A DNA stretch of 64,000 nucleotides from Edaphobacter lichenicola. Lineage in GTDB: Bacteria; Acidobacteriota; Terriglobia; Terriglobales; Acidobacteriaceae. Below, piece by piece: positions 1-64,000 of the stretch. A program made the position numbers and the translations under genes. Below the pieces are notes generated by a model, which did no database searches, was not told the origin of the DNA, and saw only the letters and a program-made list of their open reading frames with translations. The DNA is taken from NCBI RefSeq assembly GCF_014201315.1, contig NZ_JACHDY010000001.1, positions 496,001-560,000 of the forward strand, in the 5' to 3' direction. Every line of letters begins with the position of its first letter. Position 1 is the first letter of the stretch.

Positions 1-1659
1 AAGGATCATCCGGTGCTGGTGAAGGCTCGTGAGTGGGTGCTTGCACATGGCGGCGTCGTCGAGTGCAACACGTTTACGAAGATCTATCTGTGTGCGCTGG
101 GTCAGTACGACTACGATGCTGTGCCCGCTATTCCGCCGGAGATCGTTCTCTTTCCAAACTGGTGCTACTTCAATATCTATGAGATCTCTTCGTGGTCGCG
201 CGGCATTCTTGTTCCGCTTTCGATCATCTATGCGAAGAAGCCGTTCAAGAAGCTCGCTCCGGAGCAGGGGATCGAGGAGCTTTTTGTGGGCGGCCGCGAG
301 AATGCCAATCTGCATCTTCGCTGGGATAAAAAGAAGCCATTGGGTTGGCGCAACTTCTTTCTTGCCGTCGACCGCGTGATGCATCTGGCGGAGCGGGTTC
401 ACATTCGGCCATTGCGCAAGGTGGCATTGAAACGCGCAGAGGCCTGGATGCTGGAGCGGTTTGAGAAGTCTGATGGACTGGGGGCGATCTATCCGGCTAT
501 GTTGAACTCGATCGTGGCTCTGCGATGCCTGGGGCGCTCGGTGGACGATCCCCAGTTGATTCGTGCGCTCGATGAGTTTGAGAAGCTTGGTATCGATTGT
601 CCTGATGGCACGGACGACTATTCGACGCCTACGTTTCGCATGCAGCCCTGTTTTCCGCCGGTGTGGGATACGGCGCAGGCGATGTATGCGCTTGGTGAGG
701 CAGGTGTTCGCAGAGACGATCCGCGGATGTTGAAGGCTGCGGATTGGATACTGTCGAAGGAAGTGCGTCAGAAGGGCGACTGGGCGGAGAAGGTCAAGAA
801 TGTTGAACCAGGCGGCTGGTACTTCGAGTTCAACAATGAGTTTTATCCGGATGTGGATGATACCGGGCAGGTTCTTCTTGCGCTCAACTGCGTGGAAAAT
901 CCGCGGGAACGGTATCAGTATGACGCCTGCCAGCGGGCTCTGAACTGGATTTGGGCGATGCAGTGCAAGAACGGTGGCTGGGCGAGTTTTGATCGCGACA
1001 ACACCAAGATGATCTTCCAGTACATCCCGTTTGCGGACCATAACGCGATGCTTGATCCGCCGACGGTCGACATTTCCGGCCGGATGTTGGAGATGCTGGC
1101 GCTGTATGGCGTTGATAGAAGCGATCCACGTGTGGAGAAGGCGATTCAGTTCATCCTGAAGGAGCAGGAGTCTGACGGGAGCTGGTTCGGGCGCTGGGGC
1201 GTCAACTATCTCTACGGGACGTTTCTGGTGCTGCGCGGACTTGAGGCGATGGGTTTTTGGAATCACGAGCCAGCCGTGCAGCAGGCTGCCGAGTGGATTC
1301 GCATGGTGCAGAATGCGGACGGCGGCTGGGGCGAGACCTGTGGCACCTACGACGATCCGAATCAGCGCGGCATTGGACCGAGTACACCCTCGCAGACGGC
1401 GTGGGCTGTGCTTGGACTGCTCGCTGCCGGGGATACGCGTTCTGATTCCGTGGCCAAGGGTATTCGCTGGCTGGTGGATCGTCAGCATGAAGATGGAAGC
1501 TGGGATGAGCTTGTCCCCGGACGCAATGGCGAGAGCTACTACACGGGTACGGGGTTCCCGCGTGTGTTTTATCTCGGATACCACCTTTACAAACAGTACT
1601 TCCCGCTGCTGGCGTTGACGACCTACGAACGTGCCATGAAGAGCGGTACGGCTCACTAA
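1..1659 (+). CDS. shc: squalene-hopene cyclase, 5' truncated by window
   Basis: Squalene-hopene cyclase folds squalene into the pentacyclic hopene, the first committed step of hopanoid synthesis at the inner membrane. The reading frame is open from base 1, so the first hundred or so residues lie outside the window (family length is about 640-660). The catalytic aspartate motif DVDD is encoded at 850-861. Several QW repeats follow, such as QCKNGGWASF, QESDGSWFG, QNADGGWGE and QHEDGSWDE. It is followed after 50 bp by hpnH in the same direction, as in other hopanoid operons. Confidence 0.96.
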   Translation, partial: KDHPVLVKAREWVLAHGGVVECNTFTKIYLCALGQYDYDAVPAIPPEIVLFPNWCYFNIYEISSWSRGILVPLSIIYAKKPFKKLAPEQGIEELFVGGRENANLHLRWDKKKPLGWRNFFLAVDRVMHLAERVHIRPLRKVALKRAEAWMLERFEKSDGLGAIYPAMLNSIVALRCLGRSVDDPQLIRALDEFEKLGIDCPDGTDDYSTPTFRMQPCFPPVWDTAQAMYALGEAGVRRDDPRMLKAADWILSKEVRQKGDWAEKVKNVEPGGWYFEFNNEFYPDVDDTGQVLLALNCVENPRERYQYDACQRALNWIWAMQCKNGGWASFDRDNTKMIFQYIPFADHNAMLDPPTVDISGRMLEMLALYGVDRSDPRVEKAIQFILKEQESDGSWFGRWGVNYLYGTFLVLRGLEAMGFWNHEPAVQQAAEWIRMVQNADGGWGETCGTYDDPNQRGIGPSTPSQTAWAVLGLLAAGDTRSDSVAKGIRWLVDRQHEDGSWDELVPGRNGESYYTGTGFPRVFYLGYHLYKQYFPLLALTTYERAMKSGTAH

Positions 1660-1709
1660 CTCAGTAAGCCGCGCGTCAAGAATTTATCTGGAAGTTGGAG
1701 GAGACATCG

Positions 1710-2849
1710 ATGGCAGTGCCAGTCTCGCAAGCCTGGACGGTTGCAACTTATGTTTTGAAGCAGAAGCTGATGGGCCGGAAGAAGTATCCGCTCGTGCTGA
1801 TGCTGGAGCCGTTGTTTCGCTGCAACCTGGCGTGCGCCGGCTGCGGAAAGATTCAGTATCCCGCGCACATCCTGAAGGCAGAGCTCTCGCCTGAGGATTG
1901 CTTCAAGGCTGTGGAAGAGTGCGGTACGCCGATGGTTTCGATTCCCGGTGGGGAACCATTGCTGCATCCTCAGATGCCCGAGATCGTTGCCGGATTGGTA
2001 GCGCGCAAAAAGTACGTTTATATGTGCACCAATGCTCTGCTTCTGAAAGAGAAGCTGCACTTGTTCAAGCCAAGCAAGTATCTTTCTTTTTCAGTCCATG
2101 TGGACGGTCAGCGCGAGCATCATGACTTTTCGGTTTGCCGCGAAGGTGGATACGACATTGCGATGGAGGGGGTACGGGCTGCGGTTGCGGCTGGTTTCCG
2201 CGTTACGACCAACACCACCTTATTCGACGGGGCGGATCCGAATAGTGTTCGTGCCCACTTCGACGAGATGATGACAGCCGGCGTCGAAAGCATGATGGTT
2301 TCGCCGGGATATACCTACGATAAGGCGCCGGATCAGAATCACTTTCTCGGCAAAGCGAAGTCCCGCAGAATGTTTCGCGCCATACTCTCCAATCGTAAAA
2401 AAGAGTGGCAGTTCAATACTCATCCCCTCTTTTCCGAATTTCTGATGGGGAAGCAGAACTTTGAATGCACGCCGTGGGGAATGCCGACTTTCAGCATCTT
2501 CGGCTGGCAAAAGCCATGCTACCTGCTGCAGGATGGCTACGCGGATACCTTTCAAGAGCTGCTGGACTCCACGAAGTGGGAGAACTACGGCGCGAAGAGC
2601 GGTAATCCCCAGTGCGCGAACTGCATGGTGCACTCCGGACACGAGGCTTCTGCGGTCGACTATAACTTCGGCTCTCTGAAAGGCTTTTTGACCACGGCCA
2701 AGAGGTATATGTTTGCGTCTCTCTATCCTGATGAGGGCGCACAGAAGCTGCTCAACGAGTGGCGGCCGGAGCACACCAGTCCGCTGATTCAGATTCAAGC
2801 TCCAGTCGGGACAACGAAGACAGAACTGCAATCGATCTCAGGAGACTAG
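1710..2849 (+). CDS. hpnH: adenosyl-hopene synthase, radical SAM
   Basis: HpnH joins a 5'-deoxyadenosyl group to hopene, the first step of C35 side-chain extension. The radical SAM cluster motif CNLACAGC (CxxxCxxC) lies near residue 40, followed by the GGEP motif. A C-terminal set of cysteines (around CANCMVHSGHE) fits the HpnH/SPASM-like tail. The ATG at 1710 is chosen because GGAGGAG lies just upstream; the frame is also open from a TTG at 1695. The protein has 379 residues. It lies between shc and hpnA, which supports the role. Confidence 0.93.
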   Translation: MAVPVSQAWTVATYVLKQKLMGRKKYPLVLMLEPLFRCNLACAGCGKIQYPAHILKAELSPEDCFKAVEECGTPMVSIPGGEPLLHPQMPEIVAGLVARKKYVYMCTNALLLKEKLHLFKPSKYLSFSVHVDGQREHHDFSVCREGGYDIAMEGVRAAVAAGFRVTTNTTLFDGADPNSVRAHFDEMMTAGVESMMVSPGYTYDKAPDQNHFLGKAKSRRMFRAILSNRKKEWQFNTHPLFSEFLMGKQNFECTPWGMPTFSIFGWQKPCYLLQDGYADTFQELLDSTKWENYGAKSGNPQCANCMVHSGHEASAVDYNFGSLKGFLTTAKRYMFASLYPDEGAQKLLNEWRPEHTSPLIQIQAPVGTTKTELQSISGD

Positions 2850-2854
2850 GTGTC

Positions 2855-3301
2855 ATGGCCACGGAACAACAGGAACATCTAAAGATCGCGCAGTTGCGGC
2901 ATCAGAGTGCTGACGAACTCGAGCACATTGCGGGTCGCGACCGCGAACAACTTGAAGGCTGGATTCCGACGCTTGCGACCGATCAAGAGATTACCGAGGC
3001 GTTGGAGAAGGCCTTTGACTATCGCGGCGATATTACGGTCACCCGTAAAGATGGGTCTCAAGTGATTGGCTACCTCTTCGATCGACGGACAGGTGCCTCC
3101 CTCGTAGACTCGTTCGTCCGCATCATTCCTGTGAATGAGAAGACGAAGGTAAGTGTCACTTACTCGGACATTGCGGCGATTGCGTTCAGCGGCCGCGATA
3201 CGGCGGCGGGCAAGACCTTTGAAGCGTGGGTGAAGAAGTACTGGGAGAAGAAGGCAGCCGGCGAACAGAACATCCAGATCGAGCCGGAGAAGCTGGACTA
3301 A
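2855..3301 (+). CDS. hypothetical protein in hopanoid operon
   Basis: I do not recognise this 148-residue protein. It starts at the ATG at 2855, 6 bp after the hpnH stop, with AGGAGA overlapping the end of hpnH, so it is very likely co-translated. The N-terminal third is polar and probably helical. The middle (residues about 55-115) alternates beta-strand-like stretches (DITVTRKDGSQVIGYLFDRR, VSVTYSDIAAIAFSG) and ends in a charged helix. The strand pattern could be a small Sm-like barrel, but that is a guess. It has no signal peptide or membrane segment. Its position between hpnH and hpnA suggests an accessory role in hopanoid synthesis. Confidence 0.8.
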   Translation: MATEQQEHLKIAQLRHQSADELEHIAGRDREQLEGWIPTLATDQEITEALEKAFDYRGDITVTRKDGSQVIGYLFDRRTGASLVDSFVRIIPVNEKTKVSVTYSDIAAIAFSGRDTAAGKTFEAWVKKYWEKKAAGEQNIQIEPEKLD

Positions 3302-3383
3302 GACCGCGGTCGGGCGTAGAGTTTGCCGGGTAGCAGGTTGATGGTTCCAGGATTGTCTGCCAGTTTGGCTGGAAAGAGCGAGA

Positions 3384-4394
3384 GTGCGCGTATTTATTAC
3401 GGGAGCGACGGGCTTCGTTGGAGGCCATGTGGCCAGGAGTTATGCAGCGGCGGGCGCCAGCCTTCGGTTGCTGACTCGGCAGACGAGCCGGTTGGACTCC
3501 CTTGCTGGCATTGATGCAGAGATGGTGACCGGGGATCTTCGCGAGCCGGAGAAGCTGCGCTCCGCTTTGGTGGGTTGCGATGCTCTGGTTCATGTTGCCG
3601 CGGATTATCGTCTGTGGGTGCGTGATCCGGACCAGATGTATGCAGCCAATGTGAATGGCACGCGGGAGCTGCTGAAGCTCGCTTGCGAGGCTGGCGTCGA
3701 GCGTGTGGTCTATACCTCGAGCGTGGCGACGATGGGGTTCAAGAAAGATGGGACGATCGTGGATGAGGAGTCGCCGGTCTCGTTAGAGGAGATGATCGGC
3801 CATTACAAGCGGTCCAAGTTTCTTGGCGAGCTCGAGGCTATCAAAGCGGCGAAGGCTGGCCAGCAGGTGATGATCCTGAATCCTACGACGCCGATTGGGC
3901 CTGGCGATTCGAAGCCTACGCCTACGGGAAGGATTATCGTTGATTTTCTGAATAGAAATTTTCCTGCGTATGTGGATACCGGACTGAACCTGGTGGATGT
4001 GACCGAGGTGGCGCGGATGCATGTCGTCGCGCTCGAGCGGGGAACGCCGGGGGAGCGATACATTCTTGGTGGAGAGAATCTTACGCTGAAGCAGATTCTG
4101 GATCGTATGTCGGCGATCACGGGACTTCCTTCTCCGACGATGAAGGTGCCGCATGCCGTGGCGATGGCCTTTGCCTTCTTCGATGAAAACTTTACCGGCA
4201 GGTTGAGGGGCAAGGAGCCGCGTGCGACCGTTGAGGCCGTTCGAATGGGGAAGAAGATGATGTTTGCTTCTTCGGCGAAGGCGGAGCGGGATCTGGGATT
4301 TCAGGTGCTGCCTGTTTACAGCGCGCTGCGAGCGGCGATTGAATGGTTTGTCGCCCACGGGTATGCCCCGCCGCTGGATGGACAAGCGACATGA
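3384..4394 (+). CDS. hpnA: hopanoid-associated sugar epimerase HpnA
   Basis: NAD-dependent epimerase/dehydratase of the extended SDR family, 336 residues. The N-terminal dinucleotide motif is GATGFVG. The catalytic Tyr and Lys are in YKRSK, with Ser in YTSSVA. HpnA homologues are regular members of hopanoid gene clusters, where they are assigned to sugar side-chain metabolism; the exact substrate is not proven. The GTG start at 3384 follows a GGAAAGAG site. The stop overlaps the ATG of the next gene, so the two are translationally coupled. Confidence 0.9.
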   Translation: MRVFITGATGFVGGHVARSYAAAGASLRLLTRQTSRLDSLAGIDAEMVTGDLREPEKLRSALVGCDALVHVAADYRLWVRDPDQMYAANVNGTRELLKLACEAGVERVVYTSSVATMGFKKDGTIVDEESPVSLEEMIGHYKRSKFLGELEAIKAAKAGQQVMILNPTTPIGPGDSKPTPTGRIIVDFLNRNFPAYVDTGLNLVDVTEVARMHVVALERGTPGERYILGGENLTLKQILDRMSAITGLPSPTMKVPHAVAMAFAFFDENFTGRLRGKEPRATVEAVRMGKKMMFASSAKAERDLGFQVLPVYSALRAAIEWFVAHGYAPPLDGQAT

Positions 4395-5140
4395 AGGGAA
4401 ACATCGCGATTATTGCAGCGCTTGAAGGGGAACTGAAGCCGTTGGTTCGCGGTCGAGGTGCAGGGAGTTGGAAGCGGAGAGAGGTGGGGAAAGGATGTTC
4501 GGTGTGGGAGTATCGTCACGCGGATGGGTGTTGGATTGCCGCGTGTGCGGGCATGGGGGAAGTGAGGGCCGCTATTGCCTTTGCTGAGGCTGAGAAGGTT
4601 GCTGGGATCGATGCTGTTTGCTCTGTTGGGTGGGCGGGTGCTCTAGATGGAGCTATTGCGGCGGAGTCGGTTTCGGGTGTCTCTTTAGTCATCGATACGA
4701 AGACGGGAGAACGGTTTCGTCCGGCGGATTTTCAATCCGCATGGCCGGTGCTGGCAACTACGACGCGAGTAGCTGATGAGCGAGAGAAGAAGCGACTCGC
4801 TGCGAGTTATGGGGCGGGGCTTGTGGATATGGAAGCGGCTACGATTGCCCGGATAGCGTTAGGGAAAAGCATTCCATTCTACTCCTTCAAGGCCGTGTCG
4901 GATGATGCGGAGGCGCGGTTGCCAGATTTGAATCCGTTTGTTGCAGAGAATGGACGGTTGAAGATACTCCCGTTTTTGGCGCATGTTGCGGTGCGGCCGG
5001 GCTCGTGGTCGGGCTTGATGAAGTTGGGAAGACATAGTTCTGCCGCGGCTAAGAATCTGGCAGAGGCGCTCTATGGATGGTTGGATGAAAGCGGTTCGGT
5101 GCGCAGATCGAGCGGCAATTACACTGAGAAGCAGAGATAG
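4391..5140 (+). CDS. hpnG: hopanoid-associated nucleoside phosphorylase HpnG
   Basis: Nucleoside phosphorylase family protein of 249 residues. HpnG removes adenine from adenosylhopane to give ribosyl-hopane (established for the family). Visible features are the N-terminal IIAALEGELKPL strand, the central GVSLVID, and VDMEAATIA, which is the phosphorylase motif that holds the ribose. The start at 4391 overlaps the hpnA stop (ATGA), which decides it over longer upstream readings. It is followed by a dehydrogenase after 14 bp. Confidence 0.88.
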   Translation: MKGNIAIIAALEGELKPLVRGRGAGSWKRREVGKGCSVWEYRHADGCWIAACAGMGEVRAAIAFAEAEKVAGIDAVCSVGWAGALDGAIAAESVSGVSLVIDTKTGERFRPADFQSAWPVLATTTRVADEREKKRLAASYGAGLVDMEAATIARIALGKSIPFYSFKAVSDDAEARLPDLNPFVAENGRLKILPFLAHVAVRPGSWSGLMKLGRHSSAAAKNLAEALYGWLDESGSVRRSSGNYTEKQR

Positions 5141-5154
5141 GTAAGGATCGGTTG

Positions 5155-6231
5155 ATGTCACAAATTATTCCTGAGACGATGCGTGCTGCGGTCTATCGCG
5201 GTGTAGATGATGTTCGGGTTGAGACGATTGCGGTGCCGGAGATCGGTGACGGCGAGGTGTTGGTAAAGATCCACACCTGTGGGATCTGCGGGACGGACTT
5301 GAAGAAGATTCATAGTGGTTCGCATGATGCGCCGCGCGTCTTTGGGCATGAGATGGCGGGGACGATTGTGCAAGTGGGTGCCGGGATTGAGGGGTTCGCT
5401 TTAGGAGATCGGGTGATGGCTTATCATCACATTCCTTGTGGCGAGTGCTATTACTGCCGCAAACAGACGTTCGCGCAATGTGAGGTTTATAAGACGGTCG
5501 GGTGTACTGCGGGGTTTGCGCCCTCTGGCGGCGGCTTTGCTGAGTACATTCGCGTGATGGACTGGATTGTGCGACGTGGGTTGGTGAAGATTCCGGACGA
5601 TGTTCCGTTTGAGCAGGCGGCGTTTCTGGAGCCGGTGAATACCTGCTATAAGGCAATTCAGTTGCTCAATTTGAAGGCAGATGAGACGGTGCTGGTGATT
5701 GGCCAAGGACCGATTGGAATTTTGCTGGCTGCGCTGGCACGACGGACGGGAGCTAATGTTCTGACAAGTGATCTGTATAAAGAACGGCACGCTGTGGCAG
5801 CGAAGTTTGGGTTGGATCGTCCTGTTGATGCTCGTGAAGATGTTGTTGCGGCAGCGAAGGCGGCTACTGAAGGTCGTGGTGCGGATGTGGCTCTGTTGGC
5901 GGTTGGCAGCGATGCGCTGATCAAAGTTGCCATGGAGTCGATCCGGCCGGGCGGACGAGTGGTGCTGTTCGCCTCGACGCAGCATGGGGAGGCGCCGTTC
6001 GATCCTGCGGCTGTATGTATGGACGAGAAGACGTTGATGGGGTCTTACAGTGCGTCGGTGGCGATACAGGATGAAGTGACGCGGATGGTGTTCGACGGCT
6101 ACCGTAACGGATTCGATCTGACGAACCTGATCTCGCACCGGTTTTCACTGGAGGATGCGGTGACGGCTATCGATCTGGCGTCGCATCCTCAGGCTGGTTC
6201 GATGAAGATTGTGATTCAGCCTGGAGGCTAG
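5155..6231 (+). CDS. zinc-dependent alcohol dehydrogenase (MDR family)
   Basis: Medium-chain dehydrogenase of 358 residues, similar to sorbitol or threonine dehydrogenases. The catalytic zinc ligands are in CGICGTDLK and the GHE motif (GHEMAGTI). Structural zinc cysteines are spread over CGECYYCRKQTFAQC. The nucleotide fold has GQGPIG. It sits at the end of the hopanoid operon; a role in hopanoid side-chain redox chemistry is an inference from position only. The ATG at 5155 is preferred to the TTG at 5152. Its last 4 bases overlap the end of the convergent response regulator gene. Confidence 0.88.
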   Translation: MSQIIPETMRAAVYRGVDDVRVETIAVPEIGDGEVLVKIHTCGICGTDLKKIHSGSHDAPRVFGHEMAGTIVQVGAGIEGFALGDRVMAYHHIPCGECYYCRKQTFAQCEVYKTVGCTAGFAPSGGGFAEYIRVMDWIVRRGLVKIPDDVPFEQAAFLEPVNTCYKAIQLLNLKADETVLVIGQGPIGILLAALARRTGANVLTSDLYKERHAVAAKFGLDRPVDAREDVVAAAKAATEGRGADVALLAVGSDALIKVAMESIRPGGRVVLFASTQHGEAPFDPAAVCMDEKTLMGSYSASVAIQDEVTRMVFDGYRNGFDLTNLISHRFSLEDAVTAIDLASHPQAGSMKIVIQPGG

Positions 6232-7673
6232 TCGCGGGTGCGCTTCTTGACCTCTACGTTGAGGCGCTTGATCTTCTGGTTGAGAGTCGAGAGAGGAATC
6301 TTGAAGTACTCTGCGGCTTCGGTCTGGTTCCAGTGGCAGCGCTCGAGACGGTCGGAGATGATGCGACGTTCGATCTCTTCCATCAGGTCGAAGAGGCTGG
6401 CGTTGGGCTGGTGGTCGAGCAGGCTGGCCGAGTAGGTTCCGCCTGTGAGTTGAGTGGGCAGCAGGTCTGGATTAATGCTGCGGGAGGTGGAGAGGACGAC
6501 GCCACGCTCCATGGCATTCTCAAGCTCGCGAACGTTGCCGGGCCACTCGTAGTCCATGATGATTCGCATCGCCTCGGGTGAGAGGGTGCGGGTCTCGGTA
6601 CCGTTTTCTTCTGCGTAAAACTTGAGAAAGTGAGCGGCGAGCAGAGGGATGTCTTCGCGGCGGGAGCGGAGGGGCGGGAGTTCGAGGCTGATGACGTTGA
6701 GGCGGTAAAAGAGATCCTCGCGGAAGCGGCCTGCGCGGACGGCGTCCTGCAAGTTGACGTTGGTTGCGGCGATGATGCGGACGTCAACCTGGATCTCCTG
6801 CACGCCGCCGAGATGCATGAAGCGACGGTCTTGAAGTACGCGGAGGATCTTGGCCTGCATGTCCATCCCCATGGTGCCGATCTCGTCGAGGAAGAGCGTG
6901 CCACCGTTGGCGACTTCGAAGAGACCTTTCTTGGCTGTGACGGCGGAGGTGAAGGCGCCTTTGACGTGTCCAAAGAGAGTGGATTCGAGCAGCTCGGATG
7001 GCACGGCACCGGTGTTGACGGGCACGAAGGGACGATCCTTGCGAGGGGAGTTGGCGTGGATGGCCTTCGCGATGAGCTCTTTGCCGGTGCCGCTTTCACC
7101 CTGGATGAGAACGGTTGAGCGGCTGGGCGCGACTTGTGCGATGAGGTCGAAGAGGCGAAGCATCGGCTCACTCTTTCCGACGATGTTTTCAAAGTTGTAG
7201 CGCTGCTTGAGGGTGCGCTTGAGTTGAACGACCTCTTCTTCGGCGCGATGGCGGGCGACGGCGGCGCGAATGTCGGCGAGTAGCTTCTCGTTGTCCCACG
7301 GCTTCTGGACGAAGTTTTCTGCGCCGGCGCGGATGGCGTCGACCACGTTGCCGACCGTGCCGTAGGCCGTAATCATGATGACGGGAAGGTTGGGCTGCAT
7401 CTCGACGATGCGGGGGAGGAGATCCAATCCGCTTTCGCCGGGCAAGGCGAGGTCGAGGAGGAGCAGGTCGTACTCGTTGCGTGAGAGAAGTTCGATGCCG
7501 GAGGGGCCATCGCTGGCGATACTGACCGTAAAGCCCTCGAGGGTGAGCAGGGTATCGAGCGATTCACGGATAGCGGCTTCGTCATCGATGATGAGGATGC
7601 GGGGATCGCCGACGACTCGGGCGGTACGTTGGAGATGGAGGGTTTCGGCGGCGAGCTCGGTAATTTCAGACAT
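6228..7673 (-). CDS. sigma-54 dependent response regulator, NtrC type
   Basis: The 481-residue protein has an N-terminal receiver domain (acidic pair IIDDE, phospho-acceptor in LLLLDLALPG, then KPW). A sigma-54 AAA+ domain follows with Walker A GESGTGKE, the sigma-54 contact loop GAFTSA and Walker B FLDEIG. A short Fis-like helix-turn-helix ends the protein. The start at 7673 is chosen because AGGAAGG lies 6 bp upstream; it overlaps the end of the kinase gene by 8 bp. It is therefore the cognate partner of that kinase and activates sigma-54 promoters, but its targets are not visible here. Confidence 0.95.
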   Translation of the reverse strand: MSEITELAAETLHLQRTARVVGDPRILIIDDEAAIRESLDTLLTLEGFTVSIASDGPSGIELLSRNEYDLLLLDLALPGESGLDLLPRIVEMQPNLPVIMITAYGTVGNVVDAIRAGAENFVQKPWDNEKLLADIRAAVARHRAEEEVVQLKRTLKQRYNFENIVGKSEPMLRLFDLIAQVAPSRSTVLIQGESGTGKELIAKAIHANSPRKDRPFVPVNTGAVPSELLESTLFGHVKGAFTSAVTAKKGLFEVANGGTLFLDEIGTMGMDMQAKILRVLQDRRFMHLGGVQEIQVDVRIIAATNVNLQDAVRAGRFREDLFYRLNVISLELPPLRSRREDIPLLAAHFLKFYAEENGTETRTLSPEAMRIIMDYEWPGNVRELENAMERGVVLSTSRSINPDLLPTQLTGGTYSASLLDHQPNASLFDLMEEIERRIISDRLERCHWNQTEAAEYFKIPLSTLNQKIKRLNVEVKKRTRD

Positions 7674-10641
7674 GCATCGCCTTCCTGTCAACAATTGCAG
7701 ACTCGCTCTTCGGTCCATCCGCTATCACGGCAGGGCGAGCGGCTGAGGTGGGGAACTCCAACTGGAAGGCGGTGCCGACGCCGATTTCGCTCTCGACGTG
7801 GATCTTGCCGGCGTGCTCCTGCATGATGCCGTAGCTGACGGCGAGGCCGAGGCCGGTGCCCTTGTGCTCGCCCTCCTGCGGCTTGGTCTTGGTGGTAAAG
7901 AAGGGATCGTAGATGCGGTGGAGATGCTCTTTTTCGATGCCGTTGCCGGAGTCCTGAATGCGGACGATGACGCGGCCGGCGCCATTGAAGGTTGCGATCT
8001 TGAGCGTCGCGTTGGCGGTTCCGAACATCGCGTCCTTTGCGTTCAACATGAGGTTCAGAATGACCTGTTGAAGCTTGCCCTGGTTGCCGTGAATGCGGGC
8101 GAGGTGCGGGTCGAAGTTGGTTTCGACGCGGATCTGTGCGGTCTTGAACTGATGCTCAAGCAAGGTGACGGTGTCGCGGAGAAGCTCGTTGAGGTTGAGG
8201 GGAGCGAACTCGGCGCCGCTGGTGCGGGAGAAGTTGAGCAGACCATTGACGATCTCGGAGGCGCGGAAGGTCTGCTGAGTGATCTTTTCGAGCACGGGGG
8301 CAAGGCGCTCATCGTCGCGCATGTGCTTGGTGAGCATCTGGGTGTAGCTGGAGATGACTGCGAGGGGAGTGTTGACCTCGTGTGCGACCCCTGCGGCGAG
8401 CAGACCGATGGAGGAGAGTTTTTCGGCTTGAGTGAGCTGGGCTTCGAGCTGAATGCGGTCGGTGATGTCGTCAACGAGAATGATGCGACCTACAGCGACG
8501 AAGTTACGCGTGACCAGTGGGGCGATGGCGATGTTGGCGATGCGGACCTTTCCGTCGGGAAGTACGAGGCGGAACTTGTAGAGGGTGTGGGTGCCGTGTT
8601 CCTCGCGCACACTGTTGAAGCGGGCTACGAAGTCCGGCGGCAGGACGGCAGAGAGAGGTTGGCGCAGGACCTCATTGCGCGACTTCGAATACATGCCCTC
8701 CATCTGGGTGTTCCAGCTTTCGATACGGTCGTCGAGGTCGACGGCGAAGACGCCGATGTTGATGGACTCGACGATGTTTTCGTGGAACTCCTTGAGGCTT
8801 TCGAACTCGGTGATCTTCTGTTCGAGGCGGCGGTAGAGCTGCGCGTTTTGAATGGCGATGCCGATGTAGCCGGCGAGGGATTCGAGCAACTCCATGTCTT
8901 CGCTGGAGAGGAAGTCTCCGTCGTCAGTGCGGCCGAGACCGATGACAGCGACGGTGCGGGTACCACCGCCTTCGCGGTTGGCGACGCGGCAGGGAAGGTA
9001 GTAGTTGAGATCGAGGCGGCCGGCGCTTTGGCGCTGGGCTTCGGGGAGGCGCAGGACCTGCTGGGGGTTCTCGAGGAAGATGTGGTTGTTGGCTCCGGGC
9101 CGGTCGAAGTCCAGGAAGCGAACATCGAGGCTGCGGAGTTCGGCGGAGTGGAGGTTGGTGAGACCGTGGGAGGCGGCCAGATCGAAGTGTCGTGGGGTGA
9201 AGCTGCCTTCACTCTCCGAGGCGAGAAAGACTGCGACGCGAGTGACGAGGAGAGTCTGGGGAAGGCGCTCCACGATGGAGTCCAGCAGGGCGCGAAGGTC
9301 GGTTTGGGCGTTGATGCCGCGGCCAAACTCAACGAGGGTCTCGCGGTAGTCGAAGCGCTTCTGATCGAAGACACGGTCGACTCGCGCCTGAATCATGCGC
9401 TTGAGCGGATCGAAGACGATGCCGGCGATGATGATGGCGGCGAGCAGTCCCCAGACGCCGAGGCTGGAGAGTCGAGTGTGGACGATCTCGCCGGTGAGCG
9501 CGATGACGCCGAAGTAAACGCCGACGAGGGATGCGGTGGCCAAGGTGTAGGTGACGCCGCGCTTGAAGATGAGATCGACGTCCATGAGCCTGTAGCGGAC
9601 GATGGCCCAGCTGAAGGTGAGGGGAAGGACGACGAGAGAGAGACCTGCGATCTTGGCGATCTGGCTGTTGACCGACCAGTCAGCCAGGTAGGGGATGACG
9701 TAGAGCAGGGTGAAAGGCGTGACAGCGATGAGGGTGCCGCGCGTGAGCCATTTGAGTTGCTGACGCTCGAGAGCAGACTCCGCCCAACGGTAACGCAGTC
9801 GGAAGACGATGGCGGCGATTACGTAATAGAGTGCCAGGTAGCCAAGGGCGATTTGATCGAGCCGGTGGAGTAGAACCTCAGTCGCGGACCAGAAACTTAT
9901 CGCTGTGTACTGCAAACCGATGAGAAAAAGCCCTGGGAGGTAGAGCAACACACAGCCGATGCGGCGGCGCAGACGGTTGCGTTGGTCGGAGGCGAAGTTA
10001 TCGGAGAAGCTGACCGCGAAGTGCAGAAAGAGGGCCGGTTGAAGCGCCTGCGCCGCCATGTTGCCCCAGTAGATGTACCAGTCGAAGGTGCCAGGTTCGC
10101 CGGTAGATCGGAAGCTGTAGAGGACAAACGAGGCAAGGCAGAAGACGTAGAAGTGGACAGACTTTGGAGCGGTCCAGCGCCGGAACAGGACGTAGATGCC
10201 GATGCAGAGATACACCAGCGCGATGAAGCGGAGCCCCTGATTGATGGAGCGGTCTTTAGGCTCAAGAATGACCTGGATGTCGAGCTTGGTCGCGCCGTGC
10301 AGGTCGATGGACTGGGGAACCGGTCGAAGGATGGAGTACGTGGCGTGGGCCCAGATGCCGCTGCGAAACATCTCCCGGGTGAGAGAGGCGACGCGTGGGG
10401 TTGGCTGGTCGTCGACACTGACGAGGATGTCGCCGGTGCGTATGCCGGCGCGATGGCCTGGGGAGAGCGCTGGAACCCGCTCAGCCCGGAGGCCGGTGAC
10501 CGCCTCGACCCACCAGATGCCGTCGGTTGGGACGTCGAAACCGCTCTCCCGATCGAAGTTCATGGCCGCAAGGACGCAGGCGGCGACGGTCGCAACTGCG
10601 AGTACGATAGCCAGAATGCGAGTTTGGGAGGCGTTTTTCAT
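7666..10641 (-). CDS. PDZ-7TM-GAF-PAS hybrid sensor histidine kinase
   Basis: A large membrane kinase of 991 residues. The order is: one N-terminal membrane anchor; a PDZ-like region (about 45-115, with SPGHRAGIRTGDILVSVD); about seven or eight membrane helices (about 130-400); a GAF domain; a PAS domain (from about ESINIGVFAVDLDDRI); HisKA with the phospho-His in GVAHEVNTP; and an ATPase domain with NLMLNAKDA, DSGNGI and GTGLGLA. The layout recalls PrsK-type kinases, which pair with NtrC-like regulators. Here the regulator overlaps its 3' end. The signal is unknown. Confidence 0.93.
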   Translation of the reverse strand: MKNASQTRILAIVLAVATVAACVLAAMNFDRESGFDVPTDGIWWVEAVTGLRAERVPALSPGHRAGIRTGDILVSVDDQPTPRVASLTREMFRSGIWAHATYSILRPVPQSIDLHGATKLDIQVILEPKDRSINQGLRFIALVYLCIGIYVLFRRWTAPKSVHFYVFCLASFVLYSFRSTGEPGTFDWYIYWGNMAAQALQPALFLHFAVSFSDNFASDQRNRLRRRIGCVLLYLPGLFLIGLQYTAISFWSATEVLLHRLDQIALGYLALYYVIAAIVFRLRYRWAESALERQQLKWLTRGTLIAVTPFTLLYVIPYLADWSVNSQIAKIAGLSLVVLPLTFSWAIVRYRLMDVDLIFKRGVTYTLATASLVGVYFGVIALTGEIVHTRLSSLGVWGLLAAIIIAGIVFDPLKRMIQARVDRVFDQKRFDYRETLVEFGRGINAQTDLRALLDSIVERLPQTLLVTRVAVFLASESEGSFTPRHFDLAASHGLTNLHSAELRSLDVRFLDFDRPGANNHIFLENPQQVLRLPEAQRQSAGRLDLNYYLPCRVANREGGGTRTVAVIGLGRTDDGDFLSSEDMELLESLAGYIGIAIQNAQLYRRLEQKITEFESLKEFHENIVESINIGVFAVDLDDRIESWNTQMEGMYSKSRNEVLRQPLSAVLPPDFVARFNSVREEHGTHTLYKFRLVLPDGKVRIANIAIAPLVTRNFVAVGRIILVDDITDRIQLEAQLTQAEKLSSIGLLAAGVAHEVNTPLAVISSYTQMLTKHMRDDERLAPVLEKITQQTFRASEIVNGLLNFSRTSGAEFAPLNLNELLRDTVTLLEHQFKTAQIRVETNFDPHLARIHGNQGKLQQVILNLMLNAKDAMFGTANATLKIATFNGAGRVIVRIQDSGNGIEKEHLHRIYDPFFTTKTKPQEGEHKGTGLGLAVSYGIMQEHAGKIHVESEIGVGTAFQLEFPTSAARPAVIADGPKSESAIVDRKAMHV

Positions 10642-10933
10642 GAAAATCCGACGACCTGGAACAACATCAGCACATCAAGGACCAAACGATTTAGCCCTCT
10701 ATGCACCATTAGCAAGTCATTTGCCGTCCCAGAGTCTACAAAAAATCATAACCTATTCCGTAATAGTCGAAGTTATTCAAAGCTTACGCTCCTGATGTAG
10801 GAATTGTTCACATCTATGCATCTATATAGTCTGACTGGGCCCAAAATCCCGGATTTGAACACCTCTGGAGGAGAGATGGAATTTAGCTAAAATAACCCAG
10901 GGAAAGAATTAATACTCCTGTAATATTTGAAGA

Positions 10934-11911
10934 TTGCTTTGGAATGAACTTCCTTTAGCAAGACGAGGCTGCCGGACTGTGACACGAAGAGATACTAGCC
11001 AGATTGCTGAGGGATTTGTTGTGGTGGATGGGGTGAAGGTCCACTACCAGCGCGCGGGTTCGGGACGGCCACTGCTGCTGCTTCACGGCCTGGTGGGATC
11101 GGCTAAGAACTGGCGGCGAAACATCAGCTTTCTTGCACAGGACTCCGACGTCTACGCGATCGACCTGTTCAACATGGGGGAGTCGGAGCGAGTTCCCGGA
11201 CTGGATGCCGGGCTTGAAGCTACGGCGGACCGGTTAGCGGCCTATATGGACGCGCTTGGTTTGGACGAGGCGGATATAGCTGCCCATTCTCATGGTGGAG
11301 CAGTGGCCATGATGTTTGCCGCACGGCACTCGGATCGAGTGCGCAGGCTCATCCTGTTCGCGCCGGCAAATCCGTTCTGCGACCTGGGACACCAGTTGAT
11401 CCGGTTCTATCAGACAAGATTCGGGATTTGGGTTGCTCGGCAGATTCCTTCCTTGCCGAGGATGTTGAAGGCGACCGCGCTGAGCCGCATGTATGGGGAC
11501 CCCTCCCGGGTTTCGGCCGGAGCTCTTGAGGGGTATATCGAGGGACTGCATATTCCGGGAACGATGGATCACGTGCTGCAGATTGTTGAGCGCTGGTTCG
11601 TGGACATGGGGTTGCTGCGATCTGTCCTTGAGCGGTTGATAACGAAGCCAATGCTGCTGATCTGGGGCGATCGCGACAGAGCGGTGGGCCTGAGCTCAGC
11701 ACGAGAGTTGCAGCGGATTCTTCCGCAATCGAGTCTGATGGTGCTTCCGGGCGTGGGACATATCGCGTTCGAGGAGATGCCGGAGGTCTGCAATACGGCG
11801 ATGCGGGAGTGGTTGCTGAAACCGCTGCCCTCCGAAGCGCGCGTTACTGTGAGTCGTCATGCCGAGTCTGCCGCGTTTGCCAGCCAGGCGATTAAACGAG
11901 GCGCGGCTTAG
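10934..11911 (+). CDS. alpha/beta hydrolase
   Basis: Alpha/beta hydrolase fold protein. The oxyanion loop is LLLLHGLVGSAKNW. The nucleophile elbow is AHSHGG, the acid is in WGDRD and the catalytic His in GVGHIAF. The substrate is unknown. The N-terminus is uncertain: the frame opens with a TTG at 10934, and a GTG at 10979 gives a protein closer to the family start (conserved sequence begins around VVVDGVKVHY). It converges on the next hydrolase with only 4 bp between the stops. Confidence 0.85.
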   Translation: MLWNELPLARRGCRTVTRRDTSQIAEGFVVVDGVKVHYQRAGSGRPLLLLHGLVGSAKNWRRNISFLAQDSDVYAIDLFNMGESERVPGLDAGLEATADRLAAYMDALGLDEADIAAHSHGGAVAMMFAARHSDRVRRLILFAPANPFCDLGHQLIRFYQTRFGIWVARQIPSLPRMLKATALSRMYGDPSRVSAGALEGYIEGLHIPGTMDHVLQIVERWFVDMGLLRSVLERLITKPMLLIWGDRDRAVGLSSARELQRILPQSSLMVLPGVGHIAFEEMPEVCNTAMREWLLKPLPSEARVTVSRHAESAAFASQAIKRGAA

Positions 11912-11915
11912 CTCG

Positions 11916-12602
11916 CTAACTCAAGCTGAATACTCTCTGCAGCCAGAGGCGAATCTCGGCCTGCATCAGATCGAGCTTCGGGTTGGGTGACTCTGTAGTT
12001 CCCTGAAAGAAGTGGTCGGCGTCTGCGATCCAGACCAGGCGCTTTGGTTCGGGCGCTCGTGCAAAGACGTCTTCCAGAATGTCGCGTGGGCCGTATTGGT
12101 CGTGGTCGCCGCTAATGAAGAGCTTAGGCTGGGTGCATTTCGGCAGAAACTTATAGGTGTAGTCGCGACCCTCTGCGTGGACGGGAACGCCGAGGCCGAC
12201 GAGACCCTTCACGCGGGGATCTCCACAGCAGGCACGCAGTCCGACGTTCGAGCCGAAGGAGAAGCCGGCGAAGAGGATAGGCCGGTCGAGGTTGTGTTGT
12301 AACCAGTCGAGAGCTGCGAGAACGTCGTCTTGTTCTCCGAGTCCGTGATCGTGAGCGCCTTCGCTGAGGCCTACGCCGCGGAAGTTGAAGCGAAGGACGG
12401 GAAGGCCGAAGGATGAGAAGGCCTTCATAGCGTGATAGACCACTTTGTTGTGCATGGTTCCGCCGCCCGAGGGGTGTGGATGGCAGACGAGCGCAGCGTA
12501 TGGGGCGTCGTCACGGCCGGTGTTGAGGAGGGCTTCGAGGCGACCGGCGGTACCGCGAAGATCGTCGATCGACCGGATCTGGGAGGTGGTGGTTTGCGTC
12601 AT
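11916..12602 (-). CDS. alpha/beta hydrolase, COG2945-like
   Basis: Small alpha/beta hydrolase of 228 residues. Motifs: CHPHPSGGGTMHNKV near residue 42, the strand LRFNFRGVGLSEG, nucleophile elbow GFSFGS, acid in SGDHDQYGP and His in DADHFF. This pattern is typical of the COG2945 hydrolases. There is no signal peptide, so it is cytoplasmic. The substrate is unknown. It diverges from the M20 peptidase gene, with a 65-bp region between the starts that must hold both promoters. Confidence 0.87.
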   Translation of the reverse strand: MTQTTTSQIRSIDDLRGTAGRLEALLNTGRDDAPYAALVCHPHPSGGGTMHNKVVYHAMKAFSSFGLPVLRFNFRGVGLSEGAHDHGLGEQDDVLAALDWLQHNLDRPILFAGFSFGSNVGLRACCGDPRVKGLVGLGVPVHAEGRDYTYKFLPKCTQPKLFISGDHDQYGPRDILEDVFARAPEPKRLVWIADADHFFQGTTESPNPKLDLMQAEIRLWLQRVFSLS

Positions 12603-12667
12603 CGTCTTCAGTTTATCGGGTGTGTTCGTTATCCGTTTTTTACAGGGGATACCGTATGCTGGAGGGC

Positions 12668-13708
12668 ATGGCGATTGACCCTATCGAACTGACGAAACAG
12701 CTTGTAAATATTGAGTCCACTACGTATCACGAGGGTCTTGCCGGTGCTTTTCTCTATGACTATCTGGGGGCGCAGCGTTATGAGGTGGAGCGGACGGCGG
12801 TCGAGCAACCGGACCGCGCCAGCACGCCGGGAGCGGGCAGCGGAGAGCGGTTCAATGTGTACGCCGCCATGCCTGGAGTGACCCCGGATGTGGTGCTTTC
12901 GACCCACATGGACACTGTCCCTCCCTTCTTTGGCTGCACGGAGGACGACGAGTTCTTATATGGACGGGGAACCTGCGATGCGAAGGGGATTCTTGCGGCG
13001 CAGGTTGCGGCGGCGGATCGGCTGCGCGATGGCGGGGTGAAGGTTGGATTGCTGTTTGTGGTGGGCGAGGAGAGAGATTCGGCGGGGGCTGCGGAGGCTA
13101 ATCTGTCTCCGAAAGGATCACGGTTTTTGATCAATGGGGAGCCGACGGATAATCGGCTGGCGCTTGCATCGAAGGGCGCGTTGCGGGTTGAACTGAGGGC
13201 GAAGGGCCGCATGGCGCACTCTGCCTACCCTGAACTTGGAGAGTCGGCTATCGATAAATTGATTGAAGCGCTGCATGATGTTCTGGCGATGCCATTGCCG
13301 ACTGAGCCGGAGATCGGCCCTTCCACGTTGAACATTGGGTTGATCGATGGGGGGCGTGCACCGAACGTAATCGCGGATAAGGCAGAGGCACACATTCTGG
13401 TTCGTCTGGTGGGGCCTTCGGATGAAGTGAGGAGATCGATCGTTGCTACCGTCGGCGACAGGGCGGACGTTGAGTTCAGCCTCGATCTACCGTTTGTCAG
13501 GATGCGGAAGGTTGGAAAGTTACCGACGATGATTGCGAAGTTTACGACGGATATTCCCAAGCTGACGGCATGGGGCGAGCCGTTCCTGTTGGGGCCTGGG
13601 TCGATTCACGTCGCGCATACCCCCCAGGAGAGGATCGCGAAACGAGAGCTTCTGGAAGCGGTCGATCATTACGTGGAACTCGCCACGAGTCTTGTTCAAA
13701 ACAATTAG
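12668..13708 (+). CDS. M20 family metallopeptidase (ArgE/DapE-like)
   Basis: Di-zinc M20 hydrolase of 346 residues. Zinc-binding motifs are STHMDTVPPF and GRGTCDAKG, and the catalytic Glu pair is in VVGEERDSAG. The dimerisation domain lies in the middle (RMAHSAYPELGESAIDKL). The family covers acetylornithine deacetylase and succinyl-diaminopimelate desuccinylase; the exact substrate cannot be read from the sequence. The ATG at 12668 has GGAGGG directly upstream, so it is preferred over the longer frame from 12620. Confidence 0.9.
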   Translation: MAIDPIELTKQLVNIESTTYHEGLAGAFLYDYLGAQRYEVERTAVEQPDRASTPGAGSGERFNVYAAMPGVTPDVVLSTHMDTVPPFFGCTEDDEFLYGRGTCDAKGILAAQVAAADRLRDGGVKVGLLFVVGEERDSAGAAEANLSPKGSRFLINGEPTDNRLALASKGALRVELRAKGRMAHSAYPELGESAIDKLIEALHDVLAMPLPTEPEIGPSTLNIGLIDGGRAPNVIADKAEAHILVRLVGPSDEVRRSIVATVGDRADVEFSLDLPFVRMRKVGKLPTMIAKFTTDIPKLTAWGEPFLLGPGSIHVAHTPQERIAKRELLEAVDHYVELATSLVQNN

Positions 13709-13719
13709 CCTGAGGCCAA

Positions 13720-14337
13720 ATGCGGTCACTAAGAAAGATTCTGATCATCTTGCTGGCGGTGGTGTTCGTTGTTATTGTCTGCGCAACGTTTGTGTATCGG
13801 AAGATTCCGAACGGCAACACCGACCTGAGACACTTCGATACTCTCATCGTTCTGGGAAATCCTGCCATGCCGGATGGAACGCCTTCGCCGGAGCAGCGGG
13901 AGCGTACCTTGGAGGCGGTTCGAGAGTACAGGGATGGTGTTGCGTCACACCTGATCTTTACGGGTGGCGCGGCCCATAATCGATTCGTTGAGGCCGACGT
14001 GATGAAGACTTTAGCGGTCGCGAACGGCGTCCCCAGCAGCGAAATTACGGTGGAAGATCAGGCGCAGAACACCATTCAGAATATCTACTACAGTGACCAG
14101 ATTATGGACGCTCATCATTGGACCAGTGCGGAAGTAATAAGTTCGCCCAGCCATCTTCCTCGTACCGGGCTGATTCTGTCGCGCTATCACTTCGCGTGGC
14201 GAACCCATGCGGCACCATGGCCGGCTGAGTACACGTTGCTAGAGAAGCTGATGCACTTCTGCGTCGAGGCGGAGTACTGCTTAAAGCTGCGGGTCTTCGG
14301 GTTTCCTGCGTCGCGATTCCTGCCGAAACCAGCCTGA
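13720..14337 (+). CDS. YdcF/SanA-like membrane protein (DUF218)
   Basis: The 205-residue protein has one N-terminal membrane anchor (ILIILLAVVFVVIVCATFV). The rest is a DUF218 domain: LIVLGNPAMPDG, then LIFTGGAAHN, ESRAQNT-like EDQAQNTIQN and SSPSHLPRTGLI. Family members act in the cell envelope, and the biochemical role is unproven. It follows the peptidase gene after 11 bp and may share its transcript. Confidence 0.85.
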   Translation: MRSLRKILIILLAVVFVVIVCATFVYRKIPNGNTDLRHFDTLIVLGNPAMPDGTPSPEQRERTLEAVREYRDGVASHLIFTGGAAHNRFVEADVMKTLAVANGVPSSEITVEDQAQNTIQNIYYSDQIMDAHHWTSAEVISSPSHLPRTGLILSRYHFAWRTHAAPWPAEYTLLEKLMHFCVEAEYCLKLRVFGFPASRFLPKPA

Positions 14338-14355
14338 CTGGTGTTTTGTCCGCGT

Positions 14356-14730
14356 TTAGCCGGAGACGACGCGGAAAGAGAGATTGCCTTGATTGTCTTC
14401 CGCGAGTACGGCGGTCTCATCGGGATTGGCAGGGTTGTAGCGGATGTTTACCGAGGGGCTGCCGGTGGTCTTCGACTCCGCCTCGTGATGAGTAAGAGCT
14501 ACGCTGCGAAGATAGCCGCCATAGTACTCCCCGTTGATCTTGAAGTGGAACCCGGCTTCGATCTGGTAGGTGACTCCAGGTGAGGCCACCTCTTCGTCGG
14601 CGGAGAGGACTTGCCAGTGGTTGATCTCGGCCTGGGCGAGTGGCCATTGGGCGGCGAGGCGAAGCTTCTTCTCGCGATTTTTGCGGCGGAGCCTGCGGCT
14701 GATTGCGTCGATGAGAAAGATGCCGGCCAT
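14356..14730 (-). CDS. DUF3592-like hypothetical protein
   Basis: The 124-residue protein starts with a short helix rich in basic residues (DAISRRLRRKNREKK). A beta-rich domain follows, with GVTYQIEAGFHFKINGEYYG and VNIRYNPANPDETAVL. The phrase IRYNPANP with a preceding strand is typical of DUF3592 proteins, which often lie at membranes. The function is unknown. It converges on the YdcF-like gene and diverges from dnaE. Confidence 0.75.
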   Translation of the reverse strand: MAGIFLIDAISRRLRRKNREKKLRLAAQWPLAQAEINHWQVLSADEEVASPGVTYQIEAGFHFKINGEYYGGYLRSVALTHHEAESKTTGSPSVNIRYNPANPDETAVLAEDNQGNLSFRVVSG

Positions 14731-14803
14731 ACTTGGATAACGATTCTAATACGGCAATTTGGGACGCGTTTTCCTATGGGCGGCTGGGCTCTAAACTAGA
14801 GGG

Positions 14804-17800
14804 ATGGCAGCAGAGTTTACCCACCTTCATCTTCATACTGACTACTCCCTCCTCGATGGCGCGTGCGATGTAGATAAACTTGCCGGGCACCTGAGCAAGA
14901 TCGGCCAGACAGCGGCTGCAATGACCGACCATGGAAATATCTATGGCGCGGTGCACTTCTTCGACGCGATGCAGAAGAAGGGAATCAAGCCGATTCTGGG
15001 GTGCGAACTTTATATCTGCAAGAACGACGATCATCGTGCCGCGCCGGAGGGGGACAAGTATAACCACCTGCTGGTGCTGGCTGAGAATCAGGAGGGCTAT
15101 CGCAATCTGGTTCGGCTGACGAGCGAGGCGGCGCTGCATGGGTTCTATCGAAAGCCTCGTGTGTCGAAGGACTTTCTTGCAAAGCACTCTGAGGGGTTGA
15201 TTGGATTCTCGGGCTGTCTTGCGGGTGAGGTGAATCAGTTCCTGATGGAGGATAAGTACGAGGAGGCCAAGCGTACTGCTGGCTTCTACCAGGATGTCTT
15301 TGGAAAGGGGAATTATTTTCTAGAGATTCAGGACCACGGACTTGCGCCGGATAAGGGTGTCTGCGATGCGTTGTTCAAGATGGAGCGTGAGCTTGATATT
15401 CCGCTGATCGCGACCAACGATAGCCACTATGTTGCTGCGGATGATTCGCGCGCGCATGAGATTCTGCTCTGCGTCCAGACGGCCGGCAGCATGAACGATC
15501 CGAAGCGATTCAAGTTCGATACGCAGGAGTTTTACATCAAGAGCGCAGAGGAGATGCTGCGGACGTTCTCGCAGAATCCCGAGGTCTGCGCGCGGACGAT
15601 GCAGTTCATCGAGCGTTGCAACGTGAAGATGATGAAGGTGGACAATCCGTTTCCGGATTTCGTCGTGCCAGAAGGCGAGACGCTTGACAGCTACTTCGAG
15701 CAGGTGTGTCGCAAAGGGCTGGAGATGCGGTTGGAGACGGCGGTTGCTCATCTGCGTTCCCGCGGGCTGCTGAAAAAAACGATTCCTGAATATCATGAAC
15801 GTCTGGATCGCGAGCTGAACATCATCAAACAGATGAAGTTTCCAGGCTATTTCATGATTGTCTGGGACTTTATCAAGTACGCGCGCGAGCAAAAGATTCC
15901 GGTGGGGCCGGGGCGTGGATCGGCTGCGGGATCGCTGGTGGCTTACGTGATGCAGATTACGGATATCGATCCGCTGCAGAATGAACTGCTGTTCGAGCGA
16001 TTTTTAAACCCGGAGCGCGTGTCGATGCCGGATATCGATATCGACTTCTGCATGAACCGGCGCGGCGAGGTGATTGAGTACGTCAATCGTAAGTATGGAC
16101 GGGATCAGGTCGCGCAGATTATTACGTTCAATACGATGGCGGCCAAGGCTGCGATCAAGGACGTCGGCCGGGCATTGGATATGCCGTATGGCGAGGTCGA
16201 CCGGATCGCGAAGATGATTCCGCCTACGATTGGGATCACGATCGATCAGGCGTTGAAGGATTCGCCGACGTTGGCGGGAGCGTACGAGGGCGACCCGAAG
16301 ATCAAGGAGTTGATCGATGCGGCGCTGCGGTTGGAAGGACTAGTTCGCGGCGCGGGCGTGCATGCAGCGGGCGTCGTGATTGCACCGAAGCCGCTGACAG
16401 AACTGGTTCCGGTGACGCGTGCGAAGAACGACGATATCGTCACAGCGTATGACATGAAGGCCGTCGAGAAGATGGGGCTTCTCAAGATGGATTTTCTCGG
16501 GCTGACGACGCTGACGGTGATTGATGACGCCTTGAAGTTGATCAAGTCTACGACGGGGACAGACGTCGATATGTCGACGATTCCGCTCGACGACGCGACG
16601 ACGTATGAACAGGTCTATCATCGCGCGCTGACCTCGGGTGTGTTTCAGTTTGAGTCGGGAGGGATGCGCGATGTGTTGCGGCGATATAAGCCGAACACTG
16701 TTGAGGATCTGACCGCGTTGAACGCGCTGTATCGTCCGGGGCCGATTCAGGGTGGCATGATCGACGACTTCATCGAGCGCAAGTGGGGGCGGCGCGCGGT
16801 GAGCTATGAGCTTCCTGAGCTTGAGATGATTCTGCGCGAGACGCTGGGAGTCATCGTGTATCAGGAGCAGGTGATGCAGATCTCGAATGTGCTGGCGGGG
16901 TACTCGCTGGGTGATTCGGACCTGCTGCGTCGAGCGATGGGCAAGAAAGATCCTGCAGAGATGGCGAAGCAGCGCGATCGTTTTATGAGTGGCGCGGCGG
17001 CGAATAAACATCCGAAGGATACGGCAGGGAAGATCTTTGACTTGATGGCGCAGTTTGCCGGGTATGGCTTTAATAAGTCGCACTCTGCCGCGTATGCTCT
17101 GCTGGCGTATCACACGGCGTGGTTGAAGACGCACTATCCGGTTGAATTTATGGCGGCGCTGCTGACCAGCGAAACGTCGAAGCCGGAAAATGTTGTGAAG
17201 TACATCTCAGAGTGCCGCGAGATGAACATCTCGGTGGTGCCGCCGAATGTGCAGGTTTCCGATGCGAACTTTACGCCGATCGATACACCAGGTGGGGGTG
17301 CGATTGGGTTTGGATTGGCAGCGATCAAAAACGTTGGGCATAACGCGATTGAGTCGATCATTGCGGCCCGGACGGCGCTCCAGGCTGCGGGAAAGAAGGG
17401 GTTCTCCAGCCTTTGGGAGTTCTGCGAGAAGGTTGATCTGCGACTGCTGAATAAACGTGTGCTGGAGTCGCTTATCAAAGCCGGAGCGATGGATGTGTTT
17501 GGCGGTCGGGCGGCATTGTGCGCTGCTCTGGATAAAGCGATGGAGCGGGCGCAGAAGTCACAACGCGATGAGGCGGCTGGTCAACACGGGCTGTTTGGGA
17601 TCTTCGATGCGGATATTCATTCTCCCTCTTCGAACAACCGGGAGGAGCCGCTGCCCAGTGTGGCTGAGTGGGACGAACACACTCGGCTGCAGAACGAGAA
17701 AGAGGTGCTGGGATTCTTTGTGTCAGGGCATCCGATGGATAAGTATCGGGAGAAGCTTCGAAACATGAAGGTTGTCGACACGGTGACCGCCTGCGAGATG

Positions 17801-18352
17801 AAGCCTGAGCCGCAGGTATTCCGACGCGGACGAAATGAAGAGCCACAGAATGAGATCTCTATCGCGGGCGTGATTACAGGCCTGAAGGTCGCGAAGTCCA
17901 AGCGCTCGGGGGAGATGTATGCGCAGGCTTCGCTCGAGGACACCGTGGGCAAGATCGAGTTGATCGCGTTTCCGCAGTCGTACGAGAAGCTCGCGGAGAA
18001 GTTGAAGATTGATGTGCCCGTGGTGGTTCGGGGGGTGCTGCGTGGGGAAGAGGATTCGGCGCCGAAGCTTGCGATCTCCAGTATCCAGGCGCTGGAGGAT
18101 GTGAAGATCAAGCTGCCGGATTCGTTGCGGATCAAGGTACCCCTGCATAATCCTGACGCGGCGCTGCTTGAGAAGCTGCACGCCATCCTGGTTGGAGCGC
18201 CCGGCAAGGGAAAGCTGCTGCTCGATCTTGAAGAGCCGGGGGAGTTTTGTGCGGTGCTTGAACCACACAACTGTCTGGTCGCCGCGGATCGGCTTTTCAT
18301 CGATCAGGTGGAGGAACTGGTGGGCCGCGGAGGGGTTCGCATCATCGACTAG
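14804..18352 (+). CDS. dnaE: DNA polymerase III subunit alpha
   Basis: The replicative polymerase catalytic subunit, 1182 residues, a normal size for DnaE. The N-terminal PHP domain begins with THLHLHTDYSLLDGA. The palm carries PDIDIDF at about residues 409-415, with GPGRGSAAGSL just before it. The fingers contain the YQEQVMQI region. The C-terminal OB fold is visible as ISIAGVITGLKVAKSK. No exonuclease insertion of the PolC type is seen. accA follows after 50 bp in the same direction. Confidence 0.98.
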   Translation: MAAEFTHLHLHTDYSLLDGACDVDKLAGHLSKIGQTAAAMTDHGNIYGAVHFFDAMQKKGIKPILGCELYICKNDDHRAAPEGDKYNHLLVLAENQEGYRNLVRLTSEAALHGFYRKPRVSKDFLAKHSEGLIGFSGCLAGEVNQFLMEDKYEEAKRTAGFYQDVFGKGNYFLEIQDHGLAPDKGVCDALFKMERELDIPLIATNDSHYVAADDSRAHEILLCVQTAGSMNDPKRFKFDTQEFYIKSAEEMLRTFSQNPEVCARTMQFIERCNVKMMKVDNPFPDFVVPEGETLDSYFEQVCRKGLEMRLETAVAHLRSRGLLKKTIPEYHERLDRELNIIKQMKFPGYFMIVWDFIKYAREQKIPVGPGRGSAAGSLVAYVMQITDIDPLQNELLFERFLNPERVSMPDIDIDFCMNRRGEVIEYVNRKYGRDQVAQIITFNTMAAKAAIKDVGRALDMPYGEVDRIAKMIPPTIGITIDQALKDSPTLAGAYEGDPKIKELIDAALRLEGLVRGAGVHAAGVVIAPKPLTELVPVTRAKNDDIVTAYDMKAVEKMGLLKMDFLGLTTLTVIDDALKLIKSTTGTDVDMSTIPLDDATTYEQVYHRALTSGVFQFESGGMRDVLRRYKPNTVEDLTALNALYRPGPIQGGMIDDFIERKWGRRAVSYELPELEMILRETLGVIVYQEQVMQISNVLAGYSLGDSDLLRRAMGKKDPAEMAKQRDRFMSGAAANKHPKDTAGKIFDLMAQFAGYGFNKSHSAAYALLAYHTAWLKTHYPVEFMAALLTSETSKPENVVKYISECREMNISVVPPNVQVSDANFTPIDTPGGGAIGFGLAAIKNVGHNAIESIIAARTALQAAGKKGFSSLWEFCEKVDLRLLNKRVLESLIKAGAMDVFGGRAALCAALDKAMERAQKSQRDEAAGQHGLFGIFDADIHSPSSNNREEPLPSVAEWDEHTRLQNEKEVLGFFVSGHPMDKYREKLRNMKVVDTVTACEMKPEPQVFRRGRNEEPQNEISIAGVITGLKVAKSKRSGEMYAQASLEDTVGKIELIAFPQSYEKLAEKLKIDVPVVVRGVLRGEEDSAPKLAISSIQALEDVKIKLPDSLRIKVPLHNPDAALLEKLHAILVGAPGKGKLLLDLEEPGEFCAVLEPHNCLVAADRLFIDQVEELVGRGGVRIID

Positions 18353-18402
18353 CCGTCGATGCCATACAATCGAGAGAGAAGTTTGTGAAGCATACCTAGA
18401 CA

Positions 18403-19260
18403 ATGGCAGAACACGAGACCGGAAGAACAGCGCATTCCCAGGCAGTATCCGCACCGACTCCCGAAGCGTGGATTAAGACGGAGCTGGCGCGGCACCCCCA
18501 GCGCCCCTACCCGATGGATTTCATTGCAGCTTTGTTCACCGACTTCAGCGAGATCCACGGCGACCGCGCTTTTGGCGACGATGCCGCGATGAGTTGTGGG
18601 ATGGCGGCCTTTCACGGCGAACCGGTGATGGTGATCGGGAACCTGAAGGGACGGACGCTGAAGGAGCGGGTGGCGCGGAAGTTTGGCAGCCCCGATCCGG
18701 AAGGGTACCGCAAGGCTCTGCGGGCGATGAAGATTGCTGAGAAGTTTGGCAGGCCTGTGTTTACGTTCCTCGATCTGGCTGGGGCGAATCCTGGCATTGG
18801 TGCCGAGGAGCGCGGGCAGGGGGAGGCGATCGCACGGAATCTGCTGGAGATGTCTCGGCTGCGGGTGCCGACCATCGCCACGATTACGGGCGAGGGCGGT
18901 TCCGGCGGTGCGTTGGCGCTGGCAGTAGCCGATCGCGTATTGATGCTCGAAAACGCAATTTACTCAGTGATCTCTCCTGAGGGTTGCGCGTCGATCATGT
19001 GGAAGGATGCGAGCAAGAAGCAGCAGGCAGCGACGGCTTTGAAGTACACCGCTGTGGACGTCAAATTACTTGGCTGTGTCGATGAGGTATTGCCTGAGCC
19101 GTGGGGTGGGACGCAGAACAATCCGGAAGAGGCCATGGCGCTGGTCGACGAAAGACTGCGAGGCAACCTCGCAGATCTTCGGGCACTCCCGCTCGAGACA
19201 CTGCTGGAGCAGCGCTATATCAAGTTTCGTAATATCGCGCAGTTTTACACCACCGTTTAG
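18403..19260 (+). CDS. accA: acetyl-CoA carboxylase carboxyltransferase alpha
   Basis: AccA, 285 residues, carries half of the carboxyltransferase that makes malonyl-CoA for fatty acid synthesis, together with AccD. Diagnostic stretches are RPYPMDFI, the crotonase-fold motif GEGGSGGALAL, and ISPEGCASIMWKDA. Unlike most annotated AccA, the N-terminal helix is short but complete. The ATG at 18403 is the natural start. Pairing with dnaE is seen in other bacteria too. Confidence 0.96.
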   Translation: MAEHETGRTAHSQAVSAPTPEAWIKTELARHPQRPYPMDFIAALFTDFSEIHGDRAFGDDAAMSCGMAAFHGEPVMVIGNLKGRTLKERVARKFGSPDPEGYRKALRAMKIAEKFGRPVFTFLDLAGANPGIGAEERGQGEAIARNLLEMSRLRVPTIATITGEGGSGGALALAVADRVLMLENAIYSVISPEGCASIMWKDASKKQQAATALKYTAVDVKLLGCVDEVLPEPWGGTQNNPEEAMALVDERLRGNLADLRALPLETLLEQRYIKFRNIAQFYTTV

Positions 19261-19289
19261 CGGAACCACCGTTTCTGGAGCAGCCAGCG

Positions 19290-20321
19290 TTGCAATCCCT
19301 CAATTCGACACACTCAGGCCGCTCTGAGCGCACCTTGCAACTGGCGCTCTTCGTAACATCTGCGACCTGGTTTGTGGCTTCGGACATTCTGGCGGGACGT
19401 TCGGCGCGCGGTCTTTCGGAGCGATTCGGCCTTGACGCGGAAAGGCCGCTGCTTGCGGCACTCTTTCTTCTCTTTTTGCTGGCGGTCGGGTTTTCGATTC
19501 TGCAGGCGATTGCGCATCGACACTCTTCGCTTCGGGAGGTTCTGGGCCTTCCAATGCGGTCGACATCGCGGCGGGAGTGGACCCTCGGGGTCGCTGTTGG
19601 CTGGGGTTGCGTGGTTCTGGCCATTCTTCCGATGACGCTGACGGGAAAGTTGGATGTCCAGCTGTGGTTGCAGGCGCGGGCGATCTGGCTGCTGTTATTG
19701 AATCTTGTAACTCTTGGGATCGCGGCGCTGGCCGAGGAGGTGGCATTTCGCGGCTACCCCTTTCGGCGTCTGATTGAAGCGATTGGACCAGTAGCGGCGA
19801 CCATTGGAATGTCTCTTCTCTTTGGGCTGGGACACGCACTGAACCCGGGGGCTACCTGGACCAGCGTTTTTGTGACGATGCTGGCCGGTCTGCTGCTGTC
19901 GGTGGCGTGGCTGCGGACCCACGGATTGTGGTTACCCTGGGGACTTCACTTTGCCTGGAACGCCAGCATCGGCATTCTGTTTGGCCTTCCAATCAGCGGA
20001 ATCAGTGACTTCGCCAGCGTGGTGCAGACGCGGGCCTTCGGGCCTCTGTGGCTGACGGGAGGGAACTACGGACCCGAGGGGGCGGTTTTCTCTGTTTTCG
20101 TTTTGCTGATCGCTGTTGTCGTTCTGATCCGTATTACTCGAGACTATGCATGGGATTACACCCACAAGCCGATTATTGCAGGTGGCTATGCGATTGAGGT
20201 TCAGCCACCGCCGGCGCATGCGGCGATGGAGCAGGAGGCAAAACCGGCGGCGGCCTCCCTGGTTCAGATTCTTCCGGTTACTCCGCAGGCGCGTTCGGTT
20301 GGCGAGGAGCCGAAGCTCTAG
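19290..20321 (+). CDS. CPBP family intramembrane protease
   Basis: A membrane protein of about 343 residues with about eight hydrophobic helices. CPBP/CAAX protease motifs are present: AEEVAFRGYPFRRL (EExxxR), FGLGHALNP and HFAWNASIG. The active site lies within the membrane. The substrate is unknown. The frame starts with a TTG at 19290, which is not a strong start; no ATG lies near the expected N-terminus, so the start is uncertain. A hydrophilic 60-residue tail follows the last helix. Confidence 0.85.
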   Translation: MQSLNSTHSGRSERTLQLALFVTSATWFVASDILAGRSARGLSERFGLDAERPLLAALFLLFLLAVGFSILQAIAHRHSSLREVLGLPMRSTSRREWTLGVAVGWGCVVLAILPMTLTGKLDVQLWLQARAIWLLLLNLVTLGIAALAEEVAFRGYPFRRLIEAIGPVAATIGMSLLFGLGHALNPGATWTSVFVTMLAGLLLSVAWLRTHGLWLPWGLHFAWNASIGILFGLPISGISDFASVVQTRAFGPLWLTGGNYGPEGAVFSVFVLLIAVVVLIRITRDYAWDYTHKPIIAGGYAIEVQPPPAHAAMEQEAKPAAASLVQILPVTPQARSVGEEPKL

Positions 20322-20459
20322 ACGGGTGGGATTGAGGCGCTATTGTTTTGATTTTGGGACTCTAACCCTGCTTCCCTGTGGTCTGATCAAAATTCGTAAA
20401 CCGGCTCTTGTCAAAAGGGGAAGAGAAGGCGCAAGCTGGTGTGTATCTGAGGTGCTTCG

Positions 20460-21590
20460 ATGGCACTTTTTCACTACAGATCGGCTCTCCTGCTGGGTAG
20501 TCTGGCGCTGTCGTCGCTGTCCCTGAAGACGGCTCATAGTCAGGTCTTTGTGGTTGGGGAGGGCACTGCGACCGCTGATATCTCAACGGATTTCTCCCCT
20601 ACGCATGTCTCGTTGCCAGATACCCCTATGACCGAGCGTGGGCGTCGTGAGCTGGTCCGGAATCTTGAGGCGGAGCAAGGCTTTGCTCATCGTGCGCTGC
20701 CGGTGAGCGCGAGTGTGATGCTGCGAGCGAATGGGCCGATCAGTCCCGGTGGGGCGGATTACAAAAAGTTGATATATCAAAAGGGTGAAGCTGCGGCGCT
20801 CGGGGACCGCGTCATCATTACCTCTTTGGAGATCAAGCCGGATCGGATTGTGCTGGACCTCAACGGCGGTCCGTATGTGAAGCATCGGTTTTTGAGTCAT
20901 GTTCAGATCAATGACGCGCCGGTTGCGCGGACGAACCAGGATAGGGCCTCAGGGTCGCGAATTACGCTGATCTTTGAGGGGCATGTTCCGGAGATCTCCG
21001 CGCCGGAGGTAAAGGCGTTGCTGGAGCCGGTGATCGATTTTGGAGTGAAGACCTCTGAGCAGGCCTATGCGGACACTCTGCCGCCTGTGTTGAAAGAGGC
21101 GATTGCTGCGCATGAAGTTCTGGTGGGGATGAACCATCGGATGGTGCTGGCGGCGCTGGGAGCACCAGAGAACAAGATGCGGGACCAGCCGAGCGGAGAT
21201 CCGAGTGGTGGGCGATACGAGGAGTGGATCTATGGCCACGTGCCACAGACCATTCGATTTGTGCGGTTTGTAGGGGACCGCGTGACGGTCGTGGAGATTG
21301 CGGCGCTGGGCAAGCCGATCGAGATACATGACAAGGATGAGATGGCTGGCTACAACTCCGGCGAGCCGGCGCGTGAGGTCGCGATGGGAGATAAGGCCGC
21401 TGATGGAACTGAGAAGACGAATGCGCCGCCGACGTTGCTCAAGCCGGGTGAGGCGGCGTCCGCGGGCCGCACCGACAATAAGGTTCAATTTCCCGACGAC
21501 AAGAAGGACAACAAGAGCGGAGCGTCTGCGCCTGCATCGCCGGCACAGCCGCCTTCGAACAACCTTGCACTGGCTGAGCAGCCACGTTAA
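20460..21590 (+). CDS. secreted hypothetical protein
   Basis: I do not recognise this 376-residue protein. A signal peptide is clear (LLLGSLALSSLSLKTAHSQ). The next 250 residues are mixed alpha/beta, including the strands DRVIITSLEIKPDRIVLDLNGG and RITLIFEGHVPEISAPEVKALLEPVIDF. A second small domain (GMNHRMVLAALGAPENKMR...YEEWIYG) looks like the SmpA/OmlA (BamE) type repeat found in outer membrane lipoproteins. The last 80 residues are low-complexity and charged. It is probably periplasmic. Confidence 0.8.
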   Translation: MALFHYRSALLLGSLALSSLSLKTAHSQVFVVGEGTATADISTDFSPTHVSLPDTPMTERGRRELVRNLEAEQGFAHRALPVSASVMLRANGPISPGGADYKKLIYQKGEAAALGDRVIITSLEIKPDRIVLDLNGGPYVKHRFLSHVQINDAPVARTNQDRASGSRITLIFEGHVPEISAPEVKALLEPVIDFGVKTSEQAYADTLPPVLKEAIAAHEVLVGMNHRMVLAALGAPENKMRDQPSGDPSGGRYEEWIYGHVPQTIRFVRFVGDRVTVVEIAALGKPIEIHDKDEMAGYNSGEPAREVAMGDKAADGTEKTNAPPTLLKPGEAASAGRTDNKVQFPDDKKDNKSGASAPASPAQPPSNNLALAEQPR

Positions 21591-21789
21591 GGCTGTGGTC
21601 GTGTAGACTTATAGGAGAGCTTCAATCGCAGTTCTTCTCCTCCGATTCCCGCCGTGGTTCGTCCCGGACAATCTTTACGAGAAGCACCGGATGATGAGAT
21701 TCTGCTTGCCCGCGCGGGTCTAGCCGATCGAAATATCCAATGCGTGGGCCGAGAGATTTGTAACGTTCGTATTAGGGAGAGCAAGAATT

Positions 21790-21969
21790 ATGGCGAAGAT
21801 TGCCAAGACCGGCGACCGTAAGAAGGTCATGGATACTAACAAGAGCACGGATTGTCCGAAGTGCTCCAAACCAACTCGCATTGTGAAGCGCGTGAAGGAC
21901 CGCGAGCGCGGTACTCCTGGCGGAGTGTATATCTCCTGCTCAGCGTGCGATTTCTTCGAGAAACTCTAA
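21790..21969 (+). CDS. 59-residue zinc-ribbon protein
   Basis: A short gene with ATG at 21790 and TAA at 21967-21969, preceded by GGGAGAG. The protein is basic and has two CxxC pairs: DCPKCSKP at about 22-25 and ISCSACDFF at about 50-53, which should bind one zinc. It is about the size of ribosomal protein L33 but the sequence does not match it. A hairpin with T residues follows 30 bp after the stop, so it is probably a single-gene transcript. Function unknown. Confidence 0.8.
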   Translation: MAKIAKTGDRKKVMDTNKSTDCPKCSKPTRIVKRVKDRERGTPGGVYISCSACDFFEKL

Positions 21970-22000
21970 GCGAGATTCAACCAAGATGCCACAGGATAAG

Positions 22001-22020
22001 GAGCCCCGCGTGGGCTCTTT
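22001..22020 (+). terminator. Rho-independent terminator
   Basis: Perfect 6-bp stem GAGCCC/GGGCTC with loop CGCGT, followed by TTTG, 32 bp after the zinc-ribbon gene stop. Confidence 0.65.
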
Positions 22021-22186
22021 GTCGTGTGTGGGCCTTTCTTTTGTGTGTCTTGTGAGTGTCTGGGCATGAGCTGGATTTCGTTGAGGGTTATGCACCAAAG
22101 TTGTACAGATAATTTACCGGCAGAGACTTGACGATTGTTGCTTCAGACGGGCAGACTCGACGCTGGAAAGTAGGAACCCCGTTTTT

Positions 22187-23095
22187 ATGATGACCAGCAG
22201 CTCTGCACTGACCTCCTCTGTGTTTGCGCCTCTTCCGCACTTCACTCGCCCCACGTTTCTGATGTGTCCGCCTGAGTTTTATGACGTGGACTACGTGATC
22301 AACCCGTGGATGGCGGGGAATCTGCATCAACCGTCGCGGGATACTGCGTTTATGCAGTGGAAGAACCTGTACCGGCAGCTGCAGCGGGTGGCGGACGTTC
22401 GCTTGCTGCATGCTCGGGAAGGGGCGCCGGATATGGTGTTTGTGGCGCATGCGGCGGTGGTGCAGCATGGGCTGGCGGCGGTGTCGAGTTTTGCTCATCC
22501 GCAGCGGCAGACGGAGGAGGGACATCTGCGAAAGTGGTTGCAGGACGCGGGTTTTCTGCTGTGGGAGACGCCGCGGGAGACTTGCTTCGAAGGCGAGGGG
22601 GATGCGCTCTTTGACGCTAATGGCGGGCATCTGTGGGCGGCGCACGGGGTTCGGACCTGCAGGCATAGCCACCGGCATCTGGGGGATGCGTGGCATACGC
22701 GGGTGACTTCGCTGCATCTGGTGGATCCGCGGTTTTATCATTTGGACCTTTGTTTTGCGCCACTTAGCGGGGAGTATCTGCTTTACTTTCCGAGCGCCTT
22801 CGATGCGGCTTCGCTCGAGAAGATCCATTCGGCATATGGAGTGGATAAGCGAATTGTTGTCAGCGAGTTAGAGGCTACGCAGTTTGGCTGCAATGTGATC
22901 AACGTGGGGCGGGATGTTTTGCTAGGGGCGGTGGAGACGAATCTGGCTAAACGATTGATGGAGCGGGGTTTCGATGTGACCGAGATGCCTCTGGGCGAGT
23001 TCCAGCGTGGGGGCGGGTCGGCGAAGGCGCTGGCTCTGCGGTTGAGCGATTCGGCACTGGCTCTGGGGGATGCTCGGATCGAGTCGGCGCTCTAG
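22187..23095 (+). CDS. amidinotransferase-fold protein (DDAH/arginine deiminase-like), catalytic Cys missing
   Basis: The 302-residue protein belongs to the guanidino-group modifying superfamily. N-terminal FLMCPPEFYDVDYVINPWM, the central CFEGEGDALF and HLDLCFAPL with its catalytic His are conserved. At the C-terminus the motif that normally reads GGSxxC here is GGGSAKALALRL, so the nucleophilic Cys is replaced by Ala (codon GCG at 23027-23029). The enzyme is thus predicted to be inactive as a hydrolase, or to have another role. The start may be either ATG at 22187 or 22190. Confidence 0.85.
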   Translation: MMTSSSALTSSVFAPLPHFTRPTFLMCPPEFYDVDYVINPWMAGNLHQPSRDTAFMQWKNLYRQLQRVADVRLLHAREGAPDMVFVAHAAVVQHGLAAVSSFAHPQRQTEEGHLRKWLQDAGFLLWETPRETCFEGEGDALFDANGGHLWAAHGVRTCRHSHRHLGDAWHTRVTSLHLVDPRFYHLDLCFAPLSGEYLLYFPSAFDAASLEKIHSAYGVDKRIVVSELEATQFGCNVINVGRDVLLGAVETNLAKRLMERGFDVTEMPLGEFQRGGGSAKALALRLSDSALALGDARIESAL

Positions 23096-23136
23096 TATTT
23101 CGTTTTTCGTGGATGATTTTTTTGGGGTGTGGTGGA

Positions 23137-23178
23137 GAGGCGTTTTTTCTGGGGTTTTTCCAGAAAAGCGCCTCTTTT
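23137..23178 (+). terminator. strong Rho-independent terminator
   Basis: Long stem GAGGCGTTTTTTCTGG paired with CCAGAAAAGCGCCTC (one bulge), followed by TTTT. It lies about 40 bp after the amidinotransferase-fold gene. Confidence 0.75.
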
Positions 23179-23230
23179 CGCGTGGTGTTTTGGTGGTGAA
23201 GCTGTGATGTTTTGTGTGGTGGATGTGGTG

Positions 23231-23260
23231 TTTTAGCAGCGATCTTTTTGGCTGCTAAAA
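23231..23260. repeat. 10-bp perfect inverted repeat
   Basis: TTTTAGCAGC and GCTGCTAAAA are separated by 10 bp. There is no following T-tract on the plus strand, but it could act as a terminator in either direction. Confidence 0.5.
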
Positions 23261-23348
23261 ATGCGCCAACTTTTCGAACTTTTTTTGATTTTTATTTGGA
23301 CGCTCCACCCGCCATCTAACCAAACCTGCCTATCGATTGAGATCCTAC

Positions 23349-23386
23349 ATCCCACTCTTCGCAAGAGCGCGAAGGATGGGGCACCC
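23349..23386. repeat. short hairpin repeat, second type
   Basis: The core CCCACTCTTCGCAAGAGCG is followed by a GAAGGATGGGGCACCC arm. It folds as CTTCGC/GCGCGAAG plus an outer CATCC/GGATG stem. A diverged copy lies at 26205-26234. It ends in the same GGGGCACCC as the main dispersed repeat, so the two families may be related. Confidence 0.6.
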
Positions 23387-23430
23387 GATTGTTTTGCGTG
23401 CGTCAAAATTTGGGTGGGGCGCAAAGACCT

Positions 23431-23523
23431 ACCTCTCAATCGAGACTTGCGGCCAAGAGGGAGCGGTTCGAGCTTTGCTCGAGGGCCCACTCATACGATG
23501 AAGCTGCATGAATGGGGCGCCCG
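23431..23523 (+). repeat. dispersed hairpin repeat, copy A
   Basis: Composite unit: a leading CTCTCAATCGAGA hairpin, then TTGCGGCCAAGAGGGAGCGG, then TTCGAGC-TTT-GCTCGA, then CCCACTCATACGATGAAGC with a closing TGCATGAATGGGG arm. Related copies are at 23535, 27770 and 28674. Confidence 0.8.
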
Positions 23524-23534
23524 GCACCCGGCAA

Positions 23535-23584
23535 TCGCTCGAGGGCCCACTCATACGATGAAGCTGCATGAATGGGGCACCCCG
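23535..23584 (+). repeat. dispersed hairpin repeat, copy B (partial)
   Basis: A direct duplicate of the last half of copy A, 74 bp downstream: from CTCGAGGGCCCACTCATACG through GGGGCACCC. The first stem arm is missing. Confidence 0.8.
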
Positions 23585-23730
23585 CAATCGGGACGTAAAG
23601 ACGTCAGCGGGCTTCGTGAAATTTGCGAGCCATCCGGAGGCTGGCTACGAAAAGGCGTGAGGTGTTGAACAGAAGAAAGAGGGAGACGCGGAATGAGCGC
23701 CTCCCTCGAGTTTGCGGTTCGGCCGATTGG

Positions 23731-25674
23731 TTAGAATTGCCCGCCGTAGCCGAGGAACTGGCGCAATCCGTCGCCCGTTCGCCAGGTGGACTGGGATTCG
23801 TTCTTGATTAAGTCGCGGAATGCGACGTGGGCGATCTCCGACTTGATCTGCTGGAAGCGCAGCGAGTTGGGATCGAGGGGATTGCCGGGCAGATGCGCGG
23901 CTAGCTCATTGGGAAGATAGTTGTTGACGAGCGCGTCGTAGCCCTCCTGGGCACGGGGGTCGCGGGGGTGGCTGAAGAGCTCGAGCTGACCGGCTTTGGT
24001 GGAGTAGTCGTAGAACTCGAGCTGTACGCTGGTGGGGTCGATCCGGGTGGATAGGGGCAACCAGTCGTAGTAGGCACCCACCTTGGTCTCGCAGGTGGTG
24101 AGGGAGAGGATGTTGGTTGGGGCTCCGTTGAAGTTGAAGAAGCCGGGAGCGATCTCGTCAGTGGCGAAGAGGAGGTAGTCCCGGCCGGGGGCCCAGCGCG
24201 ACTTGAGCATGGAGTACATGTCGTGCCGGTTGGTGTAGATCTGGTCATAGGGATGCTTCGTTAGCCAGGTTGTGTCGCCCTTGTGGCCGAGGGTGACGAA
24301 CATATTCAGCAGGTCGACGGAGGAGCAGAGGCCGGTGCGGATGGTGTTGGTGTCGCCTGTGAAACGGCCGCTGGGATCCATGACGATGAGGGGGATGTGG
24401 GTGGCCTCGTCATAGACGGTGCCGATTTTGCCCTGAACGAAGCCGTGGGCGCCGTTGTACTCACCGTGGTCCGAGGCGAAGATGATGATGGTGTTGTCGA
24501 TGATGCTCTGCGGCAGGTTGTGGAGCTGATCAAGGAGGTCGCCGATCTCTTCATCGATGATCTTGGTGATCTGGTTATAGCTGTCCAGGCCGCGCTGCCA
24601 GTAGTGGAACGGTGCGTTGCCTATGCCGAAGCCGGTGCTTCCGTCGGGTCCGTCAGGGTAAGGAACGACCTTGAATCCCAACTGAAACGGGTTCGTGGCG
24701 ATATCTCCCCAGACCATCGCTGAAATCTTCTGAAAGTAGGCATGGGTAGTGGGTTTGCCGGTTGCAGCATAGTTACCGGGGTCCTGCCAGTTGGTCGGAA
24801 GGATGGGATTGCCGAAGGGCGGTGGAGATTTGAGCTTATTGGTGTTCCAGTTCACGATCGGCGGACTGTTCGTGTAGTCCTGGTTCTGATTGAGTGGGGC
24901 GTTTGGGTGGTTTTTGTTGTAGTTCGCGAAGAGGTTGGTGTAGGTGAGAAACTCGGTGCCGGCGGGGAAGAACTCGCGATCGTGCGGGTTGACATAACCG
25001 ACAGTCAGAAACCACGGGGCATCGGTGGTCTTGACGTTCTGCAGGTAGGCGATGGCCTGACCGGTGGTGTAGGCGTCGTTGTTGTAGGGGGGAGGGATCG
25101 CTGGGTCTTGGCCGGGCGCGGGGGGAGTTTGGTCGCCGTAGGTTCCCTGCAGGTTGTACCCGGTCGGGTCGGGTGGGCTGTTCCAGGCGAATCCGTAGGG
25201 GACGAGGGTGTCCTTGGGGCCGCTGGCGACGGAGACGTGCCACTTGCCGAAGTATGGCGTGGTATAGCCGGCTGACTGAAGGAGCTTGCCGAAGGTAGGA
25301 AATGCAGGATTGAGGACAGGAACTTTGGGATTCGTAGTGATAGTGCCGATGAGCCAGCTCTGATGGGAGTAGAGGCCGGTGATGATCGTGCCGCGAGCCG
25401 GCGTGCAAGCGCAGGCCGCGGTGTGGTAGTTGGAGAACTTTACGCCGCGCTTCCAGATGTGCTTGTAGAGGTTCGGCATGAAGCGCTTGAAGTATTCTTC
25501 GGCGCTGTTGACGCCAATGGGGAAGACGGAGGGCCAACGCAGCTCGTCGACAAGGATGAAGATAACGTTAGGTTTCGCTCCCGGTTCGGTGATGTTTTGA
25601 GAGAAACCAAGACGACTGGCGACACTGGCGCCTGCGACGGCAGCGGTGGTTTTCAGGAAGTCTCTGCGCTTCAT
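23731..25674 (-). CDS. Tat-exported sulfatase
   Basis: Alkaline-phosphatase-fold sulfatase of 647 residues. The N-terminus MKRRDFLKTTAAVAGASVA is a Tat signal. The active-site motif CTPARG (CxPxR) marks the Cys that becomes formylglycine. Metal ligands are seen in ILVDELRWP and IIFASDHGEYNGAHG. The start at 25674 is chosen for the Tat motif and the GGAGAAAA site upstream; the frame is open further upstream. It cleaves sulfate esters outside the cytoplasm; the substrate is unknown. No anaerobic or FGE-type maturase is visible nearby. Confidence 0.92.
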   Translation of the reverse strand: MKRRDFLKTTAAVAGASVASRLGFSQNITEPGAKPNVIFILVDELRWPSVFPIGVNSAEEYFKRFMPNLYKHIWKRGVKFSNYHTAACACTPARGTIITGLYSHQSWLIGTITTNPKVPVLNPAFPTFGKLLQSAGYTTPYFGKWHVSVASGPKDTLVPYGFAWNSPPDPTGYNLQGTYGDQTPPAPGQDPAIPPPYNNDAYTTGQAIAYLQNVKTTDAPWFLTVGYVNPHDREFFPAGTEFLTYTNLFANYNKNHPNAPLNQNQDYTNSPPIVNWNTNKLKSPPPFGNPILPTNWQDPGNYAATGKPTTHAYFQKISAMVWGDIATNPFQLGFKVVPYPDGPDGSTGFGIGNAPFHYWQRGLDSYNQITKIIDEEIGDLLDQLHNLPQSIIDNTIIIFASDHGEYNGAHGFVQGKIGTVYDEATHIPLIVMDPSGRFTGDTNTIRTGLCSSVDLLNMFVTLGHKGDTTWLTKHPYDQIYTNRHDMYSMLKSRWAPGRDYLLFATDEIAPGFFNFNGAPTNILSLTTCETKVGAYYDWLPLSTRIDPTSVQLEFYDYSTKAGQLELFSHPRDPRAQEGYDALVNNYLPNELAAHLPGNPLDPNSLRFQQIKSEIAHVAFRDLIKNESQSTWRTGDGLRQFLGYGGQF

Positions 25675-26295
25675 ATGTATTTTCTCCAATGGATGAAATT
25701 CGAAATTCGTTGCTGCTGAGAGTGAACTTCGGAGAAGTCCGAAGCCGAAATAGCAACCCACGTAGGGAGATAACCGAGACACAATGGTTGACCTGAATTT
25801 GTTCCAGAGCCCCTTTAGCTGATGCACCATGCAAACAGCTCTCGAGAGCGGATGAGGGCTCTCGATGAGGCGCCGGTTTAGTGGAATGAATCAGGGAGCC
25901 GGTGGATTCCTGGGGGATTCAGGGGGTCAATAGATTCTTGGGGGACCAGGGCCGACGAGAGTCGCGAGGGAAGATCACTTACGCGACGGGCCGATTTTAC
26001 GCCGGGTGCCAAGAGGGGTCAATGCAATACTCGGTAAAGATCGAATGAACATCGTCTGTCTTGTGCGAACTACGTTTCAGAGGTCAACGACCGTTCGTTG
26101 AACAACTTGCCACCTTGGCATGCTTATCGCTGCCTGATCTCAGTGGCGATAACAGGTCGTAAGTTGGACCATGAGTGGTGCCCGAGCATAAAGATTCGTA
26201 AATCGCCACTCTTCGCAAGAACGCGAAGGGTTGAAATTCCCGTTGAAACCCGTGAGCTTTGGCAGTAGGCTCCTTGGCAACAGGAGGATGCCCTC
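25675..26295. other. intergenic region with short repeats
   Basis: No gene seen in 620 bp between the divergent sulfatase and HD-like genes. It holds a doubled degenerate G-rich motif (GGATTCCTGGGGGA near 25904 and AGATTCTTGGGGGA near 25931) and a diverged copy of the second hairpin repeat at 26205-26234 (CCACTCTTCGCAAGAACGCG). Confidence 0.6.
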
Positions 26296-27084
26296 ATGCA
26301 AATCGATCGTCGAGCCTTCCTTGCGACCCTCGGAACGGCCGCCGCTATCAAAGCCATGCACTCCGAGGCGCTCGCCGAGGCACTTGAACACCACATGATA
26401 GAAAACCTCGACGCGGAGACCACCAAGGACGAGCTAAAGGTTCGTCTCGGCACGGGACTATTGTTCGGCGGGCCCCTGCCGAGTGGCAAGGCACCGGCGG
26501 TGCTGACGAAGCTGGAGCCGATGCCGGAGAAGCCGACATTGGTCGATTTCTTTAAGTACCGGTTCGCGCCAGCGACCGCGAAGCATGTCTTGCAGAGCGC
26601 GACTGATGCTATGAAAAAAGGCGAGAGAGAGGAATTGATCCTCGCCTGCCTTCTTCATGATGTTGTGCTCAACCTGATCAAGGTTGATCACGGGTGGTGG
26701 GGTGCGCAGATGATGGAGCCCTACGTCTCGGAGAAGATCAGTTGGGGCATCCGCTATCACCAAGCCTTACGCTTCTACCCGGATCCGTCGGTCGGCTATG
26801 AGTACCCAGAGATGTACAACCAGATCTTCGGCAAGGACTATGTGCCGCCCCCCTACATCAAGCAAGCCTACGAGTATGCCCGCAACCACAAGTCATACAT
26901 GGACGCGCGCATGATCACTGTGCACGACCTCTACGCTTTCGATCCGGCAATGAAGGTGTCGATAGATCCGTTCATCGACATCATCGGTCGTCACTTCAAA
27001 CAACCGAAGGAAGGGCTCGGGTACGACAATAGCCCCGTCGCGCACATGTGGCGGACACTCATCTTTCCGGACACCCCGCTCTAA
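26296..27084 (+). CDS. HD-superfamily-like protein with Tat-type signal
   Basis: The 262-residue protein starts with MQIDRRAFLATLGTAAA, which has the twin arginines of a Tat signal. The middle contains LLHDVVLNLIKVDHGWWGAQ followed by GIRYHQALRF, a His/Asp pattern like HD-domain metal enzymes. A later VHDLYAF may add another ligand. The substrate is unknown, and the HD assignment is tentative because the spacing differs from classic HD hydrolases. A purine-rich AGGAGG site lies upstream of the ATG. Confidence 0.75.
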   Translation: MQIDRRAFLATLGTAAAIKAMHSEALAEALEHHMIENLDAETTKDELKVRLGTGLLFGGPLPSGKAPAVLTKLEPMPEKPTLVDFFKYRFAPATAKHVLQSATDAMKKGEREELILACLLHDVVLNLIKVDHGWWGAQMMEPYVSEKISWGIRYHQALRFYPDPSVGYEYPEMYNQIFGKDYVPPPYIKQAYEYARNHKSYMDARMITVHDLYAFDPAMKVSIDPFIDIIGRHFKQPKEGLGYDNSPVAHMWRTLIFPDTPL

Positions 27085-27118
27085 GTCGCCCGATTTTTTT
27101 GGGGTGGGGCAGCCGGCC

Positions 27119-27688
27119 TTAGCTCGTTCTGGATCTGCGGTGCCGGAGTATGGTGATTGCTCCGAGGATTCCGGTTGCCATCAGGGCGAAGGAGGAGGGT
27201 TCGGGAACGGTTGAGTTGGTGAGAGGTTCGATGGTGAGGGTGCCGGGGTAAGGTGGGAGAAATGGGATGTCGGTTTCGTACAGGCCGTCGAAGGTTCCGG
27301 TGAGAAAGGTGGGAGCGTCAACGGGACCGGTGAAGAGAAGCGGTAACAAGATCTGGGTGAAGGCCCTGCTTGGGGGAATAGGGCCAGACTGGTAAAAGGC
27401 GTACCCGACTAACATTTCGGTGGGCGATAGCTGGATGAAATGGACGAGGAGGTTTTCGGAGCCGGACTGGCCGAGAGCGGTGATGCAGTAGTCCGGGGGG
27501 CATGAGCCCAAAAAGCCGCCCAGGTAGGGTTGAGGGGAGGCGGGAAGGTCGATGGTGATGATGCCTGTGAAGCCGTCGGAGATGTGGGGGAAGTTGAAGG
27601 CGAGCTGGTCGATGGTGTCGGCGTGAGCGGTTAGGGGGATGGACAAGGCAGAGGCAAGGAGGGCAAGGGCGAAGAGAGTTTTGCGCAT
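27119..27688 (-). CDS. PEP-CTERM sorting domain protein
   Basis: The 189-residue secreted protein has a signal peptide (LFALALLASALSIPLTAHA). Its C-terminus is a PEP-CTERM tail: VPEPSSFALMATGILGAI then basic LRHRRSR. Such tails are cut by exosortase and go with exopolysaccharide export. The middle is a beta-rich domain of unknown function with a Cys pair (GSCPPDYC). Confidence 0.9.
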   Translation of the reverse strand: MRKTLFALALLASALSIPLTAHADTIDQLAFNFPHISDGFTGIITIDLPASPQPYLGGFLGSCPPDYCITALGQSGSENLLVHFIQLSPTEMLVGYAFYQSGPIPPSRAFTQILLPLLFTGPVDAPTFLTGTFDGLYETDIPFLPPYPGTLTIEPLTNSTVPEPSSFALMATGILGAITILRHRRSRTS

Positions 27689-27769
27689 GAGTGGATCCCT
27701 TCTCGAAATTTGAGTGGGATAAGGGTGCGCCTTGGTCTGGGGGGCGTCAAGTGAATTTGCGGGGCGGAG

Positions 27770-27834
27770 GGAGCGGTTCGAGGTTCGCTCGAATGCCCAC
27801 TCATGCGATGAAGCTGCATGAATGGGGCACCCGG
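27770..27834 (+). repeat. dispersed hairpin repeat, copy C
   Basis: Reads GGAGCGGTTCGAGGTTCGCT, then CGAATGCCCACTCATGCG and the TGCATGAATGGGGCACCC arm. It lies between pyrF and the PEP-CTERM gene, directly at the 3' end of pyrF. Confidence 0.85.
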
Positions 27835-27843
27835 CTTCGATTT

Positions 27844-28566
27844 TTAGCTATTTTTCTGGGGGGCTTCGGCTTGGGCGATTTCGTCGAGGATGGCTTGGGC
27901 GGCGGCGGCGGGGTTTGGGGCCTGAGTGATGGGGCGGCCTACGACGAGCATGGAGGCTCCTGCGGCGATGGCCTGGGCGGGGGTGGCGATGCGCTTCTGG
28001 TCCCCGATGGCGGTGCCTGCGGGGCGGATTCCGGGGATTACGAGGAGGGTGTCGGGGCCGGTGGCTGTGCGGACGGCGGCTACCTCTTCGGCGGAGCAGA
28101 CGAAGCCGTCTATGCCGGATTGGGTGGCGAGCCTGGCGAGGCGAAGGACCTGGTCTGCGGGGGAGGCGGTGATGCCTGTGCCTGCGAGTTGTGCGGCGTC
28201 CATGCTGGTGAGGACGGTGACGGCGAGGAGTCGGGGGGAGCCGGGGGCGCGAGCGGCTTCGGCTGCTGCGGCCATCATGGCGGCTCCTCCGCTGGCGTGG
28301 AGGGTGAGGAGGCCGGCTCCGGCTTGTGTGGCGGAGCGGACGGCACCGGCTACGGTGTTGGGGATGTCGTGGAGTTTGAGGTCGAGGAAGACGTCGAAGC
28401 CGCGGTCGCGGAGTTCGCGGACGACGGTAGTGCCGGCGGCGTAGTAGAGCTCCATGCCGACCTTGAACCATTGGCAGGTGTGGCCGAGAGTGTCGACTAG
28501 TTTAAGGGCTTGCTGGGCGTCGGGGTAGTCGAGGGCTACTGCCAGGCGAGCTTTTGGGTCGGGCAT
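27844..28566 (-). CDS. pyrF: orotidine 5'-phosphate decarboxylase
   Basis: The last step of UMP synthesis, 240 residues. The catalytic Lys/Asp motif is DLKLHDIPNT. Other family blocks are LAVALDYPD, TLHASGG, TVLTSMD and VIPGIRP, with phosphate binding at VVGRPIT. The gene is unusually GC-rich, which explains long open frames on its other strand. Confidence 0.97.
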   Translation of the reverse strand: MPDPKARLAVALDYPDAQQALKLVDTLGHTCQWFKVGMELYYAAGTTVVRELRDRGFDVFLDLKLHDIPNTVAGAVRSATQAGAGLLTLHASGGAAMMAAAAEAARAPGSPRLLAVTVLTSMDAAQLAGTGITASPADQVLRLARLATQSGIDGFVCSAEEVAAVRTATGPDTLLVIPGIRPAGTAIGDQKRIATPAQAIAAGASMLVVGRPITQAPNPAAAAQAILDEIAQAEAPQKNS

Positions 28567-28673
28567 GAGGTTAGTTTAACTTCTTGCGGCGACAGATGGG
28601 TGGAGAAAAGCTGAGTGCGGCGCTTGGTGCGTGGGTTTGATTGGCGAAGAGGTTCGCGCTGGGTGTTCGAAGG

Positions 28674-28803
28674 CCCACATCTCAGCGTCGAGATTTGCGG
28701 CTAGAAGGAGCGGTTCGAGCTTTGCTCGAATGCCCACTCATGCGATGAAGCTGCATGAATGGGGCACCCGCAGACGGCCTACATCTCAAAGGTCGAGATG
28801 TGG
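28674..28803 (+). repeat. dispersed hairpin repeat, copy D with flanking hairpins
   Basis: The core copy is 28706-28769 with perfect TTCGAGC-TTT-GCTCGAA stem. It is preceded at 28674 by CCCACATCTC...GAGATTTGCGG, and followed at 28777-28803 by a CCTACATCTC/GAGATGTGGG hairpin. Confidence 0.85.
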
Positions 28804-28834
28804 GCACTCGTTGATACTGTAGAGTGGCCGTTGC

Positions 28835-29431
28835 TCAGTGGCCTCCGTCGTCGGCTAACAACTTACGCACGACGCCGTGGATAGCCTGTGGTCCGAAGTG
28901 CGAGGTTGCAGGCCCCGTGAAGACCATCGTCATGTTCGAGTATGGGACCTCCGCTCCTCCAGTGATGCAAACCTGTAGCATCGTTGCAGGCGGTTTGGGC
29001 TCGAAGAGGGCGTTGCTTCCATTCCCCGTGATCAGGTTTACCGTGCTGGTGATCTGAAAGCCTCTAGTGGTGGCAGGGCTGAAGGTGGGGCAGCCAATCA
29101 TGTTCCAGATGACCCTGACGTTGGTCAACCGGATGTGGTGCGTGTGAGCGTTCTGTCCGCCCGCGGTCGCATCTGGTGTACCTGCTGTGATCGCATAGTC
29201 GGACATTGTCATGTCTGCTGCGAAGTCGGCGAAGTCGGATTCACCGTGAATGTCGAATGCCCATTGACCATGCATCTCCCAAGGGCCGCCTTTGACCGTT
29301 GAGGGGGAGTAATCGTTGATTAAGCCTTTGAAGTGCAGCTGCTCGCGCTCCTGGGCCCAAGTGCAGGTAGCTGAAACCAGCACAAAGAGGGAGAGCATGC
29401 GCACCGCCGAAGTGAGGGTTTTGATTTTCAT
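28835..29431 (-). CDS. secreted hypothetical protein
   Basis: A 198-residue protein with signal peptide (MLSLFVLVSATCTWAQ). The ATG at 29431 has GGAGA upstream, so it is preferred to the longer frame from 29467. The mature part is beta-rich and has a His-rich stretch HTHHIRL. It also has WAFDIHGESDFADFAADMTM. I do not recognise the family. It is likely periplasmic. Confidence 0.75.
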   Translation of the reverse strand: MKIKTLTSAVRMLSLFVLVSATCTWAQEREQLHFKGLINDYSPSTVKGGPWEMHGQWAFDIHGESDFADFAADMTMSDYAITAGTPDATAGGQNAHTHHIRLTNVRVIWNMIGCPTFSPATTRGFQITSTVNLITGNGSNALFEPKPPATMLQVCITGGAEVPYSNMTMVFTGPATSHFGPQAIHGVVRKLLADDGGH

Positions 29432-29720
29432 GAAGGATCTCCAGTTTGGAATTGACGCCTGAGTCACCGAAAATTCGTAGAACGCCCAAAGAGCGAACTG
29501 CCTGGGAATCGATGAAAGTGAGCCAAAACTTCAGCGACTTCGCGCCTGATTGGTGACACCATCGAGTACGCTGCACTGTTGGGTCAAGCAGCAAGACGCG
29601 GAACGGCTACATGCCGTCAAATGCCGTCTTTTGCGGTGCCGGCTGACAGGATTACAATTAGCTCGCCTCCCTGCGATAACGTTTCTCGCTGCGATACGCT
29701 GAATTGCTCTGGAGATCTCT

Positions 29721-31520
29721 ATGGGTGAGCCGTCGTATGAAATCCCGCCAGTAGAGAAGCCAGCGGAAAAGCGCCTCGATTCGTGGAAGGAGATCGCGAC
29801 CTATCTGAATCGCGATGTGACGACGGTTCAGCGCTGGGAGAAGCGAGAGGGGATGCCGGTTCATCGGCATGTGCATGACAAGCGCGGCTCCGTCTATGCT
29901 CTAAGCGAAGAACTCGACGGGTGGATTCTGAGTCGAAGCCGGCGTGCGGACGAGTCTGACAAAGAGCCTGAGGAGGAGATACCCCAGGCAGAGGCGAACG
30001 GTGATGACGCGATGCCGGTGTGGAGAGGCCGCCACTGGGTTGCTTTGGCTGTCGTCCTTTGCCTGTTCCTGTCGGCTGCTGCGTGGCTCGTGCTCCGGCA
30101 TCGCGCGACGGTTAAGGTTGAGCCGAAAGATACGCCTGAGTCCAGGATTCGTTCGCTGGCTGTGCTGCCTCTGCGGAATCTGTCAGGGGATACTGCGCAG
30201 GATTACCTGGCCGACGGTATCACCGAAGCTCTCACTGGACGCCTGTCAAACATCCACGATCTGCATGTGACCTCTCACACGTCCGTGATTCGCTTCAGAG
30301 ATCCGCAGCTTTCTACCCCGGAGATCGCGAAGGCACTTGGTGTGGACGCTGTTGTCGAAGGCTCTGTCATAAAAGAAGGGGATCGTATTCGCGTTACGGC
30401 CCAGCTGATTCGCGGCTCTACCGACGAGCACTTCTGGTCAGAGACCTATGACCGCGAGATGCGAGACGTGCTTCCTCTTGAGAGCGAATTAGCGCGATCC
30501 ATTGCGGAAAAAGTGGAGGTAACGGTGAGCGGGGAGGAGCACAGCCGGCTCATCTCTGCACGACCTGTTGCGCCTGAGGTGTATGAGAGCTATTTGAAAG
30601 GGAGATTTGTCTTAGAACAGGGAAACATAACCGGCGTTGAGCAAAGCATTCGTGATTTCGAGGACGCTCTAAAGAGGGATTCGAGCTTTGCCCCAGCTTA
30701 CCTGGGACTTGCCAAGGCCTACACCAGGCTTGGAACAGTCTTTGCCGGAGCCCCTCCGGAGACGACGCGGCCAAAGGTGAAGAGCTTCGCCCGACGTGCC
30801 CTAGCACTAGACCCTGCTCTCGTTGAAGCTCACGTATTGTTGGCAAATGTCCTGCAGGAGGAGTGGCACTGGACCGAAGCCGAGACCGAGTACAAACGCG
30901 CTCTCGAGTTGAACCCTAACGACGCCGAAGCCCACGCGGAGTTTGCTTTGTGGCTGCTATGCCAGGGACGTACGAACGAAGCGGCGGCCTGGATAGAGCA
31001 GGCCCGGGCATTGGATCCGGTTGGGGTCTCTGGTGGTAGCATATCGTGGATTGCTTTCCAGTCACACCGGTACGAGGATGCCATTCGCGAGTCGCGCAGC
31101 GCGTTGGCCGTTCAGCCAGAGAATGCGAACAATCTTCTGGGCCTGGGATTTGCGCTGATCGCCAACAATCAGCCGGGAGACGCAATTCCAGTGTTGGAAA
31201 AGGCACACACTCTCTCACCGGGGAGTCCTGCTGTCATGGGCGTGCTGATCAGAGCGTACGCTCATGCGGGGCGGCGCAGCGATGCGGTCCGGCTCCTCGA
31301 GGAACTTAAACAGCGCAAGAAGAACGGCTACGTTCCCGCGGGTGCTTTCGTGAACGCCTATCTCGGCCTCGGAGATAACGAACAGGCCTTCTACTGGCTC
31401 GAACAAGCGTACAGGGAACAATCGAATATCCTGCAGTTCCTCAAAACCCATCCATATTTTGACCCGATTCGAGGGGACCCCAGGTTCGCTGAGTTGGTTC
31501 GTCGGGTGGGGCTTGGCTAA
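29721..31520 (+). CDS. HTH-TolB-like-TPR regulator, membrane anchored
   Basis: The 599-residue protein has an N-terminal MerR/excisionase-type helix-turn-helix (DSWKEIATYLNRDVTTVQRW). A membrane segment (WVALAVVLCLFLSAAAWLVL) lies near residues 108-128. A TolB N-terminal-like domain follows (IRSLAVLPLRNLSGD). The rest is several TPR repeats up to the C-terminus. The architecture resembles CadC-type one-component regulators and is common in Acidobacteria. Targets are unknown. Confidence 0.88.
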   Translation: MGEPSYEIPPVEKPAEKRLDSWKEIATYLNRDVTTVQRWEKREGMPVHRHVHDKRGSVYALSEELDGWILSRSRRADESDKEPEEEIPQAEANGDDAMPVWRGRHWVALAVVLCLFLSAAAWLVLRHRATVKVEPKDTPESRIRSLAVLPLRNLSGDTAQDYLADGITEALTGRLSNIHDLHVTSHTSVIRFRDPQLSTPEIAKALGVDAVVEGSVIKEGDRIRVTAQLIRGSTDEHFWSETYDREMRDVLPLESELARSIAEKVEVTVSGEEHSRLISARPVAPEVYESYLKGRFVLEQGNITGVEQSIRDFEDALKRDSSFAPAYLGLAKAYTRLGTVFAGAPPETTRPKVKSFARRALALDPALVEAHVLLANVLQEEWHWTEAETEYKRALELNPNDAEAHAEFALWLLCQGRTNEAAAWIEQARALDPVGVSGGSISWIAFQSHRYEDAIRESRSALAVQPENANNLLGLGFALIANNQPGDAIPVLEKAHTLSPGSPAVMGVLIRAYAHAGRRSDAVRLLEELKQRKKNGYVPAGAFVNAYLGLGDNEQAFYWLEQAYREQSNILQFLKTHPYFDPIRGDPRFAELVRRVGLG

Positions 31521-31618
31521 GTCCACTCGATAAGGCGAATAAAGGAGTAATAGAACCGATCTGCCTTCGTGGCTGGGGTTCTCGTCTTTAGTTTTGATTT
31601 TGTCGATAATAGAGGTCT

Positions 31619-33484
31619 ATGTCGAAACGTGAATTTCAAACTGAAGTTAGTCAGCTGCTGCAACTGATCATCCACTCGCTTTACTCTCACCCTGAGATCT
31701 TTCTTCGTGAACTGGTGTCGAACTCGTCCGATGCGTTGGATAAGCTTCGCCATCTGACGCTGACGGACGAGGCTTATAAGGCGCTGCCGTTCAATCCGCG
31801 GATCGACCTGGACCTGGACGAGGAGAAGAAGACTCTTACGATCAGTGATACCGGCATCGGGATGAATGAGGAGGATCTGACTTCGAACCTGGGTACGATT
31901 GCGCGGTCGGGTACGAAGAACTTTCTGTCGCAGCTTTCGGGAGATGCGAAGAAGGATTCGAATCTGATCGGGCAGTTCGGCGTTGGGTTCTACAGCGTGT
32001 TCATGGTGGCGGATAAGGTCGAGGTTGTGTCGCGCAAGGCTGGGGAGGAGCAGGCGTGGCGGTGGGTGAGCGACGGCAAGACTGGATTTGATGTTGAGCC
32101 TGCCGAGCGTGACGTTGCCGGGACTACGCTGGTAATTCACTTCAATGACGAGGGTGCCCAGTACGCGAATAGCTGGCGGCTGCAGGAGATTGTTAAGAAG
32201 TACTCGAACCACATTGCGTTTCCTATCTTTCTCACCTACGACAAGAGTGAGTGGAATGAGGCGGAGAAGAAGTCGGATAAGGTTCGCACAACGGAGCAGG
32301 TGAATGCGGCGAGTGCATTGTGGCGGCGACCGAAGAGCGAGTTGACGGATGAGGACTACAAGGAGCTTTATAAGTCGGTGTCGGGCGGGTGGGATGATCC
32401 TCTGTTCTGGTTCCATACAAAGGCAGAGGGGAGCCTGGAGTACACAACGCTGTTTTATATTCCTGCGAAGGCTCCGCTTGATTTGTATAACGCGGAGTAC
32501 AAGGTCGGGGTGAAGCTTTATGTGAAGCGCGTCTTCATCATGGATGATGCGAAGGAGCTTCTGCCGCAGTACCTGCGATTTGTGCGTGGAATTATCGACA
32601 GCGAAGATCTTCCGCTGAATGTGAGCCGCGAGATTTTGCAGCAGAATAAAATGCTGACGACGATTCGCACGGCCAGCGTGAAGAAGATTCTCTCTGAGCT
32701 GAAGAACATTGCAGCGAATCAGCCGGAGGAGTATCTGAAGTTTATTGCGGAGTACAACCGTCCGTTGAAGGAGGGGCTGTACGGGGACTATGCGAATCGC
32801 GAGACGCTGCTGGAGCTGGTGCGGTTCAAGTCGACCAAGGTGGAGGGGCTGACGAGTCTTGCGGAGGTGAAATCGCGGATGAAGGAAGACCAGAAGAGCA
32901 TCTACTACATTACGGGTGGGGCGGAGTCGCTGCTGCGGACCTCGCCGCTGCTGGAGATTTATAAGAAGAAGGACGTTGAAGTTCTGATTCTTGATGATGA
33001 CTTCGATGAGGTGATCTTCTCCGGCGTCGAGAAGTATGGCGAGATCGACATGAAGGCGGTGAATAAATCTTCTACCAGCGAGGATCTGAAGAGCGAGGAT
33101 GAGGCGGATAAGAGCGAGAGCCTGAAGCCGCTGATCGAGATGCTGAAGAAGACGCTGGGGGATCGGGTGAAGGATGTGCGGGCCTCGGTGCGGCTTGCGG
33201 ATAGTCCTTCGTGCATTGTGTCGGACGAGGAGGAGCCGTCGCTGAAGATGCAGCAGATGATGCGGGCGATGGGGCAGAAGGATCTTCCTGCGCTGAAGCC
33301 TACGCTGGAGATCAATCCGGATCATGAGATTGTGAAGAAGCTGCTGGCGCGGTCGGATGATTCGGTGGCGCAGGATGCGGCGTGGCTGCTGTTTGATCAG
33401 GCTCTGCTGATGGAGGGTGTGACGATTCAGGATCCTGCGGCGTTTGTGCAGCGGCTTAATCGCGTTTTGAATCTTTCTGTCTAG
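31619..33484 (+). CDS. htpG: molecular chaperone HtpG (Hsp90)
   Basis: Bacterial Hsp90, 621 residues. The N-terminal ATPase has ELVSNSSDALDKLR, DTGIGM and GQFGVGFYS. The middle domain has NVSREILQQN, and the dimerisation domain ends the protein. The ATG at 31619 gives the usual N-terminus. A 669-residue frame on the opposite strand is a shadow of this gene. Confidence 0.98.
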   Translation: MSKREFQTEVSQLLQLIIHSLYSHPEIFLRELVSNSSDALDKLRHLTLTDEAYKALPFNPRIDLDLDEEKKTLTISDTGIGMNEEDLTSNLGTIARSGTKNFLSQLSGDAKKDSNLIGQFGVGFYSVFMVADKVEVVSRKAGEEQAWRWVSDGKTGFDVEPAERDVAGTTLVIHFNDEGAQYANSWRLQEIVKKYSNHIAFPIFLTYDKSEWNEAEKKSDKVRTTEQVNAASALWRRPKSELTDEDYKELYKSVSGGWDDPLFWFHTKAEGSLEYTTLFYIPAKAPLDLYNAEYKVGVKLYVKRVFIMDDAKELLPQYLRFVRGIIDSEDLPLNVSREILQQNKMLTTIRTASVKKILSELKNIAANQPEEYLKFIAEYNRPLKEGLYGDYANRETLLELVRFKSTKVEGLTSLAEVKSRMKEDQKSIYYITGGAESLLRTSPLLEIYKKKDVEVLILDDDFDEVIFSGVEKYGEIDMKAVNKSSTSEDLKSEDEADKSESLKPLIEMLKKTLGDRVKDVRASVRLADSPSCIVSDEEEPSLKMQQMMRAMGQKDLPALKPTLEINPDHEIVKKLLARSDDSVAQDAAWLLFDQALLMEGVTIQDPAAFVQRLNRVLNLSV

Positions 33485-33494
33485 AGGCTCTCGT

Positions 33495-33519
33495 AGCGGC
33501 TGTGGGGTGTGCAGCCGCT
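33495..33519 (+). terminator. hairpin after htpG
   Basis: An 8-bp perfect stem, AGCGGCTG/CAGCCGCT, with a 9-nt loop starts 11 bp after the htpG stop. There is no T-tract, so it may be Rho-assisted. Confidence 0.45.
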
Positions 33520-33669
33520 GCGCCATTGCGTTTTTGGCGAAGCGCGGGAGTGATGGACGGGGCGTTTTATTGCATTGGGGATTGACTGGCTTGGGTGAGG
33601 ATTTTTTTTTGCCTTAGGTCTTGAGAAGGGCTAGGGTCTCTTTACTGTGTTTTTAGAACTGGAGGGTTG

Positions 33670-34326
33670 ATGCTGTCTCGCAGGACTCTTTTCAGCTTGC
33701 TGGTTTTGTTTGCGTTCTCCATCTCTTATGCGGCAGTTCCGCAGGCTCCACAGACGCGTCCGGCGCCTGGGGGTGGACAGTCGGGAGGCGAGAAGCCCGG
33801 GGGAGGGAACCCAGGTGGAGGTGGAGGCAATACGCGTCCGCCGGGTGGAGGAAATCCTGGTGGAGGACGGCCTCCGGGGGGTGGAAACACACGTCCGCCC
33901 GGGGGAGGGAATCCTGGAGGGGGAAATAATAATCGTCCTCCGCCGCGGCCTACTCCGAGTCGTCCACCGCCTCGGCCGAATCCGAGTCGACCGCGGCCTC
34001 CGAGTGGGCGACCGCCGCAGTGGGGACGTCCGCCGCAACAGCGTCCGTCGTATAGCTTCAGGAGAAACGACTGGGGATACCTGCACAACTACTACAGGCG
34101 GAATCTTGGGTACATCAACATCGCAACGCGGCCTCGGTTTGTGATTGGCGGATTCTTTCCGTACGCTTACATTCCTTACATCACGGCGCTGCCTCCGAAT
34201 GTGTATGGGTATCTGCCGCCACCACCGCCGGGGTACAACATGGGCTACTACGATGGATATGTTGTGGTGTATGACCCGCTGACTTACTTCATCGCAAACG
34301 TAGTCGATCTGTTGCAGGAGCAGTAG
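33670..34326 (+). CDS. secreted Gly/Pro-rich protein
   Basis: The 218-residue protein has a signal peptide (LFSLLVLFAFSISYA). Residues about 25-125 are low complexity: repeats of RPPGGGNPGGG, then proline/arginine runs like RPPPRPTPSRPPPRP. The C-terminal 90 residues form an aromatic-rich domain with NDWGYLHNYYRRNLGYI and PPNVYGYLPPPPPGY, perhaps a short surface domain. The ATG at 33670 has GGAGG 4 bp upstream. The repeated DNA also gives long open frames in other phases. Confidence 0.8.
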   Translation: MLSRRTLFSLLVLFAFSISYAAVPQAPQTRPAPGGGQSGGEKPGGGNPGGGGGNTRPPGGGNPGGGRPPGGGNTRPPGGGNPGGGNNNRPPPRPTPSRPPPRPNPSRPRPPSGRPPQWGRPPQQRPSYSFRRNDWGYLHNYYRRNLGYINIATRPRFVIGGFFPYAYIPYITALPPNVYGYLPPPPPGYNMGYYDGYVVVYDPLTYFIANVVDLLQEQ

Positions 34327-34437
34327 AGGTGTGGCGGGCCGGAGTCTCGGGATGCTCCGGCCCGCTGCGGTATGGAGTGGCGTTGCATCGAATGACCTTC
34401 TTGCATCGAACGACTATAGGGGACATCTGTTTAAAGT

Positions 34438-34737
34438 ATGAAGAAGAAGAATCCGAGCGCGGAGGTGACCTTGTCGGAGGATCAGTTTCAGGCGATCGCT
34501 CGTGCCCTGAGTGATCCGCGCCGGGTTGCCATTCTGCAGCAGGTGGGGGCCTGCGAGGGGATGGAGTGCAGCGCGCTGCGGGAGCATGAGTCGATCAGTC
34601 CGGCGACGGTGTCCCACCATATGAAGGAGTTGAGCGAGGCGGGGTTGCTTGAGATAAAACGCGTTGGCCGAGGCGCGAATCTCTCTCTGTGCCGGCGGGT
34701 GCTCGATGCTTACGTCAGACGGCTTTCCTCTATTTAG
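34438..34737 (+). CDS. ArsR family transcriptional regulator
   Basis: Winged helix-turn-helix of 99 residues: ALSDPRRVAILQQV, then recognition helix region SPATVSHHMKELSEAGLLEI. No metal-binding Cys cluster like CVCD is seen, although a Cys at about 38 and 43 is present. It lies upstream of an SDR gene with a palindromic site between (34798-34813), so it may control that gene. Confidence 0.88.
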   Translation: MKKKNPSAEVTLSEDQFQAIARALSDPRRVAILQQVGACEGMECSALREHESISPATVSHHMKELSEAGLLEIKRVGRGANLSLCRRVLDAYVRRLSSI

Positions 34738-34797
34738 ATTTTTGGTAAATGACGAATCGGGTTGGACCTTCTCCGCATCTATTTGATAGCGACACTG

Positions 34798-34813
34798 TTC
34801 GATAGATATCGAA
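34798..34813. promoter_or_regulatory. palindromic operator candidate upstream of SDR
   Basis: Perfect 7-bp inverted repeat TTCGATA-GA-TATCGAA, 15 bp before the ATG of the SDR. A half-site TTTGATAG lies at about 34783. The upstream ArsR protein or a TetR/LysR-type regulator could bind it. Confidence 0.5.
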
Positions 34814-34828
34814 ATAAGGAGATTTGAG

Positions 34829-35578
34829 ATGGGAAAGCTTGCAGGGAAGATAGCGGTTGTAACTGGCGCGTCGAAGGGTATTGGCGCTGAGATTGCGAAG
34901 GAGTTGGCGGCGCAGGGCGCGTCTGTCGTGGTGAACTACGCGTCGAGCAAAGAGGGCGCCGATAAGGTCGTCGCAGAGATTGTGAAGGCCGGTGGAAAGG
35001 CGATTGCCGTGGGCGGCAGCGTGGCGAAGGCTGCGGAGATTGACGCGCTCTTTGCTGCGACGAAGAAGGCTTATGGCAGGGTCGATATTCTGGTGAACAA
35101 TGCCGGGGTGTATGAGTTCGCTCCGCTGGAGGGGATTACGGAGGAGTCGATCGACCGGATGCTGGGCATCAATGTGAAGGGATTGTTGCTCGCGACCAGG
35201 GCTGGTGTGGCTCTGTTTCCGGCAGAGGGCGGCAGCGTGATCAATATTGGATCGGTTGCGAGTGACCAGACGCCACCGATGTCGGCGACGTACAGCGGCA
35301 CGAAGGGCGCGGTGGATGCGATTACGCGCGTGTTTGCGAAGGAGCTGGGGCCGAAGAAGATTCGGGTGAACTCGGTAAACCCCGGGCCCGTGGTAACGGA
35401 GGGCTTCAAGTCGGCTGGGGTTGAGGGAAGCGATTTTGAAAAGCAGATGCTGCAGAGCACGCCGCTCGGCCGTATCGGACAGCCGAATGATGTGTCCACC
35501 GTGGTTGCATTCCTGGCTTCGGACGATGCCAAGTGGGTGACCGGTTCGCTGCTGCAGGTTGCGGGTGGGATGCGGTAA
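34829..35578 (+). CDS. SDR family oxidoreductase (FabG-like)
   Basis: Short-chain dehydrogenase of 249 residues. Cofactor loop TGASKGIG, NNAG motif, and catalytic Ser/Tyr/Lys in INIGS and YSGTKGA. C-terminal GSLLQVAGGMR fits classical SDRs. The site AAGGAG precedes the ATG. The substrate is unknown. Confidence 0.92.
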   Translation: MGKLAGKIAVVTGASKGIGAEIAKELAAQGASVVVNYASSKEGADKVVAEIVKAGGKAIAVGGSVAKAAEIDALFAATKKAYGRVDILVNNAGVYEFAPLEGITEESIDRMLGINVKGLLLATRAGVALFPAEGGSVINIGSVASDQTPPMSATYSGTKGAVDAITRVFAKELGPKKIRVNSVNPGPVVTEGFKSAGVEGSDFEKQMLQSTPLGRIGQPNDVSTVVAFLASDDAKWVTGSLLQVAGGMR

Positions 35579-35596
35579 GAGAGTTGCTGAAGGTGG

Positions 35597-35637
35597 GCGC
35601 TTCGGGCTTCGAAATGAAGCTCGGAGCGCTTTTTTTT
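35597..35637 (+). terminator. Rho-independent terminator
   Basis: The 14-bp stem GCGCTTCGGGCTTC with GAAGCTCGGAGCGC (two G-T wobbles) is followed by eight T residues. It lies 19 bp after the SDR stop. Confidence 0.85.
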
Positions 35638-35690
35638 GTTTGCAGGTGGGGGCCCTGCACTGAGCACCTAACTAAGTTGAAGAGACGATC

Positions 35691-35841
35691 CTAACGGTGG
35701 CCCTCTTGTTCGCCCAATTCTTCGGCGCGTCTTGCGATTCTCTTGAGCACTTCTACCATCTGTCGCTGCTCCTCGAGTGAGACATCCTGAAAGGCACGTT
35801 TAACGAGAGCGGTGTGTTGGCGATCGTGCAGGAGCACATCT
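35691..35841 (-). pseudogene. MarR regulator C-terminal fragment
   Basis: Reading the minus strand up to the stop at 35691-35693 gives about 49 residues, including HTALVKRAFQDVSLEEQRQM then EVLKRIARRAEELGEQEGHR. This matches the last helices of MarR regulators. An in-frame stop cuts the upstream part and no DNA-binding domain remains. Confidence 0.5.
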
Positions 35842-35949
35842 CAATGCCCCCGCAGGCCGCCCGGTAGTGAGCACCAGATAAGAGTGAGGCAAGCAAAATG
35901 GGCGCTGGGCTTGCGCTCCCCGACAAGCAGCCAGCCGATGACCTTAGTT

Positions 35950-35987
35950 GGGATGATCTTCTCGTCGCGAGACCGGCAGATCATCCC
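35950..35987. repeat. 10-bp perfect inverted repeat
   Basis: GGGATGATCT and AGATCATCCC are separated by 18 bp in the gene-free stretch 35842-36010. Nothing else is seen there. Confidence 0.4.
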
Positions 35988-36010
35988 GATATTGGCCGAC
36001 GGAACTCAGA

Positions 36011-36136
36011 TTCACCTGTACGCATGTGGAAATCACGTTGGTTAGATTCACAAAAACGTAATTTGAAGACAAGGAGGAGAAGATGTCTACGAAATCAAAC
36101 ACGGCAGCGATTCCGGCCGACGACCTGCGACGGAAT
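36011..36136 (+). repeat. diverged duplicate of cupin leader (left copy)
   Basis: This matches 36923-37069, which holds the promoter region, AAGGAGGAGAAG ribosome site and first codons of the cupin gene. Matching landmarks are GTACGcATGTGGaaATCACGTTG, the ribosome site and the codons for IPADD.RRN. The left copy lacks about 20 bp in the AT-rich spacer. Confidence 0.75.
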
Positions 36137-36157
36137 CAGGAGGGCACGGCAAGATGA
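36083..36157 (+). pseudogene. cupin 5' fragment, 24-codon leader
   Basis: ATG at 36083 encodes MSTKSNTAAIPADDLRRNQE then GTAR. The first 18 residues copy the N-terminus of the cupin at 37015, after which homology stops. Its stop overlaps the next ATG (ATGA at 36154), so it could be a translated leader coupled to the SDR. Confidence 0.6.
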
Positions 36158-36193
36158 AAACTCCAATAAAGAACACACGAGGGGCACGTAGCG

Positions 36194-36889
36194 TTGGTCA
36201 CCGGCGCCGGCCAAGGCATCGGCCACGCGATCGCACTGGCATTGGCAGAACGAGGCGCGCGGGTGATTGCGACCGATCTCAAACCGCCGCACGAAACCGC
36301 AAGGAAGATTGGCCTGACGGCAACCTCGCTTCAACTTGATGTGACTCAGGAAGCGGATTGGCGTTCGGCATACGTCAAGAGCCTGGAGGTTGGCGAGGTG
36401 GATATCGTCGTGAACAACGCGGGTTATTTCCCGAACCGCCTTATCGAGGAACTCGATCTGCCGACGTGGCGAAGGACGATGGCTACTAATCTCGACTCGC
36501 ACTTCCTGAGCGCGAAGTACTTCTTACCCGCGATGAGAAAGAAGAAGTGGGGCCGCTTTGTCGGCATATCGTCAAACATGGTCGGCTTAGCGATACCCGG
36601 TATGAGCCACTACATCGCTTCAAAGATGGGAATCATCGGGTTCATGAGAGGTTTGGCGAACGACGTTGCAAACGACGGCATTACCGCGAACGCGGTCTTG
36701 CCCGGTCTGATCAATACTCTGGCAACTGCGCCTCAATCGGATGAGCAAAAGCGCGCCACCTGGGAACAGCAGGCCATCAAGCGTATGGGGGAGCCGGAGG
36801 ACGTCTCAGGTGCGATTTTGTTTTTGACAAGCGATGATGCTGCCGGGCAGGCAATTGTGGTTGATGGTGGTCAGTACCGCATCGGCTAA
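36194..36889 (+). CDS. SDR family oxidoreductase, probable 5' frameshift
   Basis: An SDR with TGAGQGIG, NNAG and YIASK motifs, ending GQAIVVDGGQYRIG. The in-frame start is a TTG at 36194 with no good ribosome site. Family similarity extends upstream (EGHVALV) to a stop. An ATG at 36154 with AGGAGG upstream reads into the same protein if one G is removed from GGGG at 36181-36184, giving MKTPIKNTRGHVALVTGAG. So the gene either has a frameshift or contains a sequencing error there. 231 residues from the TTG. Confidence 0.75.
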   Translation: MVTGAGQGIGHAIALALAERGARVIATDLKPPHETARKIGLTATSLQLDVTQEADWRSAYVKSLEVGEVDIVVNNAGYFPNRLIEELDLPTWRRTMATNLDSHFLSAKYFLPAMRKKKWGRFVGISSNMVGLAIPGMSHYIASKMGIIGFMRGLANDVANDGITANAVLPGLINTLATAPQSDEQKRATWEQQAIKRMGEPEDVSGAILFLTSDDAAGQAIVVDGGQYRIG

Positions 36890-36922
36890 GCTCTGCCTCC
36901 GGCGTATGAAAACGGAACTGGT

Positions 36923-37069
36923 ATTCACGTGTACGTATGTGGAGATCACGTTGATCAGGTTTACACAACGCAATCCGTAATTTCAAAACGTAATTTCTAA
37001 ACAAGGAGGAGAAGATGTCTACGATATCCAACACGGTAGCGATTCCGGCCGACGACACGCGGCGGAATC
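36923..37069 (+). repeat. cupin leader (right copy of duplication)
   Basis: The intact copy of the region duplicated at 36011-36136; it contains the ribosome site AAGGAGGAGAAG and the cupin start at 37015. Confidence 0.75.
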
Positions 37070-37551
37070 TGGTGGTTCGAAACCCGGATAACAGCGGTGC
37101 CCAGCATCTCGGGGTCGTGGGCGACACCTACACGATCCTGCTGTCTGGAGCAGATACTGCAGGTCGATTCACTCTGATCGATATGCATGTTCCTCCCGGA
37201 GGCGGGCCTCCCCCGCATCGGCATGATTTCGAGGAGAGCTTTACTCTTCTCGACGGGGAACTCGAGGCGACCTTCCGAGGGGAGAAGCGGACGGTGCGCG
37301 CTGGAGAGACGATTCACATTCCAGCGAACGCTCCTCACCAGTTTCATAATGCCTCGTCGAAGCCGGTGAGGATGCTCTGCATCTGCTCGCCGGCAGGCCA
37401 GGAGGAGTTCTTCAAAGAGTTGGGAGCAGTGGTTGCGACGCGTACCACACCGCCTCCCAGGCTCGATGCAGCACAGGAAGCGGCGTTCCTCAAGAAGGCA
37501 ATTGAACTGGCTCCGAAGTACCGAACCGAACTGCTCAGAGAAGCGAAGTAG
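37015..37551 (+). CDS. cupin domain protein
   Basis: The 178-residue protein has one cupin barrel: motif 1 PPPHRHDFEESFTLLDGELE (His/His/Glu metal ligands) and motif 2 IPANAPHQFHN. A 50-residue helical tail follows. The substrate is unknown. AAGGAGGAG precedes the ATG, a strong site. The neighbouring SDR carries a copy of this leader. Confidence 0.9.
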   Translation: MSTISNTVAIPADDTRRNLVVRNPDNSGAQHLGVVGDTYTILLSGADTAGRFTLIDMHVPPGGGPPPHRHDFEESFTLLDGELEATFRGEKRTVRAGETIHIPANAPHQFHNASSKPVRMLCICSPAGQEEFFKELGAVVATRTTPPPRLDAAQEAAFLKKAIELAPKYRTELLREAK

Positions 37552-37567
37552 GGCCGACTCAAGGCGT

Positions 37568-37595
37568 AGCACCGGCTTGATAGTTGACCGGTGCT
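37568..37595. terminator. bidirectional hairpin between convergent genes
   Basis: The 8-bp perfect stem AGCACCGG/CCGGTGCT with a 12-nt loop lies between the ends of the cupin gene and the convergent beta-propeller gene. There is no T-tract. Confidence 0.5.
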
Positions 37596-37647
37596 CGCCT
37601 GGCATCGTTCTATGCGAGGGAGAGAATGTAACAGCCTTTGGGATCTC

Positions 37648-38622
37648 TCAGGGAACGTAGACGAGGAACTCCGGCATGTCCGGAAGGCCTTCCATGAACG
37701 TCCCCTTTTTCTTTCCCTCGGGGGAAAAGCGCAGCACCCGCTGCTTCTTTCGCTCGGCGACGTAGAGATCGCCGTCGGGCCCGATGGCAAAGCCGGAGGG
37801 GGTATCGAGTTTTCCGTCGATTACCACGCGCGCCTTGAGCTTGCCGCTCGGCGGTGTGGAGGTCAGGTCCAGCGCGAGGATGCTGCCGGTGCCCGCGGCG
37901 CCGATGTAGAGCGTCTCGCCGAGCAGGAGCAGGTGCACGGGCGCCTTGAGCGCGTGCTCGGTGATGTGGGCCATCAACTCGCCGGACTCCACCAGAAAGA
38001 CCTTCACGGCGTCGCCGGCTTCGTCCGCCACATACAGATGCTTGCGGTGCACGACGATGCCGCGCACCGAGCGCCGTGGTTTGCCTTGCTCGTCGAGCAC
38101 GACGCTAAGGCCGAGAGGCGATGGCACATCGAGCGGCGTGCGGTCACCGTACCCGGGCAGCCTTCCCTGGCTGGACGCGACGAGCGTGCCGGGGAGGAAC
38201 TTCCCGTCGGGATAGCGCATGCGCAGGTGCTCGGCCACGGGTGCGGGCTGGCGGGTCTGGGGCACAAGCGACACTACGGTGTTGGTGTCCTGACAGGAGA
38301 TGTAGATGCGACCATCGTCGCCCAGATCCACGTCGAAGGGGTGCACCATCGCTGCAACCTGCTCGGTCTTCGCCAGCACCTCCTCGAAGCGGAAGGAGTC
38401 GCCGTGCCGGTGGTAGCGTGCGATGTGGCTATCCTTGCGCCACGCGTTCGCGATGTAGAGGTCGTCGCCCACCAAGGCGAAGCCGCGCGCAATGTGCAGC
38501 GGCTCGGCGGCATAGGGATCGAGGAGCAGGGGATGTATCTTGCGCGGGGAGCCGTCGTCCTCGAAGACGTCGATGTTGTTGACACCGTGCTTCGATTCAC
38601 CCCGATAGCTGATCCACCACAC
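37648..38622 (-). CDS. beta-propeller (NHL/SMP-30-like) protein
   Basis: The 324-residue protein has repeated blades of the type GDDLYIANAW, DDGRIYISCQDTNTV, RKHLYVADEAGDAVKV, GETLYIGAAGTGSI and DGDLYVAERKKQRVLRF. No signal peptide is seen. The GTG start at 38622 has GGGAGGACAG upstream. Ligand or enzyme activity is unknown. Confidence 0.8.
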   Translation of the reverse strand: MWWISYRGESKHGVNNIDVFEDDGSPRKIHPLLLDPYAAEPLHIARGFALVGDDLYIANAWRKDSHIARYHRHGDSFRFEEVLAKTEQVAAMVHPFDVDLGDDGRIYISCQDTNTVVSLVPQTRQPAPVAEHLRMRYPDGKFLPGTLVASSQGRLPGYGDRTPLDVPSPLGLSVVLDEQGKPRRSVRGIVVHRKHLYVADEAGDAVKVFLVESGELMAHITEHALKAPVHLLLLGETLYIGAAGTGSILALDLTSTPPSGKLKARVVIDGKLDTPSGFAIGPDGDLYVAERKKQRVLRFSPEGKKKGTFMEGLPDMPEFLVYVP

Positions 38623-38796
38623 GGTTCTGTCCTCCCGAACGCGATCGCTGCATCGTCAGAACCGGCGCGCGATACCGTGCGGCTCTTCAGCCAACAGGCA
38701 AGCTGCGGTGACAATTACGACCCGCGCAATTGGACCGGGCATGGGGCATTATAAGCCGGGTGGAAGGCGCGCTTCCTTTATGCTGGAGGGAAGCGA

Positions 38797-39603
38797 ATGA
38801 TGCAGACCGTTTTGACGATTGCTGGATTCGACCCCTCGTCGGGTGCGGGTGTGACCGCCGACCTGATGGTGTTTGCGGCGCATGGGCTGTTTGGGACCTC
38901 GTGCGTTACGGGGCTGACGGTGCAGTCGACGCTGGGGGTGCGGGACAGCTTGCCGGTGCCGGTGGAGATGGTGCGGGCTACACTTGCTTGTCTCGAGAGC
39001 GATCTGCCGGCGGCGGGGATCAAGATTGGAATGCTGGGAACGGCGGCGAATGTGGTCGCGGTGGCGGAGTTTCTTGAGGGGCTGCGCGGGCGTGGGTGGC
39101 GGGTTCCGGTGGTGCTGGATCCGGTGATCCGGTCAAGCTCGGGAAGGGAACTGCTGGATGCGGAAGGGGTGGGGGCGCTGCGGGATAGGCTGCTGCCGCT
39201 GGTGGATTGGGTGACGCCGAATCTTGACGAGCTGGGGGTTTTGGCGGGGCGGATCGTGATGCAGCGGGGGGATATGCCGAAGGCGGCGCGGGATCTGCAG
39301 GCGATGGGAACGGGGCTGAATGTGGTGGCGACGGGTGGGCATCTGATGCCGCCGGACGATCTGCTGCTGCGCGTGGGCGGGGAGATGGATTGGCTGCCGG
39401 GGGAGCAGATTGTGAGCCGGTCGACGCATGGGACGGGGTGTGCGTTTTCGAGCGCGCTGCTGAGCAGGGTGGTGCTGGGGGATGCTCCGCTGGCTGCGGC
39501 GAGGATGGCGAAGCGGTATGTGGCGGAGGCGATTCGGACGGCGGAGCCGAGGGGCGCGGGGCTGGGGCCGGTGAATCCGCTGTGGCCTCTGCGGGAGGAG
39601 TAG
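38797..39603 (+). CDS. thiD: hydroxymethylpyrimidine/phosphomethylpyrimidine kinase
   Basis: ThiD makes HMP diphosphate for thiamine synthesis. Family motifs: TIAGFDPSSGAGVTADL at the start, VLDPVIRSSSG in the middle, and the anion hole/catalytic Asp region STHGTGCAFSSAL. 268 residues, of normal length. A thiS gene 600 bp downstream supports a thiamine locus. Confidence 0.94.
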   Translation: MMQTVLTIAGFDPSSGAGVTADLMVFAAHGLFGTSCVTGLTVQSTLGVRDSLPVPVEMVRATLACLESDLPAAGIKIGMLGTAANVVAVAEFLEGLRGRGWRVPVVLDPVIRSSSGRELLDAEGVGALRDRLLPLVDWVTPNLDELGVLAGRIVMQRGDMPKAARDLQAMGTGLNVVATGGHLMPPDDLLLRVGGEMDWLPGEQIVSRSTHGTGCAFSSALLSRVVLGDAPLAAARMAKRYVAEAIRTAEPRGAGLGPVNPLWPLREE

Positions 39604-39833
39604 TTGGTTTCGACGGATGTGCTGAATCGGGAAAAGAGGGGGCGGCCGGTGTGCGGGAGGGGAACAAGGCACGGTTAGGGTGCAGAAACTACATCGATTG
39701 GGTCATTGCGGAGCTGTGGCTGGACTGTTCCGATAGCGCTGAGGGTTATACGTTGAGTTGTCTGAGTCGGGATATTCCGGATAATGCCGCGGTGAGGTTC
39801 GCCGATAGGGATTAGGACGGAGGATTCAGGTCC

Positions 39834-40190
39834 ATGTCCACAGTTGCTTTTCCCGGGGTCTTTCGACCCGAACTCGTAAACCGGAGCGCCTCGAGCGTTC
39901 CAACTCTTTCGCCGGGCAACCCCCCGCCGAAGAACGCAGACCTGACGATTCACAGGATCAGCCAGACGCACCACGGACGCACGCTGCTGACGCTGGGCCA
40001 TGCGGCTGAGTACCTGGCAAACTCTCGGCGTTATTCGATCGAGGCATTCGACAACAAATCAGACGATGAGGCAATCCATATCCTGCTGGGGCTGAGCCGC
40101 AGTGTGTTTGAAGACTTTGCCGAACCTAAGACATTGACTCGCGGGTTGTGGAACTGGATGGTTGAGCGGGTGGTGCGGGTGCTGAGTTAG
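39834..40190 (+). CDS. hypothetical protein
   Basis: I do not recognise this 118-residue protein. Its first 35 residues are proline-rich and disordered. The rest is alpha-helical with HHGRTLLTLGHAAEYLANSR, followed by SDDEAIHILLGLSRSVFEDF. GGAGG lies upstream of the ATG, and it sits between thiD and thiS on the same strand. No signal peptide is seen. Confidence 0.7.
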   Translation: MSTVAFPGVFRPELVNRSASSVPTLSPGNPPPKNADLTIHRISQTHHGRTLLTLGHAAEYLANSRRYSIEAFDNKSDDEAIHILLGLSRSVFEDFAEPKTLTRGLWNWMVERVVRVLS

Positions 40191-40211
40191 CCCGCGATGC
40201 TGCTAGGCTGA

Positions 40212-40436
40212 ATGGGTATGGCACTTACGGTGATCTTGAATGGCCAGTCCCGCAGCTTTGACGCACTTGAGGAAGCTGCCAACCTTGAACAACTCGTCGT
40301 GGAGCTGGGATTGAAGGGCGACCGTGTGGCGATCGAACACAATGGGGAGATCGCTCCTCGCTCGCAGTGGGCCCAGACGGTTTTGCACGGAGGGGACCGG
40401 CTCGAGGTGGTTCACTTTGTCGGGGGCGGAGTTTGA
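40212..40436 (+). CDS. thiS: sulfur carrier protein ThiS
   Basis: Ubiquitin-like sulfur carrier for thiazole synthesis; 74 residues from the ATG at 40212 or 72 from that at 40218. Fold motifs: VILNGQ at the start, AIEHNGEIAPRSQW in the middle and GDRLEVVHFVGGGV at the end. The protein ends GGGV, not GG, so a terminal Val must be removed or tolerated for activation. The last 25 bp overlap the end of the convergent glycosyltransferase gene. Confidence 0.87.
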   Translation: MGMALTVILNGQSRSFDALEEAANLEQLVVELGLKGDRVAIEHNGEIAPRSQWAQTVLHGGDRLEVVHFVGGGV

Positions 40437-41620
40437 CGAGGCGTTTCGTTCGGTGCCTCTTTCGCTATCAGATGCTTTAGAAGAGACTCCCAGCGGTCGC
40501 CGTAGTCGTCCCAGCCTCCGAGAAGCTGGACGCGACGAAGGGCGGCCTCGCTCATCTGCGATTGGAGGGCGGGGTCGTCGGCGAGTTGCTGCATGCGCTC
40601 GGTGAGGGCGGCTGCGTCGCGAACCGGGACTACGAAGCCTTCTACGCCGTTGGTGAAGAGGTCTTCGCCGCCCGTGTTTGTCGAGCAGAGAACCGGGCAG
40701 CCACAGGCGAGGGCTTGACCCTGGACCAGTGCCAGACCCTCTTCGATGCTGGGGAGGACCATGACGTGGCTGGTGCTCATGAGGGCTGCGAGCTGTTCCT
40801 GCGGAAGTGGGCCGAGGAACTCGACCTGCTGTTGAGGGAGGCGGTCGAGGACGGTCTTCATATCGGGATGGATGGACCCGGCGAGGCGCAGGCGCTTTGC
40901 GGGATGACGCAGCTGGGCGAAGGCCTCGAGCAGGTAGGGAACTCCCTTGCGTAGGGTGACGGAGCCGGCAAAGAGCACCTCGAAACGATCGGCGGGAGGC
41001 TCGCCCGTGCGGGTGAAGCTTTCAAGGCGAACGCCATAGGGGATGACGTGGAGCTTTTCGGCGGGGACGCCCATTTCTACGAAGGAGCGGGCGGCGAAGC
41101 TAGAGGGGACGGTGATGGCGTCCGAGATATTGTAGATTTTTTCTTCGCGGAGGATGTCGCGGATGTCGGTAACGGGACGGGTTACATTCCAGCGCTGGTA
41201 CTCGTCCGAGACGATTGTCTCCTGGTAGCGCTGGTGCGAGGAGCCGCGGTCGCAGATGAGGCGGCCTCCACGAGACTGGATCTCGCGGCCGGTTTTTAGG
41301 CTGGAGCCGGAGATGGCGATGAGGGCGTCTGGGGTTGCGGCGGCGCGGGTGCGGCGGAGGGTCCACTCATCGAAGGAGAGCGCGTTGGCATAACTTATTT
41401 GATCCATTAGGTATGGATGGTGAATGCCAAAGCGTTGCATGAGGATTTCGGGGGTGTGAACCCAGGGGAAGGTCTCGACGACTTCGTAGGGGAGGCCTTC
41501 GCGCTTAAGGCGGGTCCAGGGCCAGGTGGAGTAGATGCGCTGGAGATGGCCTCGGCGGTGAAGTTGGCGGGCGAGTTCAAAGTGATGAAAGACACCGAAG
41601 ACCGTCTGAACGATTCGCAT
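40412..41620 (-). CDS. glycosyltransferase family 4
   Basis: GT-B fold glycosyltransferase of 402 residues. The donor-binding half has FAGSVTLRKGVPYLLEAF, then MVLPSIEEGLALVQGQALAC (the ExxxxxxxE motif of GT4) and CSTNTGGEDLF. The N-terminus is VFGVFHHFELARQLHRRGHL. It is probably cytoplasmic and used for surface glycans. The acceptor is unknown. Confidence 0.9.
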   Translation of the reverse strand: MRIVQTVFGVFHHFELARQLHRRGHLQRIYSTWPWTRLKREGLPYEVVETFPWVHTPEILMQRFGIHHPYLMDQISYANALSFDEWTLRRTRAAATPDALIAISGSSLKTGREIQSRGGRLICDRGSSHQRYQETIVSDEYQRWNVTRPVTDIRDILREEKIYNISDAITVPSSFAARSFVEMGVPAEKLHVIPYGVRLESFTRTGEPPADRFEVLFAGSVTLRKGVPYLLEAFAQLRHPAKRLRLAGSIHPDMKTVLDRLPQQQVEFLGPLPQEQLAALMSTSHVMVLPSIEEGLALVQGQALACGCPVLCSTNTGGEDLFTNGVEGFVVPVRDAAALTERMQQLADDPALQSQMSEAALRRVQLLGGWDDYGDRWESLLKHLIAKEAPNETPRQTPPPTK

Positions 41621-41700
41621 AGCGCCCGTTGGGCGATTGACCTCGGTTCATCGTAACAAAGGTCTTTAGATTATTTGATTCGTGGTGTGGACGTGCCTGG

Positions 41701-42783
41701 TCAGGGAGCAGATTGGACTGCGGGGCGATGATACTTAGCGGTTAGGAGCCGGGTCACAGGCCTCTCGACGTAGAGATAGCAGAGGGGGCCGATGAGAGCG
41801 ACGGACAGAAAGGCGAGGACCACATTCGTGTCGGGGCCTAGACGCGCGAGATGGGGATAGAGGCGATCGTATCCGTAGAAGACGAGGAGCGTGACGAGGT
41901 AGATGGAGTAGGACGCGTCGCCGAGGAAGACGCCGAGACGCCCGATGGGGGACGTGATCTGCGTGAAGCGGAAGACGAGGCCTGCGGTGATCATGGCGGC
42001 GGGAATGCCCCAGAGAAAGATGCGATACCAGCTGAGGGCTCCGTTGAGGACATATCTGGCGTCGCCGAGGTTGTAGTCGCCGAAGAAGAGGGTGGAGAGA
42101 AGCCATAGCGACCCGGTGGCGAGCAGCACAGTGCCGAGGGCGTGGCGCTTGCCGAAACGCGCGTAGGCCAGGCCGATGAGACAGCCGAAGATGAACTCGA
42201 TGTTGAGGGGATTGGCCACCAGAATGAGCACGGGCTGGTGGAAGCCGAGCAGGCCGCCGACAACGATGAAGGCAAGGATGGTGAGGATGGTTCGTTCGAC
42301 GACACGTGCGGCGCCGAAGAAGAGATTGAGAGTGAGAGTGTAGTAGAAGAACATCTCGAAGATGAGCGTCCAGCCGATGAAGATGAGCGGCGGCGGCATG
42401 GGAAAGCGCAGCGAGGGAAGCAGGAGGTAGGAGTTGAGGAGCCAGGCAGTGGTTAGATGGTGTAGCTTCCACTGAATCAGAACAAAGAAGAAGGAGAGGA
42501 TCCAGTAGATGGGAAAGATGCGGATGAAGCGGCGAAGGAGAAAGTCGATTGCGCCGTGGGGCAGGCTGGGATGAGTGGGGCGGACGCTCATGGCGACGGT
42601 GGAGAGGATGAATCCGCTGATCGTAAAGAATATGTCGACGCCGCAGGCGCCAAAGTTGGTGAGGTTGAAGAAGTGACTTTGGCGGGAGACTGCGTGCCCT
42701 GAGACGACAAAGAGGGAGTGGACGTAGACGACGAGCAGGGCCGCGATCGCGCGAAGGATCTGGATCGAGTCGTGTCTTTTCAT
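41701..42783 (-). CDS. acyltransferase 3 family membrane protein
   Basis: OafA/YrhL-type O-acetyltransferase of 360 residues with about ten membrane helices. It starts at the ATG at 42783: IQILRAIAALLVVYVHSL with the catalytic His in the first helix. FFTISGFILS, FLLRRFIRIFPIYW (RRxxR-like) and YSIYLVTLLVFY follow. It acetylates a surface glycan. It starts 26 bp after the end of the GT39-like gene, which suggests an operon. Confidence 0.9.
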   Translation of the reverse strand: MKRHDSIQILRAIAALLVVYVHSLFVVSGHAVSRQSHFFNLTNFGACGVDIFFTISGFILSTVAMSVRPTHPSLPHGAIDFLLRRFIRIFPIYWILSFFFVLIQWKLHHLTTAWLLNSYLLLPSLRFPMPPPLIFIGWTLIFEMFFYYTLTLNLFFGAARVVERTILTILAFIVVGGLLGFHQPVLILVANPLNIEFIFGCLIGLAYARFGKRHALGTVLLATGSLWLLSTLFFGDYNLGDARYVLNGALSWYRIFLWGIPAAMITAGLVFRFTQITSPIGRLGVFLGDASYSIYLVTLLVFYGYDRLYPHLARLGPDTNVVLAFLSVALIGPLCYLYVERPVTRLLTAKYHRPAVQSAP

Positions 42784-42808
42784 CGAGAGAGGGAGACCGG
42801 CTTCAAGG

Positions 42809-44311
42809 TCAGTGGGGTCGCCCTGGAGTGTCTTTTCGAAGGTAGATGCGGTATCCGCGTTCGTGCTGCGCATCGCCGCCACGTTGTATGGAAAGAACGT
42901 AGTTTTCGTCCAGGAGGTCGGTGAACCGCGGCCAGAACTGCAGTTTCTCGTAGCCATGAGCACCGTAGGTCGGCCACTGTTCATTGGTCAAGACGATGAT
43001 CCGAGGATTGGATTTCTTCAACTGTGCCAGGAAGTCGTCTCTCAGATGTTCTACCCGCGCATCGTTGCGGTCGAGGAAGAAGACGGTGTCGTTGACGTAG
43101 CCTGTGGCCATGGTGATGTTCATTTGAAGCAGGACGTTGAGACAGCCGCTGGTCACGTCAAGACACTGCACCTCACCTGGCGCATCCGAAGCATGCAGGG
43201 CGACCAGGTCACTCTGAAGCGCTCCTTCGTTCCACCTGTCCCACCGGGCTGGACGTGAGAGACGGGGGTAGAGTGCGGCGGAGAACAAGACCAGAGCAAG
43301 AGCCAACCATTTGTAGGTTGCTGAACTTTGCCTGATCGTCGCTACAAGCACCCAGCCGGCCCAGAGAAAGAAGAAAAAATAGAAGGGCGTGCGGTGATAT
43401 AGGAAGCCTTTGTGTTGCAGGAAGTACGATGCAGCGCCCAGTGCGGAGGCGAGGAGTAAGACCTGCTGGTCAAGGTTGTTTCTGAGGGAGGGTTGCAGCG
43501 CGACGAGGAGCAGCGAGCCGATTGCCACCTCCGGTAGTACATGAATTGGATCGAAGATAGCCGGAAGCATCTTCCGGAAGCCCATGGAAGCTGTGGTCGC
43601 ATAGACCGGAACCATGGTCCATTCGAGATGGAGAAAGGCGCCTAAAGCTTTTTCGTAGAGAAGATAGGCAAGGATCAATGCGATGCCGGCGGCGAACCCG
43701 GCGAGGAGATATCCCAGATAGGCGCGGAGTGGGAGCTGCCGCTTGCGGAGTGCCAGGACCGTTGGCAGGGCGAGGAGAAGAAAGACGCTGGCCGTAGGCT
43801 TGATCGTCGAAGCGAGCGCGACGGAGAGTCCGAAGAAGAGGATGAGGAGCGGCCGTTGTCGATGGAAGGATTCAAGTAAGAAGGCGACACCGGCCCCGAG
43901 CAGGCAGGTCATGAAGAAGTCTCGCTGGCCCAGGCCGATGATGCTGGCCCAGGTGCCGGTATGCTCCAGCACAAAGAAAGAGAAGCCGAAGACAGCGGCG
44001 AACCAGAGCTCTCGGCGGCGCGTGATGACGAGCATGGAGGCTAGAGCTACGACCAGGCCGCAGAGATCGAAGAGGCGGAATGCGAGATCGCCGGGGCCGA
44101 AGAGGTGCCTTTCGAGGCTGTAAAGAAGAAGCGATCCGGGAAACTGTACTTCGACGATGTCACGATAGAGACGCATCCCGTGCTCGCTCAGGTAGACCAT
44201 GTAGAGCAGGATGGGGCTGTCGTGCACCATGGGCCAGTGGATGGAGTGAGCGATGGTGATGGTTACGAAGACCGCGAACCAGACGGTGAGGAGAGCGAAC
44301 AAAATGCGCAA
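42809..44311 (-). CDS. membrane glycosyltransferase, GT39/ArnT-like
   Basis: The 500-residue protein has an N-terminal membrane helix, an acidic loop (YLSEHGMRLYRDIVEVQFPG, like the family Asp/Glu catalytic loop) and about ten helices, then a soluble C-terminal domain of about 120 residues (from about VQCLDVTSGCLNVLLQ). It is likely to use a lipid-linked sugar donor at the periplasmic face. It is followed by the acyltransferase. Confidence 0.82.
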   Translation of the reverse strand: MRILFALLTVWFAVFVTITIAHSIHWPMVHDSPILLYMVYLSEHGMRLYRDIVEVQFPGSLLLYSLERHLFGPGDLAFRLFDLCGLVVALASMLVITRRRELWFAAVFGFSFFVLEHTGTWASIIGLGQRDFFMTCLLGAGVAFLLESFHRQRPLLILFFGLSVALASTIKPTASVFLLLALPTVLALRKRQLPLRAYLGYLLAGFAAGIALILAYLLYEKALGAFLHLEWTMVPVYATTASMGFRKMLPAIFDPIHVLPEVAIGSLLLVALQPSLRNNLDQQVLLLASALGAASYFLQHKGFLYHRTPFYFFFFLWAGWVLVATIRQSSATYKWLALALVLFSAALYPRLSRPARWDRWNEGALQSDLVALHASDAPGEVQCLDVTSGCLNVLLQMNITMATGYVNDTVFFLDRNDARVEHLRDDFLAQLKKSNPRIIVLTNEQWPTYGAHGYEKLQFWPRFTDLLDENYVLSIQRGGDAQHERGYRIYLRKDTPGRPH

Positions 44312-44696
44312 GGTCGACGGTTTGAGTGCCGGGGAAGAGATGCCGATATTGCGTTGCGTCAGGGCCGAGCCTCCGGATGGTGCTTCAGGAAGAAGTATAG
44401 AGTCTGGCTATAGGATTAGCCGAGAGAATCAATTCGGGAAGCGCGATGCAGGGGAGTATGGTTCAGGGCAAGCTTTTCGATGGACGGTGGCTATTCCTGC
44501 GCCGCCAACTCGCAGGTCTATCTTTACACTCTGGGAGCGAGAACGCGGAAGAACGTTCCAGAAGCCCTGAATACGTCCCTGTGTCTCAAGGAACTACATT
44601 GAAGAGAACTTTTCCAGTAAACTCTAAGCTCCCCATCCGGATGCGAAGCAGCGTCGTCTTTGCTCTGGGCTGAACAGGACCAGAGGAAGGCTACAG
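44312..44696. other. intergenic, no gene recognised
   Basis: Short open frames here have no recognisable protein and no ribosome site of note. Confidence 0.5.
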
Positions 44697-45015
44697 AGCA
44701 CTCTTAACCGGGTATATCGAAGTCATGCGGGCCAAGTCGCCCACTACCGGTTCCAACGCCGTGCCACTTCTTTCAAAATCCACGTTCAACATCCAGTTGC
44801 CTTCCATCGTCGCAAAATGGACTTTGCCGTTCAACGAACTCATCACTGTTGAGAGCTGACTGGACAGCAGGGCCAACTCGTCGGTGGTCATTCCGAACTC
44901 TATCGCCTCGGAAAAGAGGTCCAGCCTGGATCGTCAGATTCGCTCGAAGCCAGTTGCTGTCCTCTACACTCTGGGCACGAAGATTTTCATATGGGATCTC
45001 CCAATCAGTTATCAA
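44697..45015 (-). pseudogene. frameshifted small gene, identity uncertain
   Basis: Two frames on the minus strand join into one protein. The first reads WEIPYENLRAQSVEDSNWLR then ANLTIQAGP. The second reads IEFGMTTDELALLSSQLSTV then HFATMEGNWMLNVDFE. Removing one T from TTTT near 44917 joins them. The layout resembles small immunity-like proteins of the WapI type, but that is weak. The upstream start also seems disrupted. Confidence 0.35.
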
Positions 45016-45391
45016 GCTATAGGTGGGACACGCTCATATTCCATCAACAGCTGCGTTGATTGAATGAATGGATATCTGTTACCTAGCCGGAGGCTGTGAT
45101 AGGTTGCTGCTCCAACTATCCGGATTAAAACAAGTTGTTGATAAATGCTCGTGTGTCCTGGCAAAGTAACCAACTTTGATTACTACTTTGCATGCACATG
45201 TTCTGCTCAGATGAGTTACATTTTGCGTTTAACGTGCTAAATGAGTCGGCACGTTTTGTTGGCCTCCTGCCGGGGACGCGAAAGATCCCGCTGCAGTTGT
45301 GTTGTCTGGTTCGGCCTTGGTTGAAACTCGTTGGAAATTGGATTCATTCTCCTCGCTCACAACGAAACAACCACGGAGCTGGAGGTGAGTC
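45016..45391. other. leader of the large wall protein gene
   Basis: About 375 bp with no gene seen. It is AT-richer than its surroundings and probably holds the promoter. A GC hairpin-like stretch near 45270-45290 was considered as a riboswitch and not supported. Confidence 0.4.
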
Positions 45392-48300
45392 GTGTCGCTG
45401 GTTATCTTTCTGCCCATTGGTCTGGCTAACTTATGTATTCGACGTCACTTTTCAAGCAGGGTTGAAGCAGCCGCCAGGTCTTTGCTCCTAGCAATGCTCT
45501 TTCTCTGCGTGTCCACTGCGGTGAATGAATCAGCGCTGGGCCAAGTCGCGACTCCGGTGAATGTACCTACCTGGCGATATGACAACACCGAGGCTGGAGC
45601 TAATACGCAGGAGACTTTACTTTCGCCTGCTAACGTGGTGAGTTCATCGTTTGGTCTACTCTTTTCAAGGTCGGTCGATGGTTATGTCTATGCCCAGCCC
45701 CTCTACATCAGTGGTCTTACGATGGGTGATGGGTTAGTACACAATGTTCTGTTTGTAGCGACAGAACATGATTCCGTATACGCTTTCGATGCTGACTCCA
45801 ACGTCGGCGCGAATGCCCAGCCACTGTGGCAGATCAGCTTGCTCAACCCGGCTTATGGCGCCGCCCCCGGCGCAACCACCGTTCCCAGCGCGGATGTTAA
45901 TACTAACGACCTTGTTCCTGAGATAGGGATCACCAGCACTCCTGCAATCAACGTCGCTGGTAATACGATGTACGTCATTGCCAAAACGAAGGAAAGTGGA
46001 GGGTATGTCCAGCGGCTGCATGCGATCAACATAATAACTGGAGCAGAGCAGCCAAACAGCCCAACAATTATTCAAGCGACGGCGGCGGGCAAAGGAGCCG
46101 GAAGTTCGGGCGGCGTAATCGCGTTTAGTCCGTTATGGCAGCTGAACCGCGCTGCCTTGAGCTACTACAACGGCATAGTCTATGCGGGATTTGGCTCTCA
46201 TGGCGATAACGGTCCATGGCACGGATGGTTGTTGGCATTTGATGGCACGACGTTGGCCCAGACGGGATCGATCTGTTTGTCGCCTAGCGGTTCCGGAGCC
46301 GGCGTCTGGGAGTCCGGTGCCGGAATGCCAATCGACAATGGAGGGACTGCCGGACGGATGTTCTTTTCTACAGGTAATGGGTTGAACACTCTTTACCCTC
46401 CGTTCAATCCGAGTGTGAATCTCGGAGACAGCGTTGTGGAAGTGAGTCTTGCGAGTGGCAGTCTTGCTGTGACCGATGCCTTCACTACTTTTAACCAGGC
46501 TGCATTATCCGGAGCAGATCGCGATCTGGGTTCCGGCGGGGTTCTACTATTGCCCGACCAGACAGGTTCAATTCCGCACATCCTGATACAGGCCGGAAAA
46601 GAAGGACGCATCGTGGTCCTTGATCGAGATAATCTCGGAGGCTATCTACCGGGAGGTACATCGAACACAAACGCTTTGCAGGATATTCTCGGCGCAACTA
46701 CTGGGATCTTCAGTACTCCCGCCTACTGGAACGGAAATGTCTATTTTTGGGGGAATGTAGACTATCCTAAAGCCTTCAGTCTAACGAGTGGTGTACTAGC
46801 ATCGACTTATAGCAGCGAAGGTACAGTTAAATCTGGCTTTCCGGGGGGAAGCTTCGTCATATCTTCAAATGGCACATCGAACGGTATAGCGTGGGCCGTC
46901 AGGCAGGGCAACGCAACTTCTCCCGAGTTACTCTACGCCTTTGACGCCACGAACCTATCGAGGATTCTGTATGAAAGCGATAAGCAAACGCGCGATAACG
47001 CTGGCCTGGCGAATAAATTCGTTGTGCCAGTGGTTACAAACGGCAAGGTATATTTAGGCGCACGATACCAAGTCGATGTGTTTGGCCTGCTAAACGGCGA
47101 ACCGGTTGCCGCAGCGCCAACGGTTACGCCCAACGGGGGTGTATTCGATCCTCCCCAACTTGTATCGCTCAGCACGCTAACACCTTCCGCGAATATCTAC
47201 TACACACTGGATGGAACAGTTCCTACGACTGCGTCAAATGTCTACACGTCGCCAATCTCCGTTACTATTGGCACAACGATCAGAGCCATGGCGAGTGCAA
47301 CCAACTATCTTCAGAGCGCGCTAACCTCCGCGACGTTCAGCCCTTCGCCATTCACACCTTTGCCGGTATTCACACCAGCCGGGGGCACCTATGCATCAGC
47401 GCAGGAGGTTGTGTTATCAGATAAAGATACTTCGGCCGCTATCTACTACACGCTGGATGGCTCTACGCCTACAACCTCGTCCCCCGTCTACACGGGTGCG
47501 ATACAGGTGCAAGCGAATACGACTGTTAGTGCTTTAGCTGTAGATCCGGCGCTAAAGACTAATCACGCTGTGACGGCAGCCTATGTTATTCAGAGCGGAG
47601 GTTCGAACATAGATTTTGGTAGCGGTTTTGCAATTCCGACTGGACTAACCTTCAATGGCACTGCGATTAATGCGAACGACACTAGCCTCCAACTCACAAA
47701 CGGAGGTACTAACCAGGCGGCTAGCGCCTTCTACAACCAACCGATTGACGTTCGGGTTTTTACTACCGATTTCGTGTTCCAGCTCATCAATGCGTACGCA
47801 GACGGCTTCACGTTTACCATTCAGAATCAGCGTGCTACTGCGCTCGGCAGCGTGGGACCAGCATTAGGGTACGGCAGAGGCATACCAACCAGCGTCGCTG
47901 TCAAATTTGACTTTTACAACAACATTGGAGAAGGCAGCGACTCGACTGGCTTCTATACCAACGGAGCGATGCCCGAACTTCCTGCCGTCGATATGACCGC
48001 AAGCGGGGTGATTCTGAAGAGCGGCAACATCATCCAGGCTCACCTAACTTATGATGGCACTACTCTAACGCTGACACTTACTGACATCGTGGCCGCTAAG
48101 ACATTTACGTACAGTCAGGCGATCAATATTCCTCAGATTGTTGGAGGCAATACCGCATATGTCGGTTTCACTGGCGGAGCAGGCACAATTACATCAACCC
48201 AGAAGATCCTGACCTGGACCTACAGCACCCCAGCGACCGCACCTGCGCCTGCACCACCGACCTTTAGTCCCGCGGGTGGCAGTTACCTGTCGACGCAGAG

Positions 48301-49387
48301 CGTTGTGCTTAGCGATACGAGCTCTGGTGCCGTGATTTACTACACGACGGACGGTACGACTCCAACTACATCTTCTGCCGTATACAGCAGCCCCATCGTG
48401 GTTAACGCCGCGACGACAACCATGCTCGAGGCAATAGCTGTAGCTCCCGGTGGTTCGCAAAGCGCAATCGCTACTGCAACCTATGTGATTTCCGCTGGTA
48501 CTGCCACGCCGACGTTCTCGCCGGCGCCAGGCACATACACGAGTGCGCAAAGCATTACTCTTTCCGACGCTACACCGGGTAGCATCATCTACTACACAAC
48601 GGACGGCACGTTACCAACCACGAGTTCTTCGGCGTATTCCGGTCCCATCCCGGTTGGGTCAACCGAAATGATACAAGCCATGGCGATTGCGCCAGGACTT
48701 TCAGCAAGCTCGGTGTCGAGTTGCGGATATACCATCAGTGCGGTAACTGAAGTGATCAATTTCCCAAGCGGTTTCGCCGGCGCAGGAAGCAGTTTCAGCT
48801 TCAATGGAGTTGGCACTCTAAATGGTTCGATGTTGCAGGTGATGACCGCAAGCCAGAAATCTTCGCGAAGTTCTATATGGTTTAACAGGGCGGTCAATAC
48901 CGCTACATTTACGACTGATTTTGATTTTCAGATCCTCAACGGTGTAGCCGATGGTTGGACGTTCACCATCCAAAACAAAGGGCTCTCGGCTATTGGACCA
49001 ACGGGAAGCGGTCTGGGCTACGGAGGAGGGACCGCTGGAATCGGAAATAGCCTGGCAATTAAGTTTGATATCCATAACAACTCTGGTGAGGGAACTAACT
49101 CAACCGGGTTCTATACAGGTGGGGCATTGCCAACGATACCCGCTATCGATCTGACACCTTCCAATATTGTCTTGATCAGCGGGCACGTTATACATTCGCA
49201 TGTTACTTACGACGGCACAATTCTTACACTGCTGCTAACTGACGCTACAACATCTGCAAGCTTTACTGCGACGTATGCTGTGAATCTAGCCAGCGTAGTT
49301 GGTAGTACAGCTTACGTTGGTTTTACAGCAGGAACTGGTGCTTCAACAATGAACGTAAACATCCTTGACTGGACTTATCACAATTAG
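45392..49387 (+). CDS. large secreted lectin / chitobiase-like repeat protein
   Basis: A 1331-residue secreted protein. It starts at a GTG with GGAGGTGA just upstream and has a signal segment (SLLLAMLFLCVSTAVNES). Residues about 50-560 form a PQQ/quinoprotein-like beta-propeller (e.g. VLFVATEHDSVYAFDAD). It is followed by two CHB_HEX_C_1-like units (FTPAGGTYASAQEVVLSD, IYYTLDGSTPTT), an L-type lectin domain, two more such units, and a second lectin domain to the C-terminus. It probably binds polysaccharide outside the cell. The codon use has no obvious break. Confidence 0.85.
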   Translation: MSLVIFLPIGLANLCIRRHFSSRVEAAARSLLLAMLFLCVSTAVNESALGQVATPVNVPTWRYDNTEAGANTQETLLSPANVVSSSFGLLFSRSVDGYVYAQPLYISGLTMGDGLVHNVLFVATEHDSVYAFDADSNVGANAQPLWQISLLNPAYGAAPGATTVPSADVNTNDLVPEIGITSTPAINVAGNTMYVIAKTKESGGYVQRLHAINIITGAEQPNSPTIIQATAAGKGAGSSGGVIAFSPLWQLNRAALSYYNGIVYAGFGSHGDNGPWHGWLLAFDGTTLAQTGSICLSPSGSGAGVWESGAGMPIDNGGTAGRMFFSTGNGLNTLYPPFNPSVNLGDSVVEVSLASGSLAVTDAFTTFNQAALSGADRDLGSGGVLLLPDQTGSIPHILIQAGKEGRIVVLDRDNLGGYLPGGTSNTNALQDILGATTGIFSTPAYWNGNVYFWGNVDYPKAFSLTSGVLASTYSSEGTVKSGFPGGSFVISSNGTSNGIAWAVRQGNATSPELLYAFDATNLSRILYESDKQTRDNAGLANKFVVPVVTNGKVYLGARYQVDVFGLLNGEPVAAAPTVTPNGGVFDPPQLVSLSTLTPSANIYYTLDGTVPTTASNVYTSPISVTIGTTIRAMASATNYLQSALTSATFSPSPFTPLPVFTPAGGTYASAQEVVLSDKDTSAAIYYTLDGSTPTTSSPVYTGAIQVQANTTVSALAVDPALKTNHAVTAAYVIQSGGSNIDFGSGFAIPTGLTFNGTAINANDTSLQLTNGGTNQAASAFYNQPIDVRVFTTDFVFQLINAYADGFTFTIQNQRATALGSVGPALGYGRGIPTSVAVKFDFYNNIGEGSDSTGFYTNGAMPELPAVDMTASGVILKSGNIIQAHLTYDGTTLTLTLTDIVAAKTFTYSQAINIPQIVGGNTAYVGFTGGAGTITSTQKILTWTYSTPATAPAPAPPTFSPAGGSYLSTQSVVLSDTSSGAVIYYTTDGTTPTTSSAVYSSPIVVNAATTTMLEAIAVAPGGSQSAIATATYVISAGTATPTFSPAPGTYTSAQSITLSDATPGSIIYYTTDGTLPTTSSSAYSGPIPVGSTEMIQAMAIAPGLSASSVSSCGYTISAVTEVINFPSGFAGAGSSFSFNGVGTLNGSMLQVMTASQKSSRSSIWFNRAVNTATFTTDFDFQILNGVADGWTFTIQNKGLSAIGPTGSGLGYGGGTAGIGNSLAIKFDIHNNSGEGTNSTGFYTGGALPTIPAIDLTPSNIVLISGHVIHSHVTYDGTILTLLLTDATTSASFTATYAVNLASVVGSTAYVGFTAGTGASTMNVNILDWTYHN

Positions 49388-49419
49388 CAGATGCAGGCCC
49401 AGCGCTAGTCGTGATCGTG

Positions 49420-49690
49420 ATCGCCGTGGCCCATGCTCCAGAGCAGCAATCTGTTCATCTTTCACACCGACGCTATGCGCCACCACTACGTTTTGCCGCC
49501 AGGCATAGAAGCAGTCCGACTGATTTGCGACGAGAAGAACGATCATTCGCTCGAGTGCCATGTCCAGCTCCATCGGCCGGAACAACTGCAACATGCATGT
49601 ACTTGCTGAAATGCGGGTAAAGGGATTCAGCGTTCGTCAACGCACGGTACACATTGATTCGCAATCCCGCCGCCGCAAGTCGGTGAAAGG
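49420..49690 (-). pseudogene. carboxymuconolactone decarboxylase-family remnant
   Basis: Two frames on the minus strand align to one protein: INVYRALTNAESLYPHFSKY, then after a shift near 49590, LFRPMELDMALERMIVLLVA and WRQNVVVAHSVGVKDEQIAA. The order and the E-W-x-x-H-like pattern fit AhpD/CMD family proteins. Confidence 0.55.
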
Positions 49691-49907
49691 ATATAAGCAT
49701 CAGTTACGAGCCTCAAAGCTGCAAGCTCCCATTTTTACTTAAAATTAGGGACTAGCTCTACTTGAATGGACGACACGTATCTTCAAGTAAATCATGAACA
49801 CCATGCTGCATTTAAGTTATTGATTCCAAAGCTCGATGCCTACAACAAACCCATCTGTTCTTTGAAATCTCTCAAGTAAAGTATGAATTGAGCCGTCATT
49901 TCAAGTA
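49691..49907. other. intergenic, no gene recognised
   Basis: No coding sequence seen. AT-rich stretch between the CMD-like remnant and the IS110 remnant. Confidence 0.4.
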
Positions 49908-50090
49908 AATGATTGTCGCCGCGGCCAGCGACGGTGTAGTCATTCGGATCAGCGAGCAGCTGCAAGAGCTCGGGCAGGGGGTGATCGTGGCCGACGTCTG
50001 CGAACTGCGAGCCATATCGCACAGTGATCGCAAGAGCGATCAGGTCGATGCCGAGAAGTTAGCCCGCTACCCACAGCGTTTATGAGGACC
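49908..50090 (+). pseudogene. IS110-family transposase fragment
   Basis: The plus strand reads LQELGQGVIVADVCELRAIS then HSDRKSDQVDAEKLARYPQR before a stop. SDRKSDxxDAEKLARY is the RuvC-like hallmark of IS110 transposases. Further degraded similarity (SLVARARNS) continues to about 50150. There is no intact element. Confidence 0.75.
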
Positions 50091-50250
50091 GACGGGGAGC
50101 GTCTCTGATCCCTTGTGGCACGTGCGCGGAACAGTCCATTGCCAACTTGATGGGCGAACCGAACCGAACCGGCTCTCGGCTCGATAGCCAAGTAAAAGAG
50201 CGTTTGGCAAAAACAGAATCCCGGGAATTGCTTTTTTTGAATCGCTATAC

Positions 50251-50282
50251 GTGTTGCAACACTCATATACGTGTTGTAACAC
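50251..50282. promoter_or_regulatory. tandem palindromic operators
   Basis: GTGTTGCAACAC (50251-50262) is a perfect palindrome and GTGTTGTAACAC (50271-50282) nearly so. Both are preceded by TATAC and are centred 20 bp apart, two helix turns. They lie 44 bp before the ATG of the NmrA-like gene. The MarR protein encoded downstream is the likely binder. Confidence 0.65.
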
Positions 50283-50325
50283 TTAATGCTTGCCGGAAAC
50301 CCGGGAGCGCAAAAGGAGAATCAAG

Positions 50326-50949
50326 ATGAACGTCGTACTTTATGGAGCCACTGGGAACTCAGGCCAACGTATTTTGAAGGAACTTACCAATCGCGGGCAT
50401 CATGTTACGGCGGTCGCCCGTGATACCTCGAAGATCCCCTCGACCGTAAAAGCTGTCAAGGACGACTTAAGCAGCGTAGAGGGGATCGCCTCCATCATCG
50501 CCAGTGCGGATGTTGTGGTCAGCGCCTACGCTCCCCCTCAAGACAATACCGACGCACTGCTCGGCGTCACCGAGCGGCAGATCGCTGCAGTGAAGAAAGC
50601 TGGCGCGGCGCGGTTGATCGTCGTCGGAGGTGCCGGACTGCTTGAGGTTGCGCCCGGCGTCACACTGATTGCCTCGGGTTATTTACCGGAAGCATACCTC
50701 CCCATAGCTAAGGCACACGAAAAGGCTCTCGGCATCCTCAAAGCGTCTGATATCAACTGGACCTACTTCAGCCCTGCCGGTTACTTCGAGGCGGGCGAGC
50801 GAACGGGCAAGTTCCGGCTGGGCACTACCAATCTGATCGCCAACGAGAAGGGGGACAGCCGCATTTCCTTTGAGGACTACGCCGTCGCCTTGGTAGATGA
50901 GATCGAGACACCGGCTCATGAGCGTGGCCAGTTGTCCATCGGCTACTAA
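50326..50949 (+). CDS. NAD(P)-dependent oxidoreductase, NmrA/atypical SDR type
   Basis: The 207-residue protein has a nucleotide motif GATGNSGQ and a core VVVGGAGLLEVAPG. It fits atypical SDRs that bind NAD(P)H; the substrate is unknown. AAAAGGAGAA precedes the ATG at 50326. It probably shares a MarR-controlled transcript with the marR and LLM genes downstream. Confidence 0.9.
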   Translation: MNVVLYGATGNSGQRILKELTNRGHHVTAVARDTSKIPSTVKAVKDDLSSVEGIASIIASADVVVSAYAPPQDNTDALLGVTERQIAAVKKAGAARLIVVGGAGLLEVAPGVTLIASGYLPEAYLPIAKAHEKALGILKASDINWTYFSPAGYFEAGERTGKFRLGTTNLIANEKGDSRISFEDYAVALVDEIETPAHERGQLSIGY

Positions 50950-51087
50950 GGGTAAGGTCACACTTCTGCTTGTGCTCGATTCGAGTGAGACTGCTTTGAC
51001 TTCGGTTCGGTGTCGCAACCCGTCGGCAGCCTCACTCGCCTGTGAGCGGGATCGTCAACTTTGGGTGTAGCTCTGAAAGAATGACTT

Positions 51088-51579
51088 ATGGCGACTACCA
51101 GCAAATCTCCTTTGGCCGTAACGCTGAAGCAGAACCGGCCTTTTGTCTCTTTGCAGCAGGAAGCATTCCTGAGCATCCTACGCACAGCCTCGGAGCTGTC
51201 GAACACTGCCGACAAATTACTGCGCCAATTCGACATCACCCAGCAGCAGTACAACGTTCTTCGCATTCTGCGGGGAGCTGGGACGGAGGGTCTTTGCAGG
51301 AACGAGATCTCTGCACGCATGGTAGCGGCGGCGCCTGATATGTCTCGCCTGTTGGACCGCATGGAGAAGTCCGGTTGGATCACTCGAGAGAGGGCTGAGG
51401 ATGATCGGAGGCAGGTGTCGACCTTCATCACCGATTCAGGCAAAAAGCTGCTCACGATCATCGAGGGTCCAGTTCACGCACAGACTCATCGACTGTTTGA
51501 AGGTGTGAAGTCCACCGATCTCAAAATGCTGGTCGACGTGCTGGCACAAATCAGAAGCCGTCGTGCCGAACTCTCCTGA
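51088..51579 (+). CDS. MarR family transcriptional regulator
   Basis: The 163-residue regulator has the MarR winged helix: ITQQQYNVLRILRGAG, then APDMSRLLDRMEKSGWITRE and the wing DDRRQVSTFIT. It lies between two oxidoreductases, as MarR repressors of redox genes often do. The tandem palindromes at 50251-50282 are its likely operators. Confidence 0.9.
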   Translation: MATTSKSPLAVTLKQNRPFVSLQQEAFLSILRTASELSNTADKLLRQFDITQQQYNVLRILRGAGTEGLCRNEISARMVAAAPDMSRLLDRMEKSGWITRERAEDDRRQVSTFITDSGKKLLTIIEGPVHAQTHRLFEGVKSTDLKMLVDVLAQIRSRRAELS

Positions 51580-51614
51580 AAGAACAACCGAACCGGAACA
51601 TTGGACTTACCTGC

Positions 51615-52637
51615 ATGAAGAAAATTGCCTTTCTCTCGTTCGGCCATTGGACGGCTTCGCCGCAGTCACAAACGCAGTCGGCAGCTGATACGCTGCTGCA
51701 ATCCATCGACCTCGCGGCGGAGGCCGAACGCCTGGGGATAGACGGAGCCTACTTCCGTGTTCATCACTTCGCCCGACAACTAGCATCACCATTCCCGTTG
51801 CTCGCGGCAGTCGGTGCTAAAACGCGAAAGATTGAAATTGGCACGGCAGTGATCGACATGCGGTATGAGAATCCGCATTACATGGCGGAGGATGCCGGCG
51901 CTGCGGACCTCATCGCCGGCGGCCGCCTGCAGTTGGGAATCAGCCGCGGTTCGCCCGAGCAAGTGATCGATGGGTGGAGCTATTTTGGCTATACCCCGCG
52001 TGAAGGCGAGAGCGATGCAGACATGGGCCGACGCCACGCCAAAGAGTTTTTCGAACTGCTACGCGGCAAGGGATTCGCTCAACCGAACCCGCGTCCGATG
52101 TTTCCCAATCCACCGGGGCTGTTGCGTCTCGAGCCCTTCTCCGAAGGACTGCGTGATCGGATCTGGTGGGGTGCGGGTTCCAATGCGACCGCTGTCTGGG
52201 CCGCCAGGCTTGGAATGAACCTGCAATCTTCGACCCTCAAATTCGATGAGACCGGTGAGCCGTTCCATATCCAACAAGCCGCCCAGATTCGCGCCTTTCG
52301 CGCCGCCTGGAAAGAGGCTGGCCACTCTCGCACTCCGCGCGTTTCCGTCAGCCGCAGTATCTTCGCGTTGATCGACGACCGTGATCGCGCCTATTTCGGA
52401 CGAGGAGGTCAGGAACAGGACAAGGTCGGATTCATTGACGGAAACAGACAGGCCGTCTTCGGTCGTGGCTACGCTGCAGAACCGGATGTTCTCATTGAGG
52501 AGCTTAGGAAAGACGAGGCGATCACCGAGGCCGATACGCTACTGCTGACGGTTCCAAATCAACTCGGTGTCGCCTACAACGCGCACGTTCTGGAAGCCAT
52601 TCTGACTACTGTCGCCCCAGCTCTCGGTTGGCGATAA
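51615..52637 (+). CDS. LLM-class flavin-dependent oxidoreductase
   Basis: Luciferase-like monooxygenase fold, 340 residues: FLSFGHWTASP at the start, HHFARQLASPFPLLAAVGA, AAEDAGAADLIAGGRLQLGI, and SPEQVIDGWSYFG. It needs reduced FMN or F420; which one is not clear. It follows marR after 35 bp. Confidence 0.9.
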   Translation: MKKIAFLSFGHWTASPQSQTQSAADTLLQSIDLAAEAERLGIDGAYFRVHHFARQLASPFPLLAAVGAKTRKIEIGTAVIDMRYENPHYMAEDAGAADLIAGGRLQLGISRGSPEQVIDGWSYFGYTPREGESDADMGRRHAKEFFELLRGKGFAQPNPRPMFPNPPGLLRLEPFSEGLRDRIWWGAGSNATAVWAARLGMNLQSSTLKFDETGEPFHIQQAAQIRAFRAAWKEAGHSRTPRVSVSRSIFALIDDRDRAYFGRGGQEQDKVGFIDGNRQAVFGRGYAAEPDVLIEELRKDEAITEADTLLLTVPNQLGVAYNAHVLEAILTTVAPALGWR

Positions 52638-52951
52638 GTCGCCGAGACGAATAAACCCCGTTTACAGACAGCTGCATGAGGCACTTGTCCGGGATGCCGA
52701 CTACACGTCCATGTGGCTCGCGTTCCGTTGTCGGTGAGTGATTTGGCGATGATGCACTCTTTGAGAAGGCTTAATGTGCCAATTGACGGCAATCACTGTG
52801 CAACAAAGCCGCCTCCAGCTCAAAGAATCGGTGGAACCTAGCTAGGGTCTCTCTTCATTGCCCGACTCGCCACGGGGAGGTTGTTTTCCAAGTCACGAGT
52901 TCCTTCGTCGCCCAATCCGTCGATTTGCCTGTATGGCAGGATGTGCAAGGG
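52638..52951. other. intergenic, no gene recognised
   Basis: No coding sequence or clear repeat is seen in this 314-bp stretch between the LLM gene and the ISNCY remnant. Confidence 0.5.
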
Positions 52952-53312
52952 TTAGACGTTTCGACCTCGCTTTTCATAGCCGAGCTTCTGACTGTTCGTG
53001 TTCACCTTCGGCGTGAAGTACGTGTCTTGCTGTGCCTTGATGAGGGCAAGAGAGTGGCCTAAGCGTTTGTTCTCGACGATCGCGGTATGGCTGACTCTCT
53101 GATCCTTGCTGAAGACGCGATAGGGAAGCAAGAGGCCCTTGGTGCGGACTTCCAAGCGGCCATATGGGAAGTCGTAAACGTCAACATACTTGCCCTCAAG
53201 TCCTTCGGAGAGAGAATTTCGCTCCAGGATGATCCGCTTACCGGCCCGAACTTCCGCCAAAACCTGTATCCGTTTTACATCCCGCTCATTGAAATAAGTC
53301 CCATCCCGTTAG
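52952..53312 (-). pseudogene. ISNCY-family transposase, internally deleted
   Basis: The frame reads TYFNERDVKRIQVLAEVRAG (typical N-terminus) and jumps into the C-terminal part: YGRLEVRTKGLLLPYRVFSK, then AIVENKRLGHSLALIKAQQD. The central DDE region of several hundred residues is absent. The end QKLGYEKRGRNV lacks the usual basic tail. Confidence 0.7.
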
Positions 53313-53360
53313 TGTCGTTTCTAATGGGCGTAACCATGTCATTTCTAAAGAGCGTCTACA
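53313..53360 (-). repeat. ISNCY terminal repeats
   Basis: Two 24-bp direct repeats lie just upstream of the remnant: TGTCGTTTCTAATGGGCGTA at 53313 and TGTCATTTCTAAAGAGCGTC at 53337. The pattern TGTCRTTTCTAA fits ends of ISNCY elements, not the Tn7-like element. Confidence 0.55.
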
Positions 53361-53408
53361 TTAGAACTATACATAATATGTGTTATCGGACATACATGCA
53401 GTCTCCTG

Positions 53409-53428
53409 CTAGCCTGCGGCGGCACGGG
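53409..53428 (-). other. severed 3' end of the AHSA1 gene
   Basis: The minus strand encodes RAAAG then stop TAG (53409-53411). Joined to 61043 through the shared ACGGG, it continues the AHSA1 frame as LLEAFARAAAG, a typical end for this family. It was separated by the transposon. Confidence 0.9.
53424..53428. repeat. target site duplication ACGGG, left
   Basis: The 5 bp directly before the element; identical to 61038-61042. Confidence 0.93.
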
Positions 53429-53479
53429 TGTCGGATACAGAAGTCATTGAGACTGAACACAAGTGCCTGAGACTGAGTC
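53429..53479 (+). repeat. transposon left end with TnsB-type sites
   Basis: Terminal TGTCGGATACAGAAG followed by TTGAGACTGAACA. A second site, ACACAAGTGCCTGAGACTGA, starts 20 bp further in (53457), giving two tandem sites with the core TGAGACTG. Confidence 0.88.
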
Positions 53480-53526
53480 GGGGGGATATCACTACTATCT
53501 CCTCGGCCGTCCTAGGATCGCCTGAT

Positions 53527-54030
53527 TCAACGCACGAGTGATTCGTGGAGGCAACGGATTATCTCTTTTCCGTCTTCATATGCTTGCACCACCTCGGTCC
53601 AAGTAGCCGTCCCAATAGTCGCAGAGTGTGCGAAACCATGCCGCCAGAGAATGATGTTCTTGTAAGACGCTCGAATATCTCGACGCTGTGTTCGCAGTGT
53701 CGTCCTAGCAGTTTGGTCAATCTTTTTATCAAATCTCTCTTTGTATTTCAGTCCCAGCGGAAAAATGTAGTTCGGCTTGAGAGAGTCCAACTGAATTCTG
53801 CCGTTCATCCTCTCACAGCTGTGCCGAATAAAACTTCCCAACACCTGATGTTTTTTATCTGCAAAGGTCGTGAGAATCTCTTTGATCGCCATCTCAAATA
53901 CTGTTACGCATGCGACAGCGACAAAGCCGACATATTTCGCTTCGAGAAGAGGATCCAAAGTAGGACCACGAAGACTCCCAAGGTGGGCGATGATTCTGTC
54001 AGCATGCACAAAGTGGGATTGATAAGCCAT
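53527..54030 (-). CDS. HEPN-domain protein (predicted RNase), cargo
   Basis: The 167-residue all-helical protein carries the HEPN signature RHGFAH (R130, H135, Rx4H), preceded by the polar helix QRRDIRASYKNIILW. It resembles the MAE_28990/MAE_18760 HEPN-like nucleases, which are often next to DUF262 genes. The start follows the DUF262 stop directly (TAG-ATG), so the two are translationally coupled. It likely cuts RNA on infection, but the target is unproven. It ends 98 bp from the left transposon end. Confidence 0.85.
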   Translation of the reverse strand: MAYQSHFVHADRIIAHLGSLRGPTLDPLLEAKYVGFVAVACVTVFEMAIKEILTTFADKKHQVLGSFIRHSCERMNGRIQLDSLKPNYIFPLGLKYKERFDKKIDQTARTTLRTQRRDIRASYKNIILWRHGFAHSATIGTATWTEVVQAYEDGKEIIRCLHESLVR

Positions 54031-55116
54031 CTACTTCTCCATGAACACTTTGCGAACGAGCGCAAACCGATCTTGGAGAACCTTGGCATCACTCGAGCCC
54101 GGCCGCGTCCATGCTTCAAAGTCATTTGATTTCAAGAGCCGTTGTCTTTTCCCTTCTAGTCCATGTTTTGGCAATTTAGCGTAATTCTCAATAAGGATCG
54201 CGGTTATCGAATCAAGCGCTGCGATGTTTATAGGCCCTCGTATATGAAACGGGCGCTCACCCATTTGCTCTACGATCAGTTTGGTAACTTTTGGGAAAAT
54301 ACTCTGAAAATCAATGGCCTTTTGAGTTCGCCCCTTCCGATTAGTGCTCATTGCCTTGTTTAGGAATTCTTTCATCGGCTTTTCATATTTGTCTGCCGAG
54401 CCAACTAGTGCAAATACCCGAAGAAGGAACTCGACATCCCTTTGGCGTCTATCAATAGATTTTCTACCTAGAATCTTGCGCCAGTTCTCATCACGATTGA
54501 GACGCTTCAGGATCTTGGTGAGTTCTCCCCTGAAAACTACGTTTCTAATCTCTTGTGGTCGTAGTGGCGTTCCGCCTGTATTTAAGCGTTCGAAGATGTG
54601 ATACGCGCTAGTTCCCTCACCTTGTGGGCTGAGTTGTCTGATGTTCACTGCTCTCAGAACTGTTTGCTTGAGCTTTCTCTGGTCGGCTTCGTCAAGATCA
54701 ACGAATCGCTTATTTACGTAAGGGTTTTTGTCTCCAATGCCTCGCAGGCGAAAGACAGAACGCTTTCCGTGGGTGCTTTCTCGACCGAAATATCCTTCCA
54801 TGAAAAAGACAACACTGAGTATTCGCTGTTGCCCATCGATGACAAGGTTTTTGTTTTCCTCATCGATGTAGAAGAATACTGACGGCACTGGAAGCCCACA
54901 CAGGAAAGAATCGATGAGAAGGGATGATTGTTGTATAGTCCAGACAAACTCTCGTTGGAACTCGGGGATAACGATGTCACCGTTGTTCCACATCTCATTA
55001 ATGCCGGAGAGGGTGTAATCGGACGGATACGTGGCGATGTCGTAGGACATCGGTACAGCTTCCTCATCAATCGATTCGTCATCTTCCGTGATTAGATCTT
55101 CCGGATCTTCAGCCAC
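54031..55116 (-). CDS. DUF262 protein, cargo
   Basis: The 361-residue protein has a ParB-like DUF262 domain: SGINEMWNNGDIVIPEFQRE, then LVIDGQQRILSVVFFMEGY, in which DGQQR (about residues 94-98) is the family motif, and later ERLNTGGTPLRPQEIRN. A C-terminal helical half follows, with no HNH nuclease as in GmrSD. The GTG at 55116 is chosen for GGAGAGG upstream and for the acidic N-terminus; the frame is open further to 55149. It pairs with the downstream HEPN gene and is lower in GC than the tns genes. Confidence 0.88.
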   Translation of the reverse strand: MAEDPEDLITEDDESIDEEAVPMSYDIATYPSDYTLSGINEMWNNGDIVIPEFQREFVWTIQQSSLLIDSFLCGLPVPSVFFYIDEENKNLVIDGQQRILSVVFFMEGYFGRESTHGKRSVFRLRGIGDKNPYVNKRFVDLDEADQRKLKQTVLRAVNIRQLSPQGEGTSAYHIFERLNTGGTPLRPQEIRNVVFRGELTKILKRLNRDENWRKILGRKSIDRRQRDVEFLLRVFALVGSADKYEKPMKEFLNKAMSTNRKGRTQKAIDFQSIFPKVTKLIVEQMGERPFHIRGPINIAALDSITAILIENYAKLPKHGLEGKRQRLLKSNDFEAWTRPGSSDAKVLQDRFALVRKVFMEK

Positions 55117-55317
55117 AATGCCTCTCCAAAGGAATTCTAAGTAGCACAATGTTTTGATCTTAGCCGATTAGACGGGGAAAAGCTGTTGTCTAGACGGATG
55201 CCGTTGCTTCCTAACGAGCGGCTTTGCGTAACAACAACCCTAGCATGGTGGACCTAGGAATAAGGCACAGCTACGCGTTGCGGCACAGTTGGCCGAGGCC
55301 ACGCGGATCTCGAGTAA
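55117..55317. other. gap between zinc-ribbon and DUF262 genes
   Basis: About 200 bp, AT-rich, no gene seen. It may hold the cargo promoter. Confidence 0.4.
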
Positions 55318-55575
55318 TCACTTGTGCTCACCTATACAGAGAGAGATCCACCTCAATTTGTAGTTGTGTCCGACATGCCAGCCCAAACCGTGGCAGCATT
55401 TGTAAGAGTCGATGAGATCGGGCCTACGCGCACCAGGTGCCCCCTTGAGCCGTTCGACCTCCTGCTCGGCCAGCTCCCGCGTGCCCCACGCGATCTTGGA
55501 ACAGGTTTCACAGTAATTCCCTTGAGCCTCCGGCGATCGTCGAGTCCGGCGACGCTTGCCCCGCTTTCGTGACAT
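55318..55575 (-). CDS. small zinc-ribbon protein downstream of tniQ
   Basis: An 85-residue protein with a very basic start (SRKRGKRRRTRRS). The core has YCETCSK (C22, C25) and, about 35 residues on, YKCCHGLGWHVGH (C60, C61, H67, H70), probably one zinc. Similar small proteins with a CxxC...C..C.GWHxGH pattern are seen in other bacterial genomes. The ATG at 55575 has AGGAGG 9 bp upstream, which lies inside the tniQ 3' end; tniQ stop (55577-55579) is 1 bp away. So it is co-translated with tniQ. Role unknown; target binding is a guess. Confidence 0.75.
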   Translation of the reverse strand: MSRKRGKRRRTRRSPEAQGNYCETCSKIAWGTRELAEQEVERLKGAPGARRPDLIDSYKCCHGLGWHVGHNYKLRWISLCIGEHK

Positions 55576-55576
55576 G

Positions 55577-56677
55577 CTAATTGCCTCCTGCCTGAGTCTC
55601 GGAAGCGATTTCGGTGACTGCCCGTGCTGGGGGGTTCTTCGTCAGAGCCTTAATCCGATAGGTTCCAGTGTCGATTTCGTGCCAGGCGTATCCCGCCATG
55701 ACGACCTCATTAAACCAACGAACCGAGATCGCATTCCGATTGAGTGCCGGATACGACACCTCCGCCGTCCTAGCGCAATCGACAAATCGCGTCGGCCATT
55801 CCTCTGTTAGCCAAATTGCAGCTTCCAAGGCCAATACTCGTGCATGGACAGCAAGCTCTTCGAAGTGCAGCATTTCTGCATCTGGTTCATAGGGAAGCGG
55901 GACATCAACGCGAGGCAGGCCTGAGCGATCAGCTATGACCTGCCGGAACCGCTCGAGCCCAAGGTTCTGGCCCACAATCAGGCTGACTATGTGTCGCAGC
56001 ACGGCAAAGTAGTCCGCAGTTCCCTTCTCCGCCGACTCTAGCTTCAGGGTCAAGGCTTCCTGGCGTTGGACAAGCGAGTCGTCTGCTACTACTGCCAGCG
56101 CATGTCTCAGATCAAATTGGCAATTACGGCAGCGCTCCATCCGGAGCAGATATTCCATGCGTGGGTCGTCCCGAAGCCCCCACAGGCCCTGGACCGATGC
56201 ATGGATCGATGCTCGACATTCCGGACAGCGGTCCACGAGCAGGACACGATGCACTGGGCAACAGCAGATGAAGGCAATCCGCCATTGCCAACGGAAATAA
56301 GGCTCGCTGGAGTTCAGGCAAAGTGGGCAAAACTGAAAGCCGGCGATGGCACCGCTCCGGTGAGATCTCCCGATGGGGATCAGCCATGGCCACTCTGGCG
56401 TATTGATCCTCAGTCTGTCACTGTGCAGGGCGGACATTCGGCGTCTGAGCAGGGTGGCACGGCCGGCGATGGGATCTGTCCCAGTCACCTTGCATACGCT
56501 TCTGACCAGAATGTCGGATGCAACCCGATCGATGTCGCTGTTATGAAGGTGCCGAGCTAGACCCAGGATCTGGAGGAAGTCACAGAACTGCATACAATAT
56601 GTACAGCCTAGACGGATCAACCAGGACGAGAATAGCTCATCCGGCAGCGGCTTGGGCCGACATGGCAAAAGATACAT
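55577..56677 (-). CDS. tniQ: TniQ family target-selection protein
   Basis: The 366-residue TniQ protein has an N-terminal LPDELFSSWLIRL box. Two zinc sites: CPLC (117-120) with C/H at about 139-143, and CPEC (151-154) with CRNC (183-186). A helical C-terminal half follows. TniQ proteins link TnsC to the target chooser. At 366 residues it is longer than the minimal TniQ of CRISPR-associated systems and shorter than TnsD. It starts 2 bp after the tnsC stop. Confidence 0.92.
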   Translation of the reverse strand: MYLLPCRPKPLPDELFSSWLIRLGCTYCMQFCDFLQILGLARHLHNSDIDRVASDILVRSVCKVTGTDPIAGRATLLRRRMSALHSDRLRINTPEWPWLIPIGRSHRSGAIAGFQFCPLCLNSSEPYFRWQWRIAFICCCPVHRVLLVDRCPECRASIHASVQGLWGLRDDPRMEYLLRMERCRNCQFDLRHALAVVADDSLVQRQEALTLKLESAEKGTADYFAVLRHIVSLIVGQNLGLERFRQVIADRSGLPRVDVPLPYEPDAEMLHFEELAVHARVLALEAAIWLTEEWPTRFVDCARTAEVSYPALNRNAISVRWFNEVVMAGYAWHEIDTGTYRIKALTKNPPARAVTEIASETQAGGN

Positions 56678-56679
56678 GG

Positions 56680-57567
56680 TCAGATCACCGCCATTGCATG
56701 TTTCCTGCGCGCTGAAGGTGGAATCCAGTGCAGCCGGTCCAGGACTGCATCGCAGATCCGCTCCTCGCCCCCAAGGATCGCCTCAGCCATAGCGCGTTGT
56801 ATCAGGGTCGATAGCTCTCCTACTGTTCCCTCCGACATCGAGTGCAGACGTTGAGCGAGTCGAGGATCCGCTAAATCGGACGGTTTTTGCAACGGCAATT
56901 CCATCTCGAATGTGGCCAAAAATCTGCGCCACTCATTCGTGCATTTCCAGCGCGGGATCTCGAGCGGTTGGAACCGGTTTTCAATCTGGCTGTCACTCTG
57001 AACAGCGCAGAGAGCTTGGCGCGTTCCCGCCCCGATCATTGGGACCAACAACTCATTACCGATGTACTTCAGCGTGTTAAGGAAGGCATGATGCTTCTTG
57101 GTGCTTCCAGACAGGATGTGGTGAATTTCGTCGATCACCAACATCTTCAGCCCGACCCGTGGAAGCAGATTCCTTACCTGGTAGAAAAGCTCGCTGGTTC
57201 GAAAGGAGCGCCGGTGGAAAACACCGATGGCGTCCAGGAGAGCCGCGTAAAACCTTTGCTCATCAGGTAGAGGCGGTGCCTGGACATAGACGATGGGAAT
57301 GATAGCCGCTTCCTGGTGTGGATCATTACTGGAAGGGTGGAGCGACATGAAATGACGAATGATCGCGGTCTTCCCGTTGTTTGTTTCGCCGACCAGTAGC
57401 CGGTTTGGCATCCTGTGAACTTTTGGGTGGGTCAGCAGGGAGTTCAGCTCTGCAATGATCTGTTCAGCTGCCGGGTAGCACACAAATCGATCATGAAGGG
57501 AGTACCGGCTTCTCGCGATATCGGACAAATCAAGAGCTGTGCGGGCGTGCTCGGTTAGCTGGGTCAT
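56680..57567 (-). CDS. tnsC: TnsC/TniB AAA+ ATPase
   Basis: The 295-residue ATPase that joins target selection to the transposase. Walker A is GETNNGKT (residues 60-67) and Walker B LVIDEIHH (D146, E147). The size is close to TniB of the Tn5053 type rather than the much longer Tn7 TnsC. The start overlaps the tnsB stop (ATGA), so the two are coupled. Confidence 0.94.
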   Translation of the reverse strand: MTQLTEHARTALDLSDIARSRYSLHDRFVCYPAAEQIIAELNSLLTHPKVHRMPNRLLVGETNNGKTAIIRHFMSLHPSSNDPHQEAAIIPIVYVQAPPLPDEQRFYAALLDAIGVFHRRSFRTSELFYQVRNLLPRVGLKMLVIDEIHHILSGSTKKHHAFLNTLKYIGNELLVPMIGAGTRQALCAVQSDSQIENRFQPLEIPRWKCTNEWRRFLATFEMELPLQKPSDLADPRLAQRLHSMSEGTVGELSTLIQRAMAEAILGGEERICDAVLDRLHWIPPSARRKHAMAVI

Positions 57568-59435
57568 AGCTGCTCCACTCGGAACGGAGAGACTGGACTA
57601 TCGTCGAAGGGCTCAACTGAGCCGGCGGAGAAATCCTGGGCTTCTGAGATCTCCCGGGCTTCTGGTTCTTGCACTGTCTCTTCCGGCTTCGAAGATCCCG
57701 CGCGTTTTCGTTCCAGCAGCAATCGGCGCTTAACTGCCTTCGTCTGTTTGACTGCGCTGCGCGCCTGCTCCATAAGCTCCAAGTGTTTGTGGAACAGTAG
57801 GTTCTCGTCGATGTACCGCCGACCTTCTGTCACAAGCTTCCTATTCGCCTCGCGCAGTTCCCAGATGCTCATCGGCCCCCGCGACGTGTCTAAGTAGGGG
57901 ATTTCTTGATATTCATTGTCTTCAGGATTTAGAAAGAACACCCGGCTGATATCGCGGGGGTCACGTGCAAAGCTGAACTGCCGGGAGCGGGTCTTCCCTT
58001 CCTCGCGGCTACCAATAAACCTGTTTAGTTCAGGCCCGTAGTAGCGGATGTAGTCGATTTCTACGCCGGTCCGTTGAATAGTTCGATACACAACGGGCAT
58101 GAAGTCTTTCTGGAGGCGATCTATATCAAAGAGGACTGGTGGCAACGGGCGGCCGTTGGGCTCCATGAATCCCTCCGTAAAGCGTTTGAGGGGGGACTTC
58201 TGAATGCCACGATGAAATTGATTGTGGTAGATCTCCACAATCCACTTTCCAATCGCCTGTTCAAGTTCGCCCAACGTAAAACAGGCCTTCGCCGCGGAAG
58301 GGTATTCTCCCTTGTCTGGAACGCTGGAGAAGGTCGTCCCCGGGAGTTTGTGAAGCCAATCGTTCAAAGTTCGATAGAAACGCTCCACGTGACCGCCAAA
58401 GTGGGGCTGGCCCACCGGTCGGAAGTTGAGTTCGATTCCGTACCGTTCGCATGCGCGCCTGAGCATGTCCCCTCGAAACTCCTTAGCATTGTCAACGTGA
58501 ATGCAATCCATCCGTCCCCAGCACGGCCAATCACCCTCGATGCCGCGCTCCGCAAGCCATGTATCTTTGCGCATCATGGAATGGGCGATGCATAAGCCGG
58601 TAGAAATAGCACCAACTGGGTCAAGTGATATGTAAAAGCCCATGACCATCCGACTGTAGACGTCGAATCCCAGAGTGATCCACGGCCTACAAGTGGCCCC
58701 GCGATCAATATCATCGACGAGAATGACGTCGAGTTTCGTGTGATCGATCTCAACGATCGAGAGAGGGTACGTCGCGCCTTCAAACTTGGTCGGTCGAGGC
58801 CGAAAGCGCTCAGCAGCCTTCTTCCCTTTCCTTTTCCGGGCGACAACCTCCGCAGAGACCTGATGAACACGGCTTGCAATCGTGTTCACATGGGGCGCTG
58901 GTAGTCCCGCAACGTCGCAGGCTCGTCGGACCTCCCTCGCCACATCTTTGATCTTAAGCTTCTGCTTATTAAGGTAGTGGCATTCTATCGAGCTTGTAAT
59001 TAGCTCATCAACGTCAGGACGAAGACGACTCTTGCCCCGCCCGCCGTCGGATTTCAAAGGCACCAGGGCCTCTTCCCGGCCATGCAGGTCCCATGCTGCG
59101 AGGCGGCGGTAGATTGTCGAGGGGTGAATTTTATATTCCGCGGCCCTGTTCAGAACTAAGTCACGTGATCGGTCAGCGGGATTGCGAAGAGGGCGAATAC
59201 ACTCCATCCACTTCCCTGCCTGAGTTTGGTCGCGTCCCCCGAGCGGTAAGGCCATCTGGCGACCATGCTCTTCTACTATTAGCGGCGGTTTCAGGTCGGC
59301 TATCGGTACCATGCACTTTTCCCGCCGATCTGCGGAACGAACGCAAGCCCGGTCAGTCCCGAAAGTTGCAATCAGCTCCCAGTTCCGGTCTTTGTAACCA
59401 ACAACGGAGCCGGGATAGAGATTCAAGACGGGCAT
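57564..59435 (-). CDS. tnsB: TnsB DDE transposase
   Basis: The 623-residue transposase. An N-terminal Mu-type domain and a helix-turn-helix (NRAAEYKIHPSTIYRRLAAW) are followed by the catalytic core with D231 (VEIDHTKLD), D315 (IHVDNAKEF) and E351 (GHVERFYRT). The end is basic and polar, where TnsC contact is expected in the family. All three catalytic residues are present, so it should be active. It starts 4 bp after tnsA. Confidence 0.95.
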   Translation of the reverse strand: MPVLNLYPGSVVGYKDRNWELIATFGTDRACVRSADRREKCMVPIADLKPPLIVEEHGRQMALPLGGRDQTQAGKWMECIRPLRNPADRSRDLVLNRAAEYKIHPSTIYRRLAAWDLHGREEALVPLKSDGGRGKSRLRPDVDELITSSIECHYLNKQKLKIKDVAREVRRACDVAGLPAPHVNTIASRVHQVSAEVVARKRKGKKAAERFRPRPTKFEGATYPLSIVEIDHTKLDVILVDDIDRGATCRPWITLGFDVYSRMVMGFYISLDPVGAISTGLCIAHSMMRKDTWLAERGIEGDWPCWGRMDCIHVDNAKEFRGDMLRRACERYGIELNFRPVGQPHFGGHVERFYRTLNDWLHKLPGTTFSSVPDKGEYPSAAKACFTLGELEQAIGKWIVEIYHNQFHRGIQKSPLKRFTEGFMEPNGRPLPPVLFDIDRLQKDFMPVVYRTIQRTGVEIDYIRYYGPELNRFIGSREEGKTRSRQFSFARDPRDISRVFFLNPEDNEYQEIPYLDTSRGPMSIWELREANRKLVTEGRRYIDENLLFHKHLELMEQARSAVKQTKAVKRRLLLERKRAGSSKPEETVQEPEAREISEAQDFSAGSVEPFDDSPVSPFRVEQL

Positions 59436-59439
59436 AGCA

Positions 59440-60096
59440 TCACCTCACCCAAATGGTCGTTTCGGGCCCAAAAGGCATCTCGAAATCCGAAGAAATCATG
59501 CGCTTCGCGATGGCACTCCAGATGACTTGCCTTGGGTCGACCGTGTGGTAATTCCACGTTTGGCTAGTGAGGAAAGCCCTAACGGTGGTTCGCCCTGCCG
59601 ACCGGAGCGCAGCCACAACCTCGTCGAGCATGGCTGCCGACAGGTCAGAATTCAAGAATGGGCGCACGAACTTCGCATTTGTAAGCGGGATACACGACAG
59701 GCACGCTTCGCTGACGATATGGAACTGGGAATTCCGTCTGGTTGCCTCACGAAACCCGGCGCGCAGTTTCTGCCTGATCTTCGGCCAGTTCTCTGCTAGG
59801 TCACTACGGTACTTGGTTTCCACAATCCAGGGGCGCGTGACGTCTCTTCCCAAGAAGCGGCCGCTCGTGAACTCGATGTGGAAGTCGGGGACATAAACCT
59901 GATCGACACCAGTTTCGTCGATAAATCGGATCTTCATAGGCTGCTCCGAGAACCATCGAACAGCTGGGTGCATATCCAGGAGCAATATGAAGTCGCGCTC
60001 GAGGATCGAATCGAATTGAACGAGCCTCTTAAGTCGAAGGCTATAAAACAGCCCAGTGACGTTTTGGTAGCTCTTCTTGAGTTTTCTGACAGGCAT
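59440..60096 (-). CDS. tnsA: TnsA endonuclease
   Basis: The 218-residue TnsA cuts the 5' strands at the transposon ends, allowing cut-and-paste movement. The restriction-like active site is complete: E33 (FDSILERDF), D71 (YVPDFHIEF) and E93/K95 (IVETKYR). A C-terminal winged-helix part follows, which in the family contacts TnsC. Confidence 0.93.
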   Translation of the reverse strand: MPVRKLKKSYQNVTGLFYSLRLKRLVQFDSILERDFILLLDMHPAVRWFSEQPMKIRFIDETGVDQVYVPDFHIEFTSGRFLGRDVTRPWIVETKYRSDLAENWPKIRQKLRAGFREATRRNSQFHIVSEACLSCIPLTNAKFVRPFLNSDLSAAMLDEVVAALRSAGRTTVRAFLTSQTWNYHTVDPRQVIWSAIAKRMISSDFEMPFGPETTIWVR

Positions 60097-60392
60097 CTAT
60101 TTTTCCCTACCAACCGTTTATGACGGTTTACATTCGGCTATGCCAAGCAGGATGTACTCCTTATAAATATCCTGTCAAGTGTCCTATTTACTGATAGTTA
60201 CACCGCTTTTGCGATTTGACAGGGGCTGAGATTTGCCTCACCTGACTTAATGTCAGGTTGAAGGCCGCAAAATTGCGGGCTGTCAGCTTCTGTTGTAGTT
60301 AATCATGTCCTCCACGACGTGTAACTTTTCTTAAACTATTTGATTAGCCAGCCTCTTGACTTCCACGAAGGATTGATTAACCTTATTGCTGT
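60097..60392. promoter_or_regulatory. divergent promoter region with several palindromes
   Basis: No gene. Inverted repeats: AACCGT/ACGGTT (60112-60128), CCTGTCAA/TTGACAGG (60171-60178 with 60216-60223), ACCTGAC/GTCAGGT around TTAAT (60240-60258) and CCGCAA/TTGCGG (60265-60278). The minus strand has a possible -35 TTGACA at 60178-60173 for tnsA. The plus strand has TTGACT at about 60356 for the winged-helix gene. Confidence 0.55.
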
Positions 60393-60875
60393 ATGAGCCG
60401 TCAAGAGGTTCGACACGCCATCGATCAGTGGGAACAAGACCTTCTTAGTAGGAGGTCAGGGCTGAGCGCCCAGATGAGACACCTTCAGGAGGAGCTGGCC
60501 AGTATCGAGCGCGTACTCATTGATCTGGTCAAGCTACGTGGGGAGGTAGAAATCGTAGCTTGCGATTCGGAACCGCCAGATCCTCCCATTCCAAGCCTTA
60601 CAGAGCATGTTCGAAGACTGGTAGCGGTGACCACGATCCCTCTGCTGGCAACACAGATTCGGGACTCGTGCGAAGCAGTTGGTATTCAGGCGTCTTCCCG
60701 GAAGAACCTTCTTATTCAGGTTCACACTGCCCTGCAAAGGATGAGGTTAGATGTCAGGAGGGTGAAGATTGATGGGAAGGGTGCCTACCTACCCCGAATT
60801 CCCTTTAGGAGTACGGTCGCTCCGCCCCGAATGCCATCGGTTACCAATCACCGCAGTAACTCCGGAGTGGGTTAG
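60393..60875 (+). CDS. coiled-coil winged-helix protein in transposon
   Basis: The 160-residue protein starts with a coiled coil (MRHLQEELASIERVLIDLVK). The C-terminal half looks like a winged helix: LTEHVRRLVAVTTIPLLATQ then SRKNLLIQVHTALQRM. It is divergent from the tns operon and followed by a hairpin and the right end. By position it could be a repressor of the tns operon or a DNA-binding targeting factor; both are guesses. Confidence 0.75.
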   Translation: MSRQEVRHAIDQWEQDLLSRRSGLSAQMRHLQEELASIERVLIDLVKLRGEVEIVACDSEPPDPPIPSLTEHVRRLVAVTTIPLLATQIRDSCEAVGIQASSRKNLLIQVHTALQRMRLDVRRVKIDGKGAYLPRIPFRSTVAPPRMPSVTNHRSNSGVG

Positions 60876-60920
60876 CGCTAGGGAGGCTTCGTAACCTAGA
60901 AACGCGTCTTTTCCCTAGCG
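60876..60920 (+). terminator. 9-bp inverted repeat after winged-helix gene
   Basis: CGCTAGGGA (60876-60884) pairs with TCCCTAGCG (60912-60920), 1 bp after the stop, with a 27-bp loop. The right arm overlaps a TnsB-type site. Confidence 0.4.
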
Positions 60921-61037
60921 TCGCAGTCTCAATGCCTGGCGTAATCTGTCTTCCCGGTCTCAAGAACTTAAGTGTCTAGTCCCCACAGCTTCTGTTCCCC
61001 GCGGCATGTTTAGTCTCAACGGCTTCTGTTTCCAACA
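60918..61037 (-). repeat. transposon right end with TnsB-type sites
   Basis: On the minus strand: terminal TGTTGGAAACAGAAGCC with TTGAGACTAAACA (61007-61037). A second, AACAGAAGCTGTGGGGACTA, is at 60996-60973. Two weaker sites (AGTTCTTGAGACC at 60968 and AGGCATTGAGACTG at 60937) follow inward. Confidence 0.85.
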
Positions 61038-61517
61038 ACGGGCGAACGCCTCCAGGAGCCTCCCCCAATCGCCTTCCGTGTCGAAGATTCGACGCATCTC
61101 ATCGCGACGTGCCCCATAGCGATCAAGATGACGATGCTCCAGTTCGACGAGTGTATGCTCGCCACCGCCAGCTCTGAAGCGCACCTCGATTTCAGTCTTC
61201 AGGTTTGGGTCATACTGCCAGTCGGCGCTGATATCCCACGAGAGGACCAGCCGCGAGTGCGGTTCCCACGCGAGTACACTGCCCCACTGACAGATGCTGC
61301 CATCGTCGCCTTGCTCGTACCAGCGGCCCCCGACGCGTGGCTCGATCACCGCGTCCACTGCATCGGCTTTTCCGATTTTGTAGTATGCCAGCGGCCACCA
61401 CGCGCCCATCTTCTCGGTGAACACCCGCCACGCCACCACCTGCGGCGCCTGAACGCTCACGACCTTCCGAACGCTATTGGGATCGACACCGGCGGGCGTC
61501 TTCGGCTCTGTCTTCAT
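60960..61517 (-). CDS. AHSA1/SRPBCC protein, C-terminus replaced by transposon
   Basis: The protein has 185 residues: 160 native, then 25 encoded by the transposon end (CWKQKPLRLNMPRGTE and beyond). The SRPBCC fold shows as KVVSVQAPQVVAWRVFTEKM, EPRVGGRWYEQGDDG and LVLSWDI, ending GRLLEAFAR at the junction. Such proteins often follow ArsR and DinB genes. Function of the fold is binding of a small hydrophobic ligand. The native tail (AAAG, stop) now lies at 53409-53423. Confidence 0.92.
   Translation of the reverse strand: MKTEPKTPAGVDPNSVRKVVSVQAPQVVAWRVFTEKMGAWWPLAYYKIGKADAVDAVIEPRVGGRWYEQGDDGSICQWGSVLAWEPHSRLVLSWDISADWQYDPNLKTEIEVRFRAGGGEHTLVELEHRHLDRYGARRDEMRRIFDTEGDWGRLLEAFARCWKQKPLRLNMPRGTEAVGTRHLSS
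61038..61042. repeat. target site duplication ACGGG, right
   Basis: Identical to 53424-53428 and directly next to the right TIR. Confidence 0.93.
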
Positions 61518-61567
61518 GGTTTCTCCTGGGATGCGTGTCCAGCAATTTTGCGTTGTCGGCTTTTTTG

Positions 61568-62191
61568 CTAGCTCTTTGGGAAGTTTGGGTCCGCCTTCAC
61601 TTCATTAATCTGCTTGAGGTGACGCTCGCTGTGTGCCGCAATAAAGAGAACAAATTCATACCCATCCATTTTGCCCACCGGTCCATCCATCACGTGATCG
61701 CGCAGCCCAGACGTGGTCTTTAGATATTCCTCGGTCGTCGCGCGGCTCTCGAGAAAATGTTTCACGGATCCCTCTGGCGAACCATAGCGGTTGGTGGGGA
61801 CCAGTGGCCCTGGCGCCTGAGCCTTGTGACTGCGGTCAGGAACCATCGCCATCACCGCTTCGTCGGTCTTCGCTAGATCGCGTCCAGGCGGCCCCGAGGG
61901 CGAGACCATGACCTTTTTCTTCAGCAAGTTGTCGCGGATAAAGTCCTCCGACGCAGCGATGTGTTCCATGACCTGCGCCACAGACCAACGATCTGGGGCC
62001 GGTTTGAAGTTCCATTGCGCCTCGGAAAGCCCTCTGGTGGCTTCGAGGACATTCGCCTTTGTGGATTCCAGATAGTGTACTGCCCGGTCTCTTCCCGCCT
62101 TCGTTAGTTCTTGTGCTCCGGCGGCCACTGTCCCAGTCACCAAAAGCAACAGCAACGCGAAGATTGTCTCCGTCAGGGATTTGTTCCTCAT
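61568..62191 (-). CDS. DinB family protein with signal peptide
   Basis: The 207-residue protein has a signal peptide (TIFALLLLLVTGTVAAGA). The DinB four-helix bundle carries the usual His triad in WSVAQVMEHIAASE and AAHSERHLKQI. AGGAGA precedes the ATG at 62191; the upstream frame is longer. It lies between arsR and the AHSA1 gene on one strand and is probably part of that operon. Confidence 0.88.
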   Translation of the reverse strand: MRNKSLTETIFALLLLLVTGTVAAGAQELTKAGRDRAVHYLESTKANVLEATRGLSEAQWNFKPAPDRWSVAQVMEHIAASEDFIRDNLLKKKVMVSPSGPPGRDLAKTDEAVMAMVPDRSHKAQAPGPLVPTNRYGSPEGSVKHFLESRATTEEYLKTTSGLRDHVMDGPVGKMDGYEFVLFIAAHSERHLKQINEVKADPNFPKS

Positions 62192-62244
62192 TTCGGTTCT
62201 CCTTTTGTGCCATCGGATGCTTCTTGGTCTCAGAAACTTATCAT

Positions 62245-62598
62245 TCATACGAGCTCCCCTTTCTTCGTCTTCCTGGGTTTCAGTTCTTTGACTGCTTCTC
62301 GTTCGGCGGCTTCCTTAAACGCAAGGAGCGCTTGGTCCCAGAATCCCTCCAGCCACTTCCGCAGCGACTCTATGCCCCGTGTGTCGACTGCGTAGACCCG
62401 TCGCGTGCCCTCCGCATGAACAGTCACCAGCCGTGCCGTCTTGAGGATCTTCAGGTGCTGAGAGACTGCGGGGCGACTCACCTCCATCCCTTCGGCGATC
62501 TCGCCTACGGATCGTCCGCCGCCGCGCAGGCGCCTCAGCACCGCCCGCCGGGTAGGATCTCCCAAAGCATCGAGGGCTCGTTCTTCGTAAGTAATCAC
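62245..62598 (-). CDS. ArsR family transcriptional regulator
   Basis: The 117-residue winged-helix repressor: ALGDPTRRAVLRRL, recognition helix SRPAVSQHLKILKTARLV and wing TRRVYAVD. ArsR/AHSA1 pairs are common. The GTG start at 62598 lies within a 7-bp palindrome, which implies autoregulation. No metal cysteines are seen. Confidence 0.9.
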   Translation of the reverse strand: MITYEERALDALGDPTRRAVLRRLRGGGRSVGEIAEGMEVSRPAVSQHLKILKTARLVTVHAEGTRRVYAVDTRGIESLRKWLEGFWDQALLAFKEAAEREAVKELKPRKTKKGELV

Positions 62599-62603
62599 TT
62601 ACG
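62586..62603. promoter_or_regulatory. palindromic operator over arsR start
   Basis: CGTAAGT-AATC-ACTTACG, a perfect 7-bp inverted repeat with a 4-bp spacer, covers the GTG start of arsR. Confidence 0.6.
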
Positions 62604-62687
62604 GTAAGCTACTACTAACGGAAGTGGCTGTCAAGCTCGCAGTCTAGATGGCGTAGATCTCCTTCCTGCGTTCAACGCAGGCGAGAG

Positions 62688-63977
62688 TTATCTCTCGCGA
62701 CTCTTCAGATGTGGCGTGCAGGACTCTACGAATGGATTGACCAGGAAGGTGCCTGCGATGCCGGAGATAAGGATGGTTCCATCGGAGTTGAAGTGGGCGG
62801 AGCGGAACTCCTCTTCTGGAAGATCGTTGAGCCTCCTCCAGGTTTCGCCGCTGTCCTGGCTGGTGTAGACGCCTGTGAGCGAGGTGACGACCTCCCGGTT
62901 TGGCTTTGAGGGGTCGACCTCTATGCTGTAGGCTCGGACGTTTGAGCCGGTTTCGTCGGTGGTTCTATGCAGGAGAAATCTTGCGTTGGTGACTCTTCGA
63001 ACGGTGCCTGGGCCTGAAGGGTTGTACACTCCCCAGCAAGCAGCCAGATGGAGACCGCCGACGACACTCATCCCATGGATCGCCGAATCCGGGCCGACGC
63101 CCTCGATGCGACTCCACTTCATGGAGTGAAGGTTGAGCAGGTAGACCTGGTCCCCTGTTCCGAGATAGAGGAAGCCTGGGTTCAGTTTTTTGGGATCATC
63201 GAACTGAAGGGAGAGCAGATCCATCTCGGTTGGGAGATGAGGGATGGGCCCATCTTCGATCCATGAGCCATCGTTCTCTTTGTGGTAGCGGAGGAGCTGG
63301 GGCTCGAGGTCAAAGTAGCCATAACCGATGATGAGATGTTGTCCGTCGGGTGTGATCTCTACTACGTTTGCCCTTAGGGGGTCGTCCGCCTTCTTCGTAA
63401 TGGGCGTCTTAGGAGGCGTGTCGGGAACGCGCGGGCCTACGATCGGTTTAACCAACGCCTCAGATGGGCTTGATTGAGGAAATACTTGAAAGGCTCCCCG
63501 TTGCGTTGTGATTATAAAGTAGGTTGCGTCGGGAGAGATGATGAAGCCGTTACGCAGCCCCTCGCCGATTCGTGCATCGAAGTATCTGGAATCCACTCGT
63601 GCGACTTGAGTCCATGTCGCGCCGCCATTGGTTGACTTCGAGATGTACATGGCTCGATCCTGGGGCGGAAGTTTATTGCTCAGGTCCGCAGTGAGAGCCC
63701 ATATCAAGTCAGGATTGGCGGCCGGGTTGGGGTCGCTGGCTATGGCCTCGATAAAGTCGCTGGCAAACTGATGACTTCCCGGAAGGCTGGTTACTCGATG
63801 AACAAAGCAGCTGTCCATATTGTTCGCTGCATCGCCTTCGCTACGATCAGAGGATGACGGTGAGCTGGTGACGACGTGATTCAGAGTCAGAGCCTGTCCC
63901 TGCCCCGCGATGGGAAGCGCCATCAGCAGCAGTAGGGTTCTGCTGAGGGCGGCTCGATATGGGAGTGGGAGTGCCAT
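62688..63977 (-). CDS. secreted beta-propeller (sialidase/BNR-like) protein
   Basis: The 429-residue protein has an N-terminal signal (TLLLLMALPIAGQGQA). BNR-type Asp boxes are visible: SKSTNGGATWTQV and TSQDSGETWRRL. Strands of the type NGFIISPDATYFIITT, GFLYLGTGDQVYLLN and SIEVDPSKPNREVV support a propeller. Ligand or activity is unknown. Confidence 0.82.
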   Translation of the reverse strand: MALPLPYRAALSRTLLLLMALPIAGQGQALTLNHVVTSSPSSSDRSEGDAANNMDSCFVHRVTSLPGSHQFASDFIEAIASDPNPAANPDLIWALTADLSNKLPPQDRAMYISKSTNGGATWTQVARVDSRYFDARIGEGLRNGFIISPDATYFIITTQRGAFQVFPQSSPSEALVKPIVGPRVPDTPPKTPITKKADDPLRANVVEITPDGQHLIIGYGYFDLEPQLLRYHKENDGSWIEDGPIPHLPTEMDLLSLQFDDPKKLNPGFLYLGTGDQVYLLNLHSMKWSRIEGVGPDSAIHGMSVVGGLHLAACWGVYNPSGPGTVRRVTNARFLLHRTTDETGSNVRAYSIEVDPSKPNREVVTSLTGVYTSQDSGETWRRLNDLPEEEFRSAHFNSDGTILISGIAGTFLVNPFVESCTPHLKSRER

Positions 63978-64000
63978 AACCAGAACACTTTCGACGCGCT

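Follow-up and report, generated by a model that had tools for sequence, protein, structure and literature searches.

A small, very probably complete Tn7-like transposon interrupting the final codons of an AHSA1-domain gene of Edaphobacter lichenicola

Positions 53429-61037 of the window, by which we mean the whole 64,000-nucleotide stretch of Edaphobacter lichenicola DNA that was analysed, hold a structurally complete, small Tn7-like transposon; we put the probability of this reading at about 0.85. The element interrupts an AHSA1-domain gene within its final codons. The initial annotation had described a complete Tn7-like transposon with exact ends, a 5-bp duplication and an intact TnsABC-TniQ set, and the ends, the ACGGG duplication and the Pfam domains were all found. 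The interest now lies in targeting: how does so short an element find its landing site?

Ends, core genes and host gene

The features of the two ends are as follows.

53424-53428 and 61038-61042, no strand: 5-bp target duplication ACGGG, direct copies flanking both ends
53429-53459, forward strand: left 31-bp terminal inverted repeat, matching the right end at 26/31
53457-53474, forward strand: second TnsB-site-like repeat of the left end, 14/18
60925-60942, reverse strand: fourth TnsB-site-like repeat of the right end, 14/18
60956-60973, reverse strand: third TnsB-site-like repeat of the right end, 13/18, with one equally good match elsewhere in the element
60978-60995, reverse strand: second TnsB-site-like repeat of the right end, 15/18
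61007-61037, reverse strand: right 31-bp terminal inverted repeat, matching the left end at 26/31

The left end, at 53429, begins TGTCGGATACAGAAG and the right end, at 61037, begins TGTTGGAAACAGAAG on the reverse strand. The annotated inverted repeat starting TGT was reproduced at 26/31, whereas the best 31-base match among 40 random pairs of 1-kb window regions was 23. Copies of an 18-base repeat core, all in the same direction, lie at positions 9, 43, 65 and 96 of the right end (18, 15, 13 and 14 matches of 18) and at positions 9 and 29 of the left end (18 and 14 of 18). Five single matches of 12 or 13 bases turned up in the rest of the element, searched on both strands, and the 13/18 repeat of the right end is therefore not significant alone. 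TGT ends with several TnsB-site-like repeats are a Tn7-like trait, as is a 5-bp target duplication, and the element has both, the TnsB sites being putative. The exact core occurs in this genome at the two element ends only; with up to two mismatches there is one extra site, against two for a reversed-pattern control. TnsB itself has one match in the genome. Across 150 relatives, two-mismatch sites of the core are about as frequent as with the reversed control, so no sister copies are inferred.

Four core genes lie between these ends.

55577-56677, reverse strand: tniQ, 366 aa, candidate target selector; Pfam TniQ, E 3e-19
56680-57567, reverse strand: tnsC, 295 aa, AAA+ regulator; Pfam TniB, E 3e-65; 4-nt overlap with tnsB
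57564-59435, reverse strand: tnsB, 623 aa, DDE transposase with D231, D315 and E351; Pfam Mu-transpos_C, E 5e-9; matches to TnsB in the PDB
59440-60096, reverse strand: tnsA, 218 aa, endonuclease with E33, D71, E93 and K95; Pfam PF08722 (TnsA N-terminal), E 3e-10

The TnsA and TnsB residues and the TnsC Walker motifs stand where they had been annotated, Walker A reading GETNNGKTA and Walker B LVIDE. An AlphaFold2 model of TniQ has TniQ/TnsD as its closest entries. Taken jointly, a TnsB DDE transposase, a TnsC AAA+ protein and a TniQ characterize Tn7-like elements, and all three are present. Beyond the core genes, the open reading frame (ORF) inventory of the element has only the DUF262 cargo gene or antisense overlaps above 170 aa, and no TnsF-, TnsE- or Cas-sized gene besides the cargo. 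Cas effector genes, which would place the element among the CRISPR-associated systems, were found in it neither by the ORF inventory nor by Pfam or PADLOC.

By analogy with the family, TnsB would bind the end repeats and join the 3′ ends to the two target strands, staggered by 5 bp, while TnsC would bridge the target complex and TnsA/TnsB. TnsA would cut the other strands, and the move would therefore be cut-and-paste rather than a cointegrate. With less confidence, TniQ might supply target recognition at the AHSA1 3′ end.

The insertion site has the following parts.

52953-53394, no strand: decayed repeat of the left flank, an IS remnant by eye, with about 35 bp between its outer end and the transposon
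53409-53423, reverse strand: remainder of the AHSA1 gene beyond the left end of the element, four codons plus the stop codon, identified by joining the flanks
60960-61037, reverse strand: right end of the transposon, in frame with the AHSA1 gene, adding 25 new residues and a stop
61043-61517, reverse strand: host gene as far as the insertion that interrupts it, coding for an AHSA1-domain protein; Pfam PF08327

When the flanks are joined, the AHSA1 C-terminus ...LLEAFARAAAG* is regained; the insertion point lies 15 bases before the end of the gene. We compared 13 AHSA1 copies, 12 from genomes of the genus and one a second copy in this genome: 12 of them end 2-4 residues past the restored end, and the 13th is stopped early by a stop codon. 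The empty site that the initial annotation proposed to look for in relatives was recovered in part. A homologue without interruption, 78% identical, is present in another genus of the family, where DNA homology begins at window base 61042 and is followed by homology to 62335-62562; however, the left flank has no counterpart in that genome. An empty site with both flanks is absent from every genome compared, because the flank further left is the decayed repeat. Pieces of this repeat recur in genomes of the genus, and its 102-aa ORF has no Pfam match.

Relatives and the choice of insertion site

Relatives were collected by scanning genome contigs with a TnsC alignment, which gave 136 stretches and from these 30 named loci. 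The same scan of viral contigs gave 22 stretches and no loci, and a scan of genome contigs with the single TnsB sequence matched six stretches, none confirmed as relatives. TnsA was found by tblastn in 26/30 loci (in L104 only at E 0.001), TnsC is mostly about 290-310 aa long, and most loci have a single short TniQ. The combination of TnsA, a TnsC of about 300 aa and a short TniQ is widespread.

Ten of the relatives lie beside lipA and eight with comM. The lipA elements have the core operon of the window element, nine of the ten with a single short TniQ; they differ in their target, the end of lipA, and in that their left end adjoins the gene. The search for ends covered 26 relatives, with the best three pairs of each, and found an exact 5-bp duplication at eight. 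Seven relatives, all lipA elements (L078, L083, L084, L086, L088, L089 and L092), were accepted as delimited: they have paired TG-type ends, the 26-base layout of the window element and exact 5-bp duplications, which bears out the idea that such ends are conserved among homologues. The letters of these ends differ from those of the window element. L099 was left out although it has an exact 5-bp duplication. The ends of L083 and L088, at 18/30, score no better than those of L099, and were kept, by a criterion set after seeing the results, because they share a TGTGA(A/G)TT-type start motif with the other five relatives. L076, L079 and L035 were not delimited; in L035 an end pair with a duplication was not found, and its left end is, by eye, a lipA-type repeat directly behind lipA.

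Among the relatives, the insertion site tracks TniQ better than TnsB or TnsC. The TniQ tree carries a site label on 17/34 rows (L035, later found beside lipA, is unlabelled), and its nine lipA-labelled rows are all on one side of a branch (98/99). With modest support, the comM element L091 falls inside the lipA-rich groups of the TnsB and TnsC trees but not inside the lipA group of TniQ, and L035 falls outside the lipA-rich TnsC group and inside the lipA group of TniQ. The comM rows do not form one clade in the TniQ tree. The TniQ nearest to that of the window element belongs to L031 (92/83), a comM insertion, and the window TniQ has at most about 34% identity over more than 150 residues to any relative compared. 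L103, L100, L090, L093 and L082 are omitted from this tree, L082, L071 and L035 from the TnsB tree, and L103, L100, L072 and L071 (partial or split) from the TnsC tree. Because the frame of the L032 TnsB continues, its sequence was trimmed to 640 residues. L098 (which shares a contig with L033), L104, L067, L006, L034, L036 and L037 were never entered in trees.

Since the site follows TniQ in this way, a short TniQ may pick the insertion site in the window element too. That said, the core genes travel together, so a correlation between site and TniQ could arise without TniQ as its cause. Tentatively, and at clearly less than even odds, we propose that the 366-aa TniQ, without TnsF, TnsE or Cas partners, recognised its target and led the element to the AHSA1 3′ end. 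The AHSA1 3′ end is then a candidate attachment site, represented by a single insertion with no recurrence at AHSA1.

It is a serious possibility, somewhat short of an even chance, that the transposon is real and its insertion un- or weakly targeted, with AHSA1 hit by chance and a target partner of the TnsF or TnsE type missing. No ORF of TnsF or TnsE size is present besides the cargo, the genome has only the single TnsB copy, and a gene for a protein of about 575 aa, carried by nine of the ten lipA elements including all seven delimited, is lacking in the window element. However, L035 lies beside lipA and likewise lacks this gene, and the insertion lies 15 bases from the gene end, a frequent seat of homing elements.

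The ~575-aa protein was considered as a TnsE and rejected, a comparison of six members with R721 TnsE by hhalign giving a probability of 0.3 per cent. Two members have no Pfam match, and one has no PHROG or NCBIfam match.

Orientation leads to a different possibility. The left end adjoins the target gene in the lipA relatives and the right end adjoins the AHSA1 body in the window element, so either the element departs from the orientation rule of the relatives or the recognised DNA lies to its left. In the latter case the decayed IS-like repeat would be recognised at its end, about 35 bp off, and the adjoining AHSA1 3′ end would have been hit incidentally. We consider this improbable. It would fit with the left-end targets of the lipA relatives, with a 26-30 bp motif at 53365-53394 that is common in the genus, and with the listing of Tn5053 as targeting plasmid resolution sites (PMC11406308).

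Compact elements of the TnsABC-TniQ type are candidates for minimal, RNA-free systems of site-directed insertion: if the ~366-aa TniQ does read the site alone, four genes could suffice to insert DNA at a place defined by protein. The wider claim, that a TniQ of about 330-366 aa is alone, with no TnsF, TnsE or CRISPR effector, the sequence-specific selector in this branch (for the AHSA1 3′ end here and the lipA 3′ end in the sisters, in differing orientations), is doubtful. If true, it would add two attachment sites and contradict the proposal that small TniQ proteins act with a partner (PMC10293859). The window element and its lipA and comM relatives make recognition by a short TniQ directly testable. 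In the literature covered, mostly without subscription journals, no paper pairs a Tn7-like transposon with AHSA1; for Tn7-like elements and lipA there was, by title, no attachment-site paper among the matches listed, and lipoyl synthase with Tn7 terms gave nothing. The main text of PMC10293859 mentions neither lipA nor AHSA1, and that of PMC8649781 has no mention of lipA.

Comparison with known systems

The description of the element as a compact form between Tn7 and Tn5053 is a fair one. In the TnsB and TnsC trees, TniA and TniB of the R751 Tn402 fall within the large group of the window element and the R721 Tn7 falls outside it, while the Sh V-K and Vch I-F references lie either outside it or, with unsure place, on very long branches. 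The trees with Tn7, Tn5053 and CAST references that had been suggested thus give the Tn402 grouping, but neither has a small starred clade that includes the window element.

Tn7 (R721 copy, L123) shares the general plan, and its right end adjoins the gene body, as in the window element. It has a 555-aa TnsC, a 508-aa TnsD and TnsE, whereas the window element has a 295-aa TnsC and a 366-aa TniQ. The target of Tn7 is the glmS 3′ end (PMC11406308). The Tn402/Tn5053 type (R751 tniA-tniB-tniQ, L122) has a TniB-type TnsC and a TniQ, like the window element. R751 has a recombinase gene beside tniQ and no TnsA listed in a gene table that is incomplete; the window element has TnsA, and its scanned ORFs contain no resolvase domain. 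The comM element L031, from the same genus, has the nearest TniQ and a TnsC 48% identical, but a resolvase gene stands in place of TnsA, with no TnsA match.

The Tn6022 family encodes TnsA, TnsB, TnsC and a 369-aa TniQ, inserts in comM using TnsF (about 498 aa, in an operon with tniQ) and also encodes TnsE (PMC10293859). The window element resembles it in TnsABC with a TniQ of about that size and in having a target site duplication. It differs in sitting in the AHSA1 gene, with no comM match in the window, and the ORF inventory gives neither TnsF nor TnsE, an 85-aa ORF lying behind tniQ instead.

It is most unlikely that the element represents a new subgroup standing between Tn7 and Tn5053, which the initial annotation had suggested. 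Its terminal branches are long and its top identity to any tree row is 40% for TnsB and 47% for TnsC, which would suit such a view. Against it, most of the 30 loci combine TnsA with TnsB, TnsC and TniQ, a TnsC of about 300 aa with a short TniQ is common, no small starred clade of either tree includes the element, and Tn6022 is already published with TnsABC and a short TniQ (PMC10293859). That the repeats and duplication are accidental and there is no transposon can be dismissed, given the inverted-repeat control, the repeat arrays, the gene restored by joining the flanks and the uninterrupted homologue.

Cargo and small reading frames

The remaining genes and ORFs are these.

53527-54030, reverse strand: cargo HEPN (RiboL-PSP-HEPN) protein, 167 aa; Pfam PF18735, E 2.9e-10; no PADLOC match
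54031-55149, reverse strand: cargo DUF262/GmrSD_N protein, 372 aa; Pfam PF03235, E 1e-27; PADLOC NsnA, E 1e-62, and PD-T4-2_A, E 2.5e-47
55318-55575, reverse strand: Cys-rich 85-aa ORF, one base behind tniQ; weak PHROG match
60393-60875, forward strand: 160-aa ORF between the right end and tnsA, on the opposite strand, from the ORF inventory

The 85-aa ORF has no match on plasmids. The 160-aa ORF has one weak relative besides itself among 100 genomes, and its single-sequence structure model is poor (mean pLDDT 51).

The PD-T4-2 defence system consists of a DUF262 protein and a PF18735 HEPN protein (PMC10952713), and the cargo has this domain pair side by side. Judging from these domains, the module probably acts against phages, and would be one more likely defence module on such elements. 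An adjacent DUF262 and HEPN pair, in the gene order of the cargo, is also found on the E. coli plasmid CP057779, but the cargo HEPN protein is 26% identical to the CP057779 HEPN over 113 residues.

The element and its place in the family

The element at 53429-61037 is 7,609 bp long. Its 31-bp terminal repeats are identical at 26 of 31 positions, against a maximum of 23 for 40 random 1-kb region pairs from the window, and ACGGG is present outside both the left and the right end. At the right end a repeat core occurs four times in one direction inside the outermost 113 bp; at the left end it occurs twice in one direction inside the outermost 46 bp. Unequal repeat numbers at the two ends are the usual arrangement in Tn7-like elements. 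The rest of the element holds five isolated core matches at 12-13/18, therefore the weakest end repeat (13/18) is not significant alone.

Genes of the element, in order
tnsA, 218 aa, same strand as all genes below except the last
tnsB, 623 aa, same strand
tnsC, 295 aa, same strand
tniQ, 366 aa, same strand
85-aa ORF, same strand
DUF262 protein gene (cargo), 372 aa, same strand
HEPN protein gene (cargo), 167 aa, last in the series, same strand
160-aa ORF, outside this series, close to the right end, opposite strand

From tnsA through the 85-aa ORF, neighbouring genes overlap or are separated by at most 4 bases. The catalytic residues named in the initial annotation are in place and, with the end repeats, the duplicated ACGGG and the tns genes, they confirm its observation of a Tn7-like transposon. 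An inventory of ORF sizes found no TnsF-, TnsE- or Cas-sized gene in the element beyond the DUF262 cargo and antisense overlaps. Judged by its genes, this is a TnsA-bearing cut-and-paste transposon, a further example of a known Tn7-like kind.

In trees with Tn7 (R721) as the outgroup, the window groups weakly with acidobacterial loci, i.e. with L031 and L082 for TnsC (support 85/26) and with L099 and L031 for TnsB (94/68). Both trees place the Tn402 reference, R751, in the same large group, and the proposal of a new subgroup was not borne out. The I-F (Vch) and V-K (Sh) CAST references sit on branches of more than 3.5 changes per column, so their positions are unsure. In a sequence search of the PDB the nearest matches to TnsB are I-F CAST TnsB proteins (Pse fusion, 3e-43; Vch Tn6677, 1e-42), followed by V-K (3e-33) and then Tn7 (2e-13). 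The window's element belongs, as a compact TnsABC-TniQ transposon, to the Tn5053/Tn6022 side of the family.

Insertion into an AHSA1 gene

The gene that holds the right end encodes an AHSA1 domain (E 3e-10), and its reading frame continues into the element for 25 extra residues before a stop. Joining the flanks and removing one ACGGG restores a 164-aa protein with the C-terminus LLEAFARAAAG. Twelve of 13 other aligned copies run 2-4 residues past this point, and the remaining one, the second copy of the own genome, is cut by a stop. Counting the own genome, the protein is matched in 13 of 62 genomes of the genus and 37 of 299 of the class.

One homologue, from another genus of the same family, is 78% identical and its gene is uninterrupted (C-terminus ...LLEAFAHVAANWKEE). 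DNA homology to this relative starts at window base 61042 and is found again at 62335-62562, in the gene of a small regulator that by eye resembles ArsR. The regulator adjoins the AHSA1 gene in the relative, while in the window a gene at 61568-62248 separates the two. The left flank of the element has no alignment there. The search for an empty site therefore yielded an uninterrupted host gene, and so an interrupted gene in the window, but no empty site with both flanks.

Site choice among the relatives

Counting the own genome, TnsB is matched in 17 of 150 related genomes (best-scoring other, 39% identity), TnsC in 12 of 399 and TniQ in 10 of 396. With a TnsC alignment as the query, GTDB genome contigs yielded 30 named loci, which belong to Pseudomonadota, Bacteroidota and Acidobacteriota; 26 of them show a TnsA. 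Ends were looked for in 26 relatives. Seven pairs, each flanked by an exact duplication of 5 bp, were accepted, partly by a post-hoc motif criterion. In all seven the left end is at most 9 bases from the end of lipA, and TIGR00510 confirmed lipA in both genes tested.

Among 41 loci searched (L033 and L098 being a single contig), lipA is present at ten and comM at eight. The ten, all at the lipA 3′ end, are L076, L078, L079, L083, L084, L086, L088, L089, L092 and L035, and they come from Pseudomonadota and from the genus of the window itself. A literature search showed, among the titles listed, no paper on the lipA 3′ end as a Tn7-like attachment site, and lipA is absent from the main texts of PMC10293859 and PMC8649781.

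All seven delimited lipA elements code for a protein of about 575 aa at the left end.

Genes for the ~575-aa protein
L078, 17651-19381
L083, 18746-20488
L084, 17405-19135
L086, 14245-15972
L088, 17552-19273
L092, 14256-15980

For the members tested, Pfam, NCBIfam and PHROG gave no match, and likeness to Tn7 TnsE was not detectable. L076 and L079, whose ends are not delimited, have lipA next to such a gene. L035, from the window's genus, carries a lipA-type end repeat directly 3′ of lipA, a broken TnsB and two copies of TniQ; it has no match to the ~575-aa protein. Comparison of these loci suggests that this protein is not required for lipA insertion.

All nine lipA-labelled rows of the TniQ tree fall on one side of a 98/99 branch, with nine unlabelled rows including L035. 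The three site labels need two changes, the minimum possible; with shuffled labels the mean is 6.5. No single clade unites the seven comM rows, and the window pairs with a comM element, L031 (92/83). Because core genes travel together, this match alone does not single out TniQ. However, L091 (comM) is inside the lipA-rich TnsC (96/89) and TnsB (84/95) groups and outside the TniQ one, and the pair L032/L035 is inside the lipA-rich TniQ group and outside the TnsC one. These differing placements suggest that site choice may be carried by TniQ, with or without a partner.

The TniQ AlphaFold2 model (19 sequences) has a mean pLDDT of 77, with residues 332-366 below 50. Two Foldseek matches reach E ≤0.001, a chain of the I-B CAST Cascade-TniQ-TnsC complex and the Sh V-K TniQ, and all entries to rank 18 are TniQ or TnsD structures. 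Whereas the TnsD of R721 has 508 aa with a long C-terminal part, the 366 aa of the window TniQ leave no room for one. This short TniQ may, without a partner, have chosen the AHSA1 3′ end.

The same-genus comM insertion L031 (6134-13085) has TnsB, TnsC, TniQ and a resolvase gene, and no TnsA match. It has possibly shifted from cut-and-paste to replicative transposition. A transposase-like ORF (6134-7717, ISL3-like by eye) lies near this element. At 7196-7256 the Geothrix element L099, with two TniQ matches, may end near a stretch that by eye resembles a tRNA gene's 3′ portion; its ends are weak and were not accepted.

Cargo and the left-flank repeat

The DUF262 cargo protein matches the PADLOC models NsnA (1e-62) and PD-T4-2_A (2.5e-47); for the HEPN protein PADLOC gave none. 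PD-T4-2 is entered under both DUF262 and PF18735 HEPN in a review (PMC10952713). Two neighbouring genes with this order are also found on an E. coli plasmid, with 42% identity for DUF262 and 26% over 113 residues for HEPN. The G+C content is 47% in the two cargo genes versus 55% in the tns genes. We infer that the pair is a putative defence module.

The left flank at about 52953-53394 consists of a decayed repeat that by eye resembles an IS, and some part of it is matched in 37 of 81 genomes, own genome counted. Its two parts stand about 0.93 kb apart in the related genomes G035 and G018, which suggests that the middle is missing from the copy in the window. A motif at about 53365-53394 of this repeat is matched in 30 of 49 genomes of the genus (rows counted by hand).
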